Positions 1 through 64,000 of a stretch of DNA of 64,000 nt are shown one piece after another. Within the stretch, counting starts at the first letter, position 1; each line of letters starts with the position of its first letter. The notes below the pieces were generated by a model. That model saw only the letters and a program-made list of their open reading frames with translations. It did no database searches and had not been told where the DNA came from. The translations under genes were made by a program, and so were the position numbers. This DNA comes from Poseidonocella pacifica. Its GTDB lineage: Bacteria; Pseudomonadota; Alphaproteobacteria; Rhodobacterales; Rhodobacteraceae. The DNA lies in NCBI RefSeq assembly GCF_900111875.1, contig NZ_FOJU01000003.1, positions 124,001-188,000 of the forward strand, given 5' to 3'.

Positions 1-43
1 GTGCCGGACCGATGAAGCCCCGCGACGAACACATAGCGCGGCG

Positions 44-775
44 TCATCGAGGGATCCGCATGATTTCCAGATAGGCCGGATCAAAATGGCTCAGCTCTCG
101 CAAGCGGGGAAGATCGGGCAGCTTAACACGCCCCTCGGACCATTCCAGCAAGCCGCGCGCCCGCAGGTCCTGTACCGATCGGTTTATGTGCACGCGCGAA
201 AGCCCCAGGATGGAGGCAAGGTCGGCCTGATCAAGCGGGAGGGTAAAGCTGTTTCCAAAGATCAGCCCGGCGAGCCGCAGCCGCGTTTCCAGCTCACAGA
301 AAAGATGACCGATCCGTTCGACGGCACGCAGTCCAGCATTGGCCGTGAACCACATGCGGTTGATCTTGGCGTCGATCAGCGTTGTCATCCATAGAAGCCG
401 CGTAAGATGCGGGAACTCTTCCGTCAGCGTACGAAGGTCCTGCGTCGTGTAGAAATGCACCGTGCAGCGCCCTTGGGCCACGACCGAGTGATCGAGATCG
501 CCCAGAACGAAGCCGTGCAGATCGACCAGATCGCCCGGAATATGCAGCGCCGATACGATGGAGGTGCCGGCCAGAGGGCGCTGAACTCGCTTGGCCATTC
601 CGCCGACGATCAGACAACTTTCCGGGGGCGTCCGGCCGGCGGCGATGATCACCGCGCCGGGGCGAAACTCCTCTCGCCGGGCGGGCAGCGCATGAAGCGC
701 GGCGCGCTCTTCGGGGCTGAGCGTATCACGCGCTTCGAGTAGATGGACGAGCCTATTCGTCAGGGCCTCTGTCAT
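44..775 (-). CDS. Crp/Fnr-family transcriptional regulator
   Basis: A 243-residue cAMP-receptor-type regulator. The N-terminal two thirds read as a cyclic-nucleotide-binding-like beta barrel (FRPGAVIIAAG, then IPGDLVDLHGF), followed by a dimerisation helix and a C-terminal winged helix (LPLDQADLASILGLSRVHINRSV). It lacks the cysteines of an Fnr iron-sulfur sensor, so the ligand is unknown. I start it at the ATG at 775, which has GGAG just upstream; an in-frame ATG at 817 has no such site. It lies about 100 bp downstream of the amidase gene on the same strand, so it may be the last gene of the uptake operon or an independent unit. Confidence 0.85.
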   Translation of the reverse strand: MTEALTNRLVHLLEARDTLSPEERAALHALPARREEFRPGAVIIAAGRTPPESCLIVGGMAKRVQRPLAGTSIVSALHIPGDLVDLHGFVLGDLDHSVVAQGRCTVHFYTTQDLRTLTEEFPHLTRLLWMTTLIDAKINRMWFTANAGLRAVERIGHLFCELETRLRLAGLIFGNSFTLPLDQADLASILGLSRVHINRSVQDLRARGLLEWSEGRVKLPDLPRLRELSHFDPAYLEIMRIPR

Positions 776-877
776 ATGTAACTCCGGGGTCTGTTTCCCG
801 GTTGATCTAGCGCGCACAGCGCGGAGGTCACGCCCACGCGCGCAGAGAGAGACATGGGAGCGAGACCCTGGGCGGGA

Positions 878-1852
878 TCAGTCCGCAAAGGCCTCGCGGA
901 TTTCCGTCGTTGGCGTGTCAGCCCCGAGCAGAGCACTCAGGCGAAGCCGCGCCTTCACGGGCTGTAGGCTCCCGGCAAAGATGACCCCGGCCTCCGCCAG
1001 CGTTGTCCCGCCTGAATCTCCGCCATAGACCGGTTGCACGCGGCCTTCGGCGCAGCGGGACGCGACAACCACCGGAACGCCGCGGTCGACCAGGCGCCGC
1101 GCGGCATCCGCAAATCCCTTCGGTGCATTACCACGCCCGAATGCCGCGAGGACGACACCGCTTACATTCGCGTCGGCACAGTAATCGAGGTATTTCGGCG
1201 TGCTACCCATGCCCAGAAGGATGAGTTCCACATCCGGATCCAGTACAGAGGTCGCCAAGACCTCGCGTGCAGGCCGCTGCCGATAGAGATGAACCACAGA
1301 GCCATCCACCTCACCCAGCTTCCCCAACCCCGGCGACCGAAACGTATCGACCCGAGAGGTGTGAACCTTCGTCACCTCGCGCGCTGCGTGGAAATCCCCC
1401 TCAAAGAGGATCACGGCCCCCTGCCCGCGCAACGCAGGAGATGCGGCGCAGCGGATCGCATCGGCGATGTTCCGCGGGCCATCGGTATCCGGTGTCCCGG
1501 CATGCCGCTGCGCGCCCGTGAAGACCACTGGTTTGTCCGATCTGACCAACAAATCGGCGAGATAGGCGCTCTCTTCCATGGTGTCTGTTCCATGGGCCAC
1601 GACCACGCCCGCCACCTCGTCCTCCTCCAGCACACGGTCGATGGTTGCGCAAAGGCGATGGATCGTGGCGAGGTCGAGGGCATAGCTGCCCACCGCGTCG
1701 AAATTCTCGACCCGCAGGTCAATCCCCTCGGGGCGCGTATGCAACGCTTCGAGCAGGGAATCCCCCGTCAGGCCAGCGGTCACCGGACCGCCCGGCGTGG
1801 CGGCAAACGAAGCAATGGTTCCGCCAGTGGCGATCACGGTCACGGTTGTCAT
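878..1852 (-). CDS. Asparaginase/glutaminase-family amidohydrolase
   Basis: A 324-residue protein of the L-asparaginase I/II fold, expected to hydrolyse a side-chain amide to acid plus ammonia. Both nucleophile motifs are visible: ATGGTIAS near the N-terminus and VVAHGTDTMEES around residue 90. There is no signal peptide, so it is cytoplasmic. ATG at 1852 is preceded by AAGGAAG. It follows the signal-less binding-protein gene by 25 bp, so it belongs to the polyamine-type uptake operon. Substrate specificity cannot be read from sequence; in this context a non-asparagine amide released in the pathway is plausible. Confidence 0.85.
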   Translation of the reverse strand: MTTVTVIATGGTIASFAATPGGPVTAGLTGDSLLEALHTRPEGIDLRVENFDAVGSYALDLATIHRLCATIDRVLEEDEVAGVVVAHGTDTMEESAYLADLLVRSDKPVVFTGAQRHAGTPDTDGPRNIADAIRCAASPALRGQGAVILFEGDFHAAREVTKVHTSRVDTFRSPGLGKLGEVDGSVVHLYRQRPAREVLATSVLDPDVELILLGMGSTPKYLDYCADANVSGVVLAAFGRGNAPKGFADAARRLVDRGVPVVVASRCAEGRVQPVYGGDSGGTTLAEAGVIFAGSLQPVKARLRLSALLGADTPTTEIREAFAD

Positions 1853-1877
1853 GGTGGGGTCTTCCTTTGCCTGAACC

Positions 1878-3074
1878 TCAGCCTGCCCGGCGGCGTCCCT
1901 TCCGGCTATTGGCCAAGGTGATGATTTCCGTCCACTTTCGCACCAGATAGTTATGCTCATCCATTGTGCTGTTCCAGACGGCAATATGGTTCGATCGCGC
2001 GCGATACGACCCGCCCGAACGCACTTCTCCCTTGCGGATGGCGAGCGCGCCATCCGGGTCGGGCAACGCCCGCGCCGCGGGTTTGCCTCCATACCAGTAA
2101 TCCCACTCATCGGGATCCAGATGAGCACGCACCCGGTCCGGCACGGACATGTAGTAGCCTTGCCGCGCCATGCAGGCCCCCGCCCACCCATCGAGAAACC
2201 AATTGAGCCAAGCGTATGCGCGATCCAGTTGCGCGCCCTCAAGGTTCCGGGACAGGCACAAACCACCGTGCCACGCACGATATCCTTCGGCGGGAAACGC
2301 TTGGCGGACTTTCAAGCCGCGCGCTTTCATCGTCACTACCGACGGCGACCAGATAGACGATATGTTCAACTCGCCGCTCGCAAACCGTTCCACCGCCTCC
2401 GGCGCACGGCGCCAGAAGGGCGCAAAATGACCCGATTGCACAAAATCCGTGGCGTGACGCGCCATCTCGTCGATCTCCGCCACGGTCATATTTCCAAGAT
2501 CCCGGACGCTCATTCGGCCCACCGCGACCAGCGCCATGGTCAGATCGAACGCCCCAATCGCCGGCTCGTCCACAAGCGCCACCCGTCCCTGCCAACGCGG
2601 TTCGAGCAGTTCACCCCAACTGGTCACATCACGATCCACATCAACCGAGGCCACTTCCTCATTGATGCAGAAGCTGTCGAAATTGTGCACGGTGGGCAGC
2701 ATGGAAATCTTGCCGGTGGGCGACGACGAGAGCGAGGCATCGGGCTGTACATAAAGGCGGGTTGCGGGTGCGTCTCCTACGCCGCGCCCTGACCCCGGTC
2801 CAGCTTCCCGGCGGGCGAGATCGGTCATTTCGTCCCAAGCGGTGATCCGCGCGGTGTCGATGGGCTGCACGGCACGCCAATGCCAAACGATATCAAGATT
2901 GTGAAAGCACTGATCGTAGACATCATAGCTTTCGGGCGACATCGCCGCCGACCGCTGCGCCGTCACGAAATCCTGCTCTATGAATTCGAGCGGGAATCCC
3001 AGATCCGCTTCGGCCTGACTCTTCAGCAGCCGCCAAGGCAGAATCTCGGTGCATAGAATGCGCAGTGGCTCCAT
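1878..3074 (-). CDS. PotD-like binding protein without signal peptide
   Basis: A 398-residue homologue of spermidine/putrescine-type periplasmic binding proteins. It is a paralogue of the exported binding protein at 6462-7685: both share the pattern EGYRxW, then QGYY, a tryptophan/tyrosine-rich WYxG segment and a C-terminal R-G-G-S...R-S-N motif. Unlike a transport receptor it starts directly with MEPLRILCTE and has no signal or lipobox. The upstream bases encode CobW in another frame, so a hidden signal sequence is unlikely. Its ATG overlaps the CobW stop as TGATG, which suggests translational coupling. It may act in the cytoplasm as an intracellular ligand sensor, chaperone or enzyme; that is inference. 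Confidence 0.8.
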   Translation of the reverse strand: MEPLRILCTEILPWRLLKSQAEADLGFPLEFIEQDFVTAQRSAAMSPESYDVYDQCFHNLDIVWHWRAVQPIDTARITAWDEMTDLARREAGPGSGRGVGDAPATRLYVQPDASLSSSPTGKISMLPTVHNFDSFCINEEVASVDVDRDVTSWGELLEPRWQGRVALVDEPAIGAFDLTMALVAVGRMSVRDLGNMTVAEIDEMARHATDFVQSGHFAPFWRRAPEAVERFASGELNISSIWSPSVVTMKARGLKVRQAFPAEGYRAWHGGLCLSRNLEGAQLDRAYAWLNWFLDGWAGACMARQGYYMSVPDRVRAHLDPDEWDYWYGGKPAARALPDPDGALAIRKGEVRSGGSYRARSNHIAVWNSTMDEHNYLVRKWTEIITLANSRKGRRRAG

Positions 3075-4060
3075 CAGGCGACGGCTCGTTCTTCGGCAAG
3101 GCCCATGAACGCTGCGAAGGAACGCCGGATAAGAGCGGGGTCGATACCTTCGAGGATAAAGACAAGTCGCGACACATGGGGTCCCGGCGGCCAATGCTCC
3201 ATATGTACCGGCGCGTGCACCAGATGCTGTACGCCATGGATTGCCACCGGGCGCGCCTCACCTTCAAGCGCTAGAATTCCCTTTACGCGGAAAATCTTCT
3301 CACCGTGGCGATGCAGAAGCAGCGTGAGCCAGACACCGAACCGCGTCCAATCTACAGGTCGGTCGATAGTCATCGAAAATGTCAGCACCCCAAGGTCTTC
3401 GTTGACCGAGTGATGATGGTGGTGGTGCCCGTGTTCGTCCGGCATGGCCGCCTGAACGATATCCCCGGCGCGCAGTCCACCCAAGATTTCCTCGGTCGTC
3501 GCATCCCCCGTTACCACGGCTGCGGTCGGGTTTGTCTGTGCAAGCTTTTGCCGCAGTTCCACCACGACGTCGCTTTCCGCGAGATCGGTCTTGGTCAGGA
3601 CGATCCGGTCCGCGGCCGCGATTTGCCGAATGGCCTCCGCCCGATGACCCATCTGGGCGCCTGCGTTCACACTGTCGACCGTGGTCAGGACACCGCCGGA
3701 CGCAAAGTGGCTGCGCAAGACCGGGTGGGCGGTCAGCGTCTGAAGCACCGGGTAGGGATCGGCAAGGCCGGTCGTCTCGATCACGACCCGGTCAAAGCCA
3801 ATCTCCCCCTTGGCCCGCAGCGATTGCAGGTTCATGAGCGCATCGGCCACCTCACCGCGTACGGTGCAGCAGATACAGCCGGATTTCATCAGAACGACGT
3901 TATCGTCGATACGGTCAAGGAGATGGTGGTCCAGCCCGACCTCACCGAATTCATTGATGAGAACAGCCGCCCCCGCCATGGCAGGATCGGTGAGAAGACG
4001 TTGCAAGAGCGTCGTCTTTCCCGACCCCAGAAAGCCGGTAAGAAGAATGACCGGGGTCAT
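3074..4060 (-). CDS. CobW/COG0523-family GTPase, metal-chaperone type
   Basis: A 328-residue G3E-family P-loop GTPase. Walker A is GFLGSGKTT at residues 9-17, the metal-binding motif CICC is at 62-65, and ETTGLADP and TKTDLAE follow. A histidine cluster (HGHHHHHH) lies near residue 215, before the CobW C-terminal domain. Family members deliver zinc, cobalt or iron to client enzymes or activate metalloenzymes. Start ATG 4060 has GGAGG upstream and overlaps the previous stop as ATGA. In this operon the NodB-type deacetylase is the obvious candidate metal client, which is inference. Confidence 0.9.
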   Translation of the reverse strand: MTPVILLTGFLGSGKTTLLQRLLTDPAMAGAAVLINEFGEVGLDHHLLDRIDDNVVLMKSGCICCTVRGEVADALMNLQSLRAKGEIGFDRVVIETTGLADPYPVLQTLTAHPVLRSHFASGGVLTTVDSVNAGAQMGHRAEAIRQIAAADRIVLTKTDLAESDVVVELRQKLAQTNPTAAVVTGDATTEEILGGLRAGDIVQAAMPDEHGHHHHHHSVNEDLGVLTFSMTIDRPVDWTRFGVWLTLLLHRHGEKIFRVKGILALEGEARPVAIHGVQHLVHAPVHMEHWPPGPHVSRLVFILEGIDPALIRRSFAAFMGLAEERAVA

Positions 4061-4380
4061 TGCGCCTCCATCCAATCGAGCATGTCTTCATCCAGTGGGT
4101 CGAACCCGCGCGTGGCCATCGTCTCCGCCTCCGGCCAAAGGTGGGAAAGGGCGTCGAAGACGGAAGTGGCGCCCGTCGGGCTGCAGAGAAGATAGGAACG
4201 GCCCTGCCACTCGCTCAGGGCAAGCCGCCGGTAGGACAGCACACGATTGGCGGCGGCGATCCGGCGCGCGCCCTCTGCGCGGCGCGCTTGACGATCCGTG
4301 TTGTGCGAATAGACGCCCGGTCGCGCCACCGCATTGGTCCAGTGATCGTCACACCCCAGAATGCCGCATAGCGAACACAT
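4057..4380 (-). CDS. Small conserved-looking protein with N-terminal cysteine cluster
   Basis: A 107-residue protein that I cannot assign to a named family. It opens with MCSLCGILGCDDHW, a C-x2-C-x4-C arrangement followed by D-D-H that could bind metal. The middle is arginine/alanine-rich and the C-terminus acidic (LDEDMLDWME). It is preceded by GGGAG and overlaps the CobW start by four bases (ATGA), so the two are probably co-translated. A role as partner or client of the CobW GTPase fits the context but is not shown. Confidence 0.7.
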   Translation of the reverse strand: MCSLCGILGCDDHWTNAVARPGVYSHNTDRQARRAEGARRIAAANRVLSYRRLALSEWQGRSYLLCSPTGATSVFDALSHLWPEAETMATRGFDPLDEDMLDWMEAQ

Positions 4381-4433
4381 CTTCTCTCTCCCTTGGTTTG
4401 GGCAGGGCCACTCGCGGCCCCGCCCGGTTCGTC

Positions 4434-5312
4434 TTAGCCGCGCGGGAAGCGGCGATCGAAATCATCCGCCATCTCGTTCATGGTCACGAACTTCACGCCC
4501 TCATGGCTCTTGATATGCTTGATCAAACGCTCAAGCATCAGCAAAACCTGCGGCCGCCCCGACACGTCCGGGTGGATGGTAATCGGGAACACGGCATAGT
4601 CCATGTTGGCATAGACCCAGTCGAACTGATCGCGCCACATTTCCTCGATATCGCGTGGGTTCACGAAACCATGGCTGTTGGGTGCCTTCTTGATGAACAT
4701 CATGGGCGGCAGATCGTCGAGATACCAGTTGGCCGGGATCTCGATCAGGTCGGTTTCCTCGCCCCGTTCAAGCGGCTTCATCCAGTCGGCAGGCTTGCCC
4801 GAATAGTCGATCTTGGTCCACTTGTCGCCCACACGAACGCGGTAAGGCGTGAAGTCGTTGTGCATCAGGGAGTGATCGTACTTGATGCCCTTCTTGAGCA
4901 GCAACTCATTCGTGACGTTCGAAAATTCCCACCAAGGCGCGACATAGCCCGTAGGCCGCTTGCCGGAGATATCGGTGATGAGGTCGATACACTTGTCGAG
5001 AACCTCTTCTTCCTGCTCCGGGGTCATCGCGATCGGGTTTTCGTGGCTATAGCCGTGAATGCCGATTTCATGGCCCCGTGCGGCGACGTCCTTCATTTGC
5101 TCGGGGAAGGTTTCGGCGGAGTGGCCGGGGATGAACCATGTCGTTGTCAGGCCTTCCTTGTCGAAAAGGTCGAGCAGGCGGGGTGAGCCTACCTCCCCCG
5201 CGAACAACCCGCGCGAGATGTCATCCGGGCTGTCTTCGCCCCCGTAAGAGCCGAGCCAGCCCGCGACCGCGTCGACGTCGATGCCAAAACCGACCAGAAT
5301 TTCCTTAGCCAT
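4434..5312 (-). CDS. NodB-domain polysaccharide deacetylase / imidase-like hydrolase
   Basis: A 292-residue metal-dependent hydrolase of carbohydrate esterase family 4 fold. The N-terminal aspartates ([10 protein letters not shown]12/D14) and H86-x3-H90 in HGYSHE are the expected metal and catalytic residues. The start of the mature protein ([12 protein letters not shown], then [10 protein letters not shown]) resembles the Helicobacter PgdA-like subgroup, which includes cyclic imidases rather than only sugar deacetylases. There is no signal peptide, so a cell-wall role is unlikely. ATG 5312 has AAGGAG. It sits among uptake genes, so hydrolysis of an imported amide or imide is the likelier role. 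Confidence 0.8.
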
Positions 5313-5331
5313 GAAGTATCTCCTTCCTGAT

Positions 5332-6399
5332 TTACGAGTTGATGAGCGTAACGGCAACCGGATCGATCCCGAGCGTTACGCCCGCTCCGGGCGCGAGGGT
5401 CTGAACCTCGGGCGCCGCAGCATGTGTTTCGATGTCAATTTCCCGCTCGTCGCTGAGACGGACGCGCAAGTGTCCGACGGCGCCCACAAGTTTGCGAGCG
5501 GTAATGGTGCCGGGCAGCCGGATTTCGCCGGGCGTTCCCTGCGGAGCGATGCGGAACGCCTCTGCGGGAATGACAGCAGTATCCGCACCTGCAAGACCGT
5601 GCCCGGTTATCGTGCCAAAGGGCGTGGTCAGCTGTTGCGTCCCATCAGGCGCCGCGCCCGCCGGTGTGCCCTTGATCACAGTGTTTGAACCGATGAAACC
5701 AGCCACGAAAGGCGTCGCGGGCCTGCGATACAGCTCTTCTGGGGGGGATATCTGTTCGACGACCCCGTTGGACATCACGACCACCCGGTCCGACAGCCCG
5801 AGCGCTTCGCTCTGGGCATGGGTCACGAAAACGAACGTGATGCCAAGTTCGCGCTGCAGCAGCTTCAGTTCGTTCTGGATGATACGCCGCAGGTTGGCGT
5901 CGAGCGCGCCCAGAGGCTCATCAAGCAGGAGGATTTCCGGCTCCACCACCAGCCCGCGCGCAAGAGCGATCCTCTGCCGCTGCCCACCCGACAGGCGATC
6001 TGCCTTGCGGTCCGCGAATTCGGTCAGGTCGAACATGTCAAGGATACGCTCTACCTTGCGGTCCTTCTCGCTCCGGGCGAGCCCCTTGATATCCAGCCCG
6101 AAACCGATGTTCTGGCGCACGGTCATATGCGGGAACAACGCGTAGTTCTGGAAAATCATCGAGGTGGGCCGCTTCTCGGGCGGCGTGTGGCTGACGTCGC
6201 GGCCTTTGATGAGGATGTTGCCGCGGGTGATTTCCTCGAAGCCCGCGATCATGCGGAGCGTCGTGGATTTGCCGCAGCCCGAGGGGCCGAGGAAGGCGAC
6301 AAACTCGCCCTTCTCCACCTTGAGGTCGAAATCCTGCACGGCGGTCGTGCCGTCGGGATAGGTCTTTCCGACCGAGTTGAGTTCAAGATCGTGGGTCAT
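5332..6399 (-). CDS. ABC transporter ATP-binding protein, spermidine/putrescine type
   Basis: A 355-residue PotA-like ATPase. Walker A is GPSGCGKST, the signature is LSGGQRQR, Walker B is [13 protein letters not shown], and the switch histidine is in FVTHAQSEA. The C-terminal third is the TOBE regulatory domain ([16 protein letters not shown]). It energises import through the permease pair at 9199-10962. It is one of two different PotA-like ATPases in the operon; the other is at 10959-12062. The ATG at 6399 is chosen by similarity of the N-terminus, because no strong ribosome-binding site is visible. Confidence 0.92.
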
Positions 6400-6461
6400 G
6401 GCACCGCATATACTGGAGGTCAGTGTCCGGGCCGCGATTTGCGCGCGGCCCGGGTTGGGGA

Positions 6462-7685
6462 TCATGCGTTCAGGAACTCGTCCCAACGCATGATGAGGTG
6501 GTCGTATTCATCCGGCCACTGGTGCCAGTACGCGACATTGGAAGACCGCTCTTCGAGCGAGCCGCCATCGCGGAGATCGCCCGGCTCGATACCGCGCTCG
6601 GCCTCGCCGTCCCAAGGCATGCCTTCGTACCAGAAGGCGTATTTCTTCGGATCCATCGCTTCCTTGATGTTCTTGGAGGGGGAATAGTACCCCTGCTCCG
6701 TCACCGCGATGCCCGGCTCGCCGGAAAGCCAGAAGTTGGCATAGGCAATGGCCGCTTCGCGATTGGGTGTTCCCTTGAGCATTGACGGCCCGATCGCCCA
6801 GCCGCGGTAGCCTTCTTTCGGCGTCGCGTATTTCGCAGGCTTGCCTTGAGCCTTCACCGCCATGACCGCAGGTTGCCATGCATCGCACACAACCATCTCG
6901 CCGGAGGCCATGAGATTCACGAGTTCGCCGAAATCACCCCACAGGGCACGGAACTGACCGTCTTTCTTCTTCGCGATGAGGAATTTGGCCGCTTCGTCGA
7001 TCTCTTCCATCGTCGGGTTGCCGGGGTTCTTCGCATCCAGAAGGCCTAGCGAATTCATCGCCAGGACGGCCTGACCGATCGCGATCAGCGGATCGACGTT
7101 GAGACCCGAACGGCCTTTCCACTTCTCGTCAAAGATCGCGGTCCATGTGTTGGCTTCTTCTTCCGAGAGAACCTCGGGATTGTAGCCGATGGAATCGTAG
7201 TTGTAGACCGCAGGAACCATGAGCAGTTCGGTCTGGGCCTCGTCCGCCCAAATCTGTCCGACGATCTGCGAGCGGCGTTCCCACTTGGGATCTTCTTTCG
7301 TGAAAGTCTCCCGGATACCCGCCCAGTTGGGCAGATCCGCAACCGCGATAGGCTCTACGTTGCCTGTGGCAATCAGCGCGGGCAGACGCTCTGCAATGAT
7401 TTCCCAAACGTCGTAATCGGAAGAGCCCGAGAGGATCTTGGTCTGCGCGTCGGGATAGGTCGCGGGTGTGCCGGACACCGAACCGACGCCGCTTGCCGCC
7501 TGAAACATCTCGAGAATGCGGTCCTGAACCGTCACGGAGAGGCCAGTGGTGCGAAGCGCCTGATCCGCGAGGCCTTCGGCATGCGCCCAGCGGGTCCATG
7601 GGTGCATTCCGGAACCGAGTGCCGCCGCGCCGATGGCGGCGCTTCCCTGAAGGAAATTGCGTCTGTTGAGTTTTGTCATTGTCAT
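6462..7685 (-). CDS. ABC transporter substrate-binding protein with Tat signal
   Basis: A 407-residue PotD-like periplasmic binding protein. The N-terminus carries a twin-arginine signal (LNRRNFLQGSAAIGAAAL), so it is exported folded and probably has an Ala-x-Ala cleavage near residue 36. The body has the usual two-lobed binding-protein features, including ASGEMVVCDAWQPAV and EGYRGWAIGPSM. Two ATG codons (7685 and 7679) are possible. It presents the substrate to the permeases of the same operon. The signal-less protein at 1878-3074 is its paralogue. Confidence 0.93.
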   Translation of the reverse strand: MTMTKLNRRNFLQGSAAIGAAALGSGMHPWTRWAHAEGLADQALRTTGLSVTVQDRILEMFQAASGVGSVSGTPATYPDAQTKILSGSSDYDVWEIIAERLPALIATGNVEPIAVADLPNWAGIRETFTKEDPKWERRSQIVGQIWADEAQTELLMVPAVYNYDSIGYNPEVLSEEEANTWTAIFDEKWKGRSGLNVDPLIAIGQAVLAMNSLGLLDAKNPGNPTMEEIDEAAKFLIAKKKDGQFRALWGDFGELVNLMASGEMVVCDAWQPAVMAVKAQGKPAKYATPKEGYRGWAIGPSMLKGTPNREAAIAYANFWLSGEPGIAVTEQGYYSPSKNIKEAMDPKKYAFWYEGMPWDGEAERGIEPGDLRDGGSLEERSSNVAYWHQWPDEYDHLIMRWDEFLNA

Positions 7686-7712
7686 AGTCCCTGTTGGTTG
7701 TTGGCGGTCTTG

Positions 7713-8465
7713 TCAGTAGCGGCCCGGCAGCAGGCCACCGTCGACCGTCACCACCTGCCCTGTGAGGTAGGAGGCGTCGGAAGAAGCGAGAAAGGCGATG
7801 ACGGCGGCGATCTCTTCGGGCTCGCCGAGCCGCCCCATGGGAATGTAGGGCGAGGCGATCTCCGCCGCCTTGGGGCCCAGGCTGTTCTGTTCGCTAAGAA
7901 GCTGTGCCGTGCGGATGTAGCCGGGCGCGACGCCGTTGATCCGCAATCCCTTGGGGGCGAATTCCACAGCCAATCCGCGCACGAGACCCACGACACCCGC
8001 CTTTGCGGCGGAGTAGTGCACATGCTCATCCCAGCCGTAAGAGACGCCCATGATGGAGCTGAGGCAGATGATCGAGGCGCCGGCGGGCATCGATGGCAGG
8101 GCGGGCCGGATGACGCGCAGCATACCCTTCAGATCGATGTCGAAAGTCTCGTCCCACTTCTCATCGGTCATCTCCGCCATCGGCACACGGTGGGCAATGC
8201 CCGCATTCGCAACGATGACGTCCACCCGCCCGAACCGCTCAACCACATCCGCGATGAGCGTATCCGCGGCCTCTGTGCTGCGCACGTCGAGCAAAGCAAA
8301 TTCCGCGGAACCGCCAGCCTCGACGATCTCTTCCACGACGGCGGTGCCTTCGGCCTTGAGGACGTCCGTCACGATGACGTGGTCCCCAGCGGCCCCGAAG
8401 CGTAGTGCGGCGGCGCGGCCAATGCCGATACCCGCACCGGTGATGATGACGATACGTTTGTCCAT
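7713..8465 (-). CDS. Short-chain dehydrogenase/reductase (first of two)
   Basis: A 250-residue classical SDR. The nucleotide-binding motif is TGAGIGIGRAAA, with NAG in VIVANAGIAH, catalytic Ser in CLSSIMG and the Y-x3-K pair in HYSAAKAG. The C-terminus (GQVVTVDGGLL) is typical of FabG-like members. ATG 8465 has GAGGA upstream and lies eight bases after the stop of the other SDR. It presumably oxidises or reduces a hydroxyl/keto group of the imported compound; the substrate cannot be told from sequence. Confidence 0.9.
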   Translation of the reverse strand: MDKRIVIITGAGIGIGRAAALRFGAAGDHVIVTDVLKAEGTAVVEEIVEAGGSAEFALLDVRSTEAADTLIADVVERFGRVDVIVANAGIAHRVPMAEMTDEKWDETFDIDLKGMLRVIRPALPSMPAGASIICLSSIMGVSYGWDEHVHYSAAKAGVVGLVRGLAVEFAPKGLRINGVAPGYIRTAQLLSEQNSLGPKAAEIASPYIPMGRLGEPEEIAAVIAFLASSDASYLTGQVVTVDGGLLPGRY

Positions 8466-8473
8466 TGCAGTCC

Positions 8474-9202
8474 TCACAGCATGACATCCCCGGAATTGGG
8501 GCCGAGGGTCTGGCCCACGAAAAGCGCGGCATCATCCGAACACAGGAAGGCAACGACACCGCCAACCTCAGAGGGTTCGCCGAAGCGGCCCAACGGCAAT
8601 TCGGCGCGCTTGGCCGTTTTCCAATCTTCGGATAGCGCCTCGACGAGCGGGGTATTGATCGGGCCCGGCGCCACGGCGTTTACACGTACGCCTTTTGCAG
8701 ACACCTCACGGGCGAGCGATTTCGTCATTCCGATAATGGCCGCCTTTGCGCCGGAGTAATGCACCAGTTCGACGCCGCCAACCTGACCGAGTTGAGAGGC
8801 GATGTTGACGACGATCCCCTCCACTGCGTCCAGCATGGCGGGCAAGCAAGCTCGTGTGACAAGAAACGTCCCGCGCACGTGCACCGCGAAAATCCGATCG
8901 AATTGCTCCGGTGTGATGTCCATGAACGGTGCCTGATGACCGAAGCCCGCGTTGTTCACCAGAATGCCGGGCGTGCCGAAATCCTGCGTGATGCTGTCGT
9001 ACATCTCGCTCACGGCCTCAGCATCGCTCACATCAGCGGCAAATGCCTGCGCCGCGCCGCCCGTATTGCGGATCGCCTCGGCTACTTCCTCGGCGGCTTC
9101 AAGGTGCAGGTCATTCACGGCAATGGCGTGGCCTTCTTTGGCAAGACGCATGGCGATGGCGGCCCCGATCCCGGAGCCCGCGCCGGTCACAAGAGCAATC
9201 AT
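8474..9202 (-). CDS. Short-chain dehydrogenase/reductase (second of two)
   Basis: A 242-residue classical SDR distinct from its neighbour. It has TGAGSGIGAAIA at the N-terminus, NNAGFG, catalytic serine in NIASQLGQ and Y-x3-K in HYSGAKAA, ending GQTLGPNSGDVML. Its ATG overlaps the permease stop as ATGA. Two SDRs in tandem inside a transporter operon suggest consecutive redox steps or a dimeric enzyme of two chains. Substrate unknown. Confidence 0.9.
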   Translation of the reverse strand: MIALVTGAGSGIGAAIAMRLAKEGHAIAVNDLHLEAAEEVAEAIRNTGGAAQAFAADVSDAEAVSEMYDSITQDFGTPGILVNNAGFGHQAPFMDITPEQFDRIFAVHVRGTFLVTRACLPAMLDAVEGIVVNIASQLGQVGGVELVHYSGAKAAIIGMTKSLAREVSAKGVRVNAVAPGPINTPLVEALSEDWKTAKRAELPLGRFGEPSEVGGVVAFLCSDDAALFVGQTLGPNSGDVML

Positions 9203-10047
9203 GCCACGGCCTCCTGCCCCGAGAACCGACCCGCACGGGTGCCCGTGAACCGTTTCATCAGCAGGCCATAGATCACCAGCAGCGTGAAGCTGAAGAGCGT
9301 GGTAAGAACACCGAAGGCAAAGAGGTTGGGATAAATCTCCACCGAGAAGGTTCCGTAGATCGACAGGGGCAACGTCAGATCCCGTCCCGCAGTAAAGAGC
9401 GTGCGCGAAAACTCATCATAGCTCAGGGTAAAGCTGAAGAGGGCAGCGGAGAGCACGCCGGGGAAGATGATCGGGAACGTCACCCGCCGAAAGGTCTGGG
9501 CGGGGCTGACGCCGAGGGAGAGGGAAGCTTCTTCAACCGAGCGGTCGAAGCGGTTGAAGATCGCGAGCATTACCAGAAAGGCAAAGGGGTAAGTATAGAC
9601 GACGTGCAGGACAAAGGCCGTCCCCCACCATGCCCGCTCGATACCGAGCACGTTCGACAGAAGCGCCATCCCAAGCCCCACCAGAACGCCGGGGACCATC
9701 ATCCCAAGGATCACAAGGTAGAATACCGGCCCTGAGCCGCGAAACCGCGTTCGGAAAGCCTCCGCGCTCATGGTTCCGAGCACGACGGAGACCACCGTGG
9801 TCATGAAGGCGAGTGCAAGCGACCGCAGAAGGCTGTCACCGACCGGAAGCTGCGAGACACGGGAGGTTTCCGTCAACCCGAGCAGGTGGCGATACCAGTA
9901 TGTCGACCATTCCTGTATCGGGAATTGTGGCCCGCCGTTGGGCCCCTGAAAGCTGAGGATCGCGAGAACGATCATCGGGCCATAGAGGAAAGCGAGGAAG
10001 GCACCGGTATAGAGGGCGAGAGCGGGTCTGAGCATACGAACATCCAT
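9199..10047 (-). CDS. ABC transporter permease, PotC type
   Basis: A 282-residue inner-membrane permease with about six predicted membrane segments. The conserved EAA loop that contacts the ATPase is visible as EEASLSLGVSPAQTFRRVTF. It pairs with the permease at 10051-10962 to form the import channel. The gene ends inside the start of the SDR gene (four-base overlap), so transport and metabolism genes are on one transcript. Confidence 0.93.
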   Translation of the reverse strand: MDVRMLRPALALYTGAFLAFLYGPMIVLAILSFQGPNGGPQFPIQEWSTYWYRHLLGLTETSRVSQLPVGDSLLRSLALAFMTTVVSVVLGTMSAEAFRTRFRGSGPVFYLVILGMMVPGVLVGLGMALLSNVLGIERAWWGTAFVLHVVYTYPFAFLVMLAIFNRFDRSVEEASLSLGVSPAQTFRRVTFPIIFPGVLSAALFSFTLSYDEFSRTLFTAGRDLTLPLSIYGTFSVEIYPNLFAFGVLTTLFSFTLLVIYGLLMKRFTGTRAGRFSGQEAVA

Positions 10048-10050
10048 TGC

Positions 10051-10962
10051 TCACATCTCCTTGCGCAGGTCGACGACGCGCAGGGCGAGCGTGATAACCG
10101 CTGTGATGATGATTGTGAGGACCACGCCCGCAACAGCGGCAAAGGCCCATTTGAGAGAGCCGACCTGACTCACGATAATGTTTCCGAGCAGGTTGACCTT
10201 GCGGCCAGACAGCGACGCAGCGGTCGCAAATTCACCCAGTACCATGACGGACACGAAGATTGCGCCGACGATCACGCCCGGCATGGAAAGCGGAAGAACG
10301 ATGCGGCGGAAGATCGTCCCGAAGGAGGCACCCAAGTCACGCGCGGCTTCGATCACCGACTCGTCGATGCGGGCAATCATGAAGGTGATCGGCCCCACCA
10401 TGAAAACGCAATAGATCTGGGTCATTCCGACGAGGACAGAGAACTCAGAGAAGAGCAGGAATGTCAGTGGCTCACTGATGATTCCGAGCTTCTGGAGAAT
10501 GACGTTGATCGCCCCTTCGGTCCCGAGCATGGGCCGCCACGCGATCACGCGGATCAGGAACGAGGTCCAGAACGGAATGACACAGGCAACCAGAAGCGCG
10601 GTTTGGACCGTGCGGTTTTTGACAAAGAGCCCGATGAACAGCGCGACGGGATAGCCGACAAGAAGGGTTGCCGCGAGTACGATGGCCCAGATCCTGAGGG
10701 TTGTACCGATTGCACCAAGATATGTCGGGGAGCTGAGAAACCGCTCCCAGCTTGCGGTGGTAAGAGTGGAATTCACCGCGAATGTCGTCTGCGTCCAGAA
10801 GGACACATAGACCACCATGCCGAGCGGCAACAACATGAAGAGGGTCATCCAGATGACCCCCGGGCTGAGCAACATGAGTGCACGACGGCGATCGGTCGCT
10901 TCGCGCACGGTCGCCGGGCTTTTTTCGGAGGTAAGGGGAAGGTCAGTTGTCATCGCGGTCAT
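10051..10962 (-). CDS. ABC transporter permease, PotB type
   Basis: A 303-residue permease with an extended cytoplasmic N-terminus followed by about six membrane helices. The EAA loop reads IEAARDLGASFGTIFRRIVL. It is the first permease of the operon and overlaps the upstream ATPase gene by four bases (ATGA). With the PotC-type subunit it builds the membrane part of a spermidine/putrescine/iron-type importer. An alternative start lies nine bases downstream of the ATG at 10962. Confidence 0.93.
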   Translation of the reverse strand: MTAMTTDLPLTSEKSPATVREATDRRRALMLLSPGVIWMTLFMLLPLGMVVYVSFWTQTTFAVNSTLTTASWERFLSSPTYLGAIGTTLRIWAIVLAATLLVGYPVALFIGLFVKNRTVQTALLVACVIPFWTSFLIRVIAWRPMLGTEGAINVILQKLGIISEPLTFLLFSEFSVLVGMTQIYCVFMVGPITFMIARIDESVIEAARDLGASFGTIFRRIVLPLSMPGVIVGAIFVSVMVLGEFATAASLSGRKVNLLGNIIVSQVGSLKWAFAAVAGVVLTIIITAVITLALRVVDLRKEM

Positions 10963-12062
10963 CCTTCGGCTCCCTCAAAGAGGAGCACCTCTTCGGGCCT
11001 GTAATGCAGTGCGTAGGTGCGCCCCTCTTCGAGCCGGGGAAGTCGCGGGCTGCTGAGATGGTCGACAACCTGCACAAGAGCACCGTCAGCCGTCCGGAAG
11101 AAGGACAGTGCAGTCGGGCCATTGAATTCACCGGTAAGGAAGCGCGCCTCGAAGTGATGCCGTCCTTCGGGTACCTGAGCAGCGTCAGAGACATCGATAC
11201 GGTCGAAACGAAGCGCGATCTGTGCGCTTTGCCCATCGGACAGGCTGCCTGGAACAGGGAGGATTCCTGCATTCGTCCGAAGCTTGTCCTTCTCCACCGT
11301 GCCTGAAAGGATATTCCATGCATTGAGGTGCTTGGCCGCGGAGGCGTTCAGCGGGGCTTCGAACAATGCCCGCGAACCAGAGGACTGGACGATCCGCCCG
11401 CCCGCCAGAACTGCGACGGTGTCACCCATTGTGAGCGCTTCCGTCTCAGAGCCCGTCACATGCAGGAAGCTGACCTTGAGACGCTCACGGATCGCCCGGA
11501 GTTCGTCGCACATCCGGTCACGCAAGTTGGCGTCAAGCGCACCAAGCGGTTCATCTAGAAGCACAATTCGCGGCTCGGTGACGAGTGTACGCGCCAGAGC
11601 AACCCGTTGACGTTGGCCGCCGGAAATCTCGCCGACACCGCGATGTCCAAACCCTTCGAGCCCGACGAGTTCAAGCGCCGCCTGCGTACGCTCGGCAACT
11701 TCGGCGGCACTCGCAACCGCATTCGACTCGCGGTACTTCAGCCCGAACGCGACGTTTTCTTCGACCGTGAGATGCGGAAAGAGCGCGAAGTTTTGAAAGA
11801 CAAACCCGATATCCCTGCGGTGCGGCGGCTGTCCATCGAGACGTACACCGTCGAGAATAATCTGCCCCGCGTCCGGCTCTTCGAATCCTGCGATCAACCG
11901 CAGCAGCGTCGTCTTGCCCGACCCCGAAGCCCCGAGAAGTGACACATAGGCATCGTCCGGGACCGTAAAGCTCAGGCCGTCCAACGCCGTCGCGTCCCCG
12001 TACCGTCGCGTGATTCCACTGAGTGTGAGCACTTGATCCCCCAAAATTTTTGCTTGTCGCAT
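10959..12062 (-). CDS. ABC transporter ATP-binding protein, first gene of uptake operon
   Basis: A 367-residue PotA-like ATPase. Walker A is GASGSGKTT, the Q-loop is VFQNFALFPH, the signature is ISGGQRQR and Walker B is [12 protein letters not shown]. The H-loop position reads LHVTGSETEAL: the usual switch histidine (THD/THAQ) appears to be replaced by T-G, which is unusual for an active ABC ATPase. The C-terminal part is TOBE-like. It leads the leftward operon and faces the GntR gene across a 256-bp intergenic region. Confidence 0.9.
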   Translation of the reverse strand: MRQAKILGDQVLTLSGITRRYGDATALDGLSFTVPDDAYVSLLGASGSGKTTLLRLIAGFEEPDAGQIILDGVRLDGQPPHRRDIGFVFQNFALFPHLTVEENVAFGLKYRESNAVASAAEVAERTQAALELVGLEGFGHRGVGEISGGQRQRVALARTLVTEPRIVLLDEPLGALDANLRDRMCDELRAIRERLKVSFLHVTGSETEALTMGDTVAVLAGGRIVQSSGSRALFEAPLNASAAKHLNAWNILSGTVEKDKLRTNAGILPVPGSLSDGQSAQIALRFDRIDVSDAAQVPEGRHHFEARFLTGEFNGPTALSFFRTADGALVQVVDHLSSPRLPRLEEGRTYALHYRPEEVLLFEGAEG

Positions 12063-12230
12063 ACGAACATCGTTTTCTGACTCCGATCAAGAAAAAAATG
12101 ATCTTCGAATACAATGGTCACAAAATGCCTATAAACCGGGCGTTGCTGGGGCGTTCTAGCGCAGTAGAGGCAATTTCTGCGGCATATTGAGGGTGAACAG
12201 GGGCAACGCTCCAATGGGACAAACGATTTT

Positions 12231-12250
12231 TGTATACTGATCGTATATTG
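12231..12250. promoter_or_regulatory. Candidate GntR operator in the divergent intergenic region
   Basis: The sequence TGTATACTGATCGTATATTG holds two GTATAC/GTATAT elements five bases apart. Sites with a TTGTATACAA-like core are common for FCD-type GntR regulators, and this one lies between the uptake operon and the GntR gene, about 70 bp before the regulator's start. The assignment as an operator is inference from position and motif. Confidence 0.4.
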
Positions 12251-12318
12251 CCGAACCGACCTGACGTTGGTTAGGATCAGCAAAAGCCGCAGTCGGATCG
12301 AAGGTAGAACCACGCCCC

Positions 12319-13314
12319 ATGACGCAATCGACGTCCTATGCAGACACGGCAGACCAAGCGCCGACAATGTTTGAAGCTGCGGCACGGCTTATCCGCAACA
12401 ATATCATGTCCGGCCAACTGATCCCCGGGGTCGTTCTGCAGGAAAGCGCGCTGGCCGAACGACTATCCACCTCGCGCGCCACGGTGAAGCGCGCTCTTGC
12501 GGTTCTCGCTGACGAAAACCTCATCCAAAGATTTGAGGGGCGCGGCTTTCTCGTGGCCGGCGGCGATGGCACCCCCATCAGGCTTGACCTGCGGCGTCTG
12601 GAGCTTGACCTCGACGGCTTTGATGAAACCGTGGGCCAGCCCAACTGGCTGAGGATTCAGGACAGTGTGGCGGCGGAACTCTCGCGCTGTTTGGTCTTCG
12701 GGCGGTACCGAGTGGTCGAGGCGCTTGTCGCGAAAGAGTTCGACGTCAGCCGAACAGTTGTCCGCGATGTCCTGTCCCGCCTGCAGGAAAGAGGCTTGGT
12801 ACAAAAATCCAGCAATTCTCGTTGGGTCGTCGAGCCGCTGACTGCGCACAAGATCAAGAACAAGTTTGAACTTCGCATGGTGCTGGAGATCGCAGCGCTT
12901 CAGGCCGCTGAAGCCGGATCAACCGAACTTGGTGATCTGGCTGATAAGATCCGCAGCGTTCCCTCCACCGCGCCTGTCCCGCCGGAAACTTGGTTCGAAC
13001 TTGAAGAGCAGTTCTTTGATCTGGCGATACTCTCCACGCCCAATGATGACCTTGCGCAATATGTTCGCGCAAACCGTAGCGCGCTGAATGCGTCGCAGAG
13101 AGTACTGTTTTCCCTTGGCCTCCCCCCGGACAGGCAATCGTTGCTTGAACTTTGCCTCGTAATTGATCTCCTGAGAGCGGGCACGCGCGCCGCTGCTGCC
13201 AATATGCTCGGCACACACCTTCAGAACGCCCTGAACCGCACGATCGCTCAGCTCAAGATCGTGTCAGTGATTGATCCACCCACCGATCTTGCGCCCTACC
13301 TCGTCCGCGACTGA
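12319..13314 (+). CDS. GntR-family regulator with two winged-helix domains and FCD domain
   Basis: A 331-residue regulator with an unusual architecture. One GntR-type winged helix spans about residues 16-80 (LAERLSTSRATVKRALAVLADENLIQRFEGRGFLV) and a second spans about 110-173 (FDVSRTVVRDVLSRLQERGLV). An FCD-like alpha-helical ligand domain follows (about 177-305, ELRMVLEIAALQAAE). It is transcribed away from the uptake operon and is the likely local regulator, with the imported compound or a metabolite as effector. It ends just before a bidirectional hairpin. Confidence 0.88.
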   Translation: MTQSTSYADTADQAPTMFEAAARLIRNNIMSGQLIPGVVLQESALAERLSTSRATVKRALAVLADENLIQRFEGRGFLVAGGDGTPIRLDLRRLELDLDGFDETVGQPNWLRIQDSVAAELSRCLVFGRYRVVEALVAKEFDVSRTVVRDVLSRLQERGLVQKSSNSRWVVEPLTAHKIKNKFELRMVLEIAALQAAEAGSTELGDLADKIRSVPSTAPVPPETWFELEEQFFDLAILSTPNDDLAQYVRANRSALNASQRVLFSLGLPPDRQSLLELCLVIDLLRAGTRAAAANMLGTHLQNALNRTIAQLKIVSVIDPPTDLAPYLVRD

Positions 13315-13315
13315 C

Positions 13316-13350
13316 AACAAAAAACCGCGATCCCGTGTGGGACCGCGGCT
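13316..13350 (-). terminator. Rho-independent terminator between carD and gntR
   Basis: A stem of ten positions with one mismatch: CCGCGATCCC (13325-13334), loop GTGT, GGGACCGCGG (13339-13348). Read leftward it is followed by a run of T residues (the A run at 13319-13324), so it terminates carD. It may also stop the GntR transcript from the other side. Confidence 0.75.
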
Positions 13351-13375
13351 TTGAACCGTACTGCAGGAGGAGAGA

Positions 13376-13882
13376 TTACGCCGCGCGCGCGGTCAGCACC
13401 TCGTCGACCTTCTTCGATGCAGAAATCTCATCATCGCCAGAGACAGCGGCAATCTCACGGGTCAACCGTTCGAGCGCTGCTTCATAGAGCTGCCGTTCAG
13501 AATAGCTTTGCTCGCGCTGGTCATCACTGCGATGCAAGTCGCGAACCACCTCAGCGATGGCGATCAGATCGCCGGAATTGATCTTTTGCTCATATTCCTG
13601 TGCGCGCCGGGACCACATCGCACGCTTGACCTTGGCCTTGCCCTTGAGGGTTGTCATCGCCTTGGTGATCACATCGGGCGAACTCAGGGAACGCATCCCG
13701 ATTTCCTCAGCCTTGTGCGTTGGCACGCGAAGCGTCATCTTGTCTTTTTCGAAGGAGATCACGAAAAGCTCGAGCGAAATGCCCGCGATCTCCTGCTGCT
13801 CGATAGACACGATCTGCCCAACCCCATGCGCGGGGTAGACGACATAATCGTTCGGACGAAAGTCAGGTTTCTTTTTGGTCAT
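13376..13882 (-). CDS. carD: CarD family transcriptional regulator (CdnL-like)
   Basis: A 168-residue protein with an N-terminal CarD/Tudor-like RNA polymerase interaction domain (FRPNDYVVYPAHGVGQIVSIE) and a helical DNA-binding C-terminal domain. CarD/CdnL proteins stabilise open complexes, notably at rRNA promoters. ATG 13882 has AAGGAAGG upstream. The order helicase, S4 protein, fdxA, carD is a familiar one in Rhodobacterales. A terminator-like hairpin separates it from fdxA, so it probably has its own promoter. Confidence 0.95.
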   Translation of the reverse strand: MTKKKPDFRPNDYVVYPAHGVGQIVSIEQQEIAGISLELFVISFEKDKMTLRVPTHKAEEIGMRSLSSPDVITKAMTTLKGKAKVKRAMWSRRAQEYEQKINSGDLIAIAEVVRDLHRSDDQREQSYSERQLYEAALERLTREIAAVSGDDEISASKKVDEVLTARAA

Positions 13883-13917
13883 ACAAGCCTTCCTTGCAAG
13901 AGCATCCCCAAGACGAC

Positions 13918-13963
13918 AAAACCCTTCTACAGCGCTACCTTCTTAGGCGACTGTATGAAGGGG
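13918..13963 (-). terminator. Terminator-like hairpin downstream of fdxA
   Basis: Inverted repeat CCCTTC-TACAG (13922-13932) with CTGTA-TGAAGGG (13951-13962), with an 18-base loop and one bulged base. On the minus strand the hairpin is followed by TTTTG, as expected for termination of the fdxA transcript before carD. The long loop lowers confidence. Apart from this the 288 bp between carD and fdxA show no gene. Confidence 0.45.
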
Positions 13964-14170
13964 CTTTTGATCGATGAGGCTAGCGACCGGAGTGTGCGGC
14001 CACGGACGACATTCTCTCATTACGTTTCATGTTTACAAAGCATAACATAAAATGGGCCACAGCGGAAGCGCAGCAACCAGAGGCGTTATTTTTCACTTTG
14101 GCGACAATACACTTAGAGGCTGATCTTCGTGTCCCATACGGAGAGGCAAGTACCCCTCGCGTCGAATCAC

Positions 14171-14509
14171 TCAGCCACCTTCGCCCGGCGCTTCGGAGAA
14201 ATACTTGTCTTTCTTATCCGTTTCACCGTCGCGCGCCTCAGCTTCTGGGAGCGGATCTTTCTTGGTGACGATCACGGGCCAGTGCTCGGAGTATTTCCGA
14301 TTGAACTCGACCCAGCCCTCCATCGCAGGCTCAGTGTCAGGACGAATGGCATCGGCGGGACATTCCGGTTCACACACGCCGCAATCAATGCACTCATCCG
14401 GGTGAATGACCAGCATGTTTTCGCCCTCGTAGAAGCAATCCACAGGACAAACCTCGACGCAATCAGTGTATTTGCAGGCTATGCAGTTGTCAGTCACGAC
14501 ATAAGTCAT
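14171..14509 (-). CDS. fdxA: Ferredoxin FdxA, 7Fe-8S type
   Basis: A 112-residue bacterial ferredoxin. Two cysteine clusters are visible: [17 protein letters not shown] and [12 protein letters not shown], the pattern of one [3Fe-4S] and one [4Fe-4S] cluster. The C-terminal extension ([13 protein letters not shown]) is typical of FdxA. It is a cytoplasmic low-potential electron carrier. It follows the S4-domain gene by 47 bp on the same strand. Confidence 0.96.
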
Positions 14510-14556
14510 GGGGGCCTCTCATCCTTGTGGACTTTCAGTTAGATGAGCCCGCCTGA

Positions 14557-14934
14557 TCATTCAAGCAGGTCGGATCGTTTGAGATCAAGATTGCGTCGGT
14601 CCCGCTTTGTAGGACGTCCTTTTCCCTCATAACGCGGATTTCTTGGAGCTTCGTCCTTCACCTCGGGCGGCGTGAGATCCGTATAGAGCAGACGGGCTTC
14701 AGTCGCAGGCCCCCGCCGGTTCCCGATTGCCTCAATCCGCACGATGCGAATCCGCTCGCCCTGTAGAAACGTCAGCGTATCTCCCGCACCAATGGTCCGC
14801 GATGGCTTTAGCGCATGCTGTCCGTCTACACGAACATGCCCCCCGGAAATCACCTTGGCGGCGAGAGCGCGGCTCTTGAAAAACCGCGCCCACCAGAGCC
14901 ATTTGTCGAGTCGAACTAGCGGTCGCGGCTCCAA
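14557..14934 (-). CDS. S4-domain RNA-binding protein (HslR-like)
   Basis: A 125-residue protein with an S4 RNA-binding domain at about residues 6-65 (RLDKWLWWARFFKSRALAAKVI) and a basic tail (KGRPTKRDRRNLDLKR). HslR-like proteins bind stalled 50S subunits carrying peptidyl-tRNA. The start is taken as TTG at 14934, which lies four bases after the helicase stop, so it is probably translated by coupling. The basic C-terminal tail may add RNA affinity. Confidence 0.85.
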   Translation of the reverse strand: MEPRPLVRLDKWLWWARFFKSRALAAKVISGGHVRVDGQHALKPSRTIGAGDTLTFLQGERIRIVRIEAIGNRRGPATEARLLYTDLTPPEVKDEAPRNPRYEGKGRPTKRDRRNLDLKRSDLLE

Positions 14935-14938
14935 GCAA

Positions 14939-17854
14939 TCAGCCTTTGGTCTTCAAGCCCATCAACGCCGCAGCAAAGGGATTGTCCGGGTCGATGCGGT
15001 CCGCCTTTTTCGGTGGCCCACCCTCATAGCGGCGCGCGCCCTGGTCAGCGGGCTTGCTACCCTTCTTGCCTTTCGGCGCGCCACCCTTCGCCTTTGCGGG
15101 GCGGTTCCTGCGCTGTCCGTCACCCTTGGCATCGGCTTGGCGGCGACCACGGTTTCCAGCCCAAGTGAAGGTATAGAAAACTTCTGTCTCAGGACCTGCA
15201 ACCTCAGCATCCGGCGCCGTTCCCACTGGGATTTCATGCTCCGGAATTTCGGGAATTTCCGCCTCGACTTCGGCAGTCTCCGCAGGCTCGGCCGCGATTG
15301 GCGCCTCCCCGACGTCCGGCATTGCGTCCACCGGGGGCGCGATGTCGCCGGGCTCCACTGCTTCGGGTTGTTCGGTTATAGCGCCTGCAGGGGCTGCGTC
15401 GCTTATGTCCATGATGGGCGCATCGGATTCTGGTGTCTCCGCCGCTTCCGCACCGGGGATCGTTGCGTCCACGGCGCGCACTTTCCGGCGTTCAGAACGC
15501 TCTGCCCGATATCCAAGGCCGTTCATCAAATCGGCAAATTGCTCAAGCGTCATGCCCGTAATGGACAGCATGTCAGGCTTCGCTTCAAAGCCCCCACGGC
15601 TGTCTTCCCCGCGCAGCATGTCCGCGAGACGTTCCAACATATCGATGCGTATGGCGCGCTCCCCAGCGGCTCGATATCCCGCCATGGTATGATACCCATC
15701 GGGATTTCCCTGGCCAGTCATAACGGTCACGAGGCCTGCGGGCGGTGCCTCGGGGAATTCCTGATGGCCAGCGGCAAGCGACCAGAGCACAAGACGCAGG
15801 CGCGTGGGCGCGGGTTTCAGAAGCAGTGGCAGGAAGATAGTGAACTGGCCAAAACGCACGCCATGTTTGCGCAATAGGCTGCGCGCATCCTGATCCAGAG
15901 CCTTCACCTCCTGCGCAACATCCTGGCGGGGCACAATGCCGAAACCTTCGACGAGGCGGAAGGCAAAGCCACGGGCGAGGCCGGTAAGGGTCTCGTCGCG
16001 CTGCATACCGAGGAGTGGTTCGAAATTCGCAGCGATCTTGCGGTCGATGAAGTGTTGCAGACGGCGCTGCACCTTTTGGGCCACTTCGTCTCCGGCTTCT
16101 TCATCGACGAAGGCCACGACACGCGGCTTCATGGGATCATCACCGGAGACGAGTTTTCCCACGGCGCTGTCGCCCCACATGAGGCCACCTTGCTCGGTGA
16201 AATCGATCTCCGTATCCGGCGCATTATAGAAGCGATCCGCGCGGAGATGGAATTCCGGAGCCAGAGCCTGCAAGCTGGCTTGCATCAAGGTCTTCGCCTC
16301 CTGCCCGCTCGCGTTCTGATCCATACTGAAGCGGAAGCCGTTCAACCGACCAACAAACTGGTCTTCGACCGTCACTTCACCCTTATCGTTCACCTGGGCC
16401 ACCATGGCCTCCTTCTGCTTGAGCCGGCGCAAAAGTACCGAAGTGCGCCGGTCCACAAATCTTTGAGTCAGACACATGTGCAATGCATCCGACAAGCGAT
16501 CTTCTACCGCGCGAGTCGCCTCGCGCCAATGACTTTCATCCTGCACCCAATCCCGGCGTTGGGCCACATAGGTCCACGTCCGGACATAGGCGAGGCGTTT
16601 CGACAACGCATCAATGTCCCCATCGGTTCGATCTATTCGCTTTACTTGCCGCGCGAGCCAATCATCCGGCACCCGCCCATGCTCATGGAGAAAGCGAAAA
16701 ATCTGCTCCAGAAGGCTTGCGTGTTCTGCGTGACTTATACCGCGAAAATCTGGAACGCGGCACACATCCCACAGGAGTTTCACTGAGTTGCCGTCTGAGG
16801 CACGTGCACGCACTTCGCCCACATCCGACAGCGATTTGAGCGCCCCGAGATCGTCCGCACCCCGCGCCCGCATCAGCCATTCGTCCTCTGGCGCGATCTC
16901 CAGCGAATTGATCAGCGCATCAGGCGAGCGGAAGTCCAAGGCGGCATTGCGCCAATTCAGCTTGCGGATCGGGGTGAACCGATGATCCATGATCGCTTGC
17001 GCGACGCCCTCGTCAAGCGGTCGCGCCTCACCGGTAACGCCGAAACTGCCGTGGCTCATGCCCCGACCTGCCCGGCCAGCGATCTGCGCCAACTCATTGG
17101 GCGCAAGAGGGCGCATGCGCCGCCCATCGAACTTGCTCGTCGCTGAGAAAGCCACATGATCGATATCGAGGTTCAGCCCCATCCCGATGGCATCCGTCGC
17201 CACTAGATGATCCACCTCACCATTCTGGTAAAGTTCGACCTGAGCGTTTCTCGTTCGCGGACTGAGCGCCCCCATGACGACCGCCGCCCCACCCTTCTGG
17301 CGGCGCAGCAACTCTGCGATCGCATAGACATTGTCGACCGAAAATCCGACGATGGCAGAACGGGCGGGCATCCTGCTTATCTTGCGGCTACCTGAGTAGG
17401 ACAGTTCGCTGAGGCGCTCACGCCGCATGAACTGCACTCCGGGAACAAGCGCCGCGATGGCGCCCCGCATCGTATCCGAACCCAGAAACAGCGTTTCCTG
17501 CGTTCCGCGCGCCCGCAGAAGCCTGTCCGTAAAAACGTGGCCGCGTTCGGGATCTGCACAAAGCTGAATTTCATCAACCGCGAGGAAATCGGCCCCCATC
17601 GCTTCGGGCATCGCCTCCACGGTGCAGACCCAATATTGAGTTCGCTCCGGAACGATCCGCTCTTCACCTGTCACGAGCGCCACGACCGACGGGCCGCGAA
17701 CGGCCTTGATTCGGTCATAGACCTCCCGGGCCAGAAGTCGCAGAGGCAGCCCGATCACACCGGTCCGATAGCCCAGCATCCGCTCGATGGCGTAGTGGGT
17801 CTTGCCAGTATTGGTCGGACCAAGGACCGCAGTGATCCTCGAACGTTCGGTCAT
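14939..17854 (-). CDS. SUV3-like DExH RNA helicase with long low-complexity tail
   Basis: A 971-residue superfamily 2 helicase. Motif I is LGPTNTGKTH, motif II is VDEIQ, motif V-like DAIGMGLNLDID and motif VI QIAGRAGR, the pattern of the mitochondrial SUV3/bacterial MgpS group. Residues from about 790 are rich in Ala, Pro, Glu and Asp and end in a basic Lys/Arg/Gly segment, which suggests a disordered RNA- or protein-binding tail. It is followed directly by the S4 RNA-binding protein, fitting a role in RNA or ribosome handling. The N-terminus begins at the helicase core with almost no extension. Confidence 0.92.
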   Translation of the reverse strand: MTERSRITAVLGPTNTGKTHYAIERMLGYRTGVIGLPLRLLAREVYDRIKAVRGPSVVALVTGEERIVPERTQYWVCTVEAMPEAMGADFLAVDEIQLCADPERGHVFTDRLLRARGTQETLFLGSDTMRGAIAALVPGVQFMRRERLSELSYSGSRKISRMPARSAIVGFSVDNVYAIAELLRRQKGGAAVVMGALSPRTRNAQVELYQNGEVDHLVATDAIGMGLNLDIDHVAFSATSKFDGRRMRPLAPNELAQIAGRAGRGMSHGSFGVTGEARPLDEGVAQAIMDHRFTPIRKLNWRNAALDFRSPDALINSLEIAPEDEWLMRARGADDLGALKSLSDVGEVRARASDGNSVKLLWDVCRVPDFRGISHAEHASLLEQIFRFLHEHGRVPDDWLARQVKRIDRTDGDIDALSKRLAYVRTWTYVAQRRDWVQDESHWREATRAVEDRLSDALHMCLTQRFVDRRTSVLLRRLKQKEAMVAQVNDKGEVTVEDQFVGRLNGFRFSMDQNASGQEAKTLMQASLQALAPEFHLRADRFYNAPDTEIDFTEQGGLMWGDSAVGKLVSGDDPMKPRVVAFVDEEAGDEVAQKVQRRLQHFIDRKIAANFEPLLGMQRDETLTGLARGFAFRLVEGFGIVPRQDVAQEVKALDQDARSLLRKHGVRFGQFTIFLPLLLKPAPTRLRLVLWSLAAGHQEFPEAPPAGLVTVMTGQGNPDGYHTMAGYRAAGERAIRIDMLERLADMLRGEDSRGGFEAKPDMLSITGMTLEQFADLMNGLGYRAERSERRKVRAVDATIPGAEAAETPESDAPIMDISDAAPAGAITEQPEAVEPGDIAPPVDAMPDVGEAPIAAEPAETAEVEAEIPEIPEHEIPVGTAPDAEVAGPETEVFYTFTWAGNRGRRQADAKGDGQRRNRPAKAKGGAPKGKKGSKPADQGARRYEGGPPKKADRIDPDNPFAAALMGLKTKG

Positions 17855-17880
17855 TGGGAACGATCCTGTATCGCGGGCCT

Positions 17881-18480
17881 TCAGAGTTCGAACTCACCGG
17901 GGACGCGCCCGATCCGTTCACGGATGGTGGTTAGATCCTTGAAGTGGGGATGTATAGTGCCGAGGCGATCAAACGTCTCGTGAGCTTCGGGAAGCCGGTT
18001 CAACTCAAGCTGAATTCCCCCCAAAAGCATGATCGCTACAAAATCGCGTGGCTCACGCGCAAGAGCCGTTCCAAGATCCTGCAATGCAGGCCCCATGAGT
18101 CCCGAGGCGTAATAGGCCTGCGCCCGCAGGCTGTAACTAAGCGGATATTTGGGGGCGTGATCGATCGCAGCGGTCAGATGCTCCACCGCGGCGGCAAGAT
18201 CCCCTTCTTCCAGCGCGTCGCGCCCCCTCTCGACGAGCAGATCGACCGCCGCCGAACCACTCAGCGACCAAATCCGCATAATGCGGCGCTCTATTATTGG
18301 GGCCTCTTGCGGTTCCGCATTGGCGAGATCGTCAAAGAGCGCGTCCAAGACTTCGCCGCTCTCAACATCCGCCCGATCCTGCAAGTTCCCAGCCTGTTGG
18401 GCAAACCCCGCATGAGACGTTGCGGCACAAACCGCAAATGCGATGAACAGGGGTTTGAGCTTGCGGGTCACTTTGGTCAT
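17881..18480 (-). CDS. Secreted tetratricopeptide-repeat protein
   Basis: A 199-residue protein with an N-terminal signal peptide (LKPLFIAFAVCAATSHAGFAQ) and TPR-like repeats at about residues 80-185 (ALEEGDLAAAVEHLTAAIDHAPKYPLSY and two further units). Periplasmic TPR proteins usually scaffold other proteins; no enzyme motif is present. It sits 26 bp upstream of the helicase gene on the same strand and is divergent from the SCP2 gene. Confidence 0.85.
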   Translation of the reverse strand: MTKVTRKLKPLFIAFAVCAATSHAGFAQQAGNLQDRADVESGEVLDALFDDLANAEPQEAPIIERRIMRIWSLSGSAAVDLLVERGRDALEEGDLAAAVEHLTAAIDHAPKYPLSYSLRAQAYYASGLMGPALQDLGTALAREPRDFVAIMLLGGIQLELNRLPEAHETFDRLGTIHPHFKDLTTIRERIGRVPGEFEL

Positions 18481-18551
18481 GGTAGCACTGAGTGTAACGC
18501 CCCGAACCGGAAAAGCGAGAGGGGCCTCACAAATGTGAAGGGAAGGGATCC

Positions 18552-18842
18552 ATGAGCGATGTAATCGATGCGGCAGTGACCGCGCTCAAGGCGAAAATGG
18601 ACGGCGAGCAGTTTGACGGCTCCGCCAAATTCGTCATCAAGGACGAAGGCGCGATCATCATTGACGGTGCGGGTGTACGGGCCGGCGACGATGAGACCGA
18701 AGTGACCCTGACCGCAGATGCAGAAACATTTCGCGCGATCCTCGACGGTGACATGAATCCCACGACGGCCTTCATGTCGGGGAAACTCGCTGTTGACGGC
18801 GACATGGGCACCGCGATGCGGCTCGGCAGCGCGCTGAGCTGA
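18552..18842 (+). CDS. SCP2 sterol-binding domain protein
   Basis: A 96-residue single-domain protein of the SCP2 lipid-carrier family (KFVIKDEGAIIIDG, then FMSGKLAVDGDMGTAMRLG near the end). SCP2 proteins bind acyl chains, acyl-CoA or sterol-like lipids in a hydrophobic tunnel. GAAGG precedes the ATG. It is followed two bases later by the lipase-like gene, so the two are probably co-translated and may share a lipid substrate. Confidence 0.93.
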   Translation: MSDVIDAAVTALKAKMDGEQFDGSAKFVIKDEGAIIIDGAGVRAGDDETEVTLTADAETFRAILDGDMNPTTAFMSGKLAVDGDMGTAMRLGSALS

Positions 18843-18844
18843 TT

Positions 18845-19780
18845 TTGGACGGGGCTCCCTACTTCACCGATATTACCCAAGGGCCGGACATTGTGTCCTG
18901 TGCTTGGGCCCAAGGCGCGGACGGCGTGCGCATTCGAGTTGCGCTTTTCCCCGTCGATCACGCCCATGGTACGGTTTTGCTGTTCACGGGGCGCACTGAA
19001 TATATCGAGAAATATGGACCGCTTGCACGTGATCTAGCAGGTCGCGGATTTGCCATGGCGACCTGCGACTGGCGCGGTCAGGGGCTCTCCGACAGGGCGC
19101 TTGACGAAAAGCGGACCGGCCATGTGATGCGGTTCTCCGATTACCAGATTGACGCCGACGCGCTGCTAAAAGCGGCGCAGGACGCCGGATTGCCTGAACC
19201 GTACTTTCTTATAGGGCATTCGATGGGTGGCTGTATTGGCTTGCGCTCGCTTGTCGCGGGATACCCTGTCAGCGCTGTAGCCTTCTCCGCCCCCATGTGG
19301 GGCATCGGGATGGCCGGATATCTGCGTCCTTTTGCATGGACCTTGTCGTTCCTGAGCCGCTTTGTGAATCGTAGCCATGTCTTCGCGCCGGGCACGACTG
19401 GAACGCCCTATCCCGAAGCTGCGCCTTTCGAAGACAATCAACTGACCACCGATGCTGAACAATATGCATGGATGAAGAACCAGACCGAGATGCATCCGGA
19501 GCTCGCTCTTGGCGGTCCGAGTCTCAACTGGCTCTACGAAGGAATGCTGGAAACCCGGGCTTTGGCGCGCCTACCCTCGCCGGATGTTCCTTGCCTGACG
19601 CTTTTGGGCGGCAACGAGCGGATCGTGGACACGGACCGCATCCATGAGCGTATGCAGATCTGGCCAGATGGGGCGCTCGAAATCGTCCCCGGCGGCGAGC
19701 ATGAAGTGCTGATGGAGCGCCCCCCGCTGCGAGAGCGCGCTATCGAACGCATCACTGGATTCTTCGACACGCACCTCTAA
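18845..19780 (+). CDS. Alpha/beta hydrolase, lysophospholipase/monoacylglycerol-lipase type
   Basis: A 311-residue alpha/beta hydrolase. The nucleophile elbow GHSMGG lies near residue 125, an oxyanion-type segment is LLFTGRTEYIEKYG, a distal aspartate is in ERIVDTDRI and the histidine is in GGEHEVLME. It resembles PldB/monoglyceride lipases. The start is a TTG at 18845, two bases after the SCP2 stop. No signal peptide is seen. Coupling to SCP2 suggests intracellular lipid turnover. Confidence 0.9.
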   Translation: MDGAPYFTDITQGPDIVSCAWAQGADGVRIRVALFPVDHAHGTVLLFTGRTEYIEKYGPLARDLAGRGFAMATCDWRGQGLSDRALDEKRTGHVMRFSDYQIDADALLKAAQDAGLPEPYFLIGHSMGGCIGLRSLVAGYPVSAVAFSAPMWGIGMAGYLRPFAWTLSFLSRFVNRSHVFAPGTTGTPYPEAAPFEDNQLTTDAEQYAWMKNQTEMHPELALGGPSLNWLYEGMLETRALARLPSPDVPCLTLLGGNERIVDTDRIHERMQIWPDGALEIVPGGEHEVLMERPPLRERAIERITGFFDTHL

Positions 19781-19788
19781 ACGAGGCC

Positions 19789-20385
19789 TCAGTCCTCCGC
19801 CTCTCCGTAGGTCTTCAGCAGGCTTCCCTGCGCCATGAAAAATACGAACAGCGCGGCGGTCAGCCCGAACGTCTTGAAGTAAACCCACGCTTCTGTGGAC
19901 ATGGTGCGCCATACCACTTCGTTAGCCACAGCCAACCCAAAGAAAAACAAAGCTATGCGCCGGGTCAGGATCATCCATCCCTCATGCGCAAGCGGCATGA
20001 CATCGTCCATCACCGTGCGCAGATAACTCTGCCCGCGGAACAGCCCGAAACCCAGAATCCCTGCGAAAAGCAAATAGATCATCGTGGGCTTCATCTTGAA
20101 GAAGCGTTCATCGTTGAGCCAGACGGAGAGGCCGCCAAACACGACCACCAACACGACGGTGGCGATCTGCATCCTGCTAAGCTTTCCCGTCAGCTTCCAC
20201 AAAACCAATGTGGAGGCCACCAAGAGCGGTATAAAGCCAGCCGTCACTACGATGAAGCCGTCGTAATCACGCCCCGCGATGTTGAACACCCGATCCTTGA
20301 GCAGAAGATAGGCCGCAAAGAATATGACGATGGGGCCCATTTCGAGCGCCGTCTTCAGCAGCGGGTTGATGTGCTTGTCGTTCAT
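19789..20385 (-). CDS. yciB: Inner membrane septation protein A family (YciB)
   Basis: A 198-residue integral membrane protein with five to six hydrophobic segments and the family's N-terminal pattern (PLLKTALEMGPIVIFFAAYL) and C-terminal NEVVWR segment. YciB proteins affect cell-envelope integrity and septation. The ATG at 20385 is preceded by CGGAG; a GTG six bases upstream is an alternative. The DMT-family transporter gene lies just upstream on the same strand. Confidence 0.92.
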   Translation of the reverse strand: MNDKHINPLLKTALEMGPIVIFFAAYLLLKDRVFNIAGRDYDGFIVVTAGFIPLLVASTLVLWKLTGKLSRMQIATVVLVVVFGGLSVWLNDERFFKMKPTMIYLLFAGILGFGLFRGQSYLRTVMDDVMPLAHEGWMILTRRIALFFFGLAVANEVVWRTMSTEAWVYFKTFGLTAALFVFFMAQGSLLKTYGEAED

Positions 20386-20396
20386 GCTCACTCCGG

Positions 20397-21299
20397 TTAG
20401 CCACCAAGTTCTACTATCACGGCACCTGCTGCGATCAATCCCATCAGTGCAATTCGCCGCGGTCCCACAGTTTCCTTGAGGACGAGCCATCCAATCAAAG
20501 CCGCGAAGACGGTGGAGGTTTCGCGCAGTACGGCGGCCTCTCCAACCTTGTCGAGCCGTGTTGCCAGCATGATCGAGCCAAAGCTGGCAAAGGCGACCAG
20601 CCCACCCGCCACTCCGCGCGTCATGAGAGGGCGCAGCGCCGGCCGATCCTCCATACGCAACCAACGCCGCGACGCGATGATCGGCATGACCAGCCCGTCA
20701 AACATGAAAAACCACGCCAGAAAGGTAAACGGGTTGGCCGTCGCCCGAATTCCATAGGCATCGTAGGTCGTATAGAGCGCCACGAAGAGCCCCGTGATCA
20801 CTGCCAAGATGAGCGCTGAGCCCAAGCTTTCGCGCTGTGTCTGCATGAAGATGAGATTATAGACAGCCAGCCCGAAGATTCCCGAAAGCAGAACCGCCAC
20901 GCCCAGCCATTGCACCACCGAGAAATGCTCTTCGAAAAACAGCGTGGCCCCGATCACGGCAAAAAGCGGCCCTGTGCCCCGCACGACCGGGTACACGACT
21001 GTGTAGGCGCCTTTCATATAAGCCTGCGCCTGCAACACCTTATAGGCAGTATGGATCAGAAACGCGCCTGCGAAGATCATCCACATATGCGGCTCGGGCC
21101 ATGGCACGACAAAAAGCGCGAAGGGCGCGGCCATCATCCCATAACTGAAATCCATCGCCCCCCGCATGATCCATGGGTCGAACCGGCCCTTTTGCATCGC
21201 GCCAAAAATTGCGTGCAGGAGGGCCGCCGCAAGAGCGAGGCCAAGCGCAAGCGTATGCCCGGCCTCGGTGCCTTCGAGGCTGATCAACCACTCACTCAT
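20397..21299 (-). CDS. EamA/DMT-superfamily transporter
   Basis: A 300-residue membrane protein with about ten predicted helices in two EamA-like halves, e.g. YPVVRGTGPLFAVIGA in the first and ETSTVFAALIGWLVLKE in the second. Members export or import small metabolites; the substrate is unknown. It is 11 bp upstream of yciB and divergent from the MgtC-like gene. Confidence 0.9.
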   Translation of the reverse strand: MSEWLISLEGTEAGHTLALGLALAAALLHAIFGAMQKGRFDPWIMRGAMDFSYGMMAAPFALFVVPWPEPHMWMIFAGAFLIHTAYKVLQAQAYMKGAYTVVYPVVRGTGPLFAVIGATLFFEEHFSVVQWLGVAVLLSGIFGLAVYNLIFMQTQRESLGSALILAVITGLFVALYTTYDAYGIRATANPFTFLAWFFMFDGLVMPIIASRRWLRMEDRPALRPLMTRGVAGGLVAFASFGSIMLATRLDKVGEAAVLRETSTVFAALIGWLVLKETVGPRRIALMGLIAAGAVIVELGG

Positions 21300-21357
21300 T
21301 GCGGGAACCCCTTATGGTCTCTAGCCGTAGTATCGTCAGAACACGGGCGGGAGATGT

Positions 21358-21843
21358 ATGATGTGGCAAACGGTCGTCGATGAATTGAACGGGTCTTTCT
21401 CAGCGGTGCCACCCCTCGTGTCCGCGATCCGTCTGGCCGCGGCTCTCATCCTCGGGGGCATTGTCGGATTCGAGCGGGAAGCGCGCGGCAAGCCGGCGGG
21501 GCTTCGGACCCATATGCTCGTCTCCATGGCCGCTGCGCTTTTCATCATCATCGGACTACAGATCAGCGCGCTGGATTTTGGCAAGGCCGGTGAAATGCGC
21601 ATCGATCCGCTCCGGCTGATAGAAGCCGTGACCGCGGGCGTGGCATTCCTTGCCGCGGGCATAATTTTCTCGTCTGGGGGGAAAGTGCACAATATCACGA
21701 CCGGCGCATCCCTCTGGCTTGCCGGCGCCGTAGGCTTGGCCTGCGGATCAGGTCAAATCCCCCTTGCGGCAATGGCCACGGGGATCGTTGTTCTGGTCCT
21801 CTTTGCGCTTCGGAGCCTGAAGAACTTCTTCCAGGACGAATAG
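21358..21843 (+). CDS. MgtC/SapB family membrane protein
   Basis: A 161-residue membrane protein. The family core is visible as RLAAALILGGIVGFERE and AGVAFLAAGIIFSSGG, with GASLWLAGAVGLACGSG following. It is short, with only the membrane domain and no C-terminal ACT-like domain. MgtC relatives are linked to magnesium-limited growth and ATP synthase control, but this subgroup is uncharacterised. Confidence 0.9.
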   Translation: MMWQTVVDELNGSFSAVPPLVSAIRLAAALILGGIVGFEREARGKPAGLRTHMLVSMAAALFIIIGLQISALDFGKAGEMRIDPLRLIEAVTAGVAFLAAGIIFSSGGKVHNITTGASLWLAGAVGLACGSGQIPLAAMATGIVVLVLFALRSLKNFFQDE

Positions 21844-21855
21844 ACCGCACTATCG

Positions 21856-23220
21856 TCACGATCGCGCAGATCCTGTAAGAGCCTCTGCGAAATCGCGCGG
21901 GTCAAATGGTGCGAGGTCGTCAATCTGCTCCCCCACTCCGATCGCGTGGATTGGCAAACCGAACTTATCCGCCAGCGCGACCAGAACACCGCCCTTTGCC
22001 GTTCCATCAAGTTTGGTCATCACCAAGCCGGAGACATCGGCGAGCTTTTTGAATATCTCGACCTGTAGCAGAGCATTCTGACCAGTCGTCGCATCCAGAA
22101 CGAGCAAGGTATTGTGCGGGGCTTCGGGATCCTTCTTGCGAATGACGCGCACGATCTTTGCCAACTCTTCCATCAGATCCGCGCGGTTCTGAAGCCGGCC
22201 TGCCGTATCGATCATCAGAAGGTCCGCGCCGTCCTGCTCTGCTTTCACCATCGCGTCGAACGCAAGGCTCGCCGGATCACTCCCCTCGGGGGCCGTAAGG
22301 ACAGGGACCCCTGCCCGCTCGCCCCAGATCTGCAACTGCTCGACTGCCGCGGCCCGAAAAGTGTCACCTGCCGCGATGACGACGGTCTTGCCGGCTGCAC
22401 GAAACTGGCTCGCGAGCTTGCCGATTGTCGTAGTCTTGCCGGAGCCGTTCACCCCGACGACAAGCACAACCTGCGGCGTCTTGGAATAAAGCGGCATGGG
22501 CCGCGCGACTGGTTCCATGATCCGCGCGACCTCATCGGCCAACAGTCCCTTGATTTCCTCGACCGAGAGCTTGCGCCCCATCCGCCCCTCGGCCATGTTC
22601 GCAGCAACCCGCATAGCGGTGTCCACCCCCATATCGGCGGCGATAAGCAACTCCTCGAGTTGCTCCAGCATGTCATCATCGAGAGTGCGCCGGACCACCG
22701 GCGCGGCATCCCGGCGAAGAAGCCGGTTGAAGAAGCCCCGACCTGAAACGGCCCCCCCTCCTTCGGGGATTTCGAGCGGCGCTGGACCGGGCACTTCGTT
22801 TGGCGCATCGGGCGCTTCTAGCGGTGACTCCACCGGAATCTCGTTCGGGGGTAGATCAGGCGTCTCTTCGGGTTGCGGCGGGCTCGCTGGTGGAAGGTCC
22901 GGCTCGGGATCGGGCAGCGGGGGTGCAGGATCGGCGGGCGCTGGCGCTTCATCCGGCCCCGTCGGCGCACCGGGCAGGTCAGGCTCCGGCACGGAGAGAG
23001 GTTCGTGCGGTGGCTCTGGATCCTCGGGCGCGGGATCTGTATCGCCCGGCGACGTTGGCGCCGCAGTATCGGCCATACCATGCCGCAGCGCTTCGGTTTC
23101 CTCGAGAGCGTCGGTGGGGCGGTCCTGTTCACCGCCCTCTTCGACAATTGCGTCCAGCCCTTCTTCGAGCTTCGAGGAGGATCGAAAGAGGCGATCCTTG
23201 AGCTTGCTTAGAAATGCCAC
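21856..23220 (-). CDS. ftsY: Signal recognition particle receptor FtsY
   Basis: A 454-residue SRP receptor GTPase. The NG domain fills the C-terminal 300 residues: G1 GVNGSGKTTTIGKLA, DTFRAAAVEQL, DTAGR, TKLDGTAKGG. The N-terminal A domain is a long acidic, proline-rich stretch of Pro-Glu-Asp-Pro type repeats at about residues 55-145. The start is GTG at 23220 with AGGAGG seven bases upstream; no ATG fits. It targets ribosome-SRP complexes to the translocon. Confidence 0.96.
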   Translation of the reverse strand: MAFLSKLKDRLFRSSSKLEEGLDAIVEEGGEQDRPTDALEETEALRHGMADTAAPTSPGDTDPAPEDPEPPHEPLSVPEPDLPGAPTGPDEAPAPADPAPPLPDPEPDLPPASPPQPEETPDLPPNEIPVESPLEAPDAPNEVPGPAPLEIPEGGGAVSGRGFFNRLLRRDAAPVVRRTLDDDMLEQLEELLIAADMGVDTAMRVAANMAEGRMGRKLSVEEIKGLLADEVARIMEPVARPMPLYSKTPQVVLVVGVNGSGKTTTIGKLASQFRAAGKTVVIAAGDTFRAAAVEQLQIWGERAGVPVLTAPEGSDPASLAFDAMVKAEQDGADLLMIDTAGRLQNRADLMEELAKIVRVIRKKDPEAPHNTLLVLDATTGQNALLQVEIFKKLADVSGLVMTKLDGTAKGGVLVALADKFGLPIHAIGVGEQIDDLAPFDPRDFAEALTGSARS

Positions 23221-23330
23221 GACATGCCTCCTGTACCCGTTCCCATCTGACCTAGTGCGAAGCTCGACGATATGGAAGGGCCGCGAAAGTCCCGCTGGCA
23301 CCCCGTGTCTCCTTTTGGCAAACTCTGTGG

Positions 23331-23717
23331 ATGATCGCGGCAATCCTCCTTCTTCTCTTTCTCAACTCCCCTGTCTGGGCGATGTCGGCTGATGAATTCG
23401 CCGCACGTGTCGAAGGGCATACCTTTCAGTACCGTCACGATGGCCAACCCCACGGGATCGAGGAATATCTAGAGAACCGGCGCGTGCGCTGGTCGCTCAT
23501 GGACGGTCTATGCAAGGAGGGCCATTGGTACGAGGCGGGCACCCAGATCTGTTTCGTCTATGAGGACGACCCAGATGCGCCCCACTGCTGGACATTCGAA
23601 GAGGACACCGCAGGATTGCGCGCAATCACCTTGGACTCAAATGGCCGGCGGGAGGTGTACGATGCCTTTCAGAGCGACGAGGAGATGATTTGCCTCGGAC
23701 CGGAAGTAGGCGTCTGA
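23331..23717 (+). CDS. Secreted hypothetical protein with conserved cysteines
   Basis: A 128-residue protein with a clear signal peptide (MIAAILLLLFLNSPVWA) and a mature part of about 110 residues. The mature part has four cysteines and an FEEDTAGLRAI segment. I do not recognise a named family. It lies between ftsY and xseA, divergent from ftsY and convergent with xseA. Periplasmic location is inferred from the signal. Confidence 0.75.
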   Translation: MIAAILLLLFLNSPVWAMSADEFAARVEGHTFQYRHDGQPHGIEEYLENRRVRWSLMDGLCKEGHWYEAGTQICFVYEDDPDAPHCWTFEEDTAGLRAITLDSNGRREVYDAFQSDEEMICLGPEVGV

Positions 23718-23733
23718 GCCGCACGACCCTGCC

Positions 23734-25287
23734 TTAGAAAAGATCCCCTTGTTCAGGAGGGGGCGGCGCGGGAGGTTTCTTGCGGGGCTGCGGTTTGGAC
23801 GCGGGAGAGACCACCACTTTGTCGTCGGAGAACTCGATTTCAAGCTCCAGCGCCTTGGACGCTGACTTCGCGGTCGTGACAACTTTGCCCCCGTCCCGCA
23901 CAACGGCATATCCCCGTTTGAGGGTCTCACGGTAGCCAAGGGTCTCTCGCAATCTGTCGAGGGACGAAAGCCTGTCCCGCAATTCCTGCTGTCGATACCG
24001 TGCGGCCTTGGCAAATTGCGCAGAGATACGCTGCAATTTCTCTCTTTTAGTCGTCAAATCGACCGAAATACTTCGCAAACTGAGTCTTCCGTCCAACTTT
24101 TCCAAACTGGAACGCCGATTTGTGACGCCGCGAGAGAAGGCCGGTACAAGCTGAACGGAACGCTCCTGAAGGCGGCGTCGGTCCTCCGCAAGATGCCTGC
24201 GCAGCGTTCCTCCCCGAAGCGCTCCTGTCATATCCGACAAATGCAGTTTGCGCCGCTCGACGCCCCGCAAAAGCGCCTGCGGCAGTCGCTCGCCCCACGC
24301 ATCGAGCCGCTGGCTTGGTCCCTCTACGAGCGTTTCGGCCCGAGGAAGCGCCCGTGCAACATCGCGAAGGCGCTGCCCCCGCAGCAGGACCCCCTGCCCG
24401 ACCGCTTGGCGTATACGCCCAGCTTGGCCGTCGAGCCACGACAGTAACTCCAGCCGTACTGGCACCGCCATTTCCGCCGCCGCGGTCGGCGTCGGCGCTC
24501 GCCTGTCGGAGGCAAAATCGATGAGCGTGGTATCCGTCTCATGACCCACCGCAGAAATCAGCGGAATATCAGAAGCGGCCGCAGCACGAACAACCGCCTC
24601 TTCGTTGAACCCCCACAGATCCTCGATACTTCCCCCGCCCCGCGCGACGATCAACAAATCAGGCCGCGGCATGGCACCACCGGGAGACAGCGCGTTGAAC
24701 CCCGCGATGGCACGCGCCACTTCCGGGGCACAGCGTTCCCCCTGCACCGCGACCGGCCAAAGCAAAACCTTGCGAGGACAGCGGTCTCTCAGCCTGTGTA
24801 GGATATCCCGGATCACCGCCCCCGACGGGGATGTGATTACGCCGATCACCTCCGGAAGGAACGGAAGCGGGCGCTTGCGCGCCTCGTCAAAGAGCCCTTC
24901 CGCAGCCAAGGCCTTGCGCCGCGTCTCCAGCATCGCCATGAGCGCCCCGAGCCCCGCAGGCTTGAGCTCTTCGATCACCAGTTGATACTTCGACTGCCCC
25001 GGGAATGTCGTGACCCGCCCCGTGGCAACCACCTCCATCCCCTCTTCGGGCTGAACCTGAAGCCGGGCTGCGACCCCCTTCCAGATCACCGCCGACATCA
25101 CCGAACGGTCGTCCTTTAGGTCGAGATAGACGTGCCCCGATCGCGGGCGGCTCACGCGCCCCAACTCTCCGCGAATCCGCACATGCCCGAATTCGCCCTC
25201 TATGGCGCGCTTGATCGCGCCCGAAATCTCGGAAACTGTGAACTCAGGCTCATTTGCGCCCGGAACGGGATCGTCGATAAGGTCCAT
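23734..25287 (-). CDS. xseA: Exodeoxyribonuclease VII large subunit
   Basis: A 517-residue large subunit of ExoVII. The N-terminal OB-fold reads EFTVSEISGAIKRAIEGEFG and GHVYLDLKDD. The catalytic core shows LPEVIGVITSPSGAVIRDI, DLLIVARGGGSIEDLWGFN and ISAVGHETDTTLIDF. A coiled-coil region and a Lys/Pro-rich tail follow. It degrades single-stranded DNA with the small subunit XseB, which is not encoded in this window. It is divergent from purD. Confidence 0.97.
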   Translation of the reverse strand: MDLIDDPVPGANEPEFTVSEISGAIKRAIEGEFGHVRIRGELGRVSRPRSGHVYLDLKDDRSVMSAVIWKGVAARLQVQPEEGMEVVATGRVTTFPGQSKYQLVIEELKPAGLGALMAMLETRRKALAAEGLFDEARKRPLPFLPEVIGVITSPSGAVIRDILHRLRDRCPRKVLLWPVAVQGERCAPEVARAIAGFNALSPGGAMPRPDLLIVARGGGSIEDLWGFNEEAVVRAAAASDIPLISAVGHETDTTLIDFASDRRAPTPTAAAEMAVPVRLELLSWLDGQAGRIRQAVGQGVLLRGQRLRDVARALPRAETLVEGPSQRLDAWGERLPQALLRGVERRKLHLSDMTGALRGGTLRRHLAEDRRRLQERSVQLVPAFSRGVTNRRSSLEKLDGRLSLRSISVDLTTKREKLQRISAQFAKAARYRQQELRDRLSSLDRLRETLGYRETLKRGYAVVRDGGKVVTTAKSASKALELEIEFSDDKVVVSPASKPQPRKKPPAPPPPEQGDLF

Positions 25288-25351
25288 GCTTGCTCCTTTG
25301 CCGGTGCGACTTTAGAACGCCCGCCAACGGAGGCCAAGCAGGAGCGCGCCT

Positions 25352-26614
25352 ATGAATATCCTCATCCTCGGTAGTGGCGGGCGCGAGCATAGCCTTGCTT
25401 GGGCCATCATGCAGAACCCGAAATGTGACAAACTGATCGTCGCGCCGGGCAACGCGGGCATCGCCGACATCGCTGATTGCGCCACTGTGAACATCGAAGA
25501 TGGGGGCGCCGTCGCAGTCTTTGCCGAAGAAAACGCAATAGACTTCGTGATCATCGGGCCGGAGGCGCCTCTTGCTGCAGGAGTGGCCGACAGGCTGCGC
25601 GAAGCGGGCTTCCTCGTCTTTGGCCCCTCGCAAGCGGCGGCGCGCCTCGAATCCTCCAAGAGTTTCACCAAGGAAATCTGTGACGCCGCAAACGCGCCCA
25701 CCGCAGGCTACGGTCATTTCACTGAAGCCGATGCTGCTCGTGACTACGTGCGGTCAAAAGGAGCGCCCATCGTTGTGAAAGCCGACGGGTTGGCCGCCGG
25801 GAAAGGCGTGATCGTCGCACAGACCGAGGCCGAGGCCATCGCGGCGATCGACGACATGTTCTCTGGCGCTTTCGGGGGCGCTGGCGCAGAAGTCGTCATC
25901 GAGGACTTCATGACCGGCGAAGAGGCTTCGTTCTTTGTGCTCTGTGACGGCGAAAACGTCCTGCCGGTTGGCACGGCGCAGGATCACAAACGCATCGGCG
26001 AAGGGGACACCGGGCCCAATACGGGCGGCATGGGGGCCTATTCCCCCGCCCCGATCATGACGGAAGAAGTCATCGAACGTGCGTTGAGCGAAATCGTCCA
26101 TCCGACCGTGGCCGAAATGCGCCGCCGCGGCACGCCCTACGAAGGGGTTCTCTATGTCGGGCTGATGATCGAGGACGGCGCCCCACGGCTTGTCGAATAC
26201 AACGTTCGGTTCGGTGACCCGGAGTGTCAGGTTCTGATGATGAGGCTCGGCGCCCAAGCCCTCGATCTGCTACATGCCTGCGCGGAGGGACGGCTTGCCG
26301 AGACGACAGTCAATTGGGCCGACGATCATGCGATGACCGTGGTGATGGCCGCCGCAGGCTATCCGGGCGCGTATGAGAAAGGCAGCGAGATCCGAGGGAT
26401 GGGGAATCTCCCCGAAAATAGTTCGCAAATGGTCTTTCACGCCGGGACGCGGCGTCGCGACGGCAAACTGGAAGCTGCGGGTGGGCGCGTGCTGAACGTC
26501 ACGGCACGGGGCGCCACTCTGCGGGAAGCGGCCGATCGGGCCTATGAATTGGTAGACCGGATCGACTGGCCCGAGGGCATCTGCCGCCGGGACATCGGCT
26601 GGCGCGCCCTGTAA
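25352..26614 (+). CDS. purD: Phosphoribosylamine-glycine ligase
   Basis: A 420-residue ATP-grasp enzyme of purine biosynthesis (GAR synthetase). Visible signatures are ILGSGGREHSLAW, FGPSQAAARLESSKSF, VVKADGLAAGKGVIVA, TGGMGAYSPAP and EYNVRFGDPECQ. Full length for the family. It is divergent from xseA across 64 bp, which must hold both promoters. Confidence 0.98.
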   Translation: MNILILGSGGREHSLAWAIMQNPKCDKLIVAPGNAGIADIADCATVNIEDGGAVAVFAEENAIDFVIIGPEAPLAAGVADRLREAGFLVFGPSQAAARLESSKSFTKEICDAANAPTAGYGHFTEADAARDYVRSKGAPIVVKADGLAAGKGVIVAQTEAEAIAAIDDMFSGAFGGAGAEVVIEDFMTGEEASFFVLCDGENVLPVGTAQDHKRIGEGDTGPNTGGMGAYSPAPIMTEEVIERALSEIVHPTVAEMRRRGTPYEGVLYVGLMIEDGAPRLVEYNVRFGDPECQVLMMRLGAQALDLLHACAEGRLAETTVNWADDHAMTVVMAAAGYPGAYEKGSEIRGMGNLPENSSQMVFHAGTRRRDGKLEAAGGRVLNVTARGATLREAADRAYELVDRIDWPEGICRRDIGWRAL

Positions 26615-26657
26615 TCGGCGATCTTGTACCGTGTCGGGAGGCTGGCTTCGGGCGGAG

Positions 26658-28466
26658 CTACTCCGCGGCCAGACCTTCGGTAAATTGAAGCCTCGCGAGA
26701 CGGGCGTATAGCCCACCCGCGCCCACCAGATCGTCATGGGTGCCCTCGGCCACGATCCGGCCCGCATCCATGACGATGATCCGGTCGGCCTTCTTCACCG
26801 TGGCAAGCCGGTGCGCCACGACAATGGTTGTACGCCCTTGCGACAGGCGATCGACAGCAGTCTGAACCGCAAGCTCGCTCTCTGCATCAAGCGCGCTCGT
26901 CGCTTCATCCAGCAAAAGTACCGGTGCGTCGCGAAGAATGGCGCGCGCGATCGCGATCCTCTGCTTTTGCCCGCCCGATAGCATGACGCCTCTTTCTCCG
27001 ACGAAGGTATCGTACCCCTCGGGCAGTGCGCAGATGAACTGGTGCGCGGCGGCGGCGCGGGCCGCAGTCTCCACCTCTGCATCTGTCGCTTCTGGCCGGC
27101 CAAATCGAATATTCTCCCGCGCGGAGGCGGCGAAAATGACTGGCTCCTGTGGTACGAGCGCCATGTTTCGGCGAAACTCTTCGCGCTTCATGTCGCGCAG
27201 ATCGACACCGTCCAGCGTTATGGACCCACTTTCAGGATCAAAGAACCGGAGCAGCATCTGGATAATGGTCGTTTTTCCTGCGCCCGAGGGCCCGACGAGA
27301 GCGACAGTCTCCCCCGGCGCGATCCGCAGGTCGATGCCGTCGAGGGCCACGGTATCCGGCCTGGAGGGATAGCGAAACTGAACATCTTCGAACGCCACTG
27401 CGCCTCTGGCGGGAACGGAGGGGGCAGCAGGGTTTTCCGGATCGCGAACCGAATCCTCGGCCCCCAGAAGCTCGACAAGGCGTTCCGTTGCGCCCGCTGC
27501 CCGCTGTAACTCCCCCCAGATCTCGGCCAAAGCGCCAACGGCCCCGGCGACCATCACGGCATAGATCACGAACTGCACCAATTCGCCCGGCGACATAAGC
27601 TCCGCGCGCACGTCCCGCGCGCCGACCCACAGCACTCCGACGATCCCCGTGAAGACGAGGAAGATAACGATCGCTGTCATCGCGGCGCGGGTAACGATAC
27701 GGCGGCGCGCCGCATCGAAAGATTTCTCGGTCATCGAGTCGAACGCGCCGCGAGCGACGCCTTCGGCGCTATAGGCTTGGACCGTCTGTACGCTGCTAAG
27801 TGTCTCGGATGCATTGCCAGAACTCGCCGCGATCCAGTCTTGGCTGGTTCGGCTCAACCCGCGCAACTTTCGCCCCAAAGTCAGGATGGGCACGAGCACC
27901 ACCGGCACGACCAAGAGAACCAAACCGGTCAGTTTTGGCGACGTCAGCATCATGAGCGTCAATCCTCCCGCAAAAAGCAGAAGGTTGCGCAGCGCAATCG
28001 AAACGGACGAGCCGATCACGCTGAGTATGAGGGTGGTGTCCGTTGTAATACGGCTGAGCACTTCGCCCGTCATGATCCGCTCAAAGAAACGCGGGCTCAT
28101 GAAGACCATTCGCCCAAACACCGCCTTGCGCAGATCCGCGACGACCCGCTCCCCCAGCCGGGTAACAAGCGCATATCGCAGCGCCGTTCCTAGGGCAAGC
28201 AACCCGGCAATTGCGAGGGCTGCGCCAAAATAGAGATCAAGTATCCGGCCATCTTCCGTCCCGAAGTTGTCGATCACCCGCCGCACCGCCATGGGCAGGG
28301 CAAGTGAGACCATCGCCGTCAGGCTAAGGGCAAACACCGCCGCGAGCGCTTGCCACCGGTAAGGAAGAATGAATGGAAAAAGCGCGCGCAGCGCTCCGAT
28401 CCGGCGAGAGGCTGCGCGGTCCGCATCAGCGCCACTTGGTCGGGTTGGCTGTGGCGCACGGGCCAT
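26658..28466 (-). CDS. ABC exporter, fused membrane-ATPase half-transporter (MsbA-like)
   Basis: A 602-residue half-transporter. The N-terminal exporter membrane domain (about residues 25-320, six helices) precedes an ATPase domain with VGPSGAGKTTIIQM, signature LSGGQKQRIAIARA and Walker B LLLDEATSALDAESE. It would act as a homodimer exporting a lipid or hydrophobic compound. ATG 28466 has AGGAG. It is convergent with purD and transcribed on the same strand as the LacI gene upstream. Confidence 0.93.
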   Translation of the reverse strand: MARAPQPTRPSGADADRAASRRIGALRALFPFILPYRWQALAAVFALSLTAMVSLALPMAVRRVIDNFGTEDGRILDLYFGAALAIAGLLALGTALRYALVTRLGERVVADLRKAVFGRMVFMSPRFFERIMTGEVLSRITTDTTLILSVIGSSVSIALRNLLLFAGGLTLMMLTSPKLTGLVLLVVPVVLVPILTLGRKLRGLSRTSQDWIAASSGNASETLSSVQTVQAYSAEGVARGAFDSMTEKSFDAARRRIVTRAAMTAIVIFLVFTGIVGVLWVGARDVRAELMSPGELVQFVIYAVMVAGAVGALAEIWGELQRAAGATERLVELLGAEDSVRDPENPAAPSVPARGAVAFEDVQFRYPSRPDTVALDGIDLRIAPGETVALVGPSGAGKTTIIQMLLRFFDPESGSITLDGVDLRDMKREEFRRNMALVPQEPVIFAASARENIRFGRPEATDAEVETAARAAAAHQFICALPEGYDTFVGERGVMLSGGQKQRIAIARAILRDAPVLLLDEATSALDAESELAVQTAVDRLSQGRTTIVVAHRLATVKKADRIIVMDAGRIVAEGTHDDLVGAGGLYARLARLQFTEGLAAE

Positions 28467-28577
28467 GGGCTCTCCTGGTATTCTTGCTGGTGTCCCCTCT
28501 TGAACGGCTCCCCTCTCGAAATCAAGTCCGCGGCGGCTTCGGGCGCCATTCCGTCGCAGCGGTTTCGCTCTCGGACC

Positions 28578-29600
28578 CTAATCCTGCTTGCGAGCCGTAC
28601 TGCGCCGCGCACGCAGCTCAAAACCAAGATCCCGGATTTCGGTGGGGTTTTCCCCGTCGGACGCGATCCCCTGCGTCACCAGGTCCACAGCTTGGCGGCC
28701 CATCTGATAGCGCGGGATGAACACGCTGGTGATGGCGGGCTCCGCCGCCGACACCATCTCCAGATCGTTGAACCCGCAAATCCCGAGCTGATCTGGAACG
28801 GAAAGCCGCCGCCGCTGCGCTTCGAAAAGCGCTCCGAGCGCAAGGTCATCGTTGTTGCAAAATATTGCGTCCACGTCCGGGGCCTTCGCCAGAAGATCGG
28901 CGAGCAGTTGGCTGCCAAGGGTCACGCTGGAGGGTGTCGTCGTGGTGCAGACGCGCCTTTCATCAAAGACACCCGCCGCCTCTGCCACCTCGCGGAACCC
29001 GCTAAATCGCCGCTGTGTCCTAGGGTCCATCCGAGCCCCCAAGAACCCGACCCTGCGGTATCCCTGCTCGACAAGATGCGCCGAAGCGTGCCTTGCCGCC
29101 TCATAGTGGGATAGGCCAACACAGTGACCAACCGGATCGGCGCTCAATTCCATGATCTGCACCACAGGGCAGTCAATAGAGGCAAGCATATCCAGAGAGG
29201 CGGCTGTCTGATCGATACCAGCGACGATCAGACCTGCCGGCCTCTGGCTCGAAAAAATCCTAAGCAAACCTTCTTCTTGGGAAGGTGAATACCGGGTGTT
29301 TCCAAGCTGGACTTCGAAATCAGTCCCCTCGACCGCGTCATAGATGCCGCTTACCACGTCCGCAAAAACGTTGTTCGTGATCGACGGAATGACGACCCCG
29401 ATCACGTTGGAGCGCCCCGTCGCAAGGAGCCTCGCCGCGGGGTTCGGAACGTACCCCAATTCCCGCACGGCGGCCTCGACTCGATTCTTCACTTTTTCAG
29501 AAACAATCCCTGGCTGGCGGATCGCACGAGACACAGTGATAGCGCTTACACCCGCAAGCGCCGCGACTTCTGCCAGAGTTACCCGTTTATTTCCAGCCAT
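28578..29600 (-). CDS. LacI-family repressor, gluconate-type
   Basis: A 340-residue LacI/GalR-type repressor. The N-terminal helix-turn-helix (VTLAEVAALAGVSAITVSRAI) is followed by the hinge (NPAARLLATGRSNVIGVVIP) and a periplasmic-binding-protein-like ligand domain. It is divergent from gluconokinase and the TRAP genes, with two operator-like palindromes between them. By analogy with E. coli GntR it probably represses the locus until gluconate or a related sugar acid binds. Confidence 0.92.
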   Translation of the reverse strand: MAGNKRVTLAEVAALAGVSAITVSRAIRQPGIVSEKVKNRVEAAVRELGYVPNPAARLLATGRSNVIGVVIPSITNNVFADVVSGIYDAVEGTDFEVQLGNTRYSPSQEEGLLRIFSSQRPAGLIVAGIDQTAASLDMLASIDCPVVQIMELSADPVGHCVGLSHYEAARHASAHLVEQGYRRVGFLGARMDPRTQRRFSGFREVAEAAGVFDERRVCTTTTPSSVTLGSQLLADLLAKAPDVDAIFCNNDDLALGALFEAQRRRLSVPDQLGICGFNDLEMVSAAEPAITSVFIPRYQMGRQAVDLVTQGIASDGENPTEIRDLGFELRARRSTARKQD

Positions 29601-29636
29601 TTATAGCCTGTTTAAAGATTGATCGACCGCAGTCTC

Positions 29637-29676
29637 TTGACAAATGATAGCGCTGTCAAGAATGATCGCGCTGTCA
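29637..29676 (+). promoter_or_regulatory. Gluconokinase promoter with tandem LacI-type operators
   Basis: TTGACA at 29637-29642 is a good -35 box. Two palindromes follow, TGATAGCGCTGTCA (29645-29658) and TGATCGCGCTGTCA (29663-29676), with centres 18 bp apart. The central AGCGCT or CGCGCT and flanking TGA/TCA are typical of LacI-family operators. A third partial match, TGATAGCGCTTACA, lies inside the repressor's own helix-turn-helix codons at 29537-29550. Confidence 0.7.
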
Positions 29677-29714
29677 TACGGGGCCCGCTGTCCCGTAGTC
29701 TTGGGGAGGACGAA

Positions 29715-30245
29715 ATGCGGCATATCCTGGTCATGGGCGTTTGCGGAGTTGGGAAATCAACGGTCGCTCAGGCAATTGCCCGCGAGTTGAACGCCAGGTT
29801 TGTCGAGGCGGACAGCTATCACCCCCCCGAGAACATTTCCCGCATGAGCCGCGGAGAGCCGCTCACCGATGAACTTCGTGCTGGTTGGCTCGACGCCGTC
29901 GCAGGCGCGGTCGCGAACTCCGAGGATGTGGCAGTGATGGCTTGCTCCGCGTTGAAGCAATCCTACCGCGACAGACTTGCCGCGACGCTGGGGGATATCA
30001 TCATCATCCATCTGGACGGTGATCGCGATCTTCTGGTCGAACGTATGAGCCAACGCGAAGATCACTTCATGCCAACGAGCCTGATCGACAGCCAGTTTGC
30101 CGATCTGGAACGTCCCGAAGGACCATTCGTCGTACGCCTTGACGTGATGGAGTCACCCGACGCGGTGATTTCCAAGGCGATCGACTTCATCAACGGCGCA
30201 AAGAGCGCGCCGCAATCGGATCTACTTAAAGGGAGGACCTCATGA
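29715..30245 (+). CDS. gntK: Gluconokinase, GntK type
   Basis: A 176-residue P-loop kinase. Walker A is GVCGVGKST, and the family pattern FVEADSYHPPENISRMSRGEPLTDELRAGWL (in part) and ACSALKQSYRDRL are present. It phosphorylates D-gluconate to 6-phosphogluconate. ATG 29715 has GGGGAGGA upstream. The stop overlaps the next gene's start as ATGA, tying it to the TRAP transporter that presumably imports the substrate. Confidence 0.94.
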   Translation: MRHILVMGVCGVGKSTVAQAIARELNARFVEADSYHPPENISRMSRGEPLTDELRAGWLDAVAGAVANSEDVAVMACSALKQSYRDRLAATLGDIIIIHLDGDRDLLVERMSQREDHFMPTSLIDSQFADLERPEGPFVVRLDVMESPDAVISKAIDFINGAKSAPQSDLLKGRTS

Positions 30246-31255
30246 CCCGATTTTTTACCAGCACCATCCTCGCGGTGGCATTGGCGGGCGCCGCGAGCGC
30301 CCAAGACTATACATTCCGGTTTCAGTCGTCTGACCCCGCCGGCAACCCCAACTTCCAACTTCAGCAGAAATGGGTGCAAAACGTCAGCGACAAGACAGAC
30401 GGTGCCGTCGCCATCGAACTGCTCCCGGTCGAATCCATCGTTGCCCATAACGAGACGCAGGACGCCATTGCCGCGGGCATCCTCGACGGCCACATCACCG
30501 ACACGTCCTATTTCTCGGGTAAGGATCCGGCGTTTGGCCTGATCGCGAACCCTGTTGGTGCCTGGTCCGCTCCTCATGAGATGTTCACCTTCATGCGTGA
30601 AGGCGGCGGCAACGAACTGATGAATGAATTGCTTGAGCCCTACGGCCTGCACTTCATCGGTGCCACGACGCCGGGGCTCGAAGCGTTCGTCTCTTCCGTT
30701 CCCCTTGATGGTGTGGATGACCTCAAAGGCGTCAAGATGCGTGCGCCCGAAGGGCTCGTGCAGCAGGTTTTTGCCGCAGCAGGCGCAGCGCCGGTGAACC
30801 TTCCCGGTTCAGAGGTTTTCACCTCGCTCGACAAGAAGGTGATCGAAGCTGCTGATTACACGGTGTTTTCCACCAACCACGCCCAAGGTATGCATGACGT
30901 GGCGCCTCACCCTGTCTACCCCGGCTTCCACTCCATGCCGCTAGTCGAAATTTCGATGAACAAGGCAAAGTGGGACGCCCTGCCCGACGACATCAAGACC
31001 GCATTCGAAACGTCGGTCGAGGAGTTCGGAGAGATGCAGGTTGCCGCTCTGCGCGAAGCAGATGAAGCCGCAGTCGAAGAAGCCAAGGCATCCGGTGAGG
31101 TGACCGTGCACGACTGGTCCGCTGAAGAACGGGCCAAGTTCCGCACCATTGCCACAGGTGAGTGGGCGAAGGTCGCAGCGCGTTCCGACAAGGCACAGAT
31201 GGTCTATGATCGGTTGACCACCTACCTCGACGAAGCCGGCCTGCTTAAGAAGTAA
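30242..31255 (+). CDS. dctP: TRAP transporter substrate-binding protein, DctP type
   Basis: A 337-residue periplasmic receptor with a signal peptide (STILAVALAGAASAQD) and DctP-family features: KGVKMRAPEGLVQQVFAAAGA and the conserved arginine in that segment. It captures an organic or sugar acid for the membrane pair DctQM. Overlap with gntK by four bases and the nearby repressor point to gluconate or a related aldonate; the actual ligand is not shown by sequence. Confidence 0.93.
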   Translation: MTRFFTSTILAVALAGAASAQDYTFRFQSSDPAGNPNFQLQQKWVQNVSDKTDGAVAIELLPVESIVAHNETQDAIAAGILDGHITDTSYFSGKDPAFGLIANPVGAWSAPHEMFTFMREGGGNELMNELLEPYGLHFIGATTPGLEAFVSSVPLDGVDDLKGVKMRAPEGLVQQVFAAAGAAPVNLPGSEVFTSLDKKVIEAADYTVFSTNHAQGMHDVAPHPVYPGFHSMPLVEISMNKAKWDALPDDIKTAFETSVEEFGEMQVAALREADEAAVEEAKASGEVTVHDWSAEERAKFRTIATGEWAKVAARSDKAQMVYDRLTTYLDEAGLLKK

Positions 31256-31330
31256 GCACGGCATTCACATCGGTCCAGAGGCGGGGCGGCATCAAGCTGT
31301 CCCGCCTTCTTACAAGCGCTGGAGGGAAGC

Positions 31331-31879
31331 ATGAACGACGAGATAGCTCCGATAGAACGCGAGCACGGGACAGCCATTCCCGAAGCAGGGATGTTCGGCC
31401 GCATCATCGACCGCGGCGGCGTCATCTTTGCCATCGGCATCCTCGTGGCGATGCTCATCCTGATACAGGAAGTCATCCTGCGCTATGTCTTCAATGCCCC
31501 CACCAACTGGGCGCATGAGACGACCATTTTCCTTTCGGGCATCGCCTTTGTGTATGGCGGTCTTTACTGCGCCGCACGGGATCGGCACATCCGTGTGGTC
31601 CTGATCTATGATGCTCTGCCGTACCGCTTCCGCCGCGTTTTGGATGTTGCGATTTCTATCGTTTGCGCCATCGCCAGTACGTTCTTCGCATGGGCGGCAT
31701 GGCTTATGGTTGAGCGTGCGGCCTTCACCCCGGCAGGCGAGTTCAGGCTCGAACGATCGGGCAGCGCATGGGATCCGGTGTATCCCGGCCTCATGAAGGT
31801 CTTTCTGCTTCTCGTAATGGCGGCCCTGGCCATCCAATTCGTCATCCTCGCATACAATTACGCAAAGGGTCAGAAATAA
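31331..31879 (+). CDS. dctQ: TRAP transporter small membrane subunit, DctQ type
   Basis: A 182-residue protein with four predicted membrane helices and the family's WAHETTIFLSGIAFVYGG and ARDRHIRVVLIYDALP segments. It links the binding protein to the large permease DctM. The gene begins 75 bp after dctP with GGAGGGAAG upstream and ends one base into dctM. Confidence 0.93.
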   Translation: MNDEIAPIEREHGTAIPEAGMFGRIIDRGGVIFAIGILVAMLILIQEVILRYVFNAPTNWAHETTIFLSGIAFVYGGLYCAARDRHIRVVLIYDALPYRFRRVLDVAISIVCAIASTFFAWAAWLMVERAAFTPAGEFRLERSGSAWDPVYPGLMKVFLLLVMAALAIQFVILAYNYAKGQK

Positions 31880-33195
31880 TGGATTTCTTTGGCTCGCTTC
31901 AGGGCTTGGGCGTCGAGAGCGCCACGCTTCTGATGTTCGTCATGTTGCTGGTGCTTCTGGTTACCGGTATTCCGCTCGCCTTCGTCACCCTGCTGGTCGC
32001 GCTGGTTTTTGCGCTCGGCTGGTTCGGGCCCATGGCCGTCCCACTGATCACAAGCCGCGTCTATTCCTTCGTTTCAAGCTTCGTCTTCGTCTCTGTCCCG
32101 ATGTTCGTGCTGATGGCTGCGATCCTGGACAGATCCGGCATCGCGAGAGATCTCTTCGACGCCATGCGGTTGGTCGGTGGGCGTCTTCGCGGCGGTGTGG
32201 CGATCCAAACGATCATTGTCGCCGTGATCCTCGCGGCTATGTCCGGCATCATCGGCGGCGAAGTCGTCCTGCTTGGACTGATCGCCCTGCCCCAGATGCT
32301 GCGGCTTGGATATGATCGCAACCTTGCGATCGGGGTTGTCTGTGCGGGCGGTGCACTCGGCACGATGGTGCCCCCGTCGATCGTACTTATCATCTATGGC
32401 CTGACGGCAAACGTCTCCATTGGCGATCTGTTCACTGCGGCGTTCCTGCCAGGCCTGATGCTCGCCGGGTTCTACGTTGCCTATGTTCTGATCCGGGCCT
32501 ACATGAACCCTGCCGTCGCCCCGGTGGTCGAAGAGGACGATACGCCGCTTTCCGAGAAGCTTCGCCTTGTCAAAGGGATCATCCTTCCGATCCTCGTCGT
32601 CGTCGCGGTACTGGGCTCCATCTATGGCGGGATCGCCAGCGTCACCGAGGCATCCGCCGTCGGGGTTTTCGGGGTGATCATATCCACCATTGTCCGTGGG
32701 GAGTTCAGCTTGTCGCTTCTGAAAGGCGCCGCGCTTCAAACCCTCCAGACAGTCGGCATGATCGTCTGGATCGGTATCGGCGCATCAGCCCTTGTAGGCG
32801 TCTTCAACCTCATGGGCGGCATTCAGTTCGTCTCGGCTCTCATTACCGGGATATCGGACAATCCGACGATCATCCTACTCTTCATGATGGCGATCCTCTT
32901 TGTGCTGGGCATGTTCCTCGACTGGGTCGGGATCGCCCTGCTTACCATGCCGATCTTTGTGCCGATCATCAAAACGCTCGGCTATGATCCGGTGTGGTTC
33001 GGGGTCGTCTTCTGCATGAATATGCAGGTGTCCTTCCTCTCGCCGCCCTTTGGGCCAGCCGCTTTCTACCTCAAGTCCGTGGCGCCGCCCGACATCAGCT
33101 TGGGCGATATCTTCAAGTCGCTCTTGCCCTTCATCGGGTTGCAAATCCTGGCACTCGCCGTGTTGATCGCCTTCCCCGGCATAACGGGGCGCTAA
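31879..33195 (+). CDS. dctM: TRAP transporter large permease, DctM type
   Basis: A 438-residue permease with about twelve membrane segments and DctM signatures (VCAGGALGTMVPPSIVLIIYG, split here, and SPPFGPAAFYLK near the end). It uses a sodium gradient to drive uptake with DctP and DctQ. The ATG at 31879 overlaps the dctQ TAA by one base; a longer upstream reading would run through dctQ and is not used. Confidence 0.94.
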   Translation: MDFFGSLQGLGVESATLLMFVMLLVLLVTGIPLAFVTLLVALVFALGWFGPMAVPLITSRVYSFVSSFVFVSVPMFVLMAAILDRSGIARDLFDAMRLVGGRLRGGVAIQTIIVAVILAAMSGIIGGEVVLLGLIALPQMLRLGYDRNLAIGVVCAGGALGTMVPPSIVLIIYGLTANVSIGDLFTAAFLPGLMLAGFYVAYVLIRAYMNPAVAPVVEEDDTPLSEKLRLVKGIILPILVVVAVLGSIYGGIASVTEASAVGVFGVIISTIVRGEFSLSLLKGAALQTLQTVGMIVWIGIGASALVGVFNLMGGIQFVSALITGISDNPTIILLFMMAILFVLGMFLDWVGIALLTMPIFVPIIKTLGYDPVWFGVVFCMNMQVSFLSPPFGPAAFYLKSVAPPDISLGDIFKSLLPFIGLQILALAVLIAFPGITGR

Positions 33196-33200
33196 CGAAA

Positions 33201-33231
33201 AACGCCGGGGGCTCAATACCCCCGGCGTTTT
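33201..33231. terminator. Bidirectional terminator after dctM
   Basis: A perfect 11-bp stem, AACGCCGGGGG (33201-33211) with CCCCCGGCGTT (33219-33229), and a seven-base loop. T residues follow on the plus strand, and the A run at 33198-33202 gives a T run on the minus strand. It ends the TRAP operon and the leftward alaS/DUF1330 unit. Confidence 0.9.
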
Positions 33232-33253
33232 ACGATTTCTAAGTGGGCGCGCG

Positions 33254-33541
33254 CTATTCCACTTCTTCGACGATCACCAGATCGCGTTCCGCCGCATTCC
33301 GGGCAAAGTCCAGCGCCTCCTGATATGCGGGCGAATTATAGCAATCATGCGCGGCCTGCAGGCTTGGAAAGCGTGCGACGACGTTGCGGGATCTATCCCG
33401 CCCCTCCAACTGCTCATATTTTCCGCCGCGCGCCAGGAAAACACCCCCGTGATCAGCGATGGCCCCCGTGGCACGCTTGGCATATTCGCCATAAGCAGCT
33501 TCATCCGTCACATGTACATGCGCGATCCACAATGCCGTCAT
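33254..33541 (-). CDS. DUF1330 family protein
   Basis: A 95-residue dimeric alpha-beta barrel-like protein. Family features seen are [30 protein letters not shown] and the R-F-P-S-L segment before [10 protein letters not shown]. Function is unknown; relatives resemble ferredoxin-fold monooxygenases or stress proteins. Its start overlaps the alaS stop (ATGA), so it is expressed with alaS. Confidence 0.92.
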
Positions 33542-36216
33542 TGTGCGTCCTCCAAAATTGCTTCCGCGGCCCTTATAGCCTGATCCGCGTGGGTGGCATC
33601 CTTGCCGCCACCTTGCGCCATGTCGGGACGGCCCCCGCCGCCCTTCCCGCCAAGTTCGACCACTGCTGCCTTGACCAGATCGACGGCGGAAACCTTGGCC
33701 ACCGCATCGCTCGTCACGCCGGCTGCTACTGCGACCTTGCCATCGGCATCCGCGATAAGAAGGACCGCGCCGGATCCAATCCGCGCCTTATGCTCGTCGA
33801 TGAGAGCGGGCAGATCCTTCCCGGTAACGCCAGAAAGCACTTGCGCCACGAACTTGATGCCGTTGATCTCCCGCGCTTCCGGTGCCGCAGCTTTTTCACC
33901 GCCCGACATCGCAAGTTCACGCCGAAGTTGGGAAACCTCATTGGTGAGTGCACGGCGCTCTTCAAGCAGCGTCTTTACACGGGCTGGAACGTCGTTCGGG
34001 CTTATCTTCAGTTCTGCGGCTGTCGCGCTAAGAAGTTTGCCGCGCTCTGCGAGATGGTCCAACGCGGCCTTGCCTGTCAGCGCTTCAATGCGCCGTACGC
34101 CCGCACTCGATGCCGTATCGCCCAGAACGACGCAAAGCCCGATATCCCCGGTCTGGCGTACATGGGTCCCGCCGCAGAGCTCGATGGAATAGGTAGACTT
34201 GTTGCTTCCCTTGCCACTATCGGAATCGAGCCCCATTGAGACCACGCGCACCTCATCGCCGTACTTCTCACCGAAAAGCGCCTGCGCACCCATTGCGCGG
34301 GCATCGTCTGGGGTCATGATCCGCGTCTCAACAGGCGAATTCTGGCGGATGTAGTCGTTCACAACGGATTCGACCTGCTCCAACTCCTCCGCAGTAAGTG
34401 CCTTGGCGTGGCTGAAATCAAACCGCAGCCGGTCCTGCGCGTTGAGCGAGCCCCGCTGTGCCACATGGTCGCCAAGCGCCCTGCGCAGCGCCTCATTGAG
34501 CAGGTGGGTCGCGGAGTGATTGGCCCGGATCGCCGAGCGTCGGGCATGATCCACCTCCAGCTGAACCGCGTCGGATTTTGAGAGCGTGCCGCGTTTCACG
34601 GTGACCTGATGGACCAAGAGCCGGCCCTCGCCCATCCGCTGCGTGTCGGTTACTTCGGCGAAGTCGTCTTCATCCTCGAGGCGGCGCAGAAACCCGGTGT
34701 CTCCAACCTGACCGCCGGCTTCGCCATAAAAGGGCGTCTGGTTGGTGACCACCCAACCGGATTCACCTTCGGACAGCGTTTCGACTTCGTCCTTGCCACT
34801 GACGAGCGCAAGAATTTGGCCCTCTGCGATTTCGGTTTCGTAGCCCAGAAAATCTGTCCCGCCATGGGTTTGCAGAAGGTCGAACCAGACCGCGGCATCC
34901 GCGGCCTCACCAGATCCTGACCACGCCGCCCGCGCCAAGGCCTTTTGTTTGGCCATAGCGCTGTCGAAACCTTCGGTATCCACCGAGCGGTTTTTTTCGC
35001 GCAGCGCATCTTGCGTCAGATCGAGGGGGAATCCGTAAGTGTCATAGAGCTTGAATGCCGCTTCGCCGGGAAGAGGCGCCTCGTCGGGCAATCCTGCCAA
35101 CTCGTCGTCCAAAAGCCTCAAACCACGCTCCAGCGTCTGCTTGAAACGACTCTCTTCCAAACGCAGGGTTTCTTCGATGAGTGCCTGTGCCCGCCCAAGT
35201 TCCGGATAAGCGGCCCCCATCTGCCGCACCAAAGTTGGTACGAGACGGTGCATCAGGGGATCTTTGGCACCAAGAAGATGGGCGTGACGCATGGCGCGAC
35301 GCATGATCCGACGAAGGACATAGCCCCGACCGTCGTTCGATGGCATGACGCCATCCGCAATCAGGAAGGACGTGGAACGAAGGTGATCGGCGATCACCCG
35401 GTGATGCGATTTCCCCGGTCCATCGGGTTCGGTGCTCGACGCATGGGCGCTTGCTTCGATGAGCGAGCGCATCAGATCGGTTCCGTAGTTGTCGTTCGTA
35501 CCCTGCAGCAGCGCCGCCACCCGCTCGATACCCATACCGGTATCGATGGATTGCGCCGAAAGCTCGCGCCGCGTGCCGTCCTCGAACTGCTCATATTGCA
35601 TGAAGACAAGGTTCCAGATCTCAACGAACCGGTCACCGTCTTCCTCGGGGCTTCCCGGAGGACCACCCCAGTATTTCTCTCCGTGATCGAAAAAGATTTC
35701 CGTGCACGGCCCACACGGGCCAGTCGGCCCCATCATCCAGAAATTGTCGTTCGTGGCGATCCGTATGATCCGGTCTTCGGGCACGCCGGTCCTTTTCCAG
35801 ATTTCAACGGCCTCTTCGTCCGTATGATAGACGGTAACGATCAACCGTTCCTTGGGGATATCCAACTCTCGCGTGATCAACTCCCACGCGAACGGAATCG
35901 CCTCGGATTTGAAGTAATCCCCAAAAGAGAAGTTTCCGAGCATCTCGAAAAACGTGTGGTGGCGCGCGGTATACCCGACGTTGTCGAGATCGTTGTGTTT
36001 GCCCCCGGCTCGAACACACTTCTGCGCAGTGGTCGCTCGGGAGTAGTCGCGTTGTTCCACCCCCGTGAAGAGGTTCTTGAACTGCACCATCCCAGAATTG
36101 GTAAACATCAGGGTGGGATCGTTGCGGGGGACCAAGGGGCTTGATGGAACGACCTCGTGGCCCTGCTTTGCAAAGTAGTCGAGGAAGGTGGTTCGGATAT
36201 CGTTAAGCGACGGCAT
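33538..36216 (-). CDS. alaS: Alanine-tRNA ligase
   Basis: An 892-residue class II synthetase. The catalytic domain shows [11 protein letters not shown] and [16 protein letters not shown]; the editing domain shows [12 protein letters not shown] and [13 protein letters not shown]; a C-Ala domain with [13 protein letters not shown] ends the protein. It charges tRNA-Ala and clears mischarged serine or glycine. ATG 36216 is chosen because the family normally begins with L-N-x-I-R-x-x-F. Confidence 0.98.
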
Positions 36217-36311
36217 ATAGCTTACTTTCCGGCGTTTGTCTGACTTTGGAACGGCATACCCCCAGTCCGTCTCGCTGTCCACCTAACGAACCTAGGGACA
36301 CAAAATGAGAA

Positions 36312-36332
36312 GGGCGCCCGAACCGGACGCCC
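36312..36332 (-). terminator. Terminator downstream of recA
   Basis: GGGCGCCCG (36312-36320), loop AAC, CGGACGCCC (36324-36332), with one pair that becomes G-U on the minus strand. Downstream on the minus strand is TTCTCATTTT. It lies 24 bp past the recA stop. Confidence 0.7.
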
Positions 36333-36355
36333 CCACTCTGAAAATATGTTTGAAT

Positions 36356-37420
36356 CTAGTCTTCGAGAATATCCGCGCCGTTGTCTTCTTTGGCATCGAA
36401 AACGACACCATGTGCAGCACGGATCTTGGCTTCGATTTCCTCGGACATCGCCGTGTTCTCCCGAAGGAACTGTTTGGCGTTTTCCCGGCCCTGACCGATA
36501 CGCTCATCACCATAGCTGTACCAAGCCCCAGATTTATCAACCACGCCGACCTTCACTCCCAGATCGAGCAATTCGCCCATCTTGGAGATCCCTTCGCCGT
36601 ACATGATGTCGAACTCTACCTGCTTGAACGGTGGCGCGACCTTATTTTTGACTACCTTCACGCGAGTGTGGCTGCCAACGACTTCGTCGCGATCCTTGAT
36701 CGATCCAATCCGGCGGATGTCCAGACGTACGGAGGAATAGAACTTCAGCGCATTGCCGCCCGTGGTCGTCTCGGGCGAGCCGAACATGACCCCGATCTTC
36801 ATGCGGATCTGGTTGATGAAGATCACCATGCAGTTGGAACGCGAGATAGACCCCGTCAGCTTGCGCATGGCCTGGCTCATCAAGCGCGCCTGCACGCCGA
36901 CGTTGGAATCGCCCATGTCGCCTTCGAGTTCGGACTTGGGGGTAAGCGCCGCCACGGAATCAACGACGACCATGTTGACCGCCCCGGAGCGGACCAGCGT
37001 ATCCGTGATCTCAAGCGCCTGCTCACCATTGTCCGGCTGAGAGATCAGCAATTCGTCCAAGCTGACGCCAAGCTTTTTGGCGTACTGCGGGTCAAGCGCG
37101 TGCTCCGCATCGACAAAGGCGCAAACGCCGCCTTTTTTCTGCTCCTCGGCCACACAATGGAGAGTGAGTGTCGTTTTGCCGGAGCTTTCGGGACCGTAAA
37201 TCTCAACGATGCGACCTTTGGGCAGGCCACCGATCCCAAGTGCGATATCAAGGCCGAGTGAGCCTGTGGAGGTCGACTCAATTTCCTGAATGGGGCTGTC
37301 GACGCCCAGTTTCATGATTGAGCCCTTGCCGAATTGGCGTTCAATCTGAGCCAGTGCGCTGTCGAGGGCTTTTTGCTTGTCGGGGGATTTTTTGCTGTTC
37401 ATGTCCAATAGGTCTGCCAT
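36356..37420 (-). CDS. recA: Recombinase A
   Basis: A 354-residue RecA. Walker A is GPESSGKTT, Walker B region [11 protein letters not shown], loop L1/L2 region [13 protein letters not shown] and [17 protein letters not shown], and an acidic C-terminal tail. It forms the strand-exchange filament and triggers LexA self-cleavage. A GTTC-N7-GTTC SOS box lies 50 bp upstream, so it is DNA-damage regulated. Confidence 0.99.
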
Positions 37421-37470
37421 TGCTTTGCGTCCTTATTTCACAGCCGTCGGCGCGCGGCAATTCTCTAGAT

Positions 37471-37485
37471 GTTCGCCTCATGTTC
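37471..37485 (-). promoter_or_regulatory. LexA (SOS) box upstream of recA
   Basis: GTTCGCCTCATGTTC matches the alphaproteobacterial LexA site GTTC-N7-GTTC exactly. It lies 51-65 bp before the recA ATG. The rest of the 232-bp region between recA and the DUF2948 gene holds no gene that I can support. Confidence 0.85.
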
Positions 37486-37652
37486 TCGTAACATGAGGTC
37501 GTAAAGGGAACATTACAAGAAAATTCTCGCATCACTGATGTTTATCGGACTTGGTTAACAGAACCTTTCCGATATCCGCACCGTTCTGAAGAACAGTGAC
37601 CGCAAGATACACTATGGAAACCTACGACAGCGCCACCGCGAGAAGGCGATCC

Positions 37653-38114
37653 TTAGACCTCATGCGACGGGGCCCGCCCCGAAGGTGCGACATACGGACG
37701 AGTCACGTCTTTGAGTCGAAGGTCAACTGCTTCAACTTCGACACGAAGCGCTCCGTCGCCGGCAAGCAGAAAGACAATGTGCCCCCCACCGTCCGCCACC
37801 GGTTCGAAACCGATAGAAAGCAACGACAGGACAGTCTCGCGCTGCGACCGGTCCACACCTTGGCTTTCCACATTCAGAACATCAGAGACCACGAGGAGCG
37901 ATTGCACTCGCTCAGGAGCGCCCCCGCCCAGCTCCCACCGGAAGCGATTCAGCAAAAGCGCAAACTTTCGATCGGAGCGCAGCCAACGAATTTCCGTTAC
38001 CGGGAACACCGCGTCCTGCACCAAAGCGGAGATAACCTTGATGTCGTCGGGATCCACCGCGCCAACGTTCAGCGGCCCACCGAAGCCGTCCTCAAACCTT
38101 GCGTCGTCACTCAT
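37653..38114 (-). CDS. DUF2948 family protein
   Basis: A 153-residue protein of the alphaproteobacterial DUF2948 group ([21 protein letters not shown], then LLLNRFRWE and [16 protein letters not shown]). Function is unknown. Its ATG overlaps the murA stop as ATGA, so it is translated with murA. Confidence 0.93.
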
Positions 38115-39379
38115 TCCTTCACCCGTTCGATTTTTGCTCCAACACCAGATAGCTTGCGCACGACATGTTCGTAGCCCCGATCGAGGTGATAGACGCGCGA
38201 CACCACGGTTTCCCCCTCAGCAGCAAGGCCTGCGAGGATCAGCGATACCGAAGCACGCAGATCGGTGGCCATGACCGGCGCACCCTTGAGGCGCTCTACC
38301 CCGGTGACCCGTGCGGTGCCCCCATGAACATCGATCTTTGCGCCCATTCGTATGAGTTCTGGGGCATGCATGAACCGATTCTCGAAAATCTTCTCTTCGA
38401 GCAAAGACGTCCCCTCCGCGGTGCAGAGAAGCGCCATCATCTGGGCCTGCAGATCCGTCGGGAACCCCGGAAAAGGAGCAGTGGTGACATCTACTGCCCT
38501 GAGGATGCCGTTTTTTCGCGAAACAATGAGGCCGCGATCCGTTTCGCGTACTTCGACGCCCGTTTCCTCAAGCTTGTCGCAGAATGCTCCAACAAGATCG
38601 CGGGAACCGCCCAGGAGTTCGACCTCGCCGCCACATATCGCCGGCGCGAGCATATAGGTCCCCAGTTCGATCCGGTCGGTCACGACGCGGTGGGTCGCAC
38701 CGTGCAGACGCTCGACGCCCTCAATCGTGATCGTCGAGGTCCCCTCCCCCTCGATCTGCGCACCCATGGCTTTGAGGCATCGGGCCAGATCGACAATTTC
38801 CGGCTCGCGCGCCACATTCTTCAGCACGGTCGTCCCTTTGGCGAGCGTCGCGGCCATCAAGGCGTTTTCCGTGGCTCCGACAGATACGATGGGGAACTCA
38901 TAGGTTCCGCCGCGCAGCCCACCGCTCGGCGCCTTTGCATGGACATAGCCTTCGCGGAGATCGAGTTCGGCGCCCATGGCTTCCAGCGCCCTTAGATGCA
39001 AATCCACCGGCCGGGCCCCGATGGCACATCCTCCGGGCAGCGACACGACCGCATGCCCCCGCCGCGCCAGAAGCGGCCCGAGAACCAGCACCGATGCGCG
39101 CATCTTGCGAACGATGTCATAATCGGCCTTGTCAGTGTTGAGATCATGGCTCGACATGGCAAGGACCTGTCCGCCTTGCAGCGACTGCACCTCCGCCCCG
39201 AGAGATTGCAGCAGCACGGTCATCGTTCGAATATCCGACAGACGGGGCGCGTTGGTCAGCGTCAAAGGCTCGTCGCTTAGAAGCGTCGCGGGCATGAGCG
39301 TCAGACAGGCATTCTTCGCCCCTGCAATAGGGATTTCGCCTTTCAACGGGCCATTGCCCGTCACCACAATCGAATCCAT
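38111..39379 (-). CDS. murA: UDP-N-acetylglucosamine 1-carboxyvinyltransferase
   Basis: A 422-residue enzyme of the first committed step of peptidoglycan synthesis. The catalytic cysteine is in [29 protein letters not shown] at the N-terminus and [14 protein letters not shown] are further signatures. The cysteine is retained, so it should be fosfomycin-sensitive as is typical of the family. A 47-residue gene lies six bases upstream. Confidence 0.98.
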
Positions 39380-39385
39380 CTGCCT

Positions 39386-39529
39386 CTATTCCTTTTTCTC
39401 GGTCTCATCGCTTCGGGCGCGGGCCTGCGCCTTGCGCCGTGCGAGGTTCGCCTTGAGTGCCTGCTTCAGCCGGTCTTCGCGGGTTTGTCCACTTTTGACC
39501 ACCGGTTTATCGCTGTTCTTTTTGGCCAT
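39386..39529 (-). CDS. 47-residue highly basic small protein upstream of murA
   Basis: A short reading frame starting MAKKNSDKPVVKSGQ and ending RARSDETEKKE. It is rich in Lys, Arg and Glu with no hydrophobic core, so it is probably disordered or a single helix (REDRLKQALKANLARRK). It ends six bases before the murA start on the same strand and lies just upstream of tRNA-Thr. Codon use is like that of the neighbours. Function unknown. Confidence 0.65.
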   Translation of the reverse strand: MAKKNSDKPVVKSGQTREDRLKQALKANLARRKAQARARSDETEKKE

Positions 39530-39614
39530 GGCCCCCTCTCTACAGCAGGGATGAAAAAGCGTCCAGATAGCGCTTGCGCCGCGCCAAGAATGTCCGTAAA
39601 GAGCCGCCCACGGC

Positions 39615-39691
<77 letters not shown>

Positions 39692-39750
39692 AATTGCACA
39701 AATATCTCAAATACTTCTAAAATATCAAAGCTTTGCGCTTGCCGACCCCT

Positions 39751-39769
39751 ACACAGCGGTCCTACACAG
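39751..39769 (+). repeat. Left arm-type repeat pair (TACACA x2)
   Basis: TACACAGCGGTCCTACACA: two TACACA units 13 bp apart, about 60 bp inside attL and just before the integrase start. The same arrangement (16 of 20 bases including one flank) recurs at 48791-48809 near attR. I infer integrase arm-binding sites. Confidence 0.55.
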
Positions 39770-39780
39770 TGACCCTGAAG

Positions 39781-41298
39781 ATGCCTAGTCCCTACAAAGA
39801 CCCTCTCAGCGGAATCTTTTACCTGAATGTCCGCGTTCCCACCGATTTGGTCGGAAAAATTGGTCGTAGGAAGATTCTCAAATCACTACGCACAAGAGAC
39901 CCCTCGGAGGCCAAGCAGCGGTTTTCTAAGGAGTATGCGACATTGCAGAAGCAATGGACGGCATTGCGCGCCGGACCGAAGCCCCTCCCCCACAAGCAAC
40001 TTGTCGCGCTTTCAGGACGCATCTACTCAAATCTGATGGATATCCTCGAGGACGAGCCGGGAGAGGCTGAGATATGGCACCAAGTCCTGCGCCTGAGTCA
40101 ACAAGCCGAGGCTGCTGTAAACGGGTTTGAGCAGTGGTACGGCGACGCTGCAGACCAACTTCTTGCAGAAGAAGGGATTGTGCCTGACCGCAGGAGCAGA
40201 GAGCGGCTACTCCGCGAAGTACATAACGCGTGGACGCAAGCAGCAGAACAACAGCTAAAACGCGCCGGAGGCGATTATTCCGAAGACCCAGCGGCCACCC
40301 GATTTCCGAAATGGAAGAGTGAGGAGCAGGCGCGAAATACCAATGAACGCCCGACACTGACGGCACTCTTCGAGCGCTGGAGAAATGACCATCTCAGCGA
40401 AGGGAAGTCAGCTAAAACCATCACAGACTTTTCGCAGAAACTTCAGAGCTTGAAAACGTATCTCGGCCACGAAGACGTCGCGCGCATGACCAACAAGGAA
40501 ATCTCTGAATGGTGCCAATACCTGCGCGATGAGAAGGGTCTCGCATCTAAAACAGTCAGCAGGAAATACCTAGCGGCGGTTCGAGCAATCCTAAGACATG
40601 GCCAAGCGAACTTCCTTATCACAACGAACCCTACGGAGGGCGTCGTCGTGAAGGTGGCAAAGAGAATAATAACCCGCCCGAAGGGTTTCACTGACGAAGA
40701 AACGAAGAAAATCCTCTTGGCTTCCTTGGCTGCACTAGAGCAAAACTCGAAGGTAAGCAAATACAACAGGCTTGCCCGACGGTGGTTGCCGTGGATTTGC
40801 GCCTACACTGGCGCGAGGGGCGGTGAAATTGCCCAACTTCGCAAGCAGGATTTGTCTTGGGAGGATGAAATTCCGTGGCTGACCATTACTCCGGAGGCGG
40901 GGACCGTCAAGTCCAGGCAATTTAGAACTGTACCGGTCCATCCTCATTTGCAGGAACTCGGCCTGACAAAGTTTATCAGCGATGCGCCAATGGGATATCT
41001 ATTCCATTCAGGCGCTCAGAATCTCGAACAAGCAATAGCCTTCTCGAGCAATGTGCGGGACAAAATCGCTAGTTGGGTCCGACACGAAGTTGGCGTCACA
41101 GATAACCGAATACAGCCAAACCATGCTTGGCGACACCGCTTCAAGACCCTTGGGCGCAACCACGCTATCGGTCTCGAATACCTCGACGCGCTTCAAGGCC
41201 ACACAGGTAAGGGTGCCAGCGAAGATTACGGAGAGTATTCCATCCGGGCACTGTACCGTGAAATATGTAAACTTCCACGGGTCGAGCTATATGACTAG
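39781..41298 (+). CDS. Tyrosine-type site-specific integrase
   Basis: A 505-residue tyrosine recombinase with an N-terminal DUF6538-like domain (SGIFYLNVRVPTDLVGKIGRRKI), a core-binding SAM-like domain at about residues 200-290 and a C-terminal catalytic domain. Visible catalytic residues are Arg346 (TGARGGE), His448-x2-Arg451 (HAWRHRF) and Tyr483, nine residues after the histidine of GH. ATG 39781 is chosen over an upstream TTG because the arm-type repeats lie in between. It recombines the tRNA-Thr site with the element. Confidence 0.95.
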   Translation: MPSPYKDPLSGIFYLNVRVPTDLVGKIGRRKILKSLRTRDPSEAKQRFSKEYATLQKQWTALRAGPKPLPHKQLVALSGRIYSNLMDILEDEPGEAEIWHQVLRLSQQAEAAVNGFEQWYGDAADQLLAEEGIVPDRRSRERLLREVHNAWTQAAEQQLKRAGGDYSEDPAATRFPKWKSEEQARNTNERPTLTALFERWRNDHLSEGKSAKTITDFSQKLQSLKTYLGHEDVARMTNKEISEWCQYLRDEKGLASKTVSRKYLAAVRAILRHGQANFLITTNPTEGVVVKVAKRIITRPKGFTDEETKKILLASLAALEQNSKVSKYNRLARRWLPWICAYTGARGGEIAQLRKQDLSWEDEIPWLTITPEAGTVKSRQFRTVPVHPHLQELGLTKFISDAPMGYLFHSGAQNLEQAIAFSSNVRDKIASWVRHEVGVTDNRIQPNHAWRHRFKTLGRNHAIGLEYLDALQGHTGKGASEDYGEYSIRALYREICKLPRVELYD

Positions 41299-41555
41299 AA
41301 GACAACTGAAGACGACCCAAGGTGAAGCTTCCAGTGAGACCGCAAAGCTTTGTTAATGCCATCTAGGAGCGCGCCGAAGCCCAGCGCCTTGGGCATAACA
41401 GGCAATTCCGAGCCGAAGAGAACGGCCTCAATCTCCACCGTCCGCATCGTGGGATAATAATAAAATTTTGAGGTTCTTGGGCAGCCGGGACAGAAAATGA
41501 GCTTGGTAGGCAAGATGCCCATATCGATCATTTGCCCTACAACCAAATTGTACAT
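41295..41555 (-). CDS. Doubtful 86-residue reading frame after the integrase
   Basis: An open frame with ILPTKLIFCPGCPRTSK near the start and a plausible amino-acid mix, convergent with and touching the integrase stop. It has no ribosome-binding site and I recognise no family. Between the integrase and the thermonuclease-like gene (41299-41931) nothing better is visible, so this stretch is best treated as spacer or decayed sequence. Confidence 0.2.
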   Translation of the reverse strand: MYNLVVGQMIDMGILPTKLIFCPGCPRTSKFYYYPTMRTVEIEAVLFGSELPVMPKALGFGALLDGINKALRSHWKLHLGSSSVVF

Positions 41556-41931
41556 GACGGCATCTGAAAACTTGGCTCAATGAGTAGTGGCATCCAAAGC
41601 GTTCGCCCCTCCCCTCTCCCAAACTCAAAGGAATACGATGAAGCGCTTTTCCATCGTATCGAAATCATGTTTGGGAGGCTTAGGGACTGGCGGCATGTGG
41701 CTACCCGTACGAGAGATAGCCCAAGGTGTGGCTGACGGCAATCGCGCTCGCAGCAACCGTGGGTCTATTGCGTGTAAGTCCATACCCTAGCACCACCATG
41801 TTTGCGGAACCGCCATACTTGGCGGTACACTCTTGCTAACTTTGTCACCGCACCCGCGTCGCCCCTCTCTATTATCTGGTACTTGGGGATGGCATACTGC
41901 AAATCTAACTACCGATTTCGGATGGCCCGCT

Positions 41932-42354
41932 TCAACAATACCCAGCTCTCTGTATCCGTGATCGTGCCGCTCTTGTCTCAAGGCCTCCGTACCGCCCCCC
42001 AGAGTATCTAGGGCAATCCAAAGCCTGCCCCTCGGCGATGGCCATGGCCCCTATGTCCTTGCCTTCCAGGTAGCAAACACCAACCCATCGGTCATAGGTG
42101 CGCTCGCCATTCAGCTCACAGGTAATCCTCTTCCCGCCAACAAGCCTTTGCATAAAGAAGGTGGCTTCACGCCCCGCTGGGGTGCTTCTCTCAGGGCCAT
42201 CTACCCCATTGAGCCTCACAGGCGTCCCGGCAACGACGATGGTGTCTACGTCTCTAACCTTGGTCACACGTCCCTCAATTACCTGAACAGAAATCCCGGC
42301 GCTGGGTAAAATTAGAAGCGCGGCAATGCTGAGGCGGATGAAGGCTTTGGACAT
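41932..42354 (-). CDS. Secreted thermonuclease-like (SNase-fold) protein
   Basis: A 140-residue protein with a signal peptide (FIRLSIAALLILPSAG) and a staphylococcal nuclease-like domain: EGRVTKVRDVDTIVVAG, VRLNGVDGPE and DRWVGVCYLEGKDIGAMAI. These align with the family's metal aspartate, Arg-x-x-x-x-D-x-P-E and D-R segments, so activity is plausible though the second arginine region is not canonical. ATG 42354 has AAGGAT; an upstream ATG is less likely. It would act outside the cytoplasm on DNA or RNA. Confidence 0.8.
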   Translation of the reverse strand: MSKAFIRLSIAALLILPSAGISVQVIEGRVTKVRDVDTIVVAGTPVRLNGVDGPERSTPAGREATFFMQRLVGGKRITCELNGERTYDRWVGVCYLEGKDIGAMAIAEGQALDCPRYSGGRYGGLETRAARSRIQRAGYC

Positions 42355-42450
42355 AGTAATCCTTAGTTTTCCACATGGCGCGAATAGGATGTCGCGCATG
42401 CACAACATGGTCCGTGTTTACTGAGCGACTAGGACACCTACTTCTACCCC

Positions 42451-42633
42451 ATGCGAACGAGCGAGCAACGCAAACATTTCGCTGACGTTGCAAAATCGGC
42501 CGAGAAAGCCCTGCCGATAGCGGCCAGTCGTCGACTGCTTAAGATACTACGACCGCATCCCGCTTCGCGGATATTGGCCCCTGTGATCAGCGCTACTATC
42601 ACCTACAGGCGATCAGTGAGGTATCTGGATTGA
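42451..42633 (+). other. Small reading frame, possibly frameshifted remnant
   Basis: A 60-codon frame (MRTSEQRKHFADVAKSAEKA at the start) whose first half looks protein-like. Past about 42535 a different frame on the same strand looks more protein-like (RFADIGPCDQRYYHLQAIS). This is what a frameshifted gene would show. It directly precedes the interrupted gene at 42629-42895. No family assigned. Confidence 0.25.
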
Positions 42634-42895
42634 ACGCAAACCCAACCTTGTCATTTCCAGCAACTCGCAGCACACCGTTGAGGATGAAGTGCCATTCAAA
42701 GTGGATATCTACAAACTCTCACGCAGGGACGGTTGGTCACTGAGAGTTGCGACCGAAGACGGGTAGTCCATTGTCTGGGACGATCTTTTTGAAGACCACC
42801 GAGCGGCAGTTGAAGAGGCAATCGGCACCATGCGCGGTGAAGGCGCGCTTGCTCTTACCTACGGTAGTTCAAACGTCGTTCCACTTAGGCAGTAG
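42629..42895 (+). pseudogene. Small gene interrupted by an in-frame TAG
   Basis: An 88-codon frame reads IERKPNLVISSNSQHTVEDE onward to VDIYKLSRRDGWSLRVATEDG, then TAG at 42764-42766, then SIVWDDLFEDHRAAVEEAI to SSNVVPLRQ and a normal TAG. The two halves join seamlessly into one small acidic protein of a kind I have seen as hypothetical proteins in Rhodobacterales. There is no ATG at the start, so the first codons may also be lost. Confidence 0.6.
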
Positions 42896-43087
42896 GCGAA
42901 CGGGCTGCAACGAGCCGAGCATTTGAAAGACTTCGCTTGGTGCCACGCGGCTTTTCGGAAGCAGCCGTTCGTGCCGATCTTGAGAAACTATTGTGACGAC
43001 CGCTCCTCGATGAATGTCGTCGAGATGACTTGACGACACGACTTTCTCAACCCACGGTGGCTACATTGCGCGATAAGGTTTGTCTCA

Positions 43088-43669
43088 ATGAGCGTCCGTA
43101 GATGGGCTTTAGTCCTTGGCGTCGCTTGGGTAGGTTTGGCCACCATAGGCACAGACGATTCAGAAAGAACACAAGCAAAGCCAATTGCACCCTCTAAAGT
43201 CAATCCGCCAAGGGTTGCAGAGACGCCTGTCAAACCGATGTGGGAAAAACTGACTGCCCCGAACCCCGAGAGTTACAGGACCCTCTATGTAACAGGCTCG
43301 GTTGTGAATGTCCGACGCGGCCCAAGTACCGCCTACGCTAGACTATTCCAGCTACGCAAAGGTCAAGCTGTCAAAGAACTAGAGACAAAAGAAGGCTGGA
43401 CAAAACTGTCTTCAGATAGCCGTTCGGGGTGGATGTCGGCAAAGTACCTAAGCCCTAGCAAGCCCATCGCCGCAGCTGCAAAGCCATCGACAAAACGGGC
43501 ACCTCAATGTCACCCCAATTACTCGGGTGCATGTGTACCAATCGCTAGCGATGTTGATTGCGCCGGCGGACGCGGGGACGGCCCTGCATATGTGCGCGGC
43601 CCCGTTCGGGTCGTTGGTAGAGACGTATATCGCTTGGATCGCGATAGGGATGGGATAGGTTGCGAATAG
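43088..43669 (+). CDS. Bacterial SH3 domain protein with Excalibur-like C-terminus
   Basis: A 193-residue protein with an N-terminal hydrophobic segment (WALVLGVAWVGLATIG, signal or anchor). A bacterial SH3 domain follows at about residues 66-122 (SVVNVRRGPSTAYARLFQLRKGQ). The C-terminal 55 residues are cysteine-rich: CHPNYSGACVPIASDVDCAGG, then YRLDRDRDGIGCE. That C-terminal unit is often found with secreted thermonuclease domains, and a thermonuclease-like gene is indeed 730 bp away on the other strand. The protein probably binds calcium and cell-wall material at the envelope. Confidence 0.82.
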   Translation: MSVRRWALVLGVAWVGLATIGTDDSERTQAKPIAPSKVNPPRVAETPVKPMWEKLTAPNPESYRTLYVTGSVVNVRRGPSTAYARLFQLRKGQAVKELETKEGWTKLSSDSRSGWMSAKYLSPSKPIAAAAKPSTKRAPQCHPNYSGACVPIASDVDCAGGRGDGPAYVRGPVRVVGRDVYRLDRDRDGIGCE

Positions 43670-44063
43670 AATGCGGAGGAAAGAACTATCACACTAAAGC
43701 TACATTTTCGCCCACGTCTTTCGCGGCTCTAACCAGGCATTCGGCGTCTTCAAGCCTCGCCCCAGTAGCGGCGCTTGTTGCCCACTGCAGCATTAATGTG
43801 ACTTCGAACGCGACAACGAGGGCAAGGCCAACATCATTACCTGTGAACCGAAGCGCTACTTACTCAGCAAGAAATTATTTAGCCGAATGTGATAGTCCAA
43901 TAAGTATTGTCTACACGCTGGAACACGTGATGCACGTCAAAGATTTTGCCAGACCAGACGGGTCTGACAGGAAGCTTTTGGTGAGAAATTTATTGCAAGT
44001 ATTATCTAAACAATCTTTAATCAAGCAGCAATCAACGATGCGCATAAAAAAATAGGCCTAAAA
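43670..44063. other. Spacer before the EVE gene, no confident gene
   Basis: This 394-bp stretch has an open plus-strand frame of 131 codons overlapping the end of the SH3 gene, without ribosome-binding site and with composition typical of chance. A minus-strand frame ending near 43690 (ARLEDAECLVRAAKDVGE) looks like the C-terminus of a truncated protein. Neither can be supported. The last 100 bases are AT-rich and may hold the promoter of the next gene. Confidence 0.3.
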
Positions 44064-45224
44064 TTGACCACATGGATTTTTCAGTGCAACCCAGATCATT
44101 ACGACATCGATGGGCTGCTAGCATCCGAAACACGGGATATTCTATTTGCTGCAAATCAACAAGCTTCACTTATGCGCCCGGACGACACTGTGTACATTTG
44201 GCGCTCACAAGGAAAACAAAAAACTGTTGCCGGTATTGTCGCCAAAGGTCACCTTCTTGACACCGCGAGCATCCGACCTGATTCTGAGCCTGGCAAGCTG
44301 TTCTGGGTAGATGAAACACTCGCGAATTCCAATGAGCCGCGTGTCCGCCTACGCATCGATGACGTTGCTAATAAACGGGAAGTTATCCACCGTGCATGGA
44401 TGATCACCGATCCAATATTGAGCGATCTGACGATACTTAAAATGGCGAATATGTCCAACTATGTGGTTGAAGGCGTGCACCTCGATCGCATCGGCGATCT
44501 TTGGGAAAGAACGGGCGTCAGTTGGTCTCGAGCTGAAAGCATTGCGGCACTGAGGGCTTATCATCAAACCTATGGTGGAAGCTTATCCCAGAAACCTGGT
44601 TCCCCGGTCGCTGACACCGCATCGCTGATTGGGCGCGCAGTTAAAGGTGTTTACAATAAGGTACTAAACTTCAGACACATTGACCCCCGCGATGTGAGGG
44701 AGGGTTTCTCTGGTGCAGGCGCGGTTGATCGTAAAGTCTGGGATGAGTTCTACGAACCATTAACTAAGGAAATCGACGCTGAAGCGCTGGAGCGCGAGTT
44801 CCTAAGACTCTGGCGCAGTTCTACCGCTAAACTAAGCAACGCACCTACTTCTTCTGATCAGCCAAGCACTTATCGACCAGGACCGCCCCCCCAGGGTGGA
44901 GATTATTTCGTTACGCACACAGCACATGAGCATTGGTTCGTCTACATTTTAGAACTTAACAACAAGAAGGCGCTAAAGGTCGGCATGTCACATGAACCAA
45001 AAAATCGACTTAGGCATTATAATCATACCATCATGCCAGAACTTACTGGCTTAAAATGGACACTAGCTTTTACTCATAGATTTGACGATGCTGATCATGC
45101 GTTGTCAGTAGAGCAAGTGGTTCTTCAATCCTTCGCCAAACACCAATTGCCAAGCAACGGCGAAATTCTAATGGGAGTAGACGCGATATCAGTTCAATTG
45201 GCGATCATTAATGCTTTAAATTAG
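44064..45224 (+). CDS. EVE domain - GIY-YIG nuclease fusion protein
   Basis: A 386-residue two-domain protein. The N-terminal 150 residues are an EVE/PUA-like domain (TTWIFQCNPDHYDIDG, DDTVYIWRSQGKQKTVAGI), a fold that binds modified DNA bases. The C-terminal part from about residue 290 is a T5orf172-type GIY-YIG nuclease: Y294 in FVYILE, ALKVGM at 303-308, and Arg in NRLRHYN. Between them lies an unassigned helical linker. The start is TTG at 44064. GC content is well below the neighbours. The architecture is that of a type IV, modification-dependent restriction enzyme; a phage-defence role is inference. Confidence 0.82.
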   Translation: MTTWIFQCNPDHYDIDGLLASETRDILFAANQQASLMRPDDTVYIWRSQGKQKTVAGIVAKGHLLDTASIRPDSEPGKLFWVDETLANSNEPRVRLRIDDVANKREVIHRAWMITDPILSDLTILKMANMSNYVVEGVHLDRIGDLWERTGVSWSRAESIAALRAYHQTYGGSLSQKPGSPVADTASLIGRAVKGVYNKVLNFRHIDPRDVREGFSGAGAVDRKVWDEFYEPLTKEIDAEALEREFLRLWRSSTAKLSNAPTSSDQPSTYRPGPPPQGGDYFVTHTAHEHWFVYILELNNKKALKVGMSHEPKNRLRHYNHTIMPELTGLKWTLAFTHRFDDADHALSVEQVVLQSFAKHQLPSNGEILMGVDAISVQLAIINALN

Positions 45225-45330
45225 AGAATGTCTCTACGCACTCATCTACCGCCCCCCATGTCTAACGGTTCATTCAACTTAGCACCCGCCGCGGACAGGC
45301 CCTCTCCATTCTTTTCACGAAGGTCTTCGT

Positions 45331-45367
<37 letters not shown>

Positions 45368-45700
45368 ATTAAACCACCTTAACGAATGACAACAATGCTT
45401 GCGTAGCTGGTCCACAAGGTTTGCGAGCATACTCCAAAAATATGCGAACACGGGGGTGTTCAAGAGCTACTTCGTGTTTCTCTGGGTGGAGAAATAGTAC
45501 CTACGGCAATAAGTGTATCGGTTCCGGGTCGATGCCATTTCGTCGCGAAAATCCGTCTCCCTGAGATAGGTATAGCGTCTCGCGAAATCCCCCCCTGGGG
45601 GGCACCCTCTGTCGATCACCTTCTCAATTTGCGGGACCCCTTGCCTAAAAATTTTATACAGACACACGCCTCCGACCTCACGATGAAATCAAAGTGCCCT

Positions 45701-45807
45701 TTCCCACTAGACCTTGGTTGTGCGGGAATACGTTGGGCCAGTGAAAACCTTCCCACATAAATGGGTTTGACATTTTGGGAAAAAATTCCCACAATGTCTA
45801 AGAGATC
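45701..45807 (+). promoter_or_regulatory. Serine recombinase promoter with palindrome and TTCCCAC boxes
   Basis: TTGACA at 45767-45772 and CACAAT at 45790-45795 are spaced by exactly 17 bases. Between them lies the palindrome TGGGAAAAAATTCCCA (45776-45791). TTCCCAC occurs three times in direct orientation (45701, 45750, 45786), with an inverted GTGCGGGAA at 45720-45728. The layout suggests a repressor-controlled promoter, or subsites for the recombinase itself. Confidence 0.6.
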
Positions 45808-45824
45808 ATTTGGAAGGACCCACA

Positions 45825-46373
45825 ATGCTTATCGGTTATGCTCGTACCTCAACCTTGGACCAGAAGGCAGGACTAGAAGCACAGCGACGCGACCTCACTT
45901 CTGCGAGGTGTGAGAAGATTTTCGAGGAACAAGTTTCTTCAGTGAATGTGGAACAGCGGGTAAAGTTGGATGCCGCGATAGATTTCTGCCGTGCGGGCGA
46001 CGTTCTGGTAGTCACTAAGCTGGACCGTCTGGCGCGCTCAGTGGCCCACCTCGTTACCATCACTGAAACCCTCGCAGAGAAAGGCGTGGCCCTCCGCATC
46101 CTTGACGGGGCGATTGATACGGGCACCCCGAACGGTCGCCTGATGTTGAACATGCTGGCCAGTATCGCGCAGTTCGAGCGGGAGATCATGCTTGAACGGC
46201 AGCGGGAGGGCATCGCCAAGGCGAAGGCAGATGGCAAGTATAAAGGGCGTAAGGCCACTGCGATGGCCAGAGCCGACGAAGTTAAGAAGCTGGCTGATGA
46301 AGGCATGCCGTCTCTCAAGATCGCGGAGACACTCGGCATTGGGAAGTCTAGCGTCTATCGCATCTTGCGCTAG
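45825..46373 (+). CDS. Serine recombinase, resolvase/invertase family
   Basis: A 182-residue small serine recombinase. The catalytic serine is Ser9 in IGYARTSTLDQ; the core also shows VVTKLDRLARS, NGRLMLNMLASIAQFEREI and the arginines of ERQREGIAKAKADGKYKG. The C-terminal helix-turn-helix reads SLKIAETLGIGKSSVYRIL. ATG 45825 has GGAAGGA. It could resolve dimers of the element or invert a segment; no obvious inversion partner site was found. Confidence 0.95.
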   Translation: MLIGYARTSTLDQKAGLEAQRRDLTSARCEKIFEEQVSSVNVEQRVKLDAAIDFCRAGDVLVVTKLDRLARSVAHLVTITETLAEKGVALRILDGAIDTGTPNGRLMLNMLASIAQFEREIMLERQREGIAKAKADGKYKGRKATAMARADEVKKLADEGMPSLKIAETLGIGKSSVYRILR

Positions 46374-46954
46374 GAGGAGGGAGAATGAAGCACGTCACTG
46401 ACGTTGCAACTTGCACGTCATAACCGTGGAGGAGCACTTATTGGGTAATTCCGCGATCTTTCTGAGGGTCGCCCGATTGTGACATGCGACGATGATTTTT
46501 CGTCTGGGTGAAAGTGAATAACATACCGCCCCATCGCCTGAGACTTTCTAAACGCGATCAACAGTCTTCTCACCCCTAAGGCTGACTGTCTGCAGTTTGC
46601 TAGAAATTGCCCAGCAGGAAGCCCACGCGGCCCTCGGAGGCCATGCTGGGTTTGGCTCTTTAGCGGCCTTCGAGAGACCGCATGTAGACCATTCAGAACC
46701 GTTCGATCAATTATCCCCCAACAATGCCTTTAACAGGCGTTCCATTCCTCTGGGAGTAGCCGACGAAGTTGCCGCTCTAGCTGGCGGTGCATTTCGTCTC
46801 AGGCGCATTCCTCCAGGATGGCATGTCAACACTTCCAAGCTTGCCATGAACTGACACACCGTAGCTCCGTGAGTGCCAACCGCGCGAGCAAGGCAGGGCA
46901 TATCCGTGCTTCAGATAGTGCTGGATCGCCCCCACTCCAAAAGGACCAGATCAC
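46374..46954. other. Spacer between recombinase and zinc-finger gene
   Basis: No confident gene in 580 bp. An 85-codon plus-strand frame at 46597-46854 lacks a clear ribosome-binding site and any recognised motif. AAGGA before 46955 serves the next gene. Confidence 0.4.
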
Positions 46955-47719
46955 ATGCCCACCTCAGTAGAACCGGCTGGTGCCCCCAGCGCGGACCAAA
47001 AGTGCTGTTCTCGATGCGGCGAACGTTTTGAGCCGAGCCGAAAAGACCAGAAATATTGCCACTCCAACTGCCGAAAAGCTGCAACGAGAAATGCAAAGCG
47101 CGGTGACAGGTCAAAGGAGAACAAGGCCATGAATCAACGGCACTGTGCTATCGCCGCTCACCTCAGTGCGTCCCTTTACGGTGCACCGCCAAGCGAGCGG
47201 CTCGGAGTCATGAAACGCATTCTAGACTGCGCCACTGAACAGGAAGTCGGCTTCCGGGGGGCATACCTAGATGATCGTTGTGATGAAGGCCGACCCACCG
47301 CCCCTCGCATCTGGAAGACCTCGCCCGCTGATCTTCGCCGCGTGTTGACCGACCCAAAGCTTCTAGCGGCCAGCCCTACGGAAGCTAACCTGTTCCATCG
47401 CAATGCGCCCGGCTCCTACATGACGATAAGCCAAGCTGCCAACGCATACACACAAAAGTTCTTCGGTGTTTCCCTGCGCACCTACCTTCAACAAACGCGT
47501 ATCGGCACCCTCAGGGAAGAACATCCGGTGAGCCATTCCACTGCTCTTGGCGCTGTGCCGCGTCTCTCCAATTTCAGGAAGGTGAAGTGCTGGCACCGAC
47601 CTCTCTGCAACAAGAGGGCTGTGGTTTCGGCCTCCCAGTTCAAGGCAGACGCTGACTACGTAGACACCATAGTCGAGGCTGTTCGAGCCAAAGTAGAACC
47701 CCTTGCGACAGCAGCCTAA
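46955..47719 (+). CDS. Island protein with N-terminal zinc finger
   Basis: A 254-residue protein I cannot assign. Residues 17-39 hold a C-x2-C...C-x3-C finger (CCSRCGERFEPSRKDQKYC, then HSNCRK), followed by a basic region (ATRNAKRGDRSKENK), suggesting nucleic-acid binding. The rest is mixed and contains TISQAANAYTQKFFGVSLRTYL, which could be a second helix-turn-helix-like unit. It is on the same strand as the recombinase and RNase HI, with long spacers on both sides. Confidence 0.7.
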   Translation: MPTSVEPAGAPSADQKCCSRCGERFEPSRKDQKYCHSNCRKAATRNAKRGDRSKENKAMNQRHCAIAAHLSASLYGAPPSERLGVMKRILDCATEQEVGFRGAYLDDRCDEGRPTAPRIWKTSPADLRRVLTDPKLLAASPTEANLFHRNAPGSYMTISQAANAYTQKFFGVSLRTYLQQTRIGTLREEHPVSHSTALGAVPRLSNFRKVKCWHRPLCNKRAVVSASQFKADADYVDTIVEAVRAKVEPLATAA

Positions 47720-48165
47720 AACGTCCCTCCGTATATATAATAGGGAACCTTTAGGGTGCGTCGGCTTCGCCTCCTTCACAAGAAGAAGGCTTTTAGTCTC
47801 GAACCTTCAGGTGGAACCAGCTTCGCTACTCGCTTCTGAATGGGCACCTGCGACATGGCTGACACATTGCCGCTGATAGCGGCGAAGACCATAACCTCCG
47901 TGGTCACCTTAAGTTCTCCCTTTACACGGCAAAGCCGCTTTGGGTCTCCAAGGGCGAAGACCTACACCTGAGTGCCCATACCGAAAGCGCCACCCGCTTT
48001 CAGCAGGTCCTCCATCAAACTCCCCGTCAGCTTCATCCCACCCCTCGCAACCTTCGCCGACGACTGCATGGCGGGGCTGTTCCGTCGCGAACACCTCTCC
48101 CTGACGGTCGGGAGCTTTCAAGCTCAACTCCTCAACCCAAATAAAATCCTCAAGGAAAATCCCCA
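47720..48165. other. Spacer before rnhA
   Basis: A 446-bp stretch. TATATATAATAGG at 47731-47743 could be a promoter -10 region. A GTG-started frame at 47972-48178 overlaps the rnhA start and has no recognised motif, so it is not called. No other feature seen. Confidence 0.4.
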
Positions 48166-48645
48166 ATGCCTAACATAGAAATCACCATCCACACCGACGG
48201 CTCCTGCATTGGCAACCCCGGTCCCGGCGGCTATGCCGCTGTTCTGCGCAGACTCGAAGACGGCAGCGAAATCAAGAAACGCATAGTCTCAGGCTGTAAC
48301 GTTGAGACGACGAACAACCGAATGGAACTTATGGCGGCAGTTGAAGGACTGAAAGCGCTCAGGGCTGACGAGACAGCTAGGATAACCATCCTGTCGGACA
48401 GTCAGTACCTCGTCAATGGAATGACCAAGTGGCTCCCAAAATGGCAGGCGTCAGGCTGGCGCAAGGCAGGCGGAAAGCCCGTTGGTAACTCTGACCTTTG
48501 GCACCACCTAATTGCCGCCTCCTCAAGCCATGACGTTCGCTGGGTGTGGGTGCGCGGCCATAGGGGCAATCACCAGAACAAAGAGGCCGATAGGCTCGCA
48601 TCCAGTCAGGCGCATAATGCCAATGCCCGTGCCTTCCGCCGCTAA
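48166..48645 (+). CDS. rnhA: Ribonuclease HI
   Basis: A 159-residue RNase HI that cleaves RNA in RNA-DNA hybrids. All four metal-binding residues are visible: Asp11 (TDGSCIGNPGPGGYA), Glu54 (NRMELMAAVEGL), Asp78 (SDSQYLVNGM) and Asp142 (NKEADRLA), with the GHRGNHQN loop. AAGGAAAA precedes the ATG. Being on a mobile element it is probably an extra copy rather than the chromosomal rnhA; a hairpin follows it. Confidence 0.95.
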   Translation: MPNIEITIHTDGSCIGNPGPGGYAAVLRRLEDGSEIKKRIVSGCNVETTNNRMELMAAVEGLKALRADETARITILSDSQYLVNGMTKWLPKWQASGWRKAGGKPVGNSDLWHHLIAASSSHDVRWVWVRGHRGNHQNKEADRLASSQAHNANARAFRR

Positions 48646-48671
48646 AAACGCCCCAAACTTCACTTCAACGC

Positions 48672-48697
48672 GCCCCTGTCGGTCATTCGGCAGGGGC
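48672..48697 (+). terminator. Hairpin downstream of rnhA
   Basis: GCCCCTGTCG (48672-48681) pairs with CGGCAGGGGC (48688-48697), ten pairs including one G-T, loop GTCATT. Only a short T stretch follows, so it may be a weak or Rho-assisted terminator. Confidence 0.6.
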
Positions 48698-48790
48698 TTC
48701 CGTAAGCGAGGGGCAACGCAAAGGCTCGTCCGAAGCATCGTAAAATTAGATTCTCAGCCAATATTGATTACGCTGCCGTTGGACACGCCG

Positions 48791-48809
48791 TACACAGAAC
48801 TCCTACACA
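48791..48809 (+). repeat. Right arm-type repeat pair (TACACA x2)
   Basis: TACACAGAACTCCTACACA: the same unit spacing and the same TCCTACACA half as the pair at 39751-39769, about 50 bp inside attR. It supports the reading of these as integrase arm sites. Confidence 0.55.
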
Positions 48810-48861
48810 CCCCTTGCCATTCTCGAAAAATTATCTAATTATATCAACACACAATACGAAA

Positions 48862-48896
48862 AGGTCGAGAGTTCAATTCTCTCCAGCAGCACCATG
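48862..48896 (+). repeat. attR: right 35-bp copy of the tRNA-Thr 3' end
   Basis: Exact copy of 39657-39691, carrying the T arm, the acceptor 3' strand and CCA but no 5' half, so it is not a functional tRNA. It marks the right end of the element, 46 bp from the stop of the DMT transporter gene. Confidence 0.93.
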
Positions 48897-48942
48897 TCCC
48901 CCTACTTCATATCTCCGCAACGCCCGCGCCGGAAGTGCCCAT

Positions 48943-49872
48943 TCAGAGCTTCAAGGCCGCGTCGGGTGGAGTGATCGCCCGGCGTCTGAGTTGTGCCTCG
49001 CGGAAGGTGATGAAACTGACGGATGCCAGAATGACCACCCCCCCGAGAACAACGAAGGTGTCGACGCTTTCGTCGAACACGAAATATCCCAAGAGGACCG
49101 CCCAAACGAGTTGAAGGAATGTCACCGGCTGAGTGACAGTGACCGGGGCCGCGCGAAAGGCCAAGGTCATGGCAAAATGTCCAGCCGTTGCAAAGGAGGC
49201 CACGCCGAAGAGTATGGCGAGATCCCAAAGACTTACCGGCGTCCAGACAGCGAGCGCGATGGGAAAGAGGCCAATCGTCACAGTGATGGAAAGCATTCCG
49301 ACGACCACTGCCGGGGAAACCTCATCCGCGGCGGTCTTGGCCAACAGGTAGGAGATTCCAAACAGGAAAGCCGTGCCAAGCATGGCGAGATGCCCTAGGT
49401 TAAGCTCTCGAAAGCCCGGGCGCAGGATGATGACTGCGCCGGCCAGCGCAATCGCAACGGCGAGGACCCTGCGCATCGCAAGGCGTTCCCCAAGAAAGAG
49501 CGCAGCCCCCAAAGTGACATAGATCGGCGAAAGGTAGTTCATCGCCGTCACCTCTGCCAAAGGGATCATTGTCATCGCAAAGAACCAAAGCGCCACTGCG
49601 ATCGTATGGACAGCTCCGCGCGCTGCAAAGATGCCCCACATGCGCCGGGTTAGCCTCGTCCGGCGCAAGGCACCGATCATCGGCAGGAGAAAAACGAGTC
49701 CGAGGAGGTATCTCAAGAATGCCGCCTGCGGTGCTGGAACTTCGGGGCCGAGAAACTTTACCAAAGCCGTCACGGCAACAAAGCACAGCCCTGTGAGGAA
49801 CATCCAGAAGACCCCGGCAATGGGGCGGGGCGCGGCTTTTACTGTGGCTGTTATTGTGGCTGAACTCGTCAT
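48943..49872 (-). CDS. EamA/DMT-family transporter
   Basis: A 309-residue membrane protein with about ten helices in two EamA repeats (AAFLRYLLGLVFLLP and MNYLSPIYVTLGAALFLGER in the first; FRAAPVTVTQPVTFLQLVWAVLLGY in the second). Substrate unknown. ATG 49872 is preferred; the upstream ATG at 49908 would overlap the neighbour's stop. Its 3' end adjoins the right end of the integrative element, so the element separated it from tRNA-Thr. Confidence 0.9.
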   Translation of the reverse strand: MTSSATITATVKAAPRPIAGVFWMFLTGLCFVAVTALVKFLGPEVPAPQAAFLRYLLGLVFLLPMIGALRRTRLTRRMWGIFAARGAVHTIAVALWFFAMTMIPLAEVTAMNYLSPIYVTLGAALFLGERLAMRRVLAVAIALAGAVIILRPGFRELNLGHLAMLGTAFLFGISYLLAKTAADEVSPAVVVGMLSITVTIGLFPIALAVWTPVSLWDLAILFGVASFATAGHFAMTLAFRAAPVTVTQPVTFLQLVWAVLLGYFVFDESVDTFVVLGGVVILASVSFITFREAQLRRRAITPPDAALKL

Positions 49873-49911
49873 TTCTCGCACTTGGACCGAGTCGCGACGG
49901 AGGTGCAAGGA

Positions 49912-50508
49912 CTAGCCGAACAACAGTTTCAGAGCGATTGCCCACATCGTAATTCCGACGATGCCGTCCAGAACCGCCCATGATCGAGGGGCGGCGAAAA
50001 ACGGTGCCAGCTTGCGGGCGCCGTATCCCAGCGCAAAGAAGAACACAAAGCTCGAAGTCATCGCGCCCAAAGCGAACGAAAGCCGGTCGGGGTATTGCGC
50101 TGAGACCGCCCCGAGAAGCACGACCGTATCAAGATACACATGCGGATTGAGCCAGGTTAGCGCGAGACACGTGAGCAAGGTGGCCCGGAGCGAGTGGGTG
50201 GTTTCCTTGATCGGCTCCAGCCCGTGCCGGGATTGCCATGCGGAACGGAGCGCCCTCGCGCCATATACGAGAAGGAAAGCTGCGCCTCCGAGCCGCATTA
50301 CCTGCTCAAGCCAAGGCGCGGCTTCGACCAATGCCCCGAAACCCGCGACACCTGCAGCAATCAAAAGCGCGTCCGACAGGGCGCAGGTCAGGCAAACCGC
50401 GAAGACGTGCGTCCGCCGCAACCCTTGACGCAGTACAAATGCGTTCTGCGCACCAATTGCGAGGATCAGTGAAAAGGCAAGTGCGAAACCTGCGGCGGCA
50501 GCGGCCAT
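49912..50508 (-). CDS. LysE/ArgO-family amino-acid exporter
   Basis: A 198-residue protein with six helices. Family signatures are AIGAQNAFVLRQGLRRTHV at the N-terminus and LALTWLNPHVYLDTVVLLG in the middle. Relatives export lysine and arginine. The usual ArgP/LysG-type regulator is not adjacent. Confidence 0.93.
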   Translation of the reverse strand: MAAAAAGFALAFSLILAIGAQNAFVLRQGLRRTHVFAVCLTCALSDALLIAAGVAGFGALVEAAPWLEQVMRLGGAAFLLVYGARALRSAWQSRHGLEPIKETTHSLRATLLTCLALTWLNPHVYLDTVVLLGAVSAQYPDRLSFALGAMTSSFVFFFALGYGARKLAPFFAAPRSWAVLDGIVGITMWAIALKLLFG

Positions 50509-50565
50509 GAAGCGTCCCTTTTTGGTCGCGGCAAAGATGCAGAACGCGCAGGTCGGGTCAAGCCA

Positions 50566-52341
50566 CTACAGTGGCCAGAACACGAGGATCGCCGGCACCG
50601 AAACTGCGACGACAAGTATTTCCAAGGGCAACCCCATTCGCCAGTAGTCGCCGAACCGATATCCACCGGGGCCAAGCACCAGAGTGTTGTTCTTGTGACC
50701 GATGGGCGTGAGAAACGCCGAGGATGCCGCGACGGCAACAGCCATTAGAAATGGGTCGGGCGAAACATTGAGTGCCGTGGCCATGTCGATTCCAACCGGC
50801 GCCGCCACGATGGCGGTCGCCGTGTTGTTGAGTACATCCGACAAGGTCATTGTAACAACCATCAGAACGGTGAGAATGGCCCACGCAGGCCACCCAGCAG
50901 TCAGATCCACAAGTCCCTCAGCAATGAGCTTCGTGCCGCCTGCTTCATCAAGCGCGGCGCCGAGCGGGATCATTGAGCCGAGCAATACAACAACCGGCCA
51001 TTCCACGTGGTCATAGACCTCTGTCAACGGAAGGATCCGAGTGAGCACAAAGGCCCCAACCACCAATCCGAGCGCGATAGGCAGCGAGACCAGACCAAAG
51101 CTCGCAGCGGCCACCGCAGCTGCAAAAAGAGCTATGGACAGACCGCTCTTCCTATTTTGCGTCACCGCCAGACCGCGCGCCGCGAGCGGCAAACATCCCA
51201 ACCATTGCGCCACCTCTTGGGCGCGATCCTTCGGGACAAGCAGCAGCAGTATATCACCGGGCCGAACCGCTGTTTTTCGTACGCGGCGCACAATGCGCGC
51301 GCCCTCCCGCGCGATCCCCAAAAGCAACGTGCCCTGCCTCCACGACAGACCCACGGATTGCGCGGTACGGTCGTTCAGCCGACTTTGCTCCGTGACGACC
51401 ACTTCAAGAAGCTCCACCCCCTCCCCTTCGGCGCCAAGCCGCTCTTTCCGTTCGGCCTCGGCAAAGGCAAGGCCCAGCGCGGCACGGAATTCATCTAATG
51501 CCTCGGGGCGGGCTTCAAGCAGGATCGCATCGTCGGCCCGAAGCTTGACACCACTCGCTTGTCCGAACCGGCGCTCCCCGTCGCGCAATAACCCGAGCAG
51601 CGCCACATCCGCCTTGTCGGCTGCCTCCTCCAGCTCGCCCAACCGGCGCCCGATCAAGTCGCTCTTTTCCGGCACGACAAGTTCCGCGAGATAATCAGCC
51701 AGATCTCCCGGACCCGAAATCCCCTCTTCACTTCTCTGCGGGATCAATCGCCAGCCGATCAATGCAACAAACGCCAGCCCTGCAATGGCCGCGGTCAGCC
51801 CAACGGGCGCGAAATCAAACATCGAATACCCTTCGCCCAGTTCACTGTTGCGGATGGACGATACGATGATGTTTGGCGGCGTCCCGATCAGGGTGACCAT
51901 ACCGCCGAGGATCGTGGCAAATGACAGCGCCATAAGGCTAAGGCCCGCAGGCCGCCCCGCCTTGCGCGCGGTGGCGATATCCACCGGCATCAAGAGTGCG
52001 AGGGCTGCAACGTTGTTCATGAAACCGGAAAGAGCCGCGCCGAGCCCACCCATGACCGAGATATGCAACCCAATCGGCCGGTCACTGTCGAGAAAGGTCC
52101 GCGTAATCACCCCGACGGCCCCCGACCGGACCAACCCCGCAGATACGATCAGGACCAGCGCAACGATGACCGTGGCGTGATGACCGAAACCGTCAAACGC
52201 ATTCTCGTCCTCCACCACACCGAGCAGAACCCCGGCGAGAAGCGCGCCGAACGCAATGAAATCGTACCTGAACCGCCCCCAGAGCATCAGCGCGAAAACC
52301 GCGCCAAAGAGGCCAAACAGAATTATCTGGTCGTTTGTCAT
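50566..52341 (-). CDS. SLC13-family permease with RCK_C domains
   Basis: A 591-residue divalent-anion-type permease. Transmembrane halves carry LIGTPPNIIVSS and DVLNNTATAIVAAPVG. Between them lie two cytoplasmic RCK_C/TrkA-C-like domains at about residues 205-375 (LAELVVPEKSDLIGRRLGEL; GVELLEVVVTEQSRLNDRT). Homologues transport sulfate or dicarboxylates. It is divergent from the cysteine-protease module. Confidence 0.9.
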   Translation of the reverse strand: MTNDQIILFGLFGAVFALMLWGRFRYDFIAFGALLAGVLLGVVEDENAFDGFGHHATVIVALVLIVSAGLVRSGAVGVITRTFLDSDRPIGLHISVMGGLGAALSGFMNNVAALALLMPVDIATARKAGRPAGLSLMALSFATILGGMVTLIGTPPNIIVSSIRNSELGEGYSMFDFAPVGLTAAIAGLAFVALIGWRLIPQRSEEGISGPGDLADYLAELVVPEKSDLIGRRLGELEEAADKADVALLGLLRDGERRFGQASGVKLRADDAILLEARPEALDEFRAALGLAFAEAERKERLGAEGEGVELLEVVVTEQSRLNDRTAQSVGLSWRQGTLLLGIAREGARIVRRVRKTAVRPGDILLLLVPKDRAQEVAQWLGCLPLAARGLAVTQNRKSGLSIALFAAAVAAASFGLVSLPIALGLVVGAFVLTRILPLTEVYDHVEWPVVVLLGSMIPLGAALDEAGGTKLIAEGLVDLTAGWPAWAILTVLMVVTMTLSDVLNNTATAIVAAPVGIDMATALNVSPDPFLMAVAVAASSAFLTPIGHKNNTLVLGPGGYRFGDYWRMGLPLEILVVAVSVPAILVFWPL

Positions 52342-52464
52342 TCAGCACCTTCGCGAAAGTTGCACAGATGGGCGTCCCTGCTTGCGGGTGATTCCATTGT
52401 TAACAGAGCCCTTATTCCGTTAACGATTCCGTAAGACCTTCAAGCCTTTCACATTTTGCCCGGT

Positions 52465-52493
52465 TTGCGAAAAGTCGCCTTTTTTGCTATACT
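52465..52493 (+). promoter_or_regulatory. Sigma-70-type promoter of the peptidase module
   Basis: TTGCGA (52465-52470) and TATACT (52488-52493) are spaced by 17 bases. Transcription would start near 52500, leaving a leader of about 180 bases before the preferred ATG at 52680. An open frame runs through the leader but has no ribosome-binding site. Confidence 0.6.
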
Positions 52494-52679
52494 CAGAGTT
52501 GCATCGGGAAGATGCGACAAACTTTATTTTTGATGACGAAACGCGCGCCGGATACTGGCGCGAACCTGGACGAAAAGCCAAGATTCGATGTGCCGCAAGG
52601 CCCTGATCCGCGAGGAGGCGGGGGATGCCGTTCGGCCCGCAATCGGCTTTTCGTCCACCAATTGATAGGAGCGCCCGAA

Positions 52680-53795
52680 ATGGCCGAACCCCTTGATCTC
52701 AAACAGCTCTCAACCGAATTAAAAGATGCCGGACAACCATGGGAAATGGACGAACGCACGTCCATGGCCATGCTCACCGAAAATGAGCGCCGGATCCGTC
52801 TTGGCTTCAACCCTCCGCCGGGCGCGCCCACATTGGATGAGGCGGTGGCGATGGACAAAGCCGCGCCCCCGGTGACCAGTGCAGTCATCGCAGCGGAGAG
52901 CGGGCTTACTGCGCCTGCTTCTTTTGACCATCGGAACGTCGGCGGAAAGAATTTCACGACACCGGTCAAGAATCAGGGCAGTTGCGGCTCCTGCGTGGCA
53001 CACGGCGTTGCTGCGGTGATGGAAACGACCTACCGGCGCTCTCAGAACAACCCGAACCTCGATCTGGATCTGTCCGAAGCGCATCTCTTCTACTGCCACG
53101 GCGGCGAAGAGGGCCGGACCTGCGCCAATGGGTGGTTCCCGGATGCCGCGCTCGACAAGTGCAAGGACAAGGGCATCACGCTTGAAAGCGTCTACCCCTA
53201 TTCGGGCAGCCAGCAGGCCTGCGCCGTGCCGAACGGCTGGGAAGGCAATATGGCCCGTGTCACCGGACGCTCCAAACTCAACGGGCGCGCCGCGATCAAG
53301 GAGTGGATCGCCCAAAAGGGTTCAGTCACCGGATGCTTCATCGTTTATCAGGATTTCTTCTCCTATCGGTCCGGCGTTTACAAGCATGTCTCGGGCAATC
53401 AGGCGGGCGGTCACTGCGTTGAGATCATCGGTTACAACGACGCCCAAGGCTGCTGGATCTGCAAGAATAGCTGGGGTCCCAACTGGGGCGAAGGCGGCTT
53501 CTTCCGGATCGCCTATGGCCAGTGCCAGATCGACACGTGGTACGGGCCTTATGGCGCCAACGGCGTAACGCTCAAGAGCTGGGCCAACAACGTGAAGGTC
53601 AACGGCCTCTGGACCAACGAAAGCTCGCGCAATGCTTGGGCCCATATCGCTGGCACCGGTTGGAAAAAACTCACCACGGCGTCTGATGTGCAGCAACATG
53701 CCATGCTCGCCGAGTTGATCGGAGCCAAGGCCGGAGACCGCAGTGTGCGTGCCCTCATCGACGGCAACCAGATCAAGGAGGTCTATGTGACCTGA
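52680..53795 (+). CDS. C1A papain-like cysteine peptidase with C-terminal accessory domain
   Basis: A 371-residue peptidase. Residues 1-80 form a propeptide-like region (ENERRIRLGFNPPPGAPTL). The papain core has Gln99 and Cys105 in KNQGSCGSCVAHG, His245 in GGHCVEIIGYN and Asn263 in CKNSWGPNWGEGGF, so all catalytic residues are present. Residues 291-371 are an extra domain (WTNESSRNAWAHIAGTGWKKL) repeated in the next gene. ATG 52680 has AGGAG; no signal peptide is present even if the frame is extended upstream, so it is cytosolic or secreted by an unrecognised route. Papain-like enzymes are uncommon in bacteria. Confidence 0.92.
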   Translation: MAEPLDLKQLSTELKDAGQPWEMDERTSMAMLTENERRIRLGFNPPPGAPTLDEAVAMDKAAPPVTSAVIAAESGLTAPASFDHRNVGGKNFTTPVKNQGSCGSCVAHGVAAVMETTYRRSQNNPNLDLDLSEAHLFYCHGGEEGRTCANGWFPDAALDKCKDKGITLESVYPYSGSQQACAVPNGWEGNMARVTGRSKLNGRAAIKEWIAQKGSVTGCFIVYQDFFSYRSGVYKHVSGNQAGGHCVEIIGYNDAQGCWICKNSWGPNWGEGGFFRIAYGQCQIDTWYGPYGANGVTLKSWANNVKVNGLWTNESSRNAWAHIAGTGWKKLTTASDVQQHAMLAELIGAKAGDRSVRALIDGNQIKEVYVT

Positions 53796-53869
53796 TCTGC
53801 GATAGCATTTGCGGCCGGGCCGCGCAGGCTCGGCAGGATTTGATTGTATAGTAACGAAGGATTGTTTTC

Positions 53870-54298
53870 ATGCCCAGATCAACCACGAAAGACGCCCCCA
53901 CCGACACTGCTGAAAGTGTCCGGGCGGAGACGATGAAAAGCGCCTCGGAAGGCGCACCGAAATTGGATGTGGCATCGCTTCTCGGAGATATTCGTACCGA
54001 AGAGGTGCGCGATACCCAGCCCATGATGACCCCACCAAGCGAGCCCGCGGTCGAGGTACAGGCCGAAGGCATCACTGCATGGCACAACGGCAAGAAGATT
54101 ACCGCGATGTGGGCCAATAGTGCCTCGCGCAATTCCTATGCGGCCGTGGCGGGGTTGGGATGGCGCAAGCTGTCCAACGCCAACGACAGCACTTACCTGT
54201 CCATGGTGATGATGGCGAGCCATGCCGAGCAGACCAATTCGACGGTGAACCTCGAGATCAGCGCAAGCAATGAGATCACTCAGATCTATGTCTGGTGA
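53870..54298 (+). CDS. Stand-alone copy of the peptidase accessory domain
   Basis: A 142-residue protein. Residues 1-60 are polar and probably disordered. Residues 62-142 match the C-terminal domain of the adjacent peptidase: W-x-N-x2-SRN-x3-A-x-AG-x-GW-+-KL, then a helix and an N-x-I-x2-(I/V)YV end. No enzyme motif and no signal peptide are present. It could dimerise with the peptidase, act as decoy or target, or be a structural subunit. GAAGGA precedes the ATG. The stop overlaps the inhibitor gene by 11 bases. Confidence 0.85.
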   Translation: MPRSTTKDAPTDTAESVRAETMKSASEGAPKLDVASLLGDIRTEEVRDTQPMMTPPSEPAVEVQAEGITAWHNGKKITAMWANSASRNSYAAVAGLGWRKLSNANDSTYLSMVMMASHAEQTNSTVNLEISASNEITQIYVW

Positions 54299-54608
54299 CA
54301 CCATCGAGCTCGGATTGGAGGACGGCGGCCGAAAGGTCGTCGTCCGACCCGGATCGGAAATCCTCCTCCGCCTTCCGGAAAATCCGACGACGGGCTATCG
54401 GTGGAGCGCTCCTACGGATGCGGGCATCGAGCTTCTGAGCGATGGCTATGCAAAGGAAATGGGTGCGCCCGGCGCCGGCACTGAGCGTATCTTTCGTCTT
54501 CGCGTCAACGAGATGCCCCCCAAGGATCTCAACCTCATCCGCAAGCAGGAGTGGGAACCGGAGAGTACGCCGGACGCCTCTTTTGTCCTGAGGTTGTCGC
54601 CGGATTGA
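54288..54608 (+). CDS. Chagasin-family (I42) cysteine peptidase inhibitor
   Basis: A 106-residue inhibitor of papain-like peptidases. The family loops are visible: ENPTTGYRW at 31-39 (NPTTG loop), GAPGAGTERIFRL at 59-71 (the GxGG loop, here degenerate) and NLIRKQEW ending at Trp89 (the RPW loop). Unlike many chagasins it has no signal peptide, matching a cytosolic peptidase. ATG 54288 lies inside the previous gene, so translation is probably coupled. It is the expected brake on the peptidase two genes upstream. Confidence 0.88.
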   Translation: MSGDTIELGLEDGGRKVVVRPGSEILLRLPENPTTGYRWSAPTDAGIELLSDGYAKEMGAPGAGTERIFRLRVNEMPPKDLNLIRKQEWEPESTPDASFVLRLSPD

Positions 54609-54677
54609 GGCCATCGCTTGAACATCGGGGCAACCCTTGTCTATATGTGCGCCGATCACAGCCAAGACGGGGACACC

Positions 54678-55418
54678 ATGGCCGGCCATTCAAAATGGGC
54701 AAACATCCAGCACCGCAAGGGACGGCAGGACGCTGTCCGCGCCAAGCTGTTTTCCAAGTTTTCCAAGGAGATCACCGTCGCTGCCAAGATGGGTGATCCC
54801 GACCCCGAGAAGAACCCGCGCCTGCGGCTCGCCGTGAAAGAGGCCAAGGCGCAATCCATGCCAAAAGACAACATCGAGCGCGCCATCAAGAAGGCGATGG
54901 GCGGCGATGCGGAGAATTACGAAGAAGTGCGGTATGAGGGTTACGGCCCGAACGGTGTCGCCGTCATCGTCGAAGCGATGACCGACAACCGCAACCGTAC
55001 CGCCTCCAACGTTCGGTCGACCTTTACAAAGAACGGCGGAAACCTTGGCGAAACCGGGTCAGTCGGATTCATGTTCGAGCGCAAGGGAGAGGTCACCTAT
55101 CCCATTGACGCTGGCGATGCCGACGACATCATGATGGCCGCGATCGAAGCGGGCGCCGAAGACGTGGAAAGCACCGAGGAGGAACACCTCATCTATTGTG
55201 CCGATACCGATCTGAACGAGGTCGCGAATGCGCTTGAGACGCAACTCGGCGAATCCACCACGACCAAGCTGATCTGGAAGCCGACGACGACGACCGAACT
55301 CGATCTGGAGAACATGCAGAAGCTCATGAAGCTCGTGGACGCCTTGGAAGATGACGATGACGTGCAGCGCGTCACGACAAATTTCGAAGCGAGCGATGAG
55401 GTCATGGCCCAACTTTAG
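54678..55418 (+). CDS. yebC: YebC/PmpR-family translation factor
   Basis: A 246-residue YebC-family protein ([18 protein letters not shown], then [21 protein letters not shown] and [20 protein letters not shown]). The family was long annotated as transcriptional regulators; bacterial and mitochondrial members help ribosomes at proline stretches. ATG 54678 gives the canonical N-terminus. A strong terminator follows. Confidence 0.96.
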
Positions 55419-55453
55419 CCGTCGCGCCACGACGCTCTCTATTGCGCAATTGT

Positions 55454-55487
55454 CAGAAGCCGCCCCCCCTTGGGCGGCTTCTGTTTT
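55454..55487 (+). terminator. Rho-independent terminator after yebC
   Basis: Perfect 12-bp stem CAGAAGCCGCCC (55454-55465) with GGGCGGCTTCTG (55472-55483), a six-base loop, then TTTT. Confidence 0.92.
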
Positions 55488-55569
55488 CGGAGCATATGAA
55501 CCAGCCCGTTGCTTGCTCAATCTCCCTGAATGGATAAGAACAAATGGAACCTCTGGCGGGAGCAAACGA

Positions 55570-56211
55570 GTGACCTTATCCGGGCATCACATATCAAGTT
55601 CCGATCTGGCGACGAAGTTGCATCAACGTGCTTCCGGTGGTCGCGTCCTGTGCGCTATTGCCGGGGCACCTGCTTCCGGGAAATCGACCTTGGCCGACGA
55701 TCTCGCCGATAGGCTGAACCGCTCTGAGCCAGGGCTGGCCGCCGTTCTCCCGATGGATGGGTTCCATTACGACAACCTCTACCTCGAACCCCAAGGCATG
55801 CTTGCCCGCAAGGGCGCGCCAGAAACCTTCGATGTGGATGGTCTGGCCCATGTACTCGCGCGGCTACGGACCGACGATGGCTCAACCGTTGCCGTGCCGC
55901 TTTTCGACCGGTCGATCGAAATTGCTCGTGCTGGTGCTCGGGTGATACCTGCGTCGGTGCGCGTCGTGATCGCAGAGGGGAATTACCTGCTACTCGACCG
56001 CGACCCCTGGAGAGCTCTTGAACCGCTTTTCGATGTTACGGCGTTGGTGCCGGTCCCCGAGGCGGAACTGCGGCGCAGGCTAGAGATGCGCTGGGTTCGA
56101 TACGGGCTTTCAGCCGCAGAAATGCGGGCAAAGATCGATGGGAATGATCTGCCCAATGGCCGGCTCATCCAAGAAGAGAGCCGGCCACCAGATTTCATCA
56201 TGCAGCCCTGA
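55570..56211 (+). CDS. P-loop nucleoside/sugar kinase family protein (FrcK-like)
   Basis: A 213-residue P-loop kinase of the uridine kinase/pantothenate kinase-like group. Walker A is AIAGAPASGKSTLADD, then LPMDGFHYDNLYLEP, VPLFDRSIEIAR and VIAEGNYLLLDRDPWR. Relatives in rhizobia accompany fructose transport. I start it at GTG 55570, which has GGGAG; no ATG fits without running into the yebC terminator. Confidence 0.85.
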   Translation: MTLSGHHISSSDLATKLHQRASGGRVLCAIAGAPASGKSTLADDLADRLNRSEPGLAAVLPMDGFHYDNLYLEPQGMLARKGAPETFDVDGLAHVLARLRTDDGSTVAVPLFDRSIEIARAGARVIPASVRVVIAEGNYLLLDRDPWRALEPLFDVTALVPVPEAELRRRLEMRWVRYGLSAAEMRAKIDGNDLPNGRLIQEESRPPDFIMQP

Positions 56212-56226
56212 AGGGCCGCCAAACTC

Positions 56227-56847
56227 TTAGCGACGCGGGCCGCGGTTCATCTGGCGCAGTTGACCGTCGCCGTCGCGATCCATCCGCTCGACGACGTTCC
56301 CGAACCGATTGTCCATCTCTTCGCCTGAAATCTGGCCATCTCCGTCCGCATCGAGCTTCTGAAACAGGTCCACCATGCGCGCGCGGGTGTACTCCCGGTA
56401 GAGCGTATCGAACTCTTCGATGCTCAGCGCGCCGTCGCCCGATGCATCCACTTCGCCCACCTTTGCGGCGCGGAACTCATCGACTTCTGTTTGGGTGACC
56501 GCACCGTCGCCGTCGGCATCAATCTCGGCGAAGAGCGACTGAAAGAAGCCCGGCTCCTGCATCAGGCCACCTCGGCCCATGCCGCCCATCATGCCATGGC
56601 CGCGCGGCCCCTTGGCATGATGTTCACCGTGCTGCGCGCCTTTCTCGGCGCTGCGACCTTCGCCGCCGCGGCCTCCGTTGCCTCGGCCTTCCTCACCACG
56701 GGGGCCGCGTTCCTGCTCGGCGGCTGCGGCGCTCGGGGCGTCGGGAGTTGTGGTTTCGGAGCTTTGCGCAGTGGCGATCATCGCCCCACTGCCCAAAAGT
56801 GTCGCGACAAGGAAGGCGGTCGGAATAAGTTTTGAACGGGTCGTCAT
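56227..56847 (-). CDS. Secreted EF-hand calcium-binding protein
   Basis: A 206-residue protein with a signal peptide (LIPTAFLVATLLGSGAMIATAQ), a Gly/Arg/His-rich linker and four EF-hand loops: DADGDGAVTQTE, DASGDGALSIEE, DADGDGQISGEE and DRDGDGQL. It should bind calcium in the periplasm. It is divergent from a two-component system, with 10-bp-spaced repeats in between, which suggests that the response regulator controls it. Confidence 0.9.
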   Translation of the reverse strand: MTTRSKLIPTAFLVATLLGSGAMIATAQSSETTTPDAPSAAAAEQERGPRGEEGRGNGGRGGEGRSAEKGAQHGEHHAKGPRGHGMMGGMGRGGLMQEPGFFQSLFAEIDADGDGAVTQTEVDEFRAAKVGEVDASGDGALSIEEFDTLYREYTRARMVDLFQKLDADGDGQISGEEMDNRFGNVVERMDRDGDGQLRQMNRGPRR

Positions 56848-56951
56848 GAGAGGTTCTCCTGTAAAGGTCGTCTTTGCTTTGGCTGGGCGCATCGCCCTGC
56901 CCGTTTCACATGGGGTAGTGCTCGCAGCATTCTTAGGCTGACGCGAGCAGG

Positions 56952-56977
56952 GCTTTGTCGTGCTTTGTCGCGGCTTG
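56952..56977. promoter_or_regulatory. Direct repeats, candidate response-regulator site
   Basis: GCTTTGTCG at 56952-56960 and 56962-56970, exactly ten bases apart, with a partial third (GCTTG) at 56973-56977. OmpR-type regulators bind direct repeats one helical turn apart. It is located between the EF-hand gene and the regulator gene. Confidence 0.5.
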
Positions 56978-57078
56978 CCATTCTGATACGTTTTGCGACA
57001 ACTTTCCGTCGCTCGGCCTGTGCACCCCTCTGGCGCCCACACCACCCGGACCGCTAGAACCAAAGAGAAGGGGGCCCG

Positions 57079-57795
57079 ATGACAGACACAGCGGTCACAC
57101 AAATTCTCATCGTCGATGATGCTCGCGACATCCGGGAGCCGTTGGCGCAGTACCTGCGCAAGCAGGGGCTACGCACCCGAATGGCGGCCAGTGCCGCCGA
57201 AGCACGGATTGTGCTGGACGAAGCCTCGATCGATCTGGTGATCCTCGATGTCATGATGCCGGGAGAAGACGGGCTTTCGCTTTGCCGCGCATTGGTTGCG
57301 CGCGGAGGACCGCCCGTGATCCTGTTGACGGCAATGGCCGATGAAACCGACCGGATCGTAGGATTGGAGCTTGGCGCGGATGACTACGTGGTCAAACCGT
57401 TCAACCCCCGCGAGTTGCTCGCCCGGATTCGGGCCGTGCTGCGCCGTGCCCCCCCTACCCCGCCAACCGTCGACGCCACAGAGCGACGCTTTGCCGGTTG
57501 GACCCATATCCCGGCCACGCGAGAGTTGATCGACGCAGATGGCACGCGGACGGAACTTACCTCGGGCGAAAGCCGCCTGCTGACGGTCTTTCTGGACCAT
57601 CCGCGAACCGTGCTGAGCCGCATGCGTCTTCTTGATCTCACAGCGGGACGAGAGGCGAAGCCCTATGATCGCGCCATCGATAACACGATCAGCAGGCTCA
57701 GACGAAAGCTCGAAGATGATCCGAAATCACCTCGCCTTCTGGTGACCGAATGGGGCGGTGGCTATCTCTTGGCCGCCGATGTGGAGAAGGTTTGA
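57079..57795 (+). CDS. OmpR-family response regulator
   Basis: A 238-residue regulator with a receiver domain (acidic DD at 13-14, phospho-acceptor Asp in VILDVMMPGEDG, Lys in DDYVVKPFNPRELL). The DNA-binding winged helix follows (ELTSGESRLLTVFLDHP, YDRAIDNTISRLRRKLEDDP). The kinase gene begins within its stop codon. Confidence 0.95.
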   Translation: MTDTAVTQILIVDDARDIREPLAQYLRKQGLRTRMAASAAEARIVLDEASIDLVILDVMMPGEDGLSLCRALVARGGPPVILLTAMADETDRIVGLELGADDYVVKPFNPRELLARIRAVLRRAPPTPPTVDATERRFAGWTHIPATRELIDADGTRTELTSGESRLLTVFLDHPRTVLSRMRLLDLTAGREAKPYDRAIDNTISRLRRKLEDDPKSPRLLVTEWGGGYLLAADVEKV

Positions 57796-59120
57796 ACCCG
57801 GGCGCGTATCTTCCCCGCGGGCTGGCAGCACGGTTCGTCCTGCTCCTGACCGCGGCGCTGTTGGCCGCAAACCTCGCGGCGCTGGTCTTGCTCGCGGTGC
57901 AGAGAGAGCGGCTCGACCGGCAAGCACGGCTGACGCTGGAGGTAGAGCGGGTGGCCGCGCTGGTGCCAGCACTGGAATCGCTCGCCCCGGACCGCCGGGC
58001 GTCTCTCGTCGCCGAGGCATCTCGTCGCTCAGCCCGGGTCACGCTCTCTCAACGACCATCCTTGCGCGAAACCGCACTCGACGCGCGGTCCGAGGATCTG
58101 GCCGCCCGGCTACAGGAAACCCTGCCCGGCCGCGACATTCGCGTGCGCGTTATCGACAGACGCGAAGGGTTCCGTCAGGCACGGGCCATCGCGGTGTCAA
58201 TTCGCCTGAACACACTTGCTGGACCCCGGCTATGGCTCAACCTGCGATCCGCGTCGCCCCCTCGGGAGACTTTCCCCGGCCCGAACGAAGGCTTGCTGAT
58301 GCTCGGCCTCGGACTGTCGCTTCTGGCTGTGCTGGGCGTCGGGACGCTGTTTATTTCACGCCTCACGCGCCCCTTGCGCGAGCTTGCCCGCGCAGCCCGT
58401 GCGGCGGGACGCGGTGATCGCGCGGTTCGCGTACCCGAAGGTGGCGCCCGCGAAATGCGCGATGCCGCTTCGGCCTTCAACGATATGCAGGCCCGGATCG
58501 AACAGTTTGAAACCGAACGGATGCGGCTTCTGGCGGCCGTGGGGCATGATCTGCGCACGCCGATCACAAGTTTGCGCCTTCGCGTCGAAATGCTCGATGA
58601 AGAGGAAGCCGCGCCAATGATCCGCACGCTTGAGGAAATGACCGTGATGGCAAACGGTCTCATTGCCTATGCAAAAGGCACGGGAGACGCCGAACACCCC
58701 GTCGAGCTTGCACTGAGGCCATTGCTTGCCCGGCTCACCGAAACGCTCGGCGGTCGTCTCTCCCCCGGCCGAGAGGTCAGCATCAAGGGACGACCTGTCG
58801 CTCTTGGTCGTGCCTTCGGAAATCTCATCGACAATGCGACGCGCTACGGCGGCGATCCCGAAGTTCGCGTGCGGCAAGAGGACGGCGATGCCGTCGTCAC
58901 GATTGAGGATGATGGCCCGGGCATCCCCGAGGACCGTATATCGGACATGTTCGAGCCGTTCACCCGTGGCGAGCCCTCTCGCAATACTGATACCGGTGGC
59001 GCGGGCCTCGGCCTGTCGATCGCGCGGGCAATCATTGCGGGACATGGCGGGACGCTGACGCTCGAAAACCGGTCGCCGCGCGGCTTGATTGCCACGGTCC
59101 GACTGTCTGCGGCTGAATAG
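57792..59120 (+). CDS. Membrane sensor histidine kinase
   Basis: A 442-residue sensor kinase: membrane helix at about 14-38 (FVLLLTAALLAANLAALVLL), a periplasmic loop of about 130 residues, a second helix (LLMLGLGLSLLAVLGVGTLF), HAMP, the HisKA box VGHDLRTPITSLRLRVE and an ATPase domain (NLIDNATRYGG, DDGPGIP, GGAGLGLSIARAI). The start is TTG at 57792, overlapping the regulator's TGA, with GGAGAAGG upstream. Signal unknown; the divergent calcium-binding protein hints at a cation or envelope signal. Confidence 0.93.
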   Translation: MNPGAYLPRGLAARFVLLLTAALLAANLAALVLLAVQRERLDRQARLTLEVERVAALVPALESLAPDRRASLVAEASRRSARVTLSQRPSLRETALDARSEDLAARLQETLPGRDIRVRVIDRREGFRQARAIAVSIRLNTLAGPRLWLNLRSASPPRETFPGPNEGLLMLGLGLSLLAVLGVGTLFISRLTRPLRELARAARAAGRGDRAVRVPEGGAREMRDAASAFNDMQARIEQFETERMRLLAAVGHDLRTPITSLRLRVEMLDEEEAAPMIRTLEEMTVMANGLIAYAKGTGDAEHPVELALRPLLARLTETLGGRLSPGREVSIKGRPVALGRAFGNLIDNATRYGGDPEVRVRQEDGDAVVTIEDDGPGIPEDRISDMFEPFTRGEPSRNTDTGGAGLGLSIARAIIAGHGGTLTLENRSPRGLIATVRLSAAE

Positions 59121-59157
59121 ATCTTGCATCGCGCTTCGCGCCCGACAAAAGAGGGCC

Positions 59158-59748
59158 ATGGCAAAGCTCTATTTTCACTATTCGACCATGAATGCCGGCA
59201 AATCGACGGTTCTGTTGCAGGCGGCTCATAACTATCAGGAACGCGGCATGGCGGTATATCTGCTGACTGCCGCACTCGACGAACGCGCCGGCACAGGCCG
59301 AATTGCCTCACGGATCGGGATCGGCGCAGAAGCAGAGACGTTTTCCGAAACCGATGATCTTTTCGAGCGGATTGCCCAACGAAAGCAAAGCGGCCCTTGT
59401 GCCTGCATCTTTGTGGATGAGGCACAATTCCTCTCCGACGCTCAGGTTTGGCAACTCGCTCGCGCGGTGGATGACCTCAACCTGCCCGTGATGTGCTATG
59501 GGCTACGCGTTGATTTTCGAGGAAAGTTGTTTCCCGGCTCGGCTTCGCTTCTGGCCCTGTCGGACGAATTGCGTGAGGTGCGCACCATCTGTCACTGCGG
59601 GCGCAAGGCCACCATGGTTACACGGCTTGGTCCCGATGGACGCGCGTTGACCGAAGGCGGGCAAGTAGAAATAGGCGGAAATGAGCGCTACGTTAGCCTT
59701 TGCCGTCGCCATTGGCGTGATGCCATGGGAGAGGCGCCCGGGGCCTGA
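59158..59748 (+). CDS. tdk: Thymidine kinase
   Basis: A 196-residue type II thymidine kinase. P-loop is STMNAGKST, Walker B-like FVDEAQFLSDAQ, lasso region GLRVDFRGKLFPGSASLLALSD, and a zinc site of two cysteine pairs (CHCGRKA and a later Cys). It salvages thymidine to TMP. ATG 59158 has GAGGG. Confidence 0.96.
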   Translation: MAKLYFHYSTMNAGKSTVLLQAAHNYQERGMAVYLLTAALDERAGTGRIASRIGIGAEAETFSETDDLFERIAQRKQSGPCACIFVDEAQFLSDAQVWQLARAVDDLNLPVMCYGLRVDFRGKLFPGSASLLALSDELREVRTICHCGRKATMVTRLGPDGRALTEGGQVEIGGNERYVSLCRRHWRDAMGEAPGA

Positions 59749-59782
59749 TATGGCCCAAGCCCCGAGATCGCGCAGGCAAGGA

Positions 59783-60892
59783 TCAGGCGCGCTCAACCAC
59801 CACAGACCCGACCGAGTAGCCTGCGCCAAATGAGCAGATGACGCCCAGATCACCCGGAACAAGATCGTCGGAATAGTGCGAGAATGCGATGATCGACCCG
59901 GCGGACGACGTATTTGCGTAATCCTGCAGGATATTGGGTTGTTCTCCCGGCTCTGCATCCCGGCCCAACACCTTGCGACCGATGAAGTCGTTCATCGTCT
60001 TGTTCGCCTGATGCAGCCACAGCCTGCGCAGGTCGCTCGCGGCGATAGCCTCGTCCGAAAGGTGCGAAAGAATATGGTCGGAAACCATCGGCACCACTTC
60101 CTTGAAGACCTTTCGCCCGTTCTGGCGAAACTGCATGTCCCGGCGGTCGGGCAGATCCTGCCCTTCTTCACGCGCACGTCGCAAGAAACCGTTGTTGTTG
60201 CGAATGTTGTTGGAGAACTGGGTCGCGCAGCGGGTTGAGCGCACACGGAAGAATGGCCCTTGGGCATCCTCCTCACGTTCGATCAAGACCGCCGTACACA
60301 CGTCTCCGAAGATGAAGTGGCAATCCCGATCCCGCCATTCCAGATGCGCGGAGCAGATCTCGGGGCTGATCACGAGCGCGCGCCGAACGCTTCCGGTCCG
60401 GATCATATCGGACGCGGTCTGAATACCGAATGTAGCCGAGGAGCATGCGACATTCATATCGAAGGCAAATCCCGACGCCCCAAGAAGCTGTTGGATTTCC
60501 ACGGCGATTGCGGGATAGGGACGTTCGTGATTGGACGCAGCACAGAGCACCAAATCAACCTCCGCGCCAGTTCGCCCAGCCGAGGCCAGTGCCTTCCCCG
60601 CCGCGTCCGCTGCCATTTCAGCCATGACAGACGGCTCATCGTCCTCCCGCTCACGCAGACGGGGATGCATTATACCGGGATCGAGAATGCCACTCTTGTT
60701 CAGCACGAAACGTTGCCCGATTCCGCTCGCCTTCACGATGAATTCCGACGACGAGAGCGGTATCTGATCCGCCTCGACGCGGGACGCATTTTGCTGCGCG
60801 GCGTAGCTGTTGAAGGCTTCCACGAGTTCATCGTTCGTGATGACCTCGCGCGGGGTGAAAACCCCGGTACCGGTGATTGCTGGCTTGTGCAT
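59783..60892 (-). CDS. Beta-ketoacyl-ACP synthase III (FabH-like, long form)
   Basis: A 369-residue KASIII. The catalytic triad is visible: Cys in MNVACSSATFG, His in WLHQANKTMN and Asn in DYANTSSAGS. It is longer than standard FabH (about 320), with insertions near residues 40-80 and 215-250, so it may condense a special acyl group rather than start general fatty-acid synthesis. It is convergent with tdk. Confidence 0.9.
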   Translation of the reverse strand: MHKPAITGTGVFTPREVITNDELVEAFNSYAAQQNASRVEADQIPLSSSEFIVKASGIGQRFVLNKSGILDPGIMHPRLREREDDEPSVMAEMAADAAGKALASAGRTGAEVDLVLCAASNHERPYPAIAVEIQQLLGASGFAFDMNVACSSATFGIQTASDMIRTGSVRRALVISPEICSAHLEWRDRDCHFIFGDVCTAVLIEREEDAQGPFFRVRSTRCATQFSNNIRNNNGFLRRAREEGQDLPDRRDMQFRQNGRKVFKEVVPMVSDHILSHLSDEAIAASDLRRLWLHQANKTMNDFIGRKVLGRDAEPGEQPNILQDYANTSSAGSIIAFSHYSDDLVPGDLGVICSFGAGYSVGSVVVERA

Positions 60893-61101
60893 CGCTGTTT
60901 CCCGTATCCCAGACGTCCGGCCAGAAACGCGGACAAACGGTCGGGGTCAACCCCCAAGCCATCTGTTTCCCGTGGCGGCACTTTTTGAACATAGTCCAAA
61001 ACTATGCCGCTGGCGACGTGGGAGGGGGCGGTTCACGCGACTTGATCGCGCGCACTTTGTACCGCCGCCCATCCAATCCGGCCCTAGGCAGTCGGGCGCA
61101 G

Positions 61102-62052
61102 CTAGACCGCGTTGGGCAAGTCCTCTCCCGCGAAGAAGGCGCGCAGGTTTTCCACCGCCATGAGTCCCATGTCCTCGCGCACCTCTAGCGCCGCAGTCCC
61201 GAGATGCGGCAGGAGCGTCACGTTCTCTCGCGCGATGAGCGCGGCCGGCACTTTCGGTTCATGCTCATAGACATCCAGTCCCGCGCCCGCGATCTCTCCG
61301 GCATCGAGCGCCGCGATCAGGGCCGCTTCGTCGACGATGTCACCTCGCGCGATATTGACGAAATGCGCCGTAGGCTTCATCGCCGCGAACAGATTGGCCC
61401 CAACGAGGTGATGGGTTTCCGAGCCACCGGGCACTGCGACCACGACCACATCGGATGCCGCGCCGACCTCTTCAAGACTCCCGAGTTGCTTTGCGGGGAA
61501 ATCCATCTCCTTGGGGGAACGATTGTGGTAGACAATCTGCATGCCAAACCCGAAATGCGCGCGCTTCGCGATGGCCTGACCGATGCGGCCCATACCGAGG
61601 ATGCCGAGGGTCTTGCCGCTCATGTGCTGGCCCAGCATCTGCACAGGGTGCCACCCGTCCCACTTGCCGGTTCGCACCAAACGCTCCCCCTCGCCGGCTC
61701 GACGGCAAGACATGAGCATCAACGTGAGTGCGATATCGGCCGTCGCGTCCGTCACCGCGCCGGGAGTATTGGTGACGGCGATGCCCACAGCGCGAGCGGC
61801 ATCAACATCGATATGATTATAGCCGACCCCAAAATTTGCGAGGATCCGGCACCGATGGCGTCCCTCCTCGAAGATCGTCGCGTTGAACATATCGCCAAGC
61901 GTGGGCAACACCCCATCATAGAGCGCCAGAGAGGCACGCATTTCCGCGCGGCCCATCGGCGTCGTCTTTTCGCGAAGTTCGATTTCGAAGTGCTTCTCCG
62001 CCTCTGCCAAGACTTTATCAGGCAAGGGCCGTGTCACCAGTATTCTCGTCAA
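61102..62052 (-). CDS. D-2-hydroxyacid dehydrogenase, glyoxylate/hydroxypyruvate reductase type
   Basis: A 316-residue NAD(P)-dependent dehydrogenase. Rossmann motif GILGMGRIGQAIAKRA, catalytic Arg in NIARGDIVDEAAL, Glu in DVYEHEPKVP and His in LLPHLGTA. FGVGYNHIDVDAARAVG is typical of the glycerate/glyoxylate branch. The start is TTG 62052, overlapping the csaA stop (TTGA), with GGAGG upstream. Confidence 0.93.
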   Translation of the reverse strand: MTRILVTRPLPDKVLAEAEKHFEIELREKTTPMGRAEMRASLALYDGVLPTLGDMFNATIFEEGRHRCRILANFGVGYNHIDVDAARAVGIAVTNTPGAVTDATADIALTLMLMSCRRAGEGERLVRTGKWDGWHPVQMLGQHMSGKTLGILGMGRIGQAIAKRAHFGFGMQIVYHNRSPKEMDFPAKQLGSLEEVGAASDVVVVAVPGGSETHHLVGANLFAAMKPTAHFVNIARGDIVDEAALIAALDAGEIAGAGLDVYEHEPKVPAALIARENVTLLPHLGTAALEVREDMGLMAVENLRAFFAGEDLPNAV

Positions 62053-62387
62053 TGCATCTTTCCTCCCAAAGGCACTTTCAGATCAGGTCCGATCAGCACG
62101 ACCTCACCATCAGCGTCGGGCAACCCAAGCACGAGGACTTCCGACATGAAAGGGCCGATCTGTCGCGGGGGAAAGTTCACCACCGCCAGCACCTGTTTTC
62201 CGACCAACGCCTCGGGCGTGTAATGCGCGGTAATCTGTGCCGAGGATTTGCGCTCACCTATATCGCCACCAAAATCGATCCAAAGTTTGAACGCCGGTTT
62301 GCGCGCCTCGGGAAAGGGTTCGCTCCGCAGGATACGGCCTACACGAATGTCGATTTTCTGAAACTCGTCATAACTGATCTCAGCCAC
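62049..62387 (-). CDS. csaA: tRNA-binding protein, CsaA family
   Basis: A 112-residue OB-fold protein like CsaA and the C-terminal domain of MetRS (FQKIDIRVGRILRSEPFPEARKPA in part, then LVGKQVLAVVNFPPRQIG). It binds tRNA or unfolded chains. GTG 62387 overlaps the proC stop by eight bases. It is part of the ybjN-like/proC/csaA/dehydrogenase operon. Confidence 0.94.
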   Translation of the reverse strand: MAEISYDEFQKIDIRVGRILRSEPFPEARKPAFKLWIDFGGDIGERKSSAQITAHYTPEALVGKQVLAVVNFPPRQIGPFMSEVLVLGLPDADGEVVLIGPDLKVPLGGKMH

Positions 62388-63195
62388 GCGAAAGCTCCCT
62401 CGATCGCTCGGCTGCCGCGCCGATCGTGCGGATCATGAGGGGTGGCAGCCCATTCTCCTTGTTCATGAGTTGCTTCAGCCCGGCCTGTGTCGTGCCGTTG
62501 GGGCTGGTGACGTTCTCGCGAAGAATGGCCGGGCTTTCCTCCGCGGATCTGGCCAATGCGCCCGCACCGGCCACGGTGATCTTTGCCAGTTCAAGCGCCA
62601 ATTCTTCCGACAGCCCCTGCGCCACGCCAGCGGCCGTCATGCACTCGATCATATGAAACACGTACGCCGGGCCGGACCCGCTCAGCCCGGTCACCGCATC
62701 CATCTGCTCCTCGGCCTCAAGGCGAACAACCTCCCCGATCGCGCGCAACAGTTTTTCGGCAAGATCGAGGTGCCCCTCACCGGCGCGATCATTGCCGATC
62801 ATCGCGGTGATCCCCTGCCCTATGGCCGCCGGGGTGTTGGGCATTGCGCGGATGATCGGCGCTTTCGATCCCAAGTGCCGCTCGAACGTGGCGAGGGAGG
62901 TTCCGGCAGCGACGGATATGAAAAGCGTCGCCCCTCCGCCCATCGCCGCTAGGTCGGGCAATGCCTCCGTCATCATCTGCGGTTTGACGGCGATCAGGAC
63001 GACGGCTGGAGTTTCGGGAAGCGGTGCGTTGACGCGAATTCCGGCCTCCGAAAGCCAAGGCGCAGGCGACGGATCGCGGACCCAGACAGCTTCGGGAGGA
63101 ACCCCGCCATCGATCCAACCGCGCAGCATGGCCGATCCCATCTTGCCGCAACCTATCAGCACCAAGCCTCTTCGGGCGACGTCCTCAAACTCCAT
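62380..63195 (-). CDS. proC: Pyrroline-5-carboxylate reductase
   Basis: A 271-residue enzyme of the last step of proline synthesis. N-terminal LVLIGCGKMGSAMLRGW, then IIRAMPNTPAAIGQGITAM and GLSGSGPAYVFHMIE, and the C-terminal TSPNGTTQAGLKQL. ATG 63195 has AGGAGG five bases upstream; two upstream ATGs lack such a site. Confidence 0.96.
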   Translation of the reverse strand: MEFEDVARRGLVLIGCGKMGSAMLRGWIDGGVPPEAVWVRDPSPAPWLSEAGIRVNAPLPETPAVVLIAVKPQMMTEALPDLAAMGGGATLFISVAAGTSLATFERHLGSKAPIIRAMPNTPAAIGQGITAMIGNDRAGEGHLDLAEKLLRAIGEVVRLEAEEQMDAVTGLSGSGPAYVFHMIECMTAAGVAQGLSEELALELAKITVAGAGALARSAEESPAILRENVTSPNGTTQAGLKQLMNKENGLPPLMIRTIGAAAERSRELSRG

Positions 63196-63256
63196 TCGTT
63201 CCTCCTGCTCCCTGCTCATCGCAATCACGTCCGCCGCCTCTGCGATCCCCGGCGGC

Positions 63257-63757
63257 TCAGGCGCGACCGTAGGCTTCGGCAATGGCGACTTGAAGCGCTT
63301 CTGCGGGTGTGCTCCCGCTCCAACTCACGAGTTGGAATGCCGGATAGAACCGTTCCGCGTTGAGAACAGACGATGTAATCAGGGTCGCGATCTGTTCTGG
63401 CGTCGCCGCCTGCCCTCCGGCAAGAACCAAGCCGTACCGAAAGACCATGAGCTTCTCACGGTTCCACCAAGAGAAAGCTCCGGTCCAGCACTGCTCGTTC
63501 ACAAGGTTGAGAAGCTCATAGAGCTCACCGGCCTTCTCTCCGGGAGGCTCCATTTCGAAGGTACAGACAAGGCGCAGCGTCTCGTCATATCCGGACCAGG
63601 CAAGCGTGATTGAATACGTGCGCCACTGACCCTCGACTGCCATGGCGATTTGATCGTCACCGATACGGTCGAATTCCCACGCATGATCTGCGGCAAGGTT
63701 TTCGACGATGTCGATTGGGTGAATGTCGTCGTCTATGAACTGCTCGGACAGTGCCAT
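63257..63757 (-). CDS. YbjN domain protein
   Basis: A 166-residue protein of the YbjN family (WEFDRIGDDQIAMAVEGQWRTY in part, LYELLNLVNEQCWTGAFSWW, and NAERFYPAFQLVSW). These resemble type III secretion chaperones in fold; the cellular role is not established. It is the first gene of the operon that continues with proC. Confidence 0.92.
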   Translation of the reverse strand: MALSEQFIDDDIHPIDIVENLAADHAWEFDRIGDDQIAMAVEGQWRTYSITLAWSGYDETLRLVCTFEMEPPGEKAGELYELLNLVNEQCWTGAFSWWNREKLMVFRYGLVLAGGQAATPEQIATLITSSVLNAERFYPAFQLVSWSGSTPAEALQVAIAEAYGRA

Positions 63758-63942
63758 TGGGCCACCTCATGTGCTATAGCGCCCGGGACGAATAGCACCC
63801 CAAGCGCTCGGTGCCGTCTCAAGACAGGGCAGAAACTGCACCCTGACTTACCAAATATGGTGGGGTCAAACCCAGGCACGTGTAAAGCAAAATCTTGGGG
63901 ATATCCCCGACAAGTTGTGGATAGAGAGCCGTTTGGCCCAAT

Positions 63943-64000
63943 ATGAGCGATGCTGTGGGGCGGCCCTTTCAAACCACTCTGGTGTCTGGGCGACATAATG
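63943..64000 (+). CDS. Possible start of a rightward gene, cut by the window edge
   Basis: ATG 63943 opens a frame (MSDAVGRPFQTTLVSGRHN) that runs off the end. It is divergent from the YbjN gene across 185 bp. Too short to identify, and no clear ribosome-binding site is seen. Confidence 0.35.
   Translation, partial: MSDAVGRPFQTTLVSGRHN

What the first reader, a model, noticed from the sequence alone, without database searches (positions are those of the whole stretch)
52465..54608. Cytosolic papain-like peptidase, domain-sharing partner and chagasin inhibitor in one module
Three adjacent genes behind one promoter: a C1A peptidase with an intact Gln-Cys-His-Asn set, a small protein that is a stand-alone copy of the peptidase's extra C-terminal domain, and a chagasin-type inhibitor whose start lies inside the partner's gene. 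None has a signal peptide. Seen directly: catalytic motifs, the shared domain, the NPTTG loop and the overlap. Known: chagasin (I42) inhibits C1A peptidases. Inference: a self-contained proteolytic switch, in which the shared domain targets or sequesters the peptidase and the inhibitor keeps it silent, possibly as a toxin-antitoxin, abortive-infection or effector-immunity system.
Basis: partly seen in the sequence, partly recalled or inferred. Interest (0 to 1): 0.88.

Follow-up and report, generated by a model that had tools for sequence, protein, structure and literature searches.

The report
Papain-like protease cassette with own inhibitor
A cluster of three neighbouring genes makes a dormant papain-like protease, a small protein that copies the protease's own tail, and a dedicated protease inhibitor; the same trio recurs in scattered bacteria and archaea, and the shared tail has the shape of the ring subunits of cholera-type toxins, so it may be an undescribed kind of self-protected protease weapon or switch.

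Summary
Window 52680-54608 encodes a C1A peptidase with an intact Gln-Cys-His-Asn set, a 142-aa partner ending in a copy ("D") of the peptidase's C-terminal domain, and an I42 chagasin-type inhibitor overlapping the partner by 11 nt. It is a conserved module: of 84 loci laid out, 51 encode C1+D; 49 of these have a stand-alone D and 48 an I42 gene, in many bacterial phyla and archaea. Two new genomes in an evenly drawn sample carry the whole module. Peptidase-D and partner-D form two clean clades and co-vary (r 0.78). New here: the N-terminal 76 residues model as a cathepsin-type pro-region, and D models confidently as an OB-fold closest to AB5-toxin B subunits (Z 11.6), then CipA (Z 10.0). Best reading: a zymogen protease that co-assembles with free D copies and is guarded by its own inhibitor, probably toxin-immunity. 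Assembly, target and release are inferred. Links to known phage-defence families and to contractile injection systems were tested and not supported. Ten paper searches showed no description.

The parts
52465..52493 (+). sigma-70-like promoter match (consensus only)
   Evidence: TTGCGA-17-TATACT, 9 of 12; 3 such sites in the region against 0.9 expected
52680..53795 (+). C1A papain-like peptidase gene, 371 aa
   Evidence: start chosen from the conserved N-terminus of homologues
52680..52907 (+). pro-region (residues 1-76), zymogen-type
   Evidence: AF2 block pLDDT 71-94; in the 25 best rows the model aligns with procathepsin-type chains from residue 1-6 onward, Z 27.4-30.6
52914..53534 (+). C1A catalytic domain (residues 79-285) with Q99, C105, H245, N263
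   Evidence: PF00112 E 2e-43; the four residues identical in 31 of 31
53562..53792 (+). C-terminal D domain of the peptidase (residues 295-371), OB-fold
   Evidence: D profile; secondary structure of the model; clade separate from partner D
53870..54298 (+). partner gene, 142 aa: disordered-looking tail plus stand-alone D domain
   Evidence: stand-alone D present in 49 of 51 C1+D loci
53870..54058 (+). partner tail (residues 1-63), Ala/Pro/Ser/Thr-rich; homologous tails carry a PxLxPP-type motif
   Evidence: motif in 32 of 46 tails, 1.5 on average in shuffles (at most 5)
54059..54295 (+). stand-alone D domain (residues 64-142), OB-fold of AB5-B / CipA type
   Evidence: AF2 pLDDT 92.8, pTM 0.80; Z 11.6, rmsd 3.8 over 79 to LT-IIb B; Z 10.0, rmsd 1.8 over 72 to CipA
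54288..54608 (+). chagasin-type (I42) inhibitor, 106 aa, start overlaps the partner gene by 11 nt
   Evidence: PF09394 E 2e-13; PDB 2wgn E 3e-9
54381..54395 (+). NPTTG loop of the inhibitor
   Evidence: sequence; 27 of 48 module inhibitors have exactly NPTTG, 45 of 48 fit a relaxed pattern

Best explanation
A self-protected protease cassette. Gene 1 makes a cathepsin-B-type zymogen: pro-region, C1A catalytic domain and a C-terminal OB-fold domain (D) of the AB5-B/CipA shape. Gene 2 supplies free D domains on a flexible tail. Inferred: the two kinds of D co-assemble, probably as a ring or bundle holding one or a few peptidases, and this assembly stores or delivers the enzyme. Gene 3 is a cognate chagasin that plugs the active site inside the producer, or in its envelope where it is exported, so the producer is immune while released or activated peptidase digests proteins of other cells. 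Shown: the conserved trio, intact catalytic residues, a zymogen-like model, the D fold (model), the separate and co-varying D pair. Inferred: ring assembly, inhibition of this very peptidase, release and target.
For: Trio conserved: 49 of 51 C1+D loci have a stand-alone D and 48 of 51 an I42; two new genomes from an evenly drawn sample of 145 are complete; D occurs as exactly two copies in 5 of 5 genomes with strong D hits among 741 searched. Catalytic residues identical in 31 of 31. The full-length model aligns best with procathepsin-type zymogens. D model: the 11 best rows are all AB5 B subunits, Z 10.1-11.6; CipA Z 10.0. Two D clades, 0 of 78 leaves misplaced, support 1.0; distance correlation of the two D copies 0.78, the highest of six pairs. 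Inhibitor lipoprotein-like or anchored in a few of 69 (by eye). 4 of 7 scanned sister peptidases carry PKD, DUF346, DUF5648 or MIR/PASTA domains. Horizontal spread: the copy of an archaeal isolate is 74-75% identical to those of two bacterial MAGs. One parallel case: an astacin-like peptidase ending in D next to a stand-alone D in a genome of the same genus.
Against: No complex could be modelled, so D-D and inhibitor-peptidase contacts are untested. The fold match shows no function; OB-folds are common, non-toxin matches follow closely (Z 10.0), and no PDB sequence matches the D profile at E up to 10. The helix pattern that might hint at partner self-association is weak: 10 of 12 positions mostly hydrophobic or Ala in partners, 8 of 12 in peptidases. 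The peptidase has no leader and no linked secretion gene was recognised, so the release route is unknown. Most inhibitors look cytosolic, which also fits an internal switch. The astacin case was seen once: of 198 family genomes only its own had the D part, and none of 18 plasmid relatives covers it in full. The 80 loci were ranked by similarity to a D-bearing query, and many hosts are MAGs, whose binning can be wrong. One contig (L067) has three D copies and no I42.
Confidence: 0.45

Rival explanations
1. Intracellular proteolytic switch (toxin-antitoxin or abortive-infection type): the inhibitor is lost or displaced on infection or stress and the peptidase kills or arrests its own cell; D senses or sequesters.
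For: No leader on 49 of 51 C1+D peptidases (hydropathy and eye); most inhibitors look cytosolic; overlap of inhibitor and partner genes; patchy, transferable distribution; in Deinococcus the module is followed by two caspase-family genes.
Against: No PADLOC family on the three window proteins, no fourth gene recurring at a fixed place, no relative found in viral contigs by patterns; inhibitor apparently exported in a few species.
Confidence: 0.25
2. CipA-like storage: D proteins assemble into cytosolic inclusions that park an inactive digestive peptidase until cell lysis.
For: CipA (7xhs) matches D, Z 10.0, rmsd 1.8 over 72. CipA also has an N-terminal arm before the same strand-helix order and tetramerises through its helices (PMC9530169, passages), like the partner layout.
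Against: No sequence similarity of D to any PDB chain, CipA included; the dedicated inhibitor suggests danger rather than storage alone.
Confidence: 0.15
3. The partner is a trans-acting pro-domain or regulator: D sits near the active site, as the pro-domain of protein-glutaminase does on a papain-like enzyme (the latter recalled).
For: Pro-protein-glutaminase (3a54) matches D within its residues 20-92, Z 10.0, rmsd 2.0 over 71.
Against: The peptidase already has a cathepsin-type pro-region in cis and an inhibitor in trans; D also accompanies an astacin-like peptidase.
Confidence: 0.1
4. Effector of an extracellular contractile injection system (eCIS).
For: PF14065 in 10 of 24 module genomes or records against 9 of 101 in the window genome and its relatives; an eCIS-like locus is in the window's own genome.
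Against: Background is high elsewhere: 52 of 145 in the Nostoc class, 16 of 149 in the Niastella order. The two evenly drawn module genomes G525 and G598 are not among the PF14065 carriers. In the 10 carriers the peptidase lies on another contig than every PF14065 hit in 9, and 291 kb away in the tenth.
Confidence: 0.05

Closest known systems
Staphopain-staphostatin type protease-inhibitor operons (also SpeB-Spi, Isp1-IPI)
   Same: Peptidase gene beside a gene for its own protein inhibitor that guards the producer (recalled; for staphostatin only a search listing; for IPI an abstract in a listing, PMC3901451)
   Different: Inhibitor is chagasin-type, peptidase is C1A with no signal peptide, and a third gene duplicates the peptidase's C-terminal domain
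Protease-type AB5 toxins (SubAB, EcxAB)
   Same: Peptidase associated with an OB-fold of the B-subunit shape; subtilase and metzincin A subunits are known (PMC9120245, passages)
   Different: D lacks a visible Sec signal, one D copy is fused to the enzyme, the enzyme is papain-like, there is an inhibitor gene; similarity is at fold level only
CipA/CipB crystalline inclusion proteins of Photorhabdus
   Same: Small protein with N-terminal arm, then three strands, helix, two strands; its paper also reports similarity to LT-IIb B (PMC9530169, passages)
   Different: No sequence similarity seen, no linked peptidase known to me
Eukaryotic cathepsin B / chagasin pair
   Same: Zymogen architecture and inhibitor family; chagasin-cathepsin B structures 3cbk and 3cbj are among the matches
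   Different: Prokaryotic, encoded side by side, extra D domain and partner
Papain-like toxins of polymorphic toxin systems (Tox-PL families)
   Same: Papain-fold peptidase, some with an immunity partner (PMC3482391, passages)
   Different: Those are tied to named secretion systems; chagasin is not mentioned in the part of the text held

Membership tests
Peptidase family C1A | Papain domain with Gln-Cys-His-Asn | tested here: met
   PF00112 E 2e-43; residues identical in 31 of 31
Peptidase family C1A | Zymogen with pro-region | tested here: met
   Model aligns with procathepsin-type chains from residue 1-6, Z up to 30.6; predicted model only
Peptidase family C1A | Proteolytic activity | not testable with these tools
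   needs enzyme assay
Chagasin (I42) inhibitors | I42 domain above the curated cut-off | tested here: met
   PF09394 50.9 bits, cut-off 27.2
Chagasin (I42) inhibitors | NPTTG-type loop | tested here: met
   window 54381-54395; 27 of 48 module homologues exact
Chagasin (I42) inhibitors | Inhibits C1A peptidases | not testable with these tools
   needs inhibition assay
AB5 toxins | B-type OB-fold | tested here: met
   Foldseek E 9.5e-4, TMq 0.79; Z 11.6, rmsd 3.8 over 79; fold level only
AB5 toxins | Sec signal peptides on A and B chains | tested here: not met
   no hydrophobic leader on window peptidase or partner; by eye and hydropathy; that the family has them is recalled
AB5 toxins | Separate A chain without a B domain | tested here: not met
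   D is fused to the peptidase
AB5 toxins | Pentameric B ring, glycan binding | not testable with these tools
   no complex prediction or assay
CipA-type inclusion proteins | Same fold with N-terminal arm | tested here: met
   Z 10.0, rmsd 1.8 over 72; tail plus D
CipA-type inclusion proteins | Sequence similarity | tested here: inconclusive
   no PDB sequence at E up to 10 with the D profile
Known anti-phage defence systems | Component families of PADLOC | tested here: not met
   none at E 0.01 for the three window proteins
eCIS effectors | Genetic linkage to eCIS genes | tested here: not met
   other contig in 9 of 10 carriers, 291 kb apart in one
eCIS effectors | Co-occurrence above matched background | tested here: inconclusive
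   10 of 24 against 9 of 101, 52 of 145 and 16 of 149; 0 of 2 evenly drawn genomes
Staphopain-staphostatin type operons | Adjacent protein inhibitor gene | tested here: met
   I42 in 48 of 51 C1+D loci
Staphopain-staphostatin type operons | Secreted peptidase with signal peptide | tested here: not met
   no leader

The most novel reading that the evidence does not exclude
A widespread, horizontally moving class of protease machine in bacteria and archaea: a papain-like zymogen is built into a mixed ring or bundle of AB5-B/CipA-like domains (one fused copy plus free copies) and held safe by a co-encoded chagasin. The same scaffold is reused with another protease class (the astacin-like case), and many prokaryotic chagasins are immunity proteins of such machines.
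Probability: 0.3. Interest if true: 0.9.

Novelty: new variant of a known kind. Interest (0 to 1): 0.72.

Why it matters
It gives bacterial and archaeal chagasins a concrete partner, so their role becomes testable. It shows a tightly kept, co-varying pair of a fused and a free copy of one small domain. If D really assembles like AB5 B subunits or CipA, it would tie a papain-like protease to that scaffold, which I found described nowhere in the papers I could search, in a compact self-inhibited system scattered over bacteria and archaea.

Tried and rejected
eCIS link: suggestive at first (10 of 24 against 9 of 101). Weakened by class-matched backgrounds, by two evenly drawn genomes without PF14065 and by positions.

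Phage or virus origin: pattern-based scans of viral contigs with P0001, A1 and P0013 gave no relative; they reach close relatives only. Phage records: none for the partner or the astacin-like protein, one weak C1-only match for the peptidase.

Weak D hits in three genomes (G349, G409, G804) were inspected: an ORF that reads like a substrate-binding protein, and two ORFs lying antisense to longer ones. They were dropped as chance.

The archaeal C-terminal extension (A6) has a similar strand-helix pattern by eye, but profile comparison with D gives no significant match, so it is not counted as D.

Families for D: of 34 members, two weak single Pfam hits (E 0.014 and 0.021). No NCBIfam hit for the three window proteins.

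The 84 loci include the window itself. One search had 25 handles, one not held; it mixed genomes with and without D. In one search, 48 complete modules were cut to 39 by 85% identity. In one search, partners without an ATG-started tail of 30 or more residues were left out (46 kept). In one search, 6 of 33 loci had extensions under 40 residues and were not searched; a weak hit in L086 (E 0.03) was not counted. One search's printout was cut in part of L085 to L088, all without D. Neighbour genes come from a simple greedy gene caller; the largest other clusters span 9 loci each at scattered places (they read like sigma factors and ABC transporters), the rest look like shared synteny of near relatives.

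Papers were seen as listings or passages only, none in full.
Full report
Observation. The three genes are present as described. The peptidase reads best from the ATG at 52680, the start conserved in homologues. The partner runs 53870-54298 and the inhibitor 54288-54608. Pfam places the first in Peptidase_C1 and the third in Inhibitor_I42, both above cut-off; the partner has no family. The C-terminal domain of the peptidase ("D") and the partner's C-terminal domain are homologous (36% identity, E 1.8e-8). The promoter is only a consensus match.

Conservation of the module. A search of the window genome and 100 relatives gave a match in 6 of 101; only the window genome and one other genus (G010, L003) match over the whole peptidase, the other four only in the C1 part or in D. 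The G010 peptidase is 77% identical. Among plasmids 7 records match and one, of Deinococcus aetherius, over the full length: it has the same three genes in the same order. A scan of one genome per species gave 80 loci, the best of 524, from many bacterial phyla and archaea by their record titles, many of them MAGs. With profiles iterated from the seeds I laid out 84 loci: those 80 plus the window, G010, Deinococcus and Streptomyces. 51 encode C1 and D in one frame; 49 of these have a further stand-alone D and 48 an I42. Of the three incomplete ones, L028 and L032 stop at contig ends, and for L028 a partner and an I42 were found together on another contig of the same genome; L067, a short contig, has three D copies but no I42. 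In the other 48 the I42 comes after the partner, on the opposite strand in two (L015, L018). Of 33 loci without D, 21 have an I42 in the locus. No fourth gene recurs at a fixed place: the next clusters span 9 loci each at scattered offsets.

How common is D? Searching D in 349 Pseudomonadota, 145 genomes of the Nostoc class and 247 of the Niastella class gave strong hits in one, three and one genome, three of the five being the query genomes themselves. Each of the five has exactly two D copies, one in a peptidase-sized frame and one in a short one. The two new genomes, G525 and G598, have the complete trio. Three weak hits were judged chance. D is therefore rare and nearly tied to this module. 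The one clear exception is in the same genus as the window: in G001 an astacin-like peptidase ends in a D-like domain and is followed by a stand-alone D (E 8.8e-8 between them; D-profile E 1e-6 and 7e-17). A protein that looks like YbaY is encoded further on (by eye). On a Pararhizobium plasmid an annotated YbaY gene lies beside an M12 peptidase. The astacin-D arrangement was seen only once (1 of 198 family genomes; 0 of 18 plasmid relatives over the full D).

Inheritance. In 39 dereplicated complete modules the fused and free D copies separate perfectly in a tree (0 of 78 leaves misplaced, support 1.0). Pairwise distances correlate for all six gene pairs, most strongly between the two D copies (r 0.78; others 0.52-0.67; Mantel p at most 0.0005 each). 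This points to one old duplication and a kept pair; shared descent alone also gives correlation. Horizontal transfer is likely: the copy in the Methanoculleus isolate is 74-75% identical to those of two bacterial MAGs. In four loci (window, G010, L012, L013) the module sits between the same transporter-like gene and YebC, so within that group it looks resident.

Protein anatomy. The full-length peptidase model (29 sequences, pLDDT 91.6, pTM 0.88) aligns best with procathepsin-type zymogens, including the pro-region from residue 1 onward (best Z 30.6, rmsd 2.6 over 265). Chagasin-cathepsin B complexes are among the matches. Q99, C105, H245 and N263 are identical in 31 of 31. The D model (31 sequences, pLDDT 92.8, pTM 0.80) is strand-strand-strand-helix-strand-strand. 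Its best PDB matches are B subunits of AB5 toxins (Foldseek best E 9.5e-4, TMq 0.79; VIA rows 1-11, Z 10.1-11.6, the first with rmsd 3.8 over 79), then CipA (Z 10.0, rmsd 1.8 over 72), pro-protein-glutaminase (Z 10.0, rmsd 2.0 over 71) and SilF (Z 9.8, rmsd 1.4 over 64). No viral model matched at E 0.001 and no PDB sequence matches the D profile at E up to 10. This is a shared fold, not proof of kinship or function. The CipA paper reports the LT-IIb similarity itself and an N-terminal arm followed by the same order of elements, with tetramers whose helices form a bundle (PMC9530169, passages).

Partner details. The tail before D is 43-86 residues in 46 homologues, rich in Ala, Pro, Ser and Thr with few aromatics (1.7%), and 32 of 46 carry a PxLxPP-type motif (1.5 on average and at most 5 in shuffles). 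In the D helix (positions 45-56), 10 of 12 positions are mostly hydrophobic or Ala in partners and 8 of 12 in peptidases; positions 48, 51 and 52 are mostly hydrophobic in partners and often polar in peptidases, while 50 is the reverse. This is at most a weak hint of different packing.

Location. By hydropathy and eye, 49 of 51 C1+D peptidases have no leader before the conserved start; L025 is ambiguous and L077 is truncated. Of 69 inhibitors most lack one too, but L020 and L063 look like lipoproteins, L071 like a membrane-anchored form, L021 like a secreted one, and five Niastella/Longitalea-type loci (L042, L045, L050, L051, L053) have a hydrophobic stretch upstream whose start is uncertain (by eye). 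Among seven sister peptidases without D that I scanned, four carry DUF346 repeats, DUF5648, MIR/PASTA or PKD domains and three show only C1. In two archaeal loci (L071, L075) and Odoribacter (L070) the peptidase's different C-terminal extension is also repeated in a neighbouring gene (E 6e-25, 4e-20, 1e-77; 3 of 27 loci searched), so the fused-plus-free principle is wider than D.

Mechanism. The most economical reading is a zymogen protease kept safe by a cognate inhibitor and co-assembled with free copies of its own D domain. The exported-looking inhibitors and the extra domains of sister enzymes tilt me towards a toxin-immunity role outside the producer's cytosol. An internal switch remains open (0.25), as do CipA-like storage (0.15) and a trans-acting pro-domain (0.1). 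An eCIS role was tested: co-occurrence is inconclusive against matched backgrounds and there is no linkage (peptidase and PF14065 on different contigs in 9 of 10 carriers, 291 kb apart in one). None of the three window proteins belongs to a PADLOC family.

Literature. Ten searches of the open PMC library listed papers on chagasins, papain-family evolution, eCIS toxins, AB5 toxins and polymorphic toxins, and no listed title or abstract described this module. Subscription papers and preprints are not held there. Passages of PMC10380794, PMC11297309, PMC10318531 and PMC3482391 were seen. The word chagasin was searched and is absent in PMC10380794, PMC10318531 and the held part of PMC3482391; it was not a search term for PMC11297309. 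PMC10380794 reports frequent horizontal transfer of prokaryotic C1A peptidases, which fits.

Noticed in passing
L104 (G000:C9:855000-874900), about 5826-19899: An eCIS-like locus in the window's own genome: sheath-like and tube-like genes by eye, a Pvc16_N gene (PF14065), and two upstream proteins with a CxCGGGCPxC motif; on another contig than the module.
   Followed up: partly
L105 8533-9894 (-) and L006, genome G001: Astacin-like peptidase ending in a D-like domain, followed by a 73-aa stand-alone D and, further on, a YbaY-like protein: a parallel module with another protease class, seen once.
   Followed up: partly
L003 about 2670-3091 (G010): The partner gene of this relative reads in two different frames compared with its homologues (frameshift or sequencing error).
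   Followed up: no
L009 9889-16870: On the Deinococcus plasmid the module is followed by two caspase-family genes with a hypothetical gene between them.
   Followed up: partly
partner tails, e.g. window 53870-54058: PxLxPP-type motif in disordered-looking partner tails, 32 of 46 homologues; role unknown.
   Followed up: partly
L071 8856-9567, L075 8883-9522, L070 6085-9833: Peptidases with other C-terminal extensions also have a second copy of that extension in a neighbouring gene.
   Followed up: partly
L030 6962-7900, L038 7026-7844, L040 7025-7843, L054 7010-7828, L066 7025-7843: Five modules have a second, D-less C1 peptidase gene directly upstream.
   Followed up: no
L010 3670-7108: Streptomyces canus plasmid: 1023-aa protein with a C-terminal C1 domain, followed by an I42 gene, no D.
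   Followed up: partly
L125 3501-4762: Pararhizobium gei plasmid: YbaY-family lipoprotein gene directly before an M12 metallopeptidase, as near the G001 astacin-like gene; possible protease partner.
   Followed up: no
window 39615-48200: Stretch of lower G+C beside a tRNA-Thr with an integrase-like gene (39733-41298) and a resolvase-like gene (45810-46373), read by eye: likely an integrated element, ending before the module.
   Followed up: no
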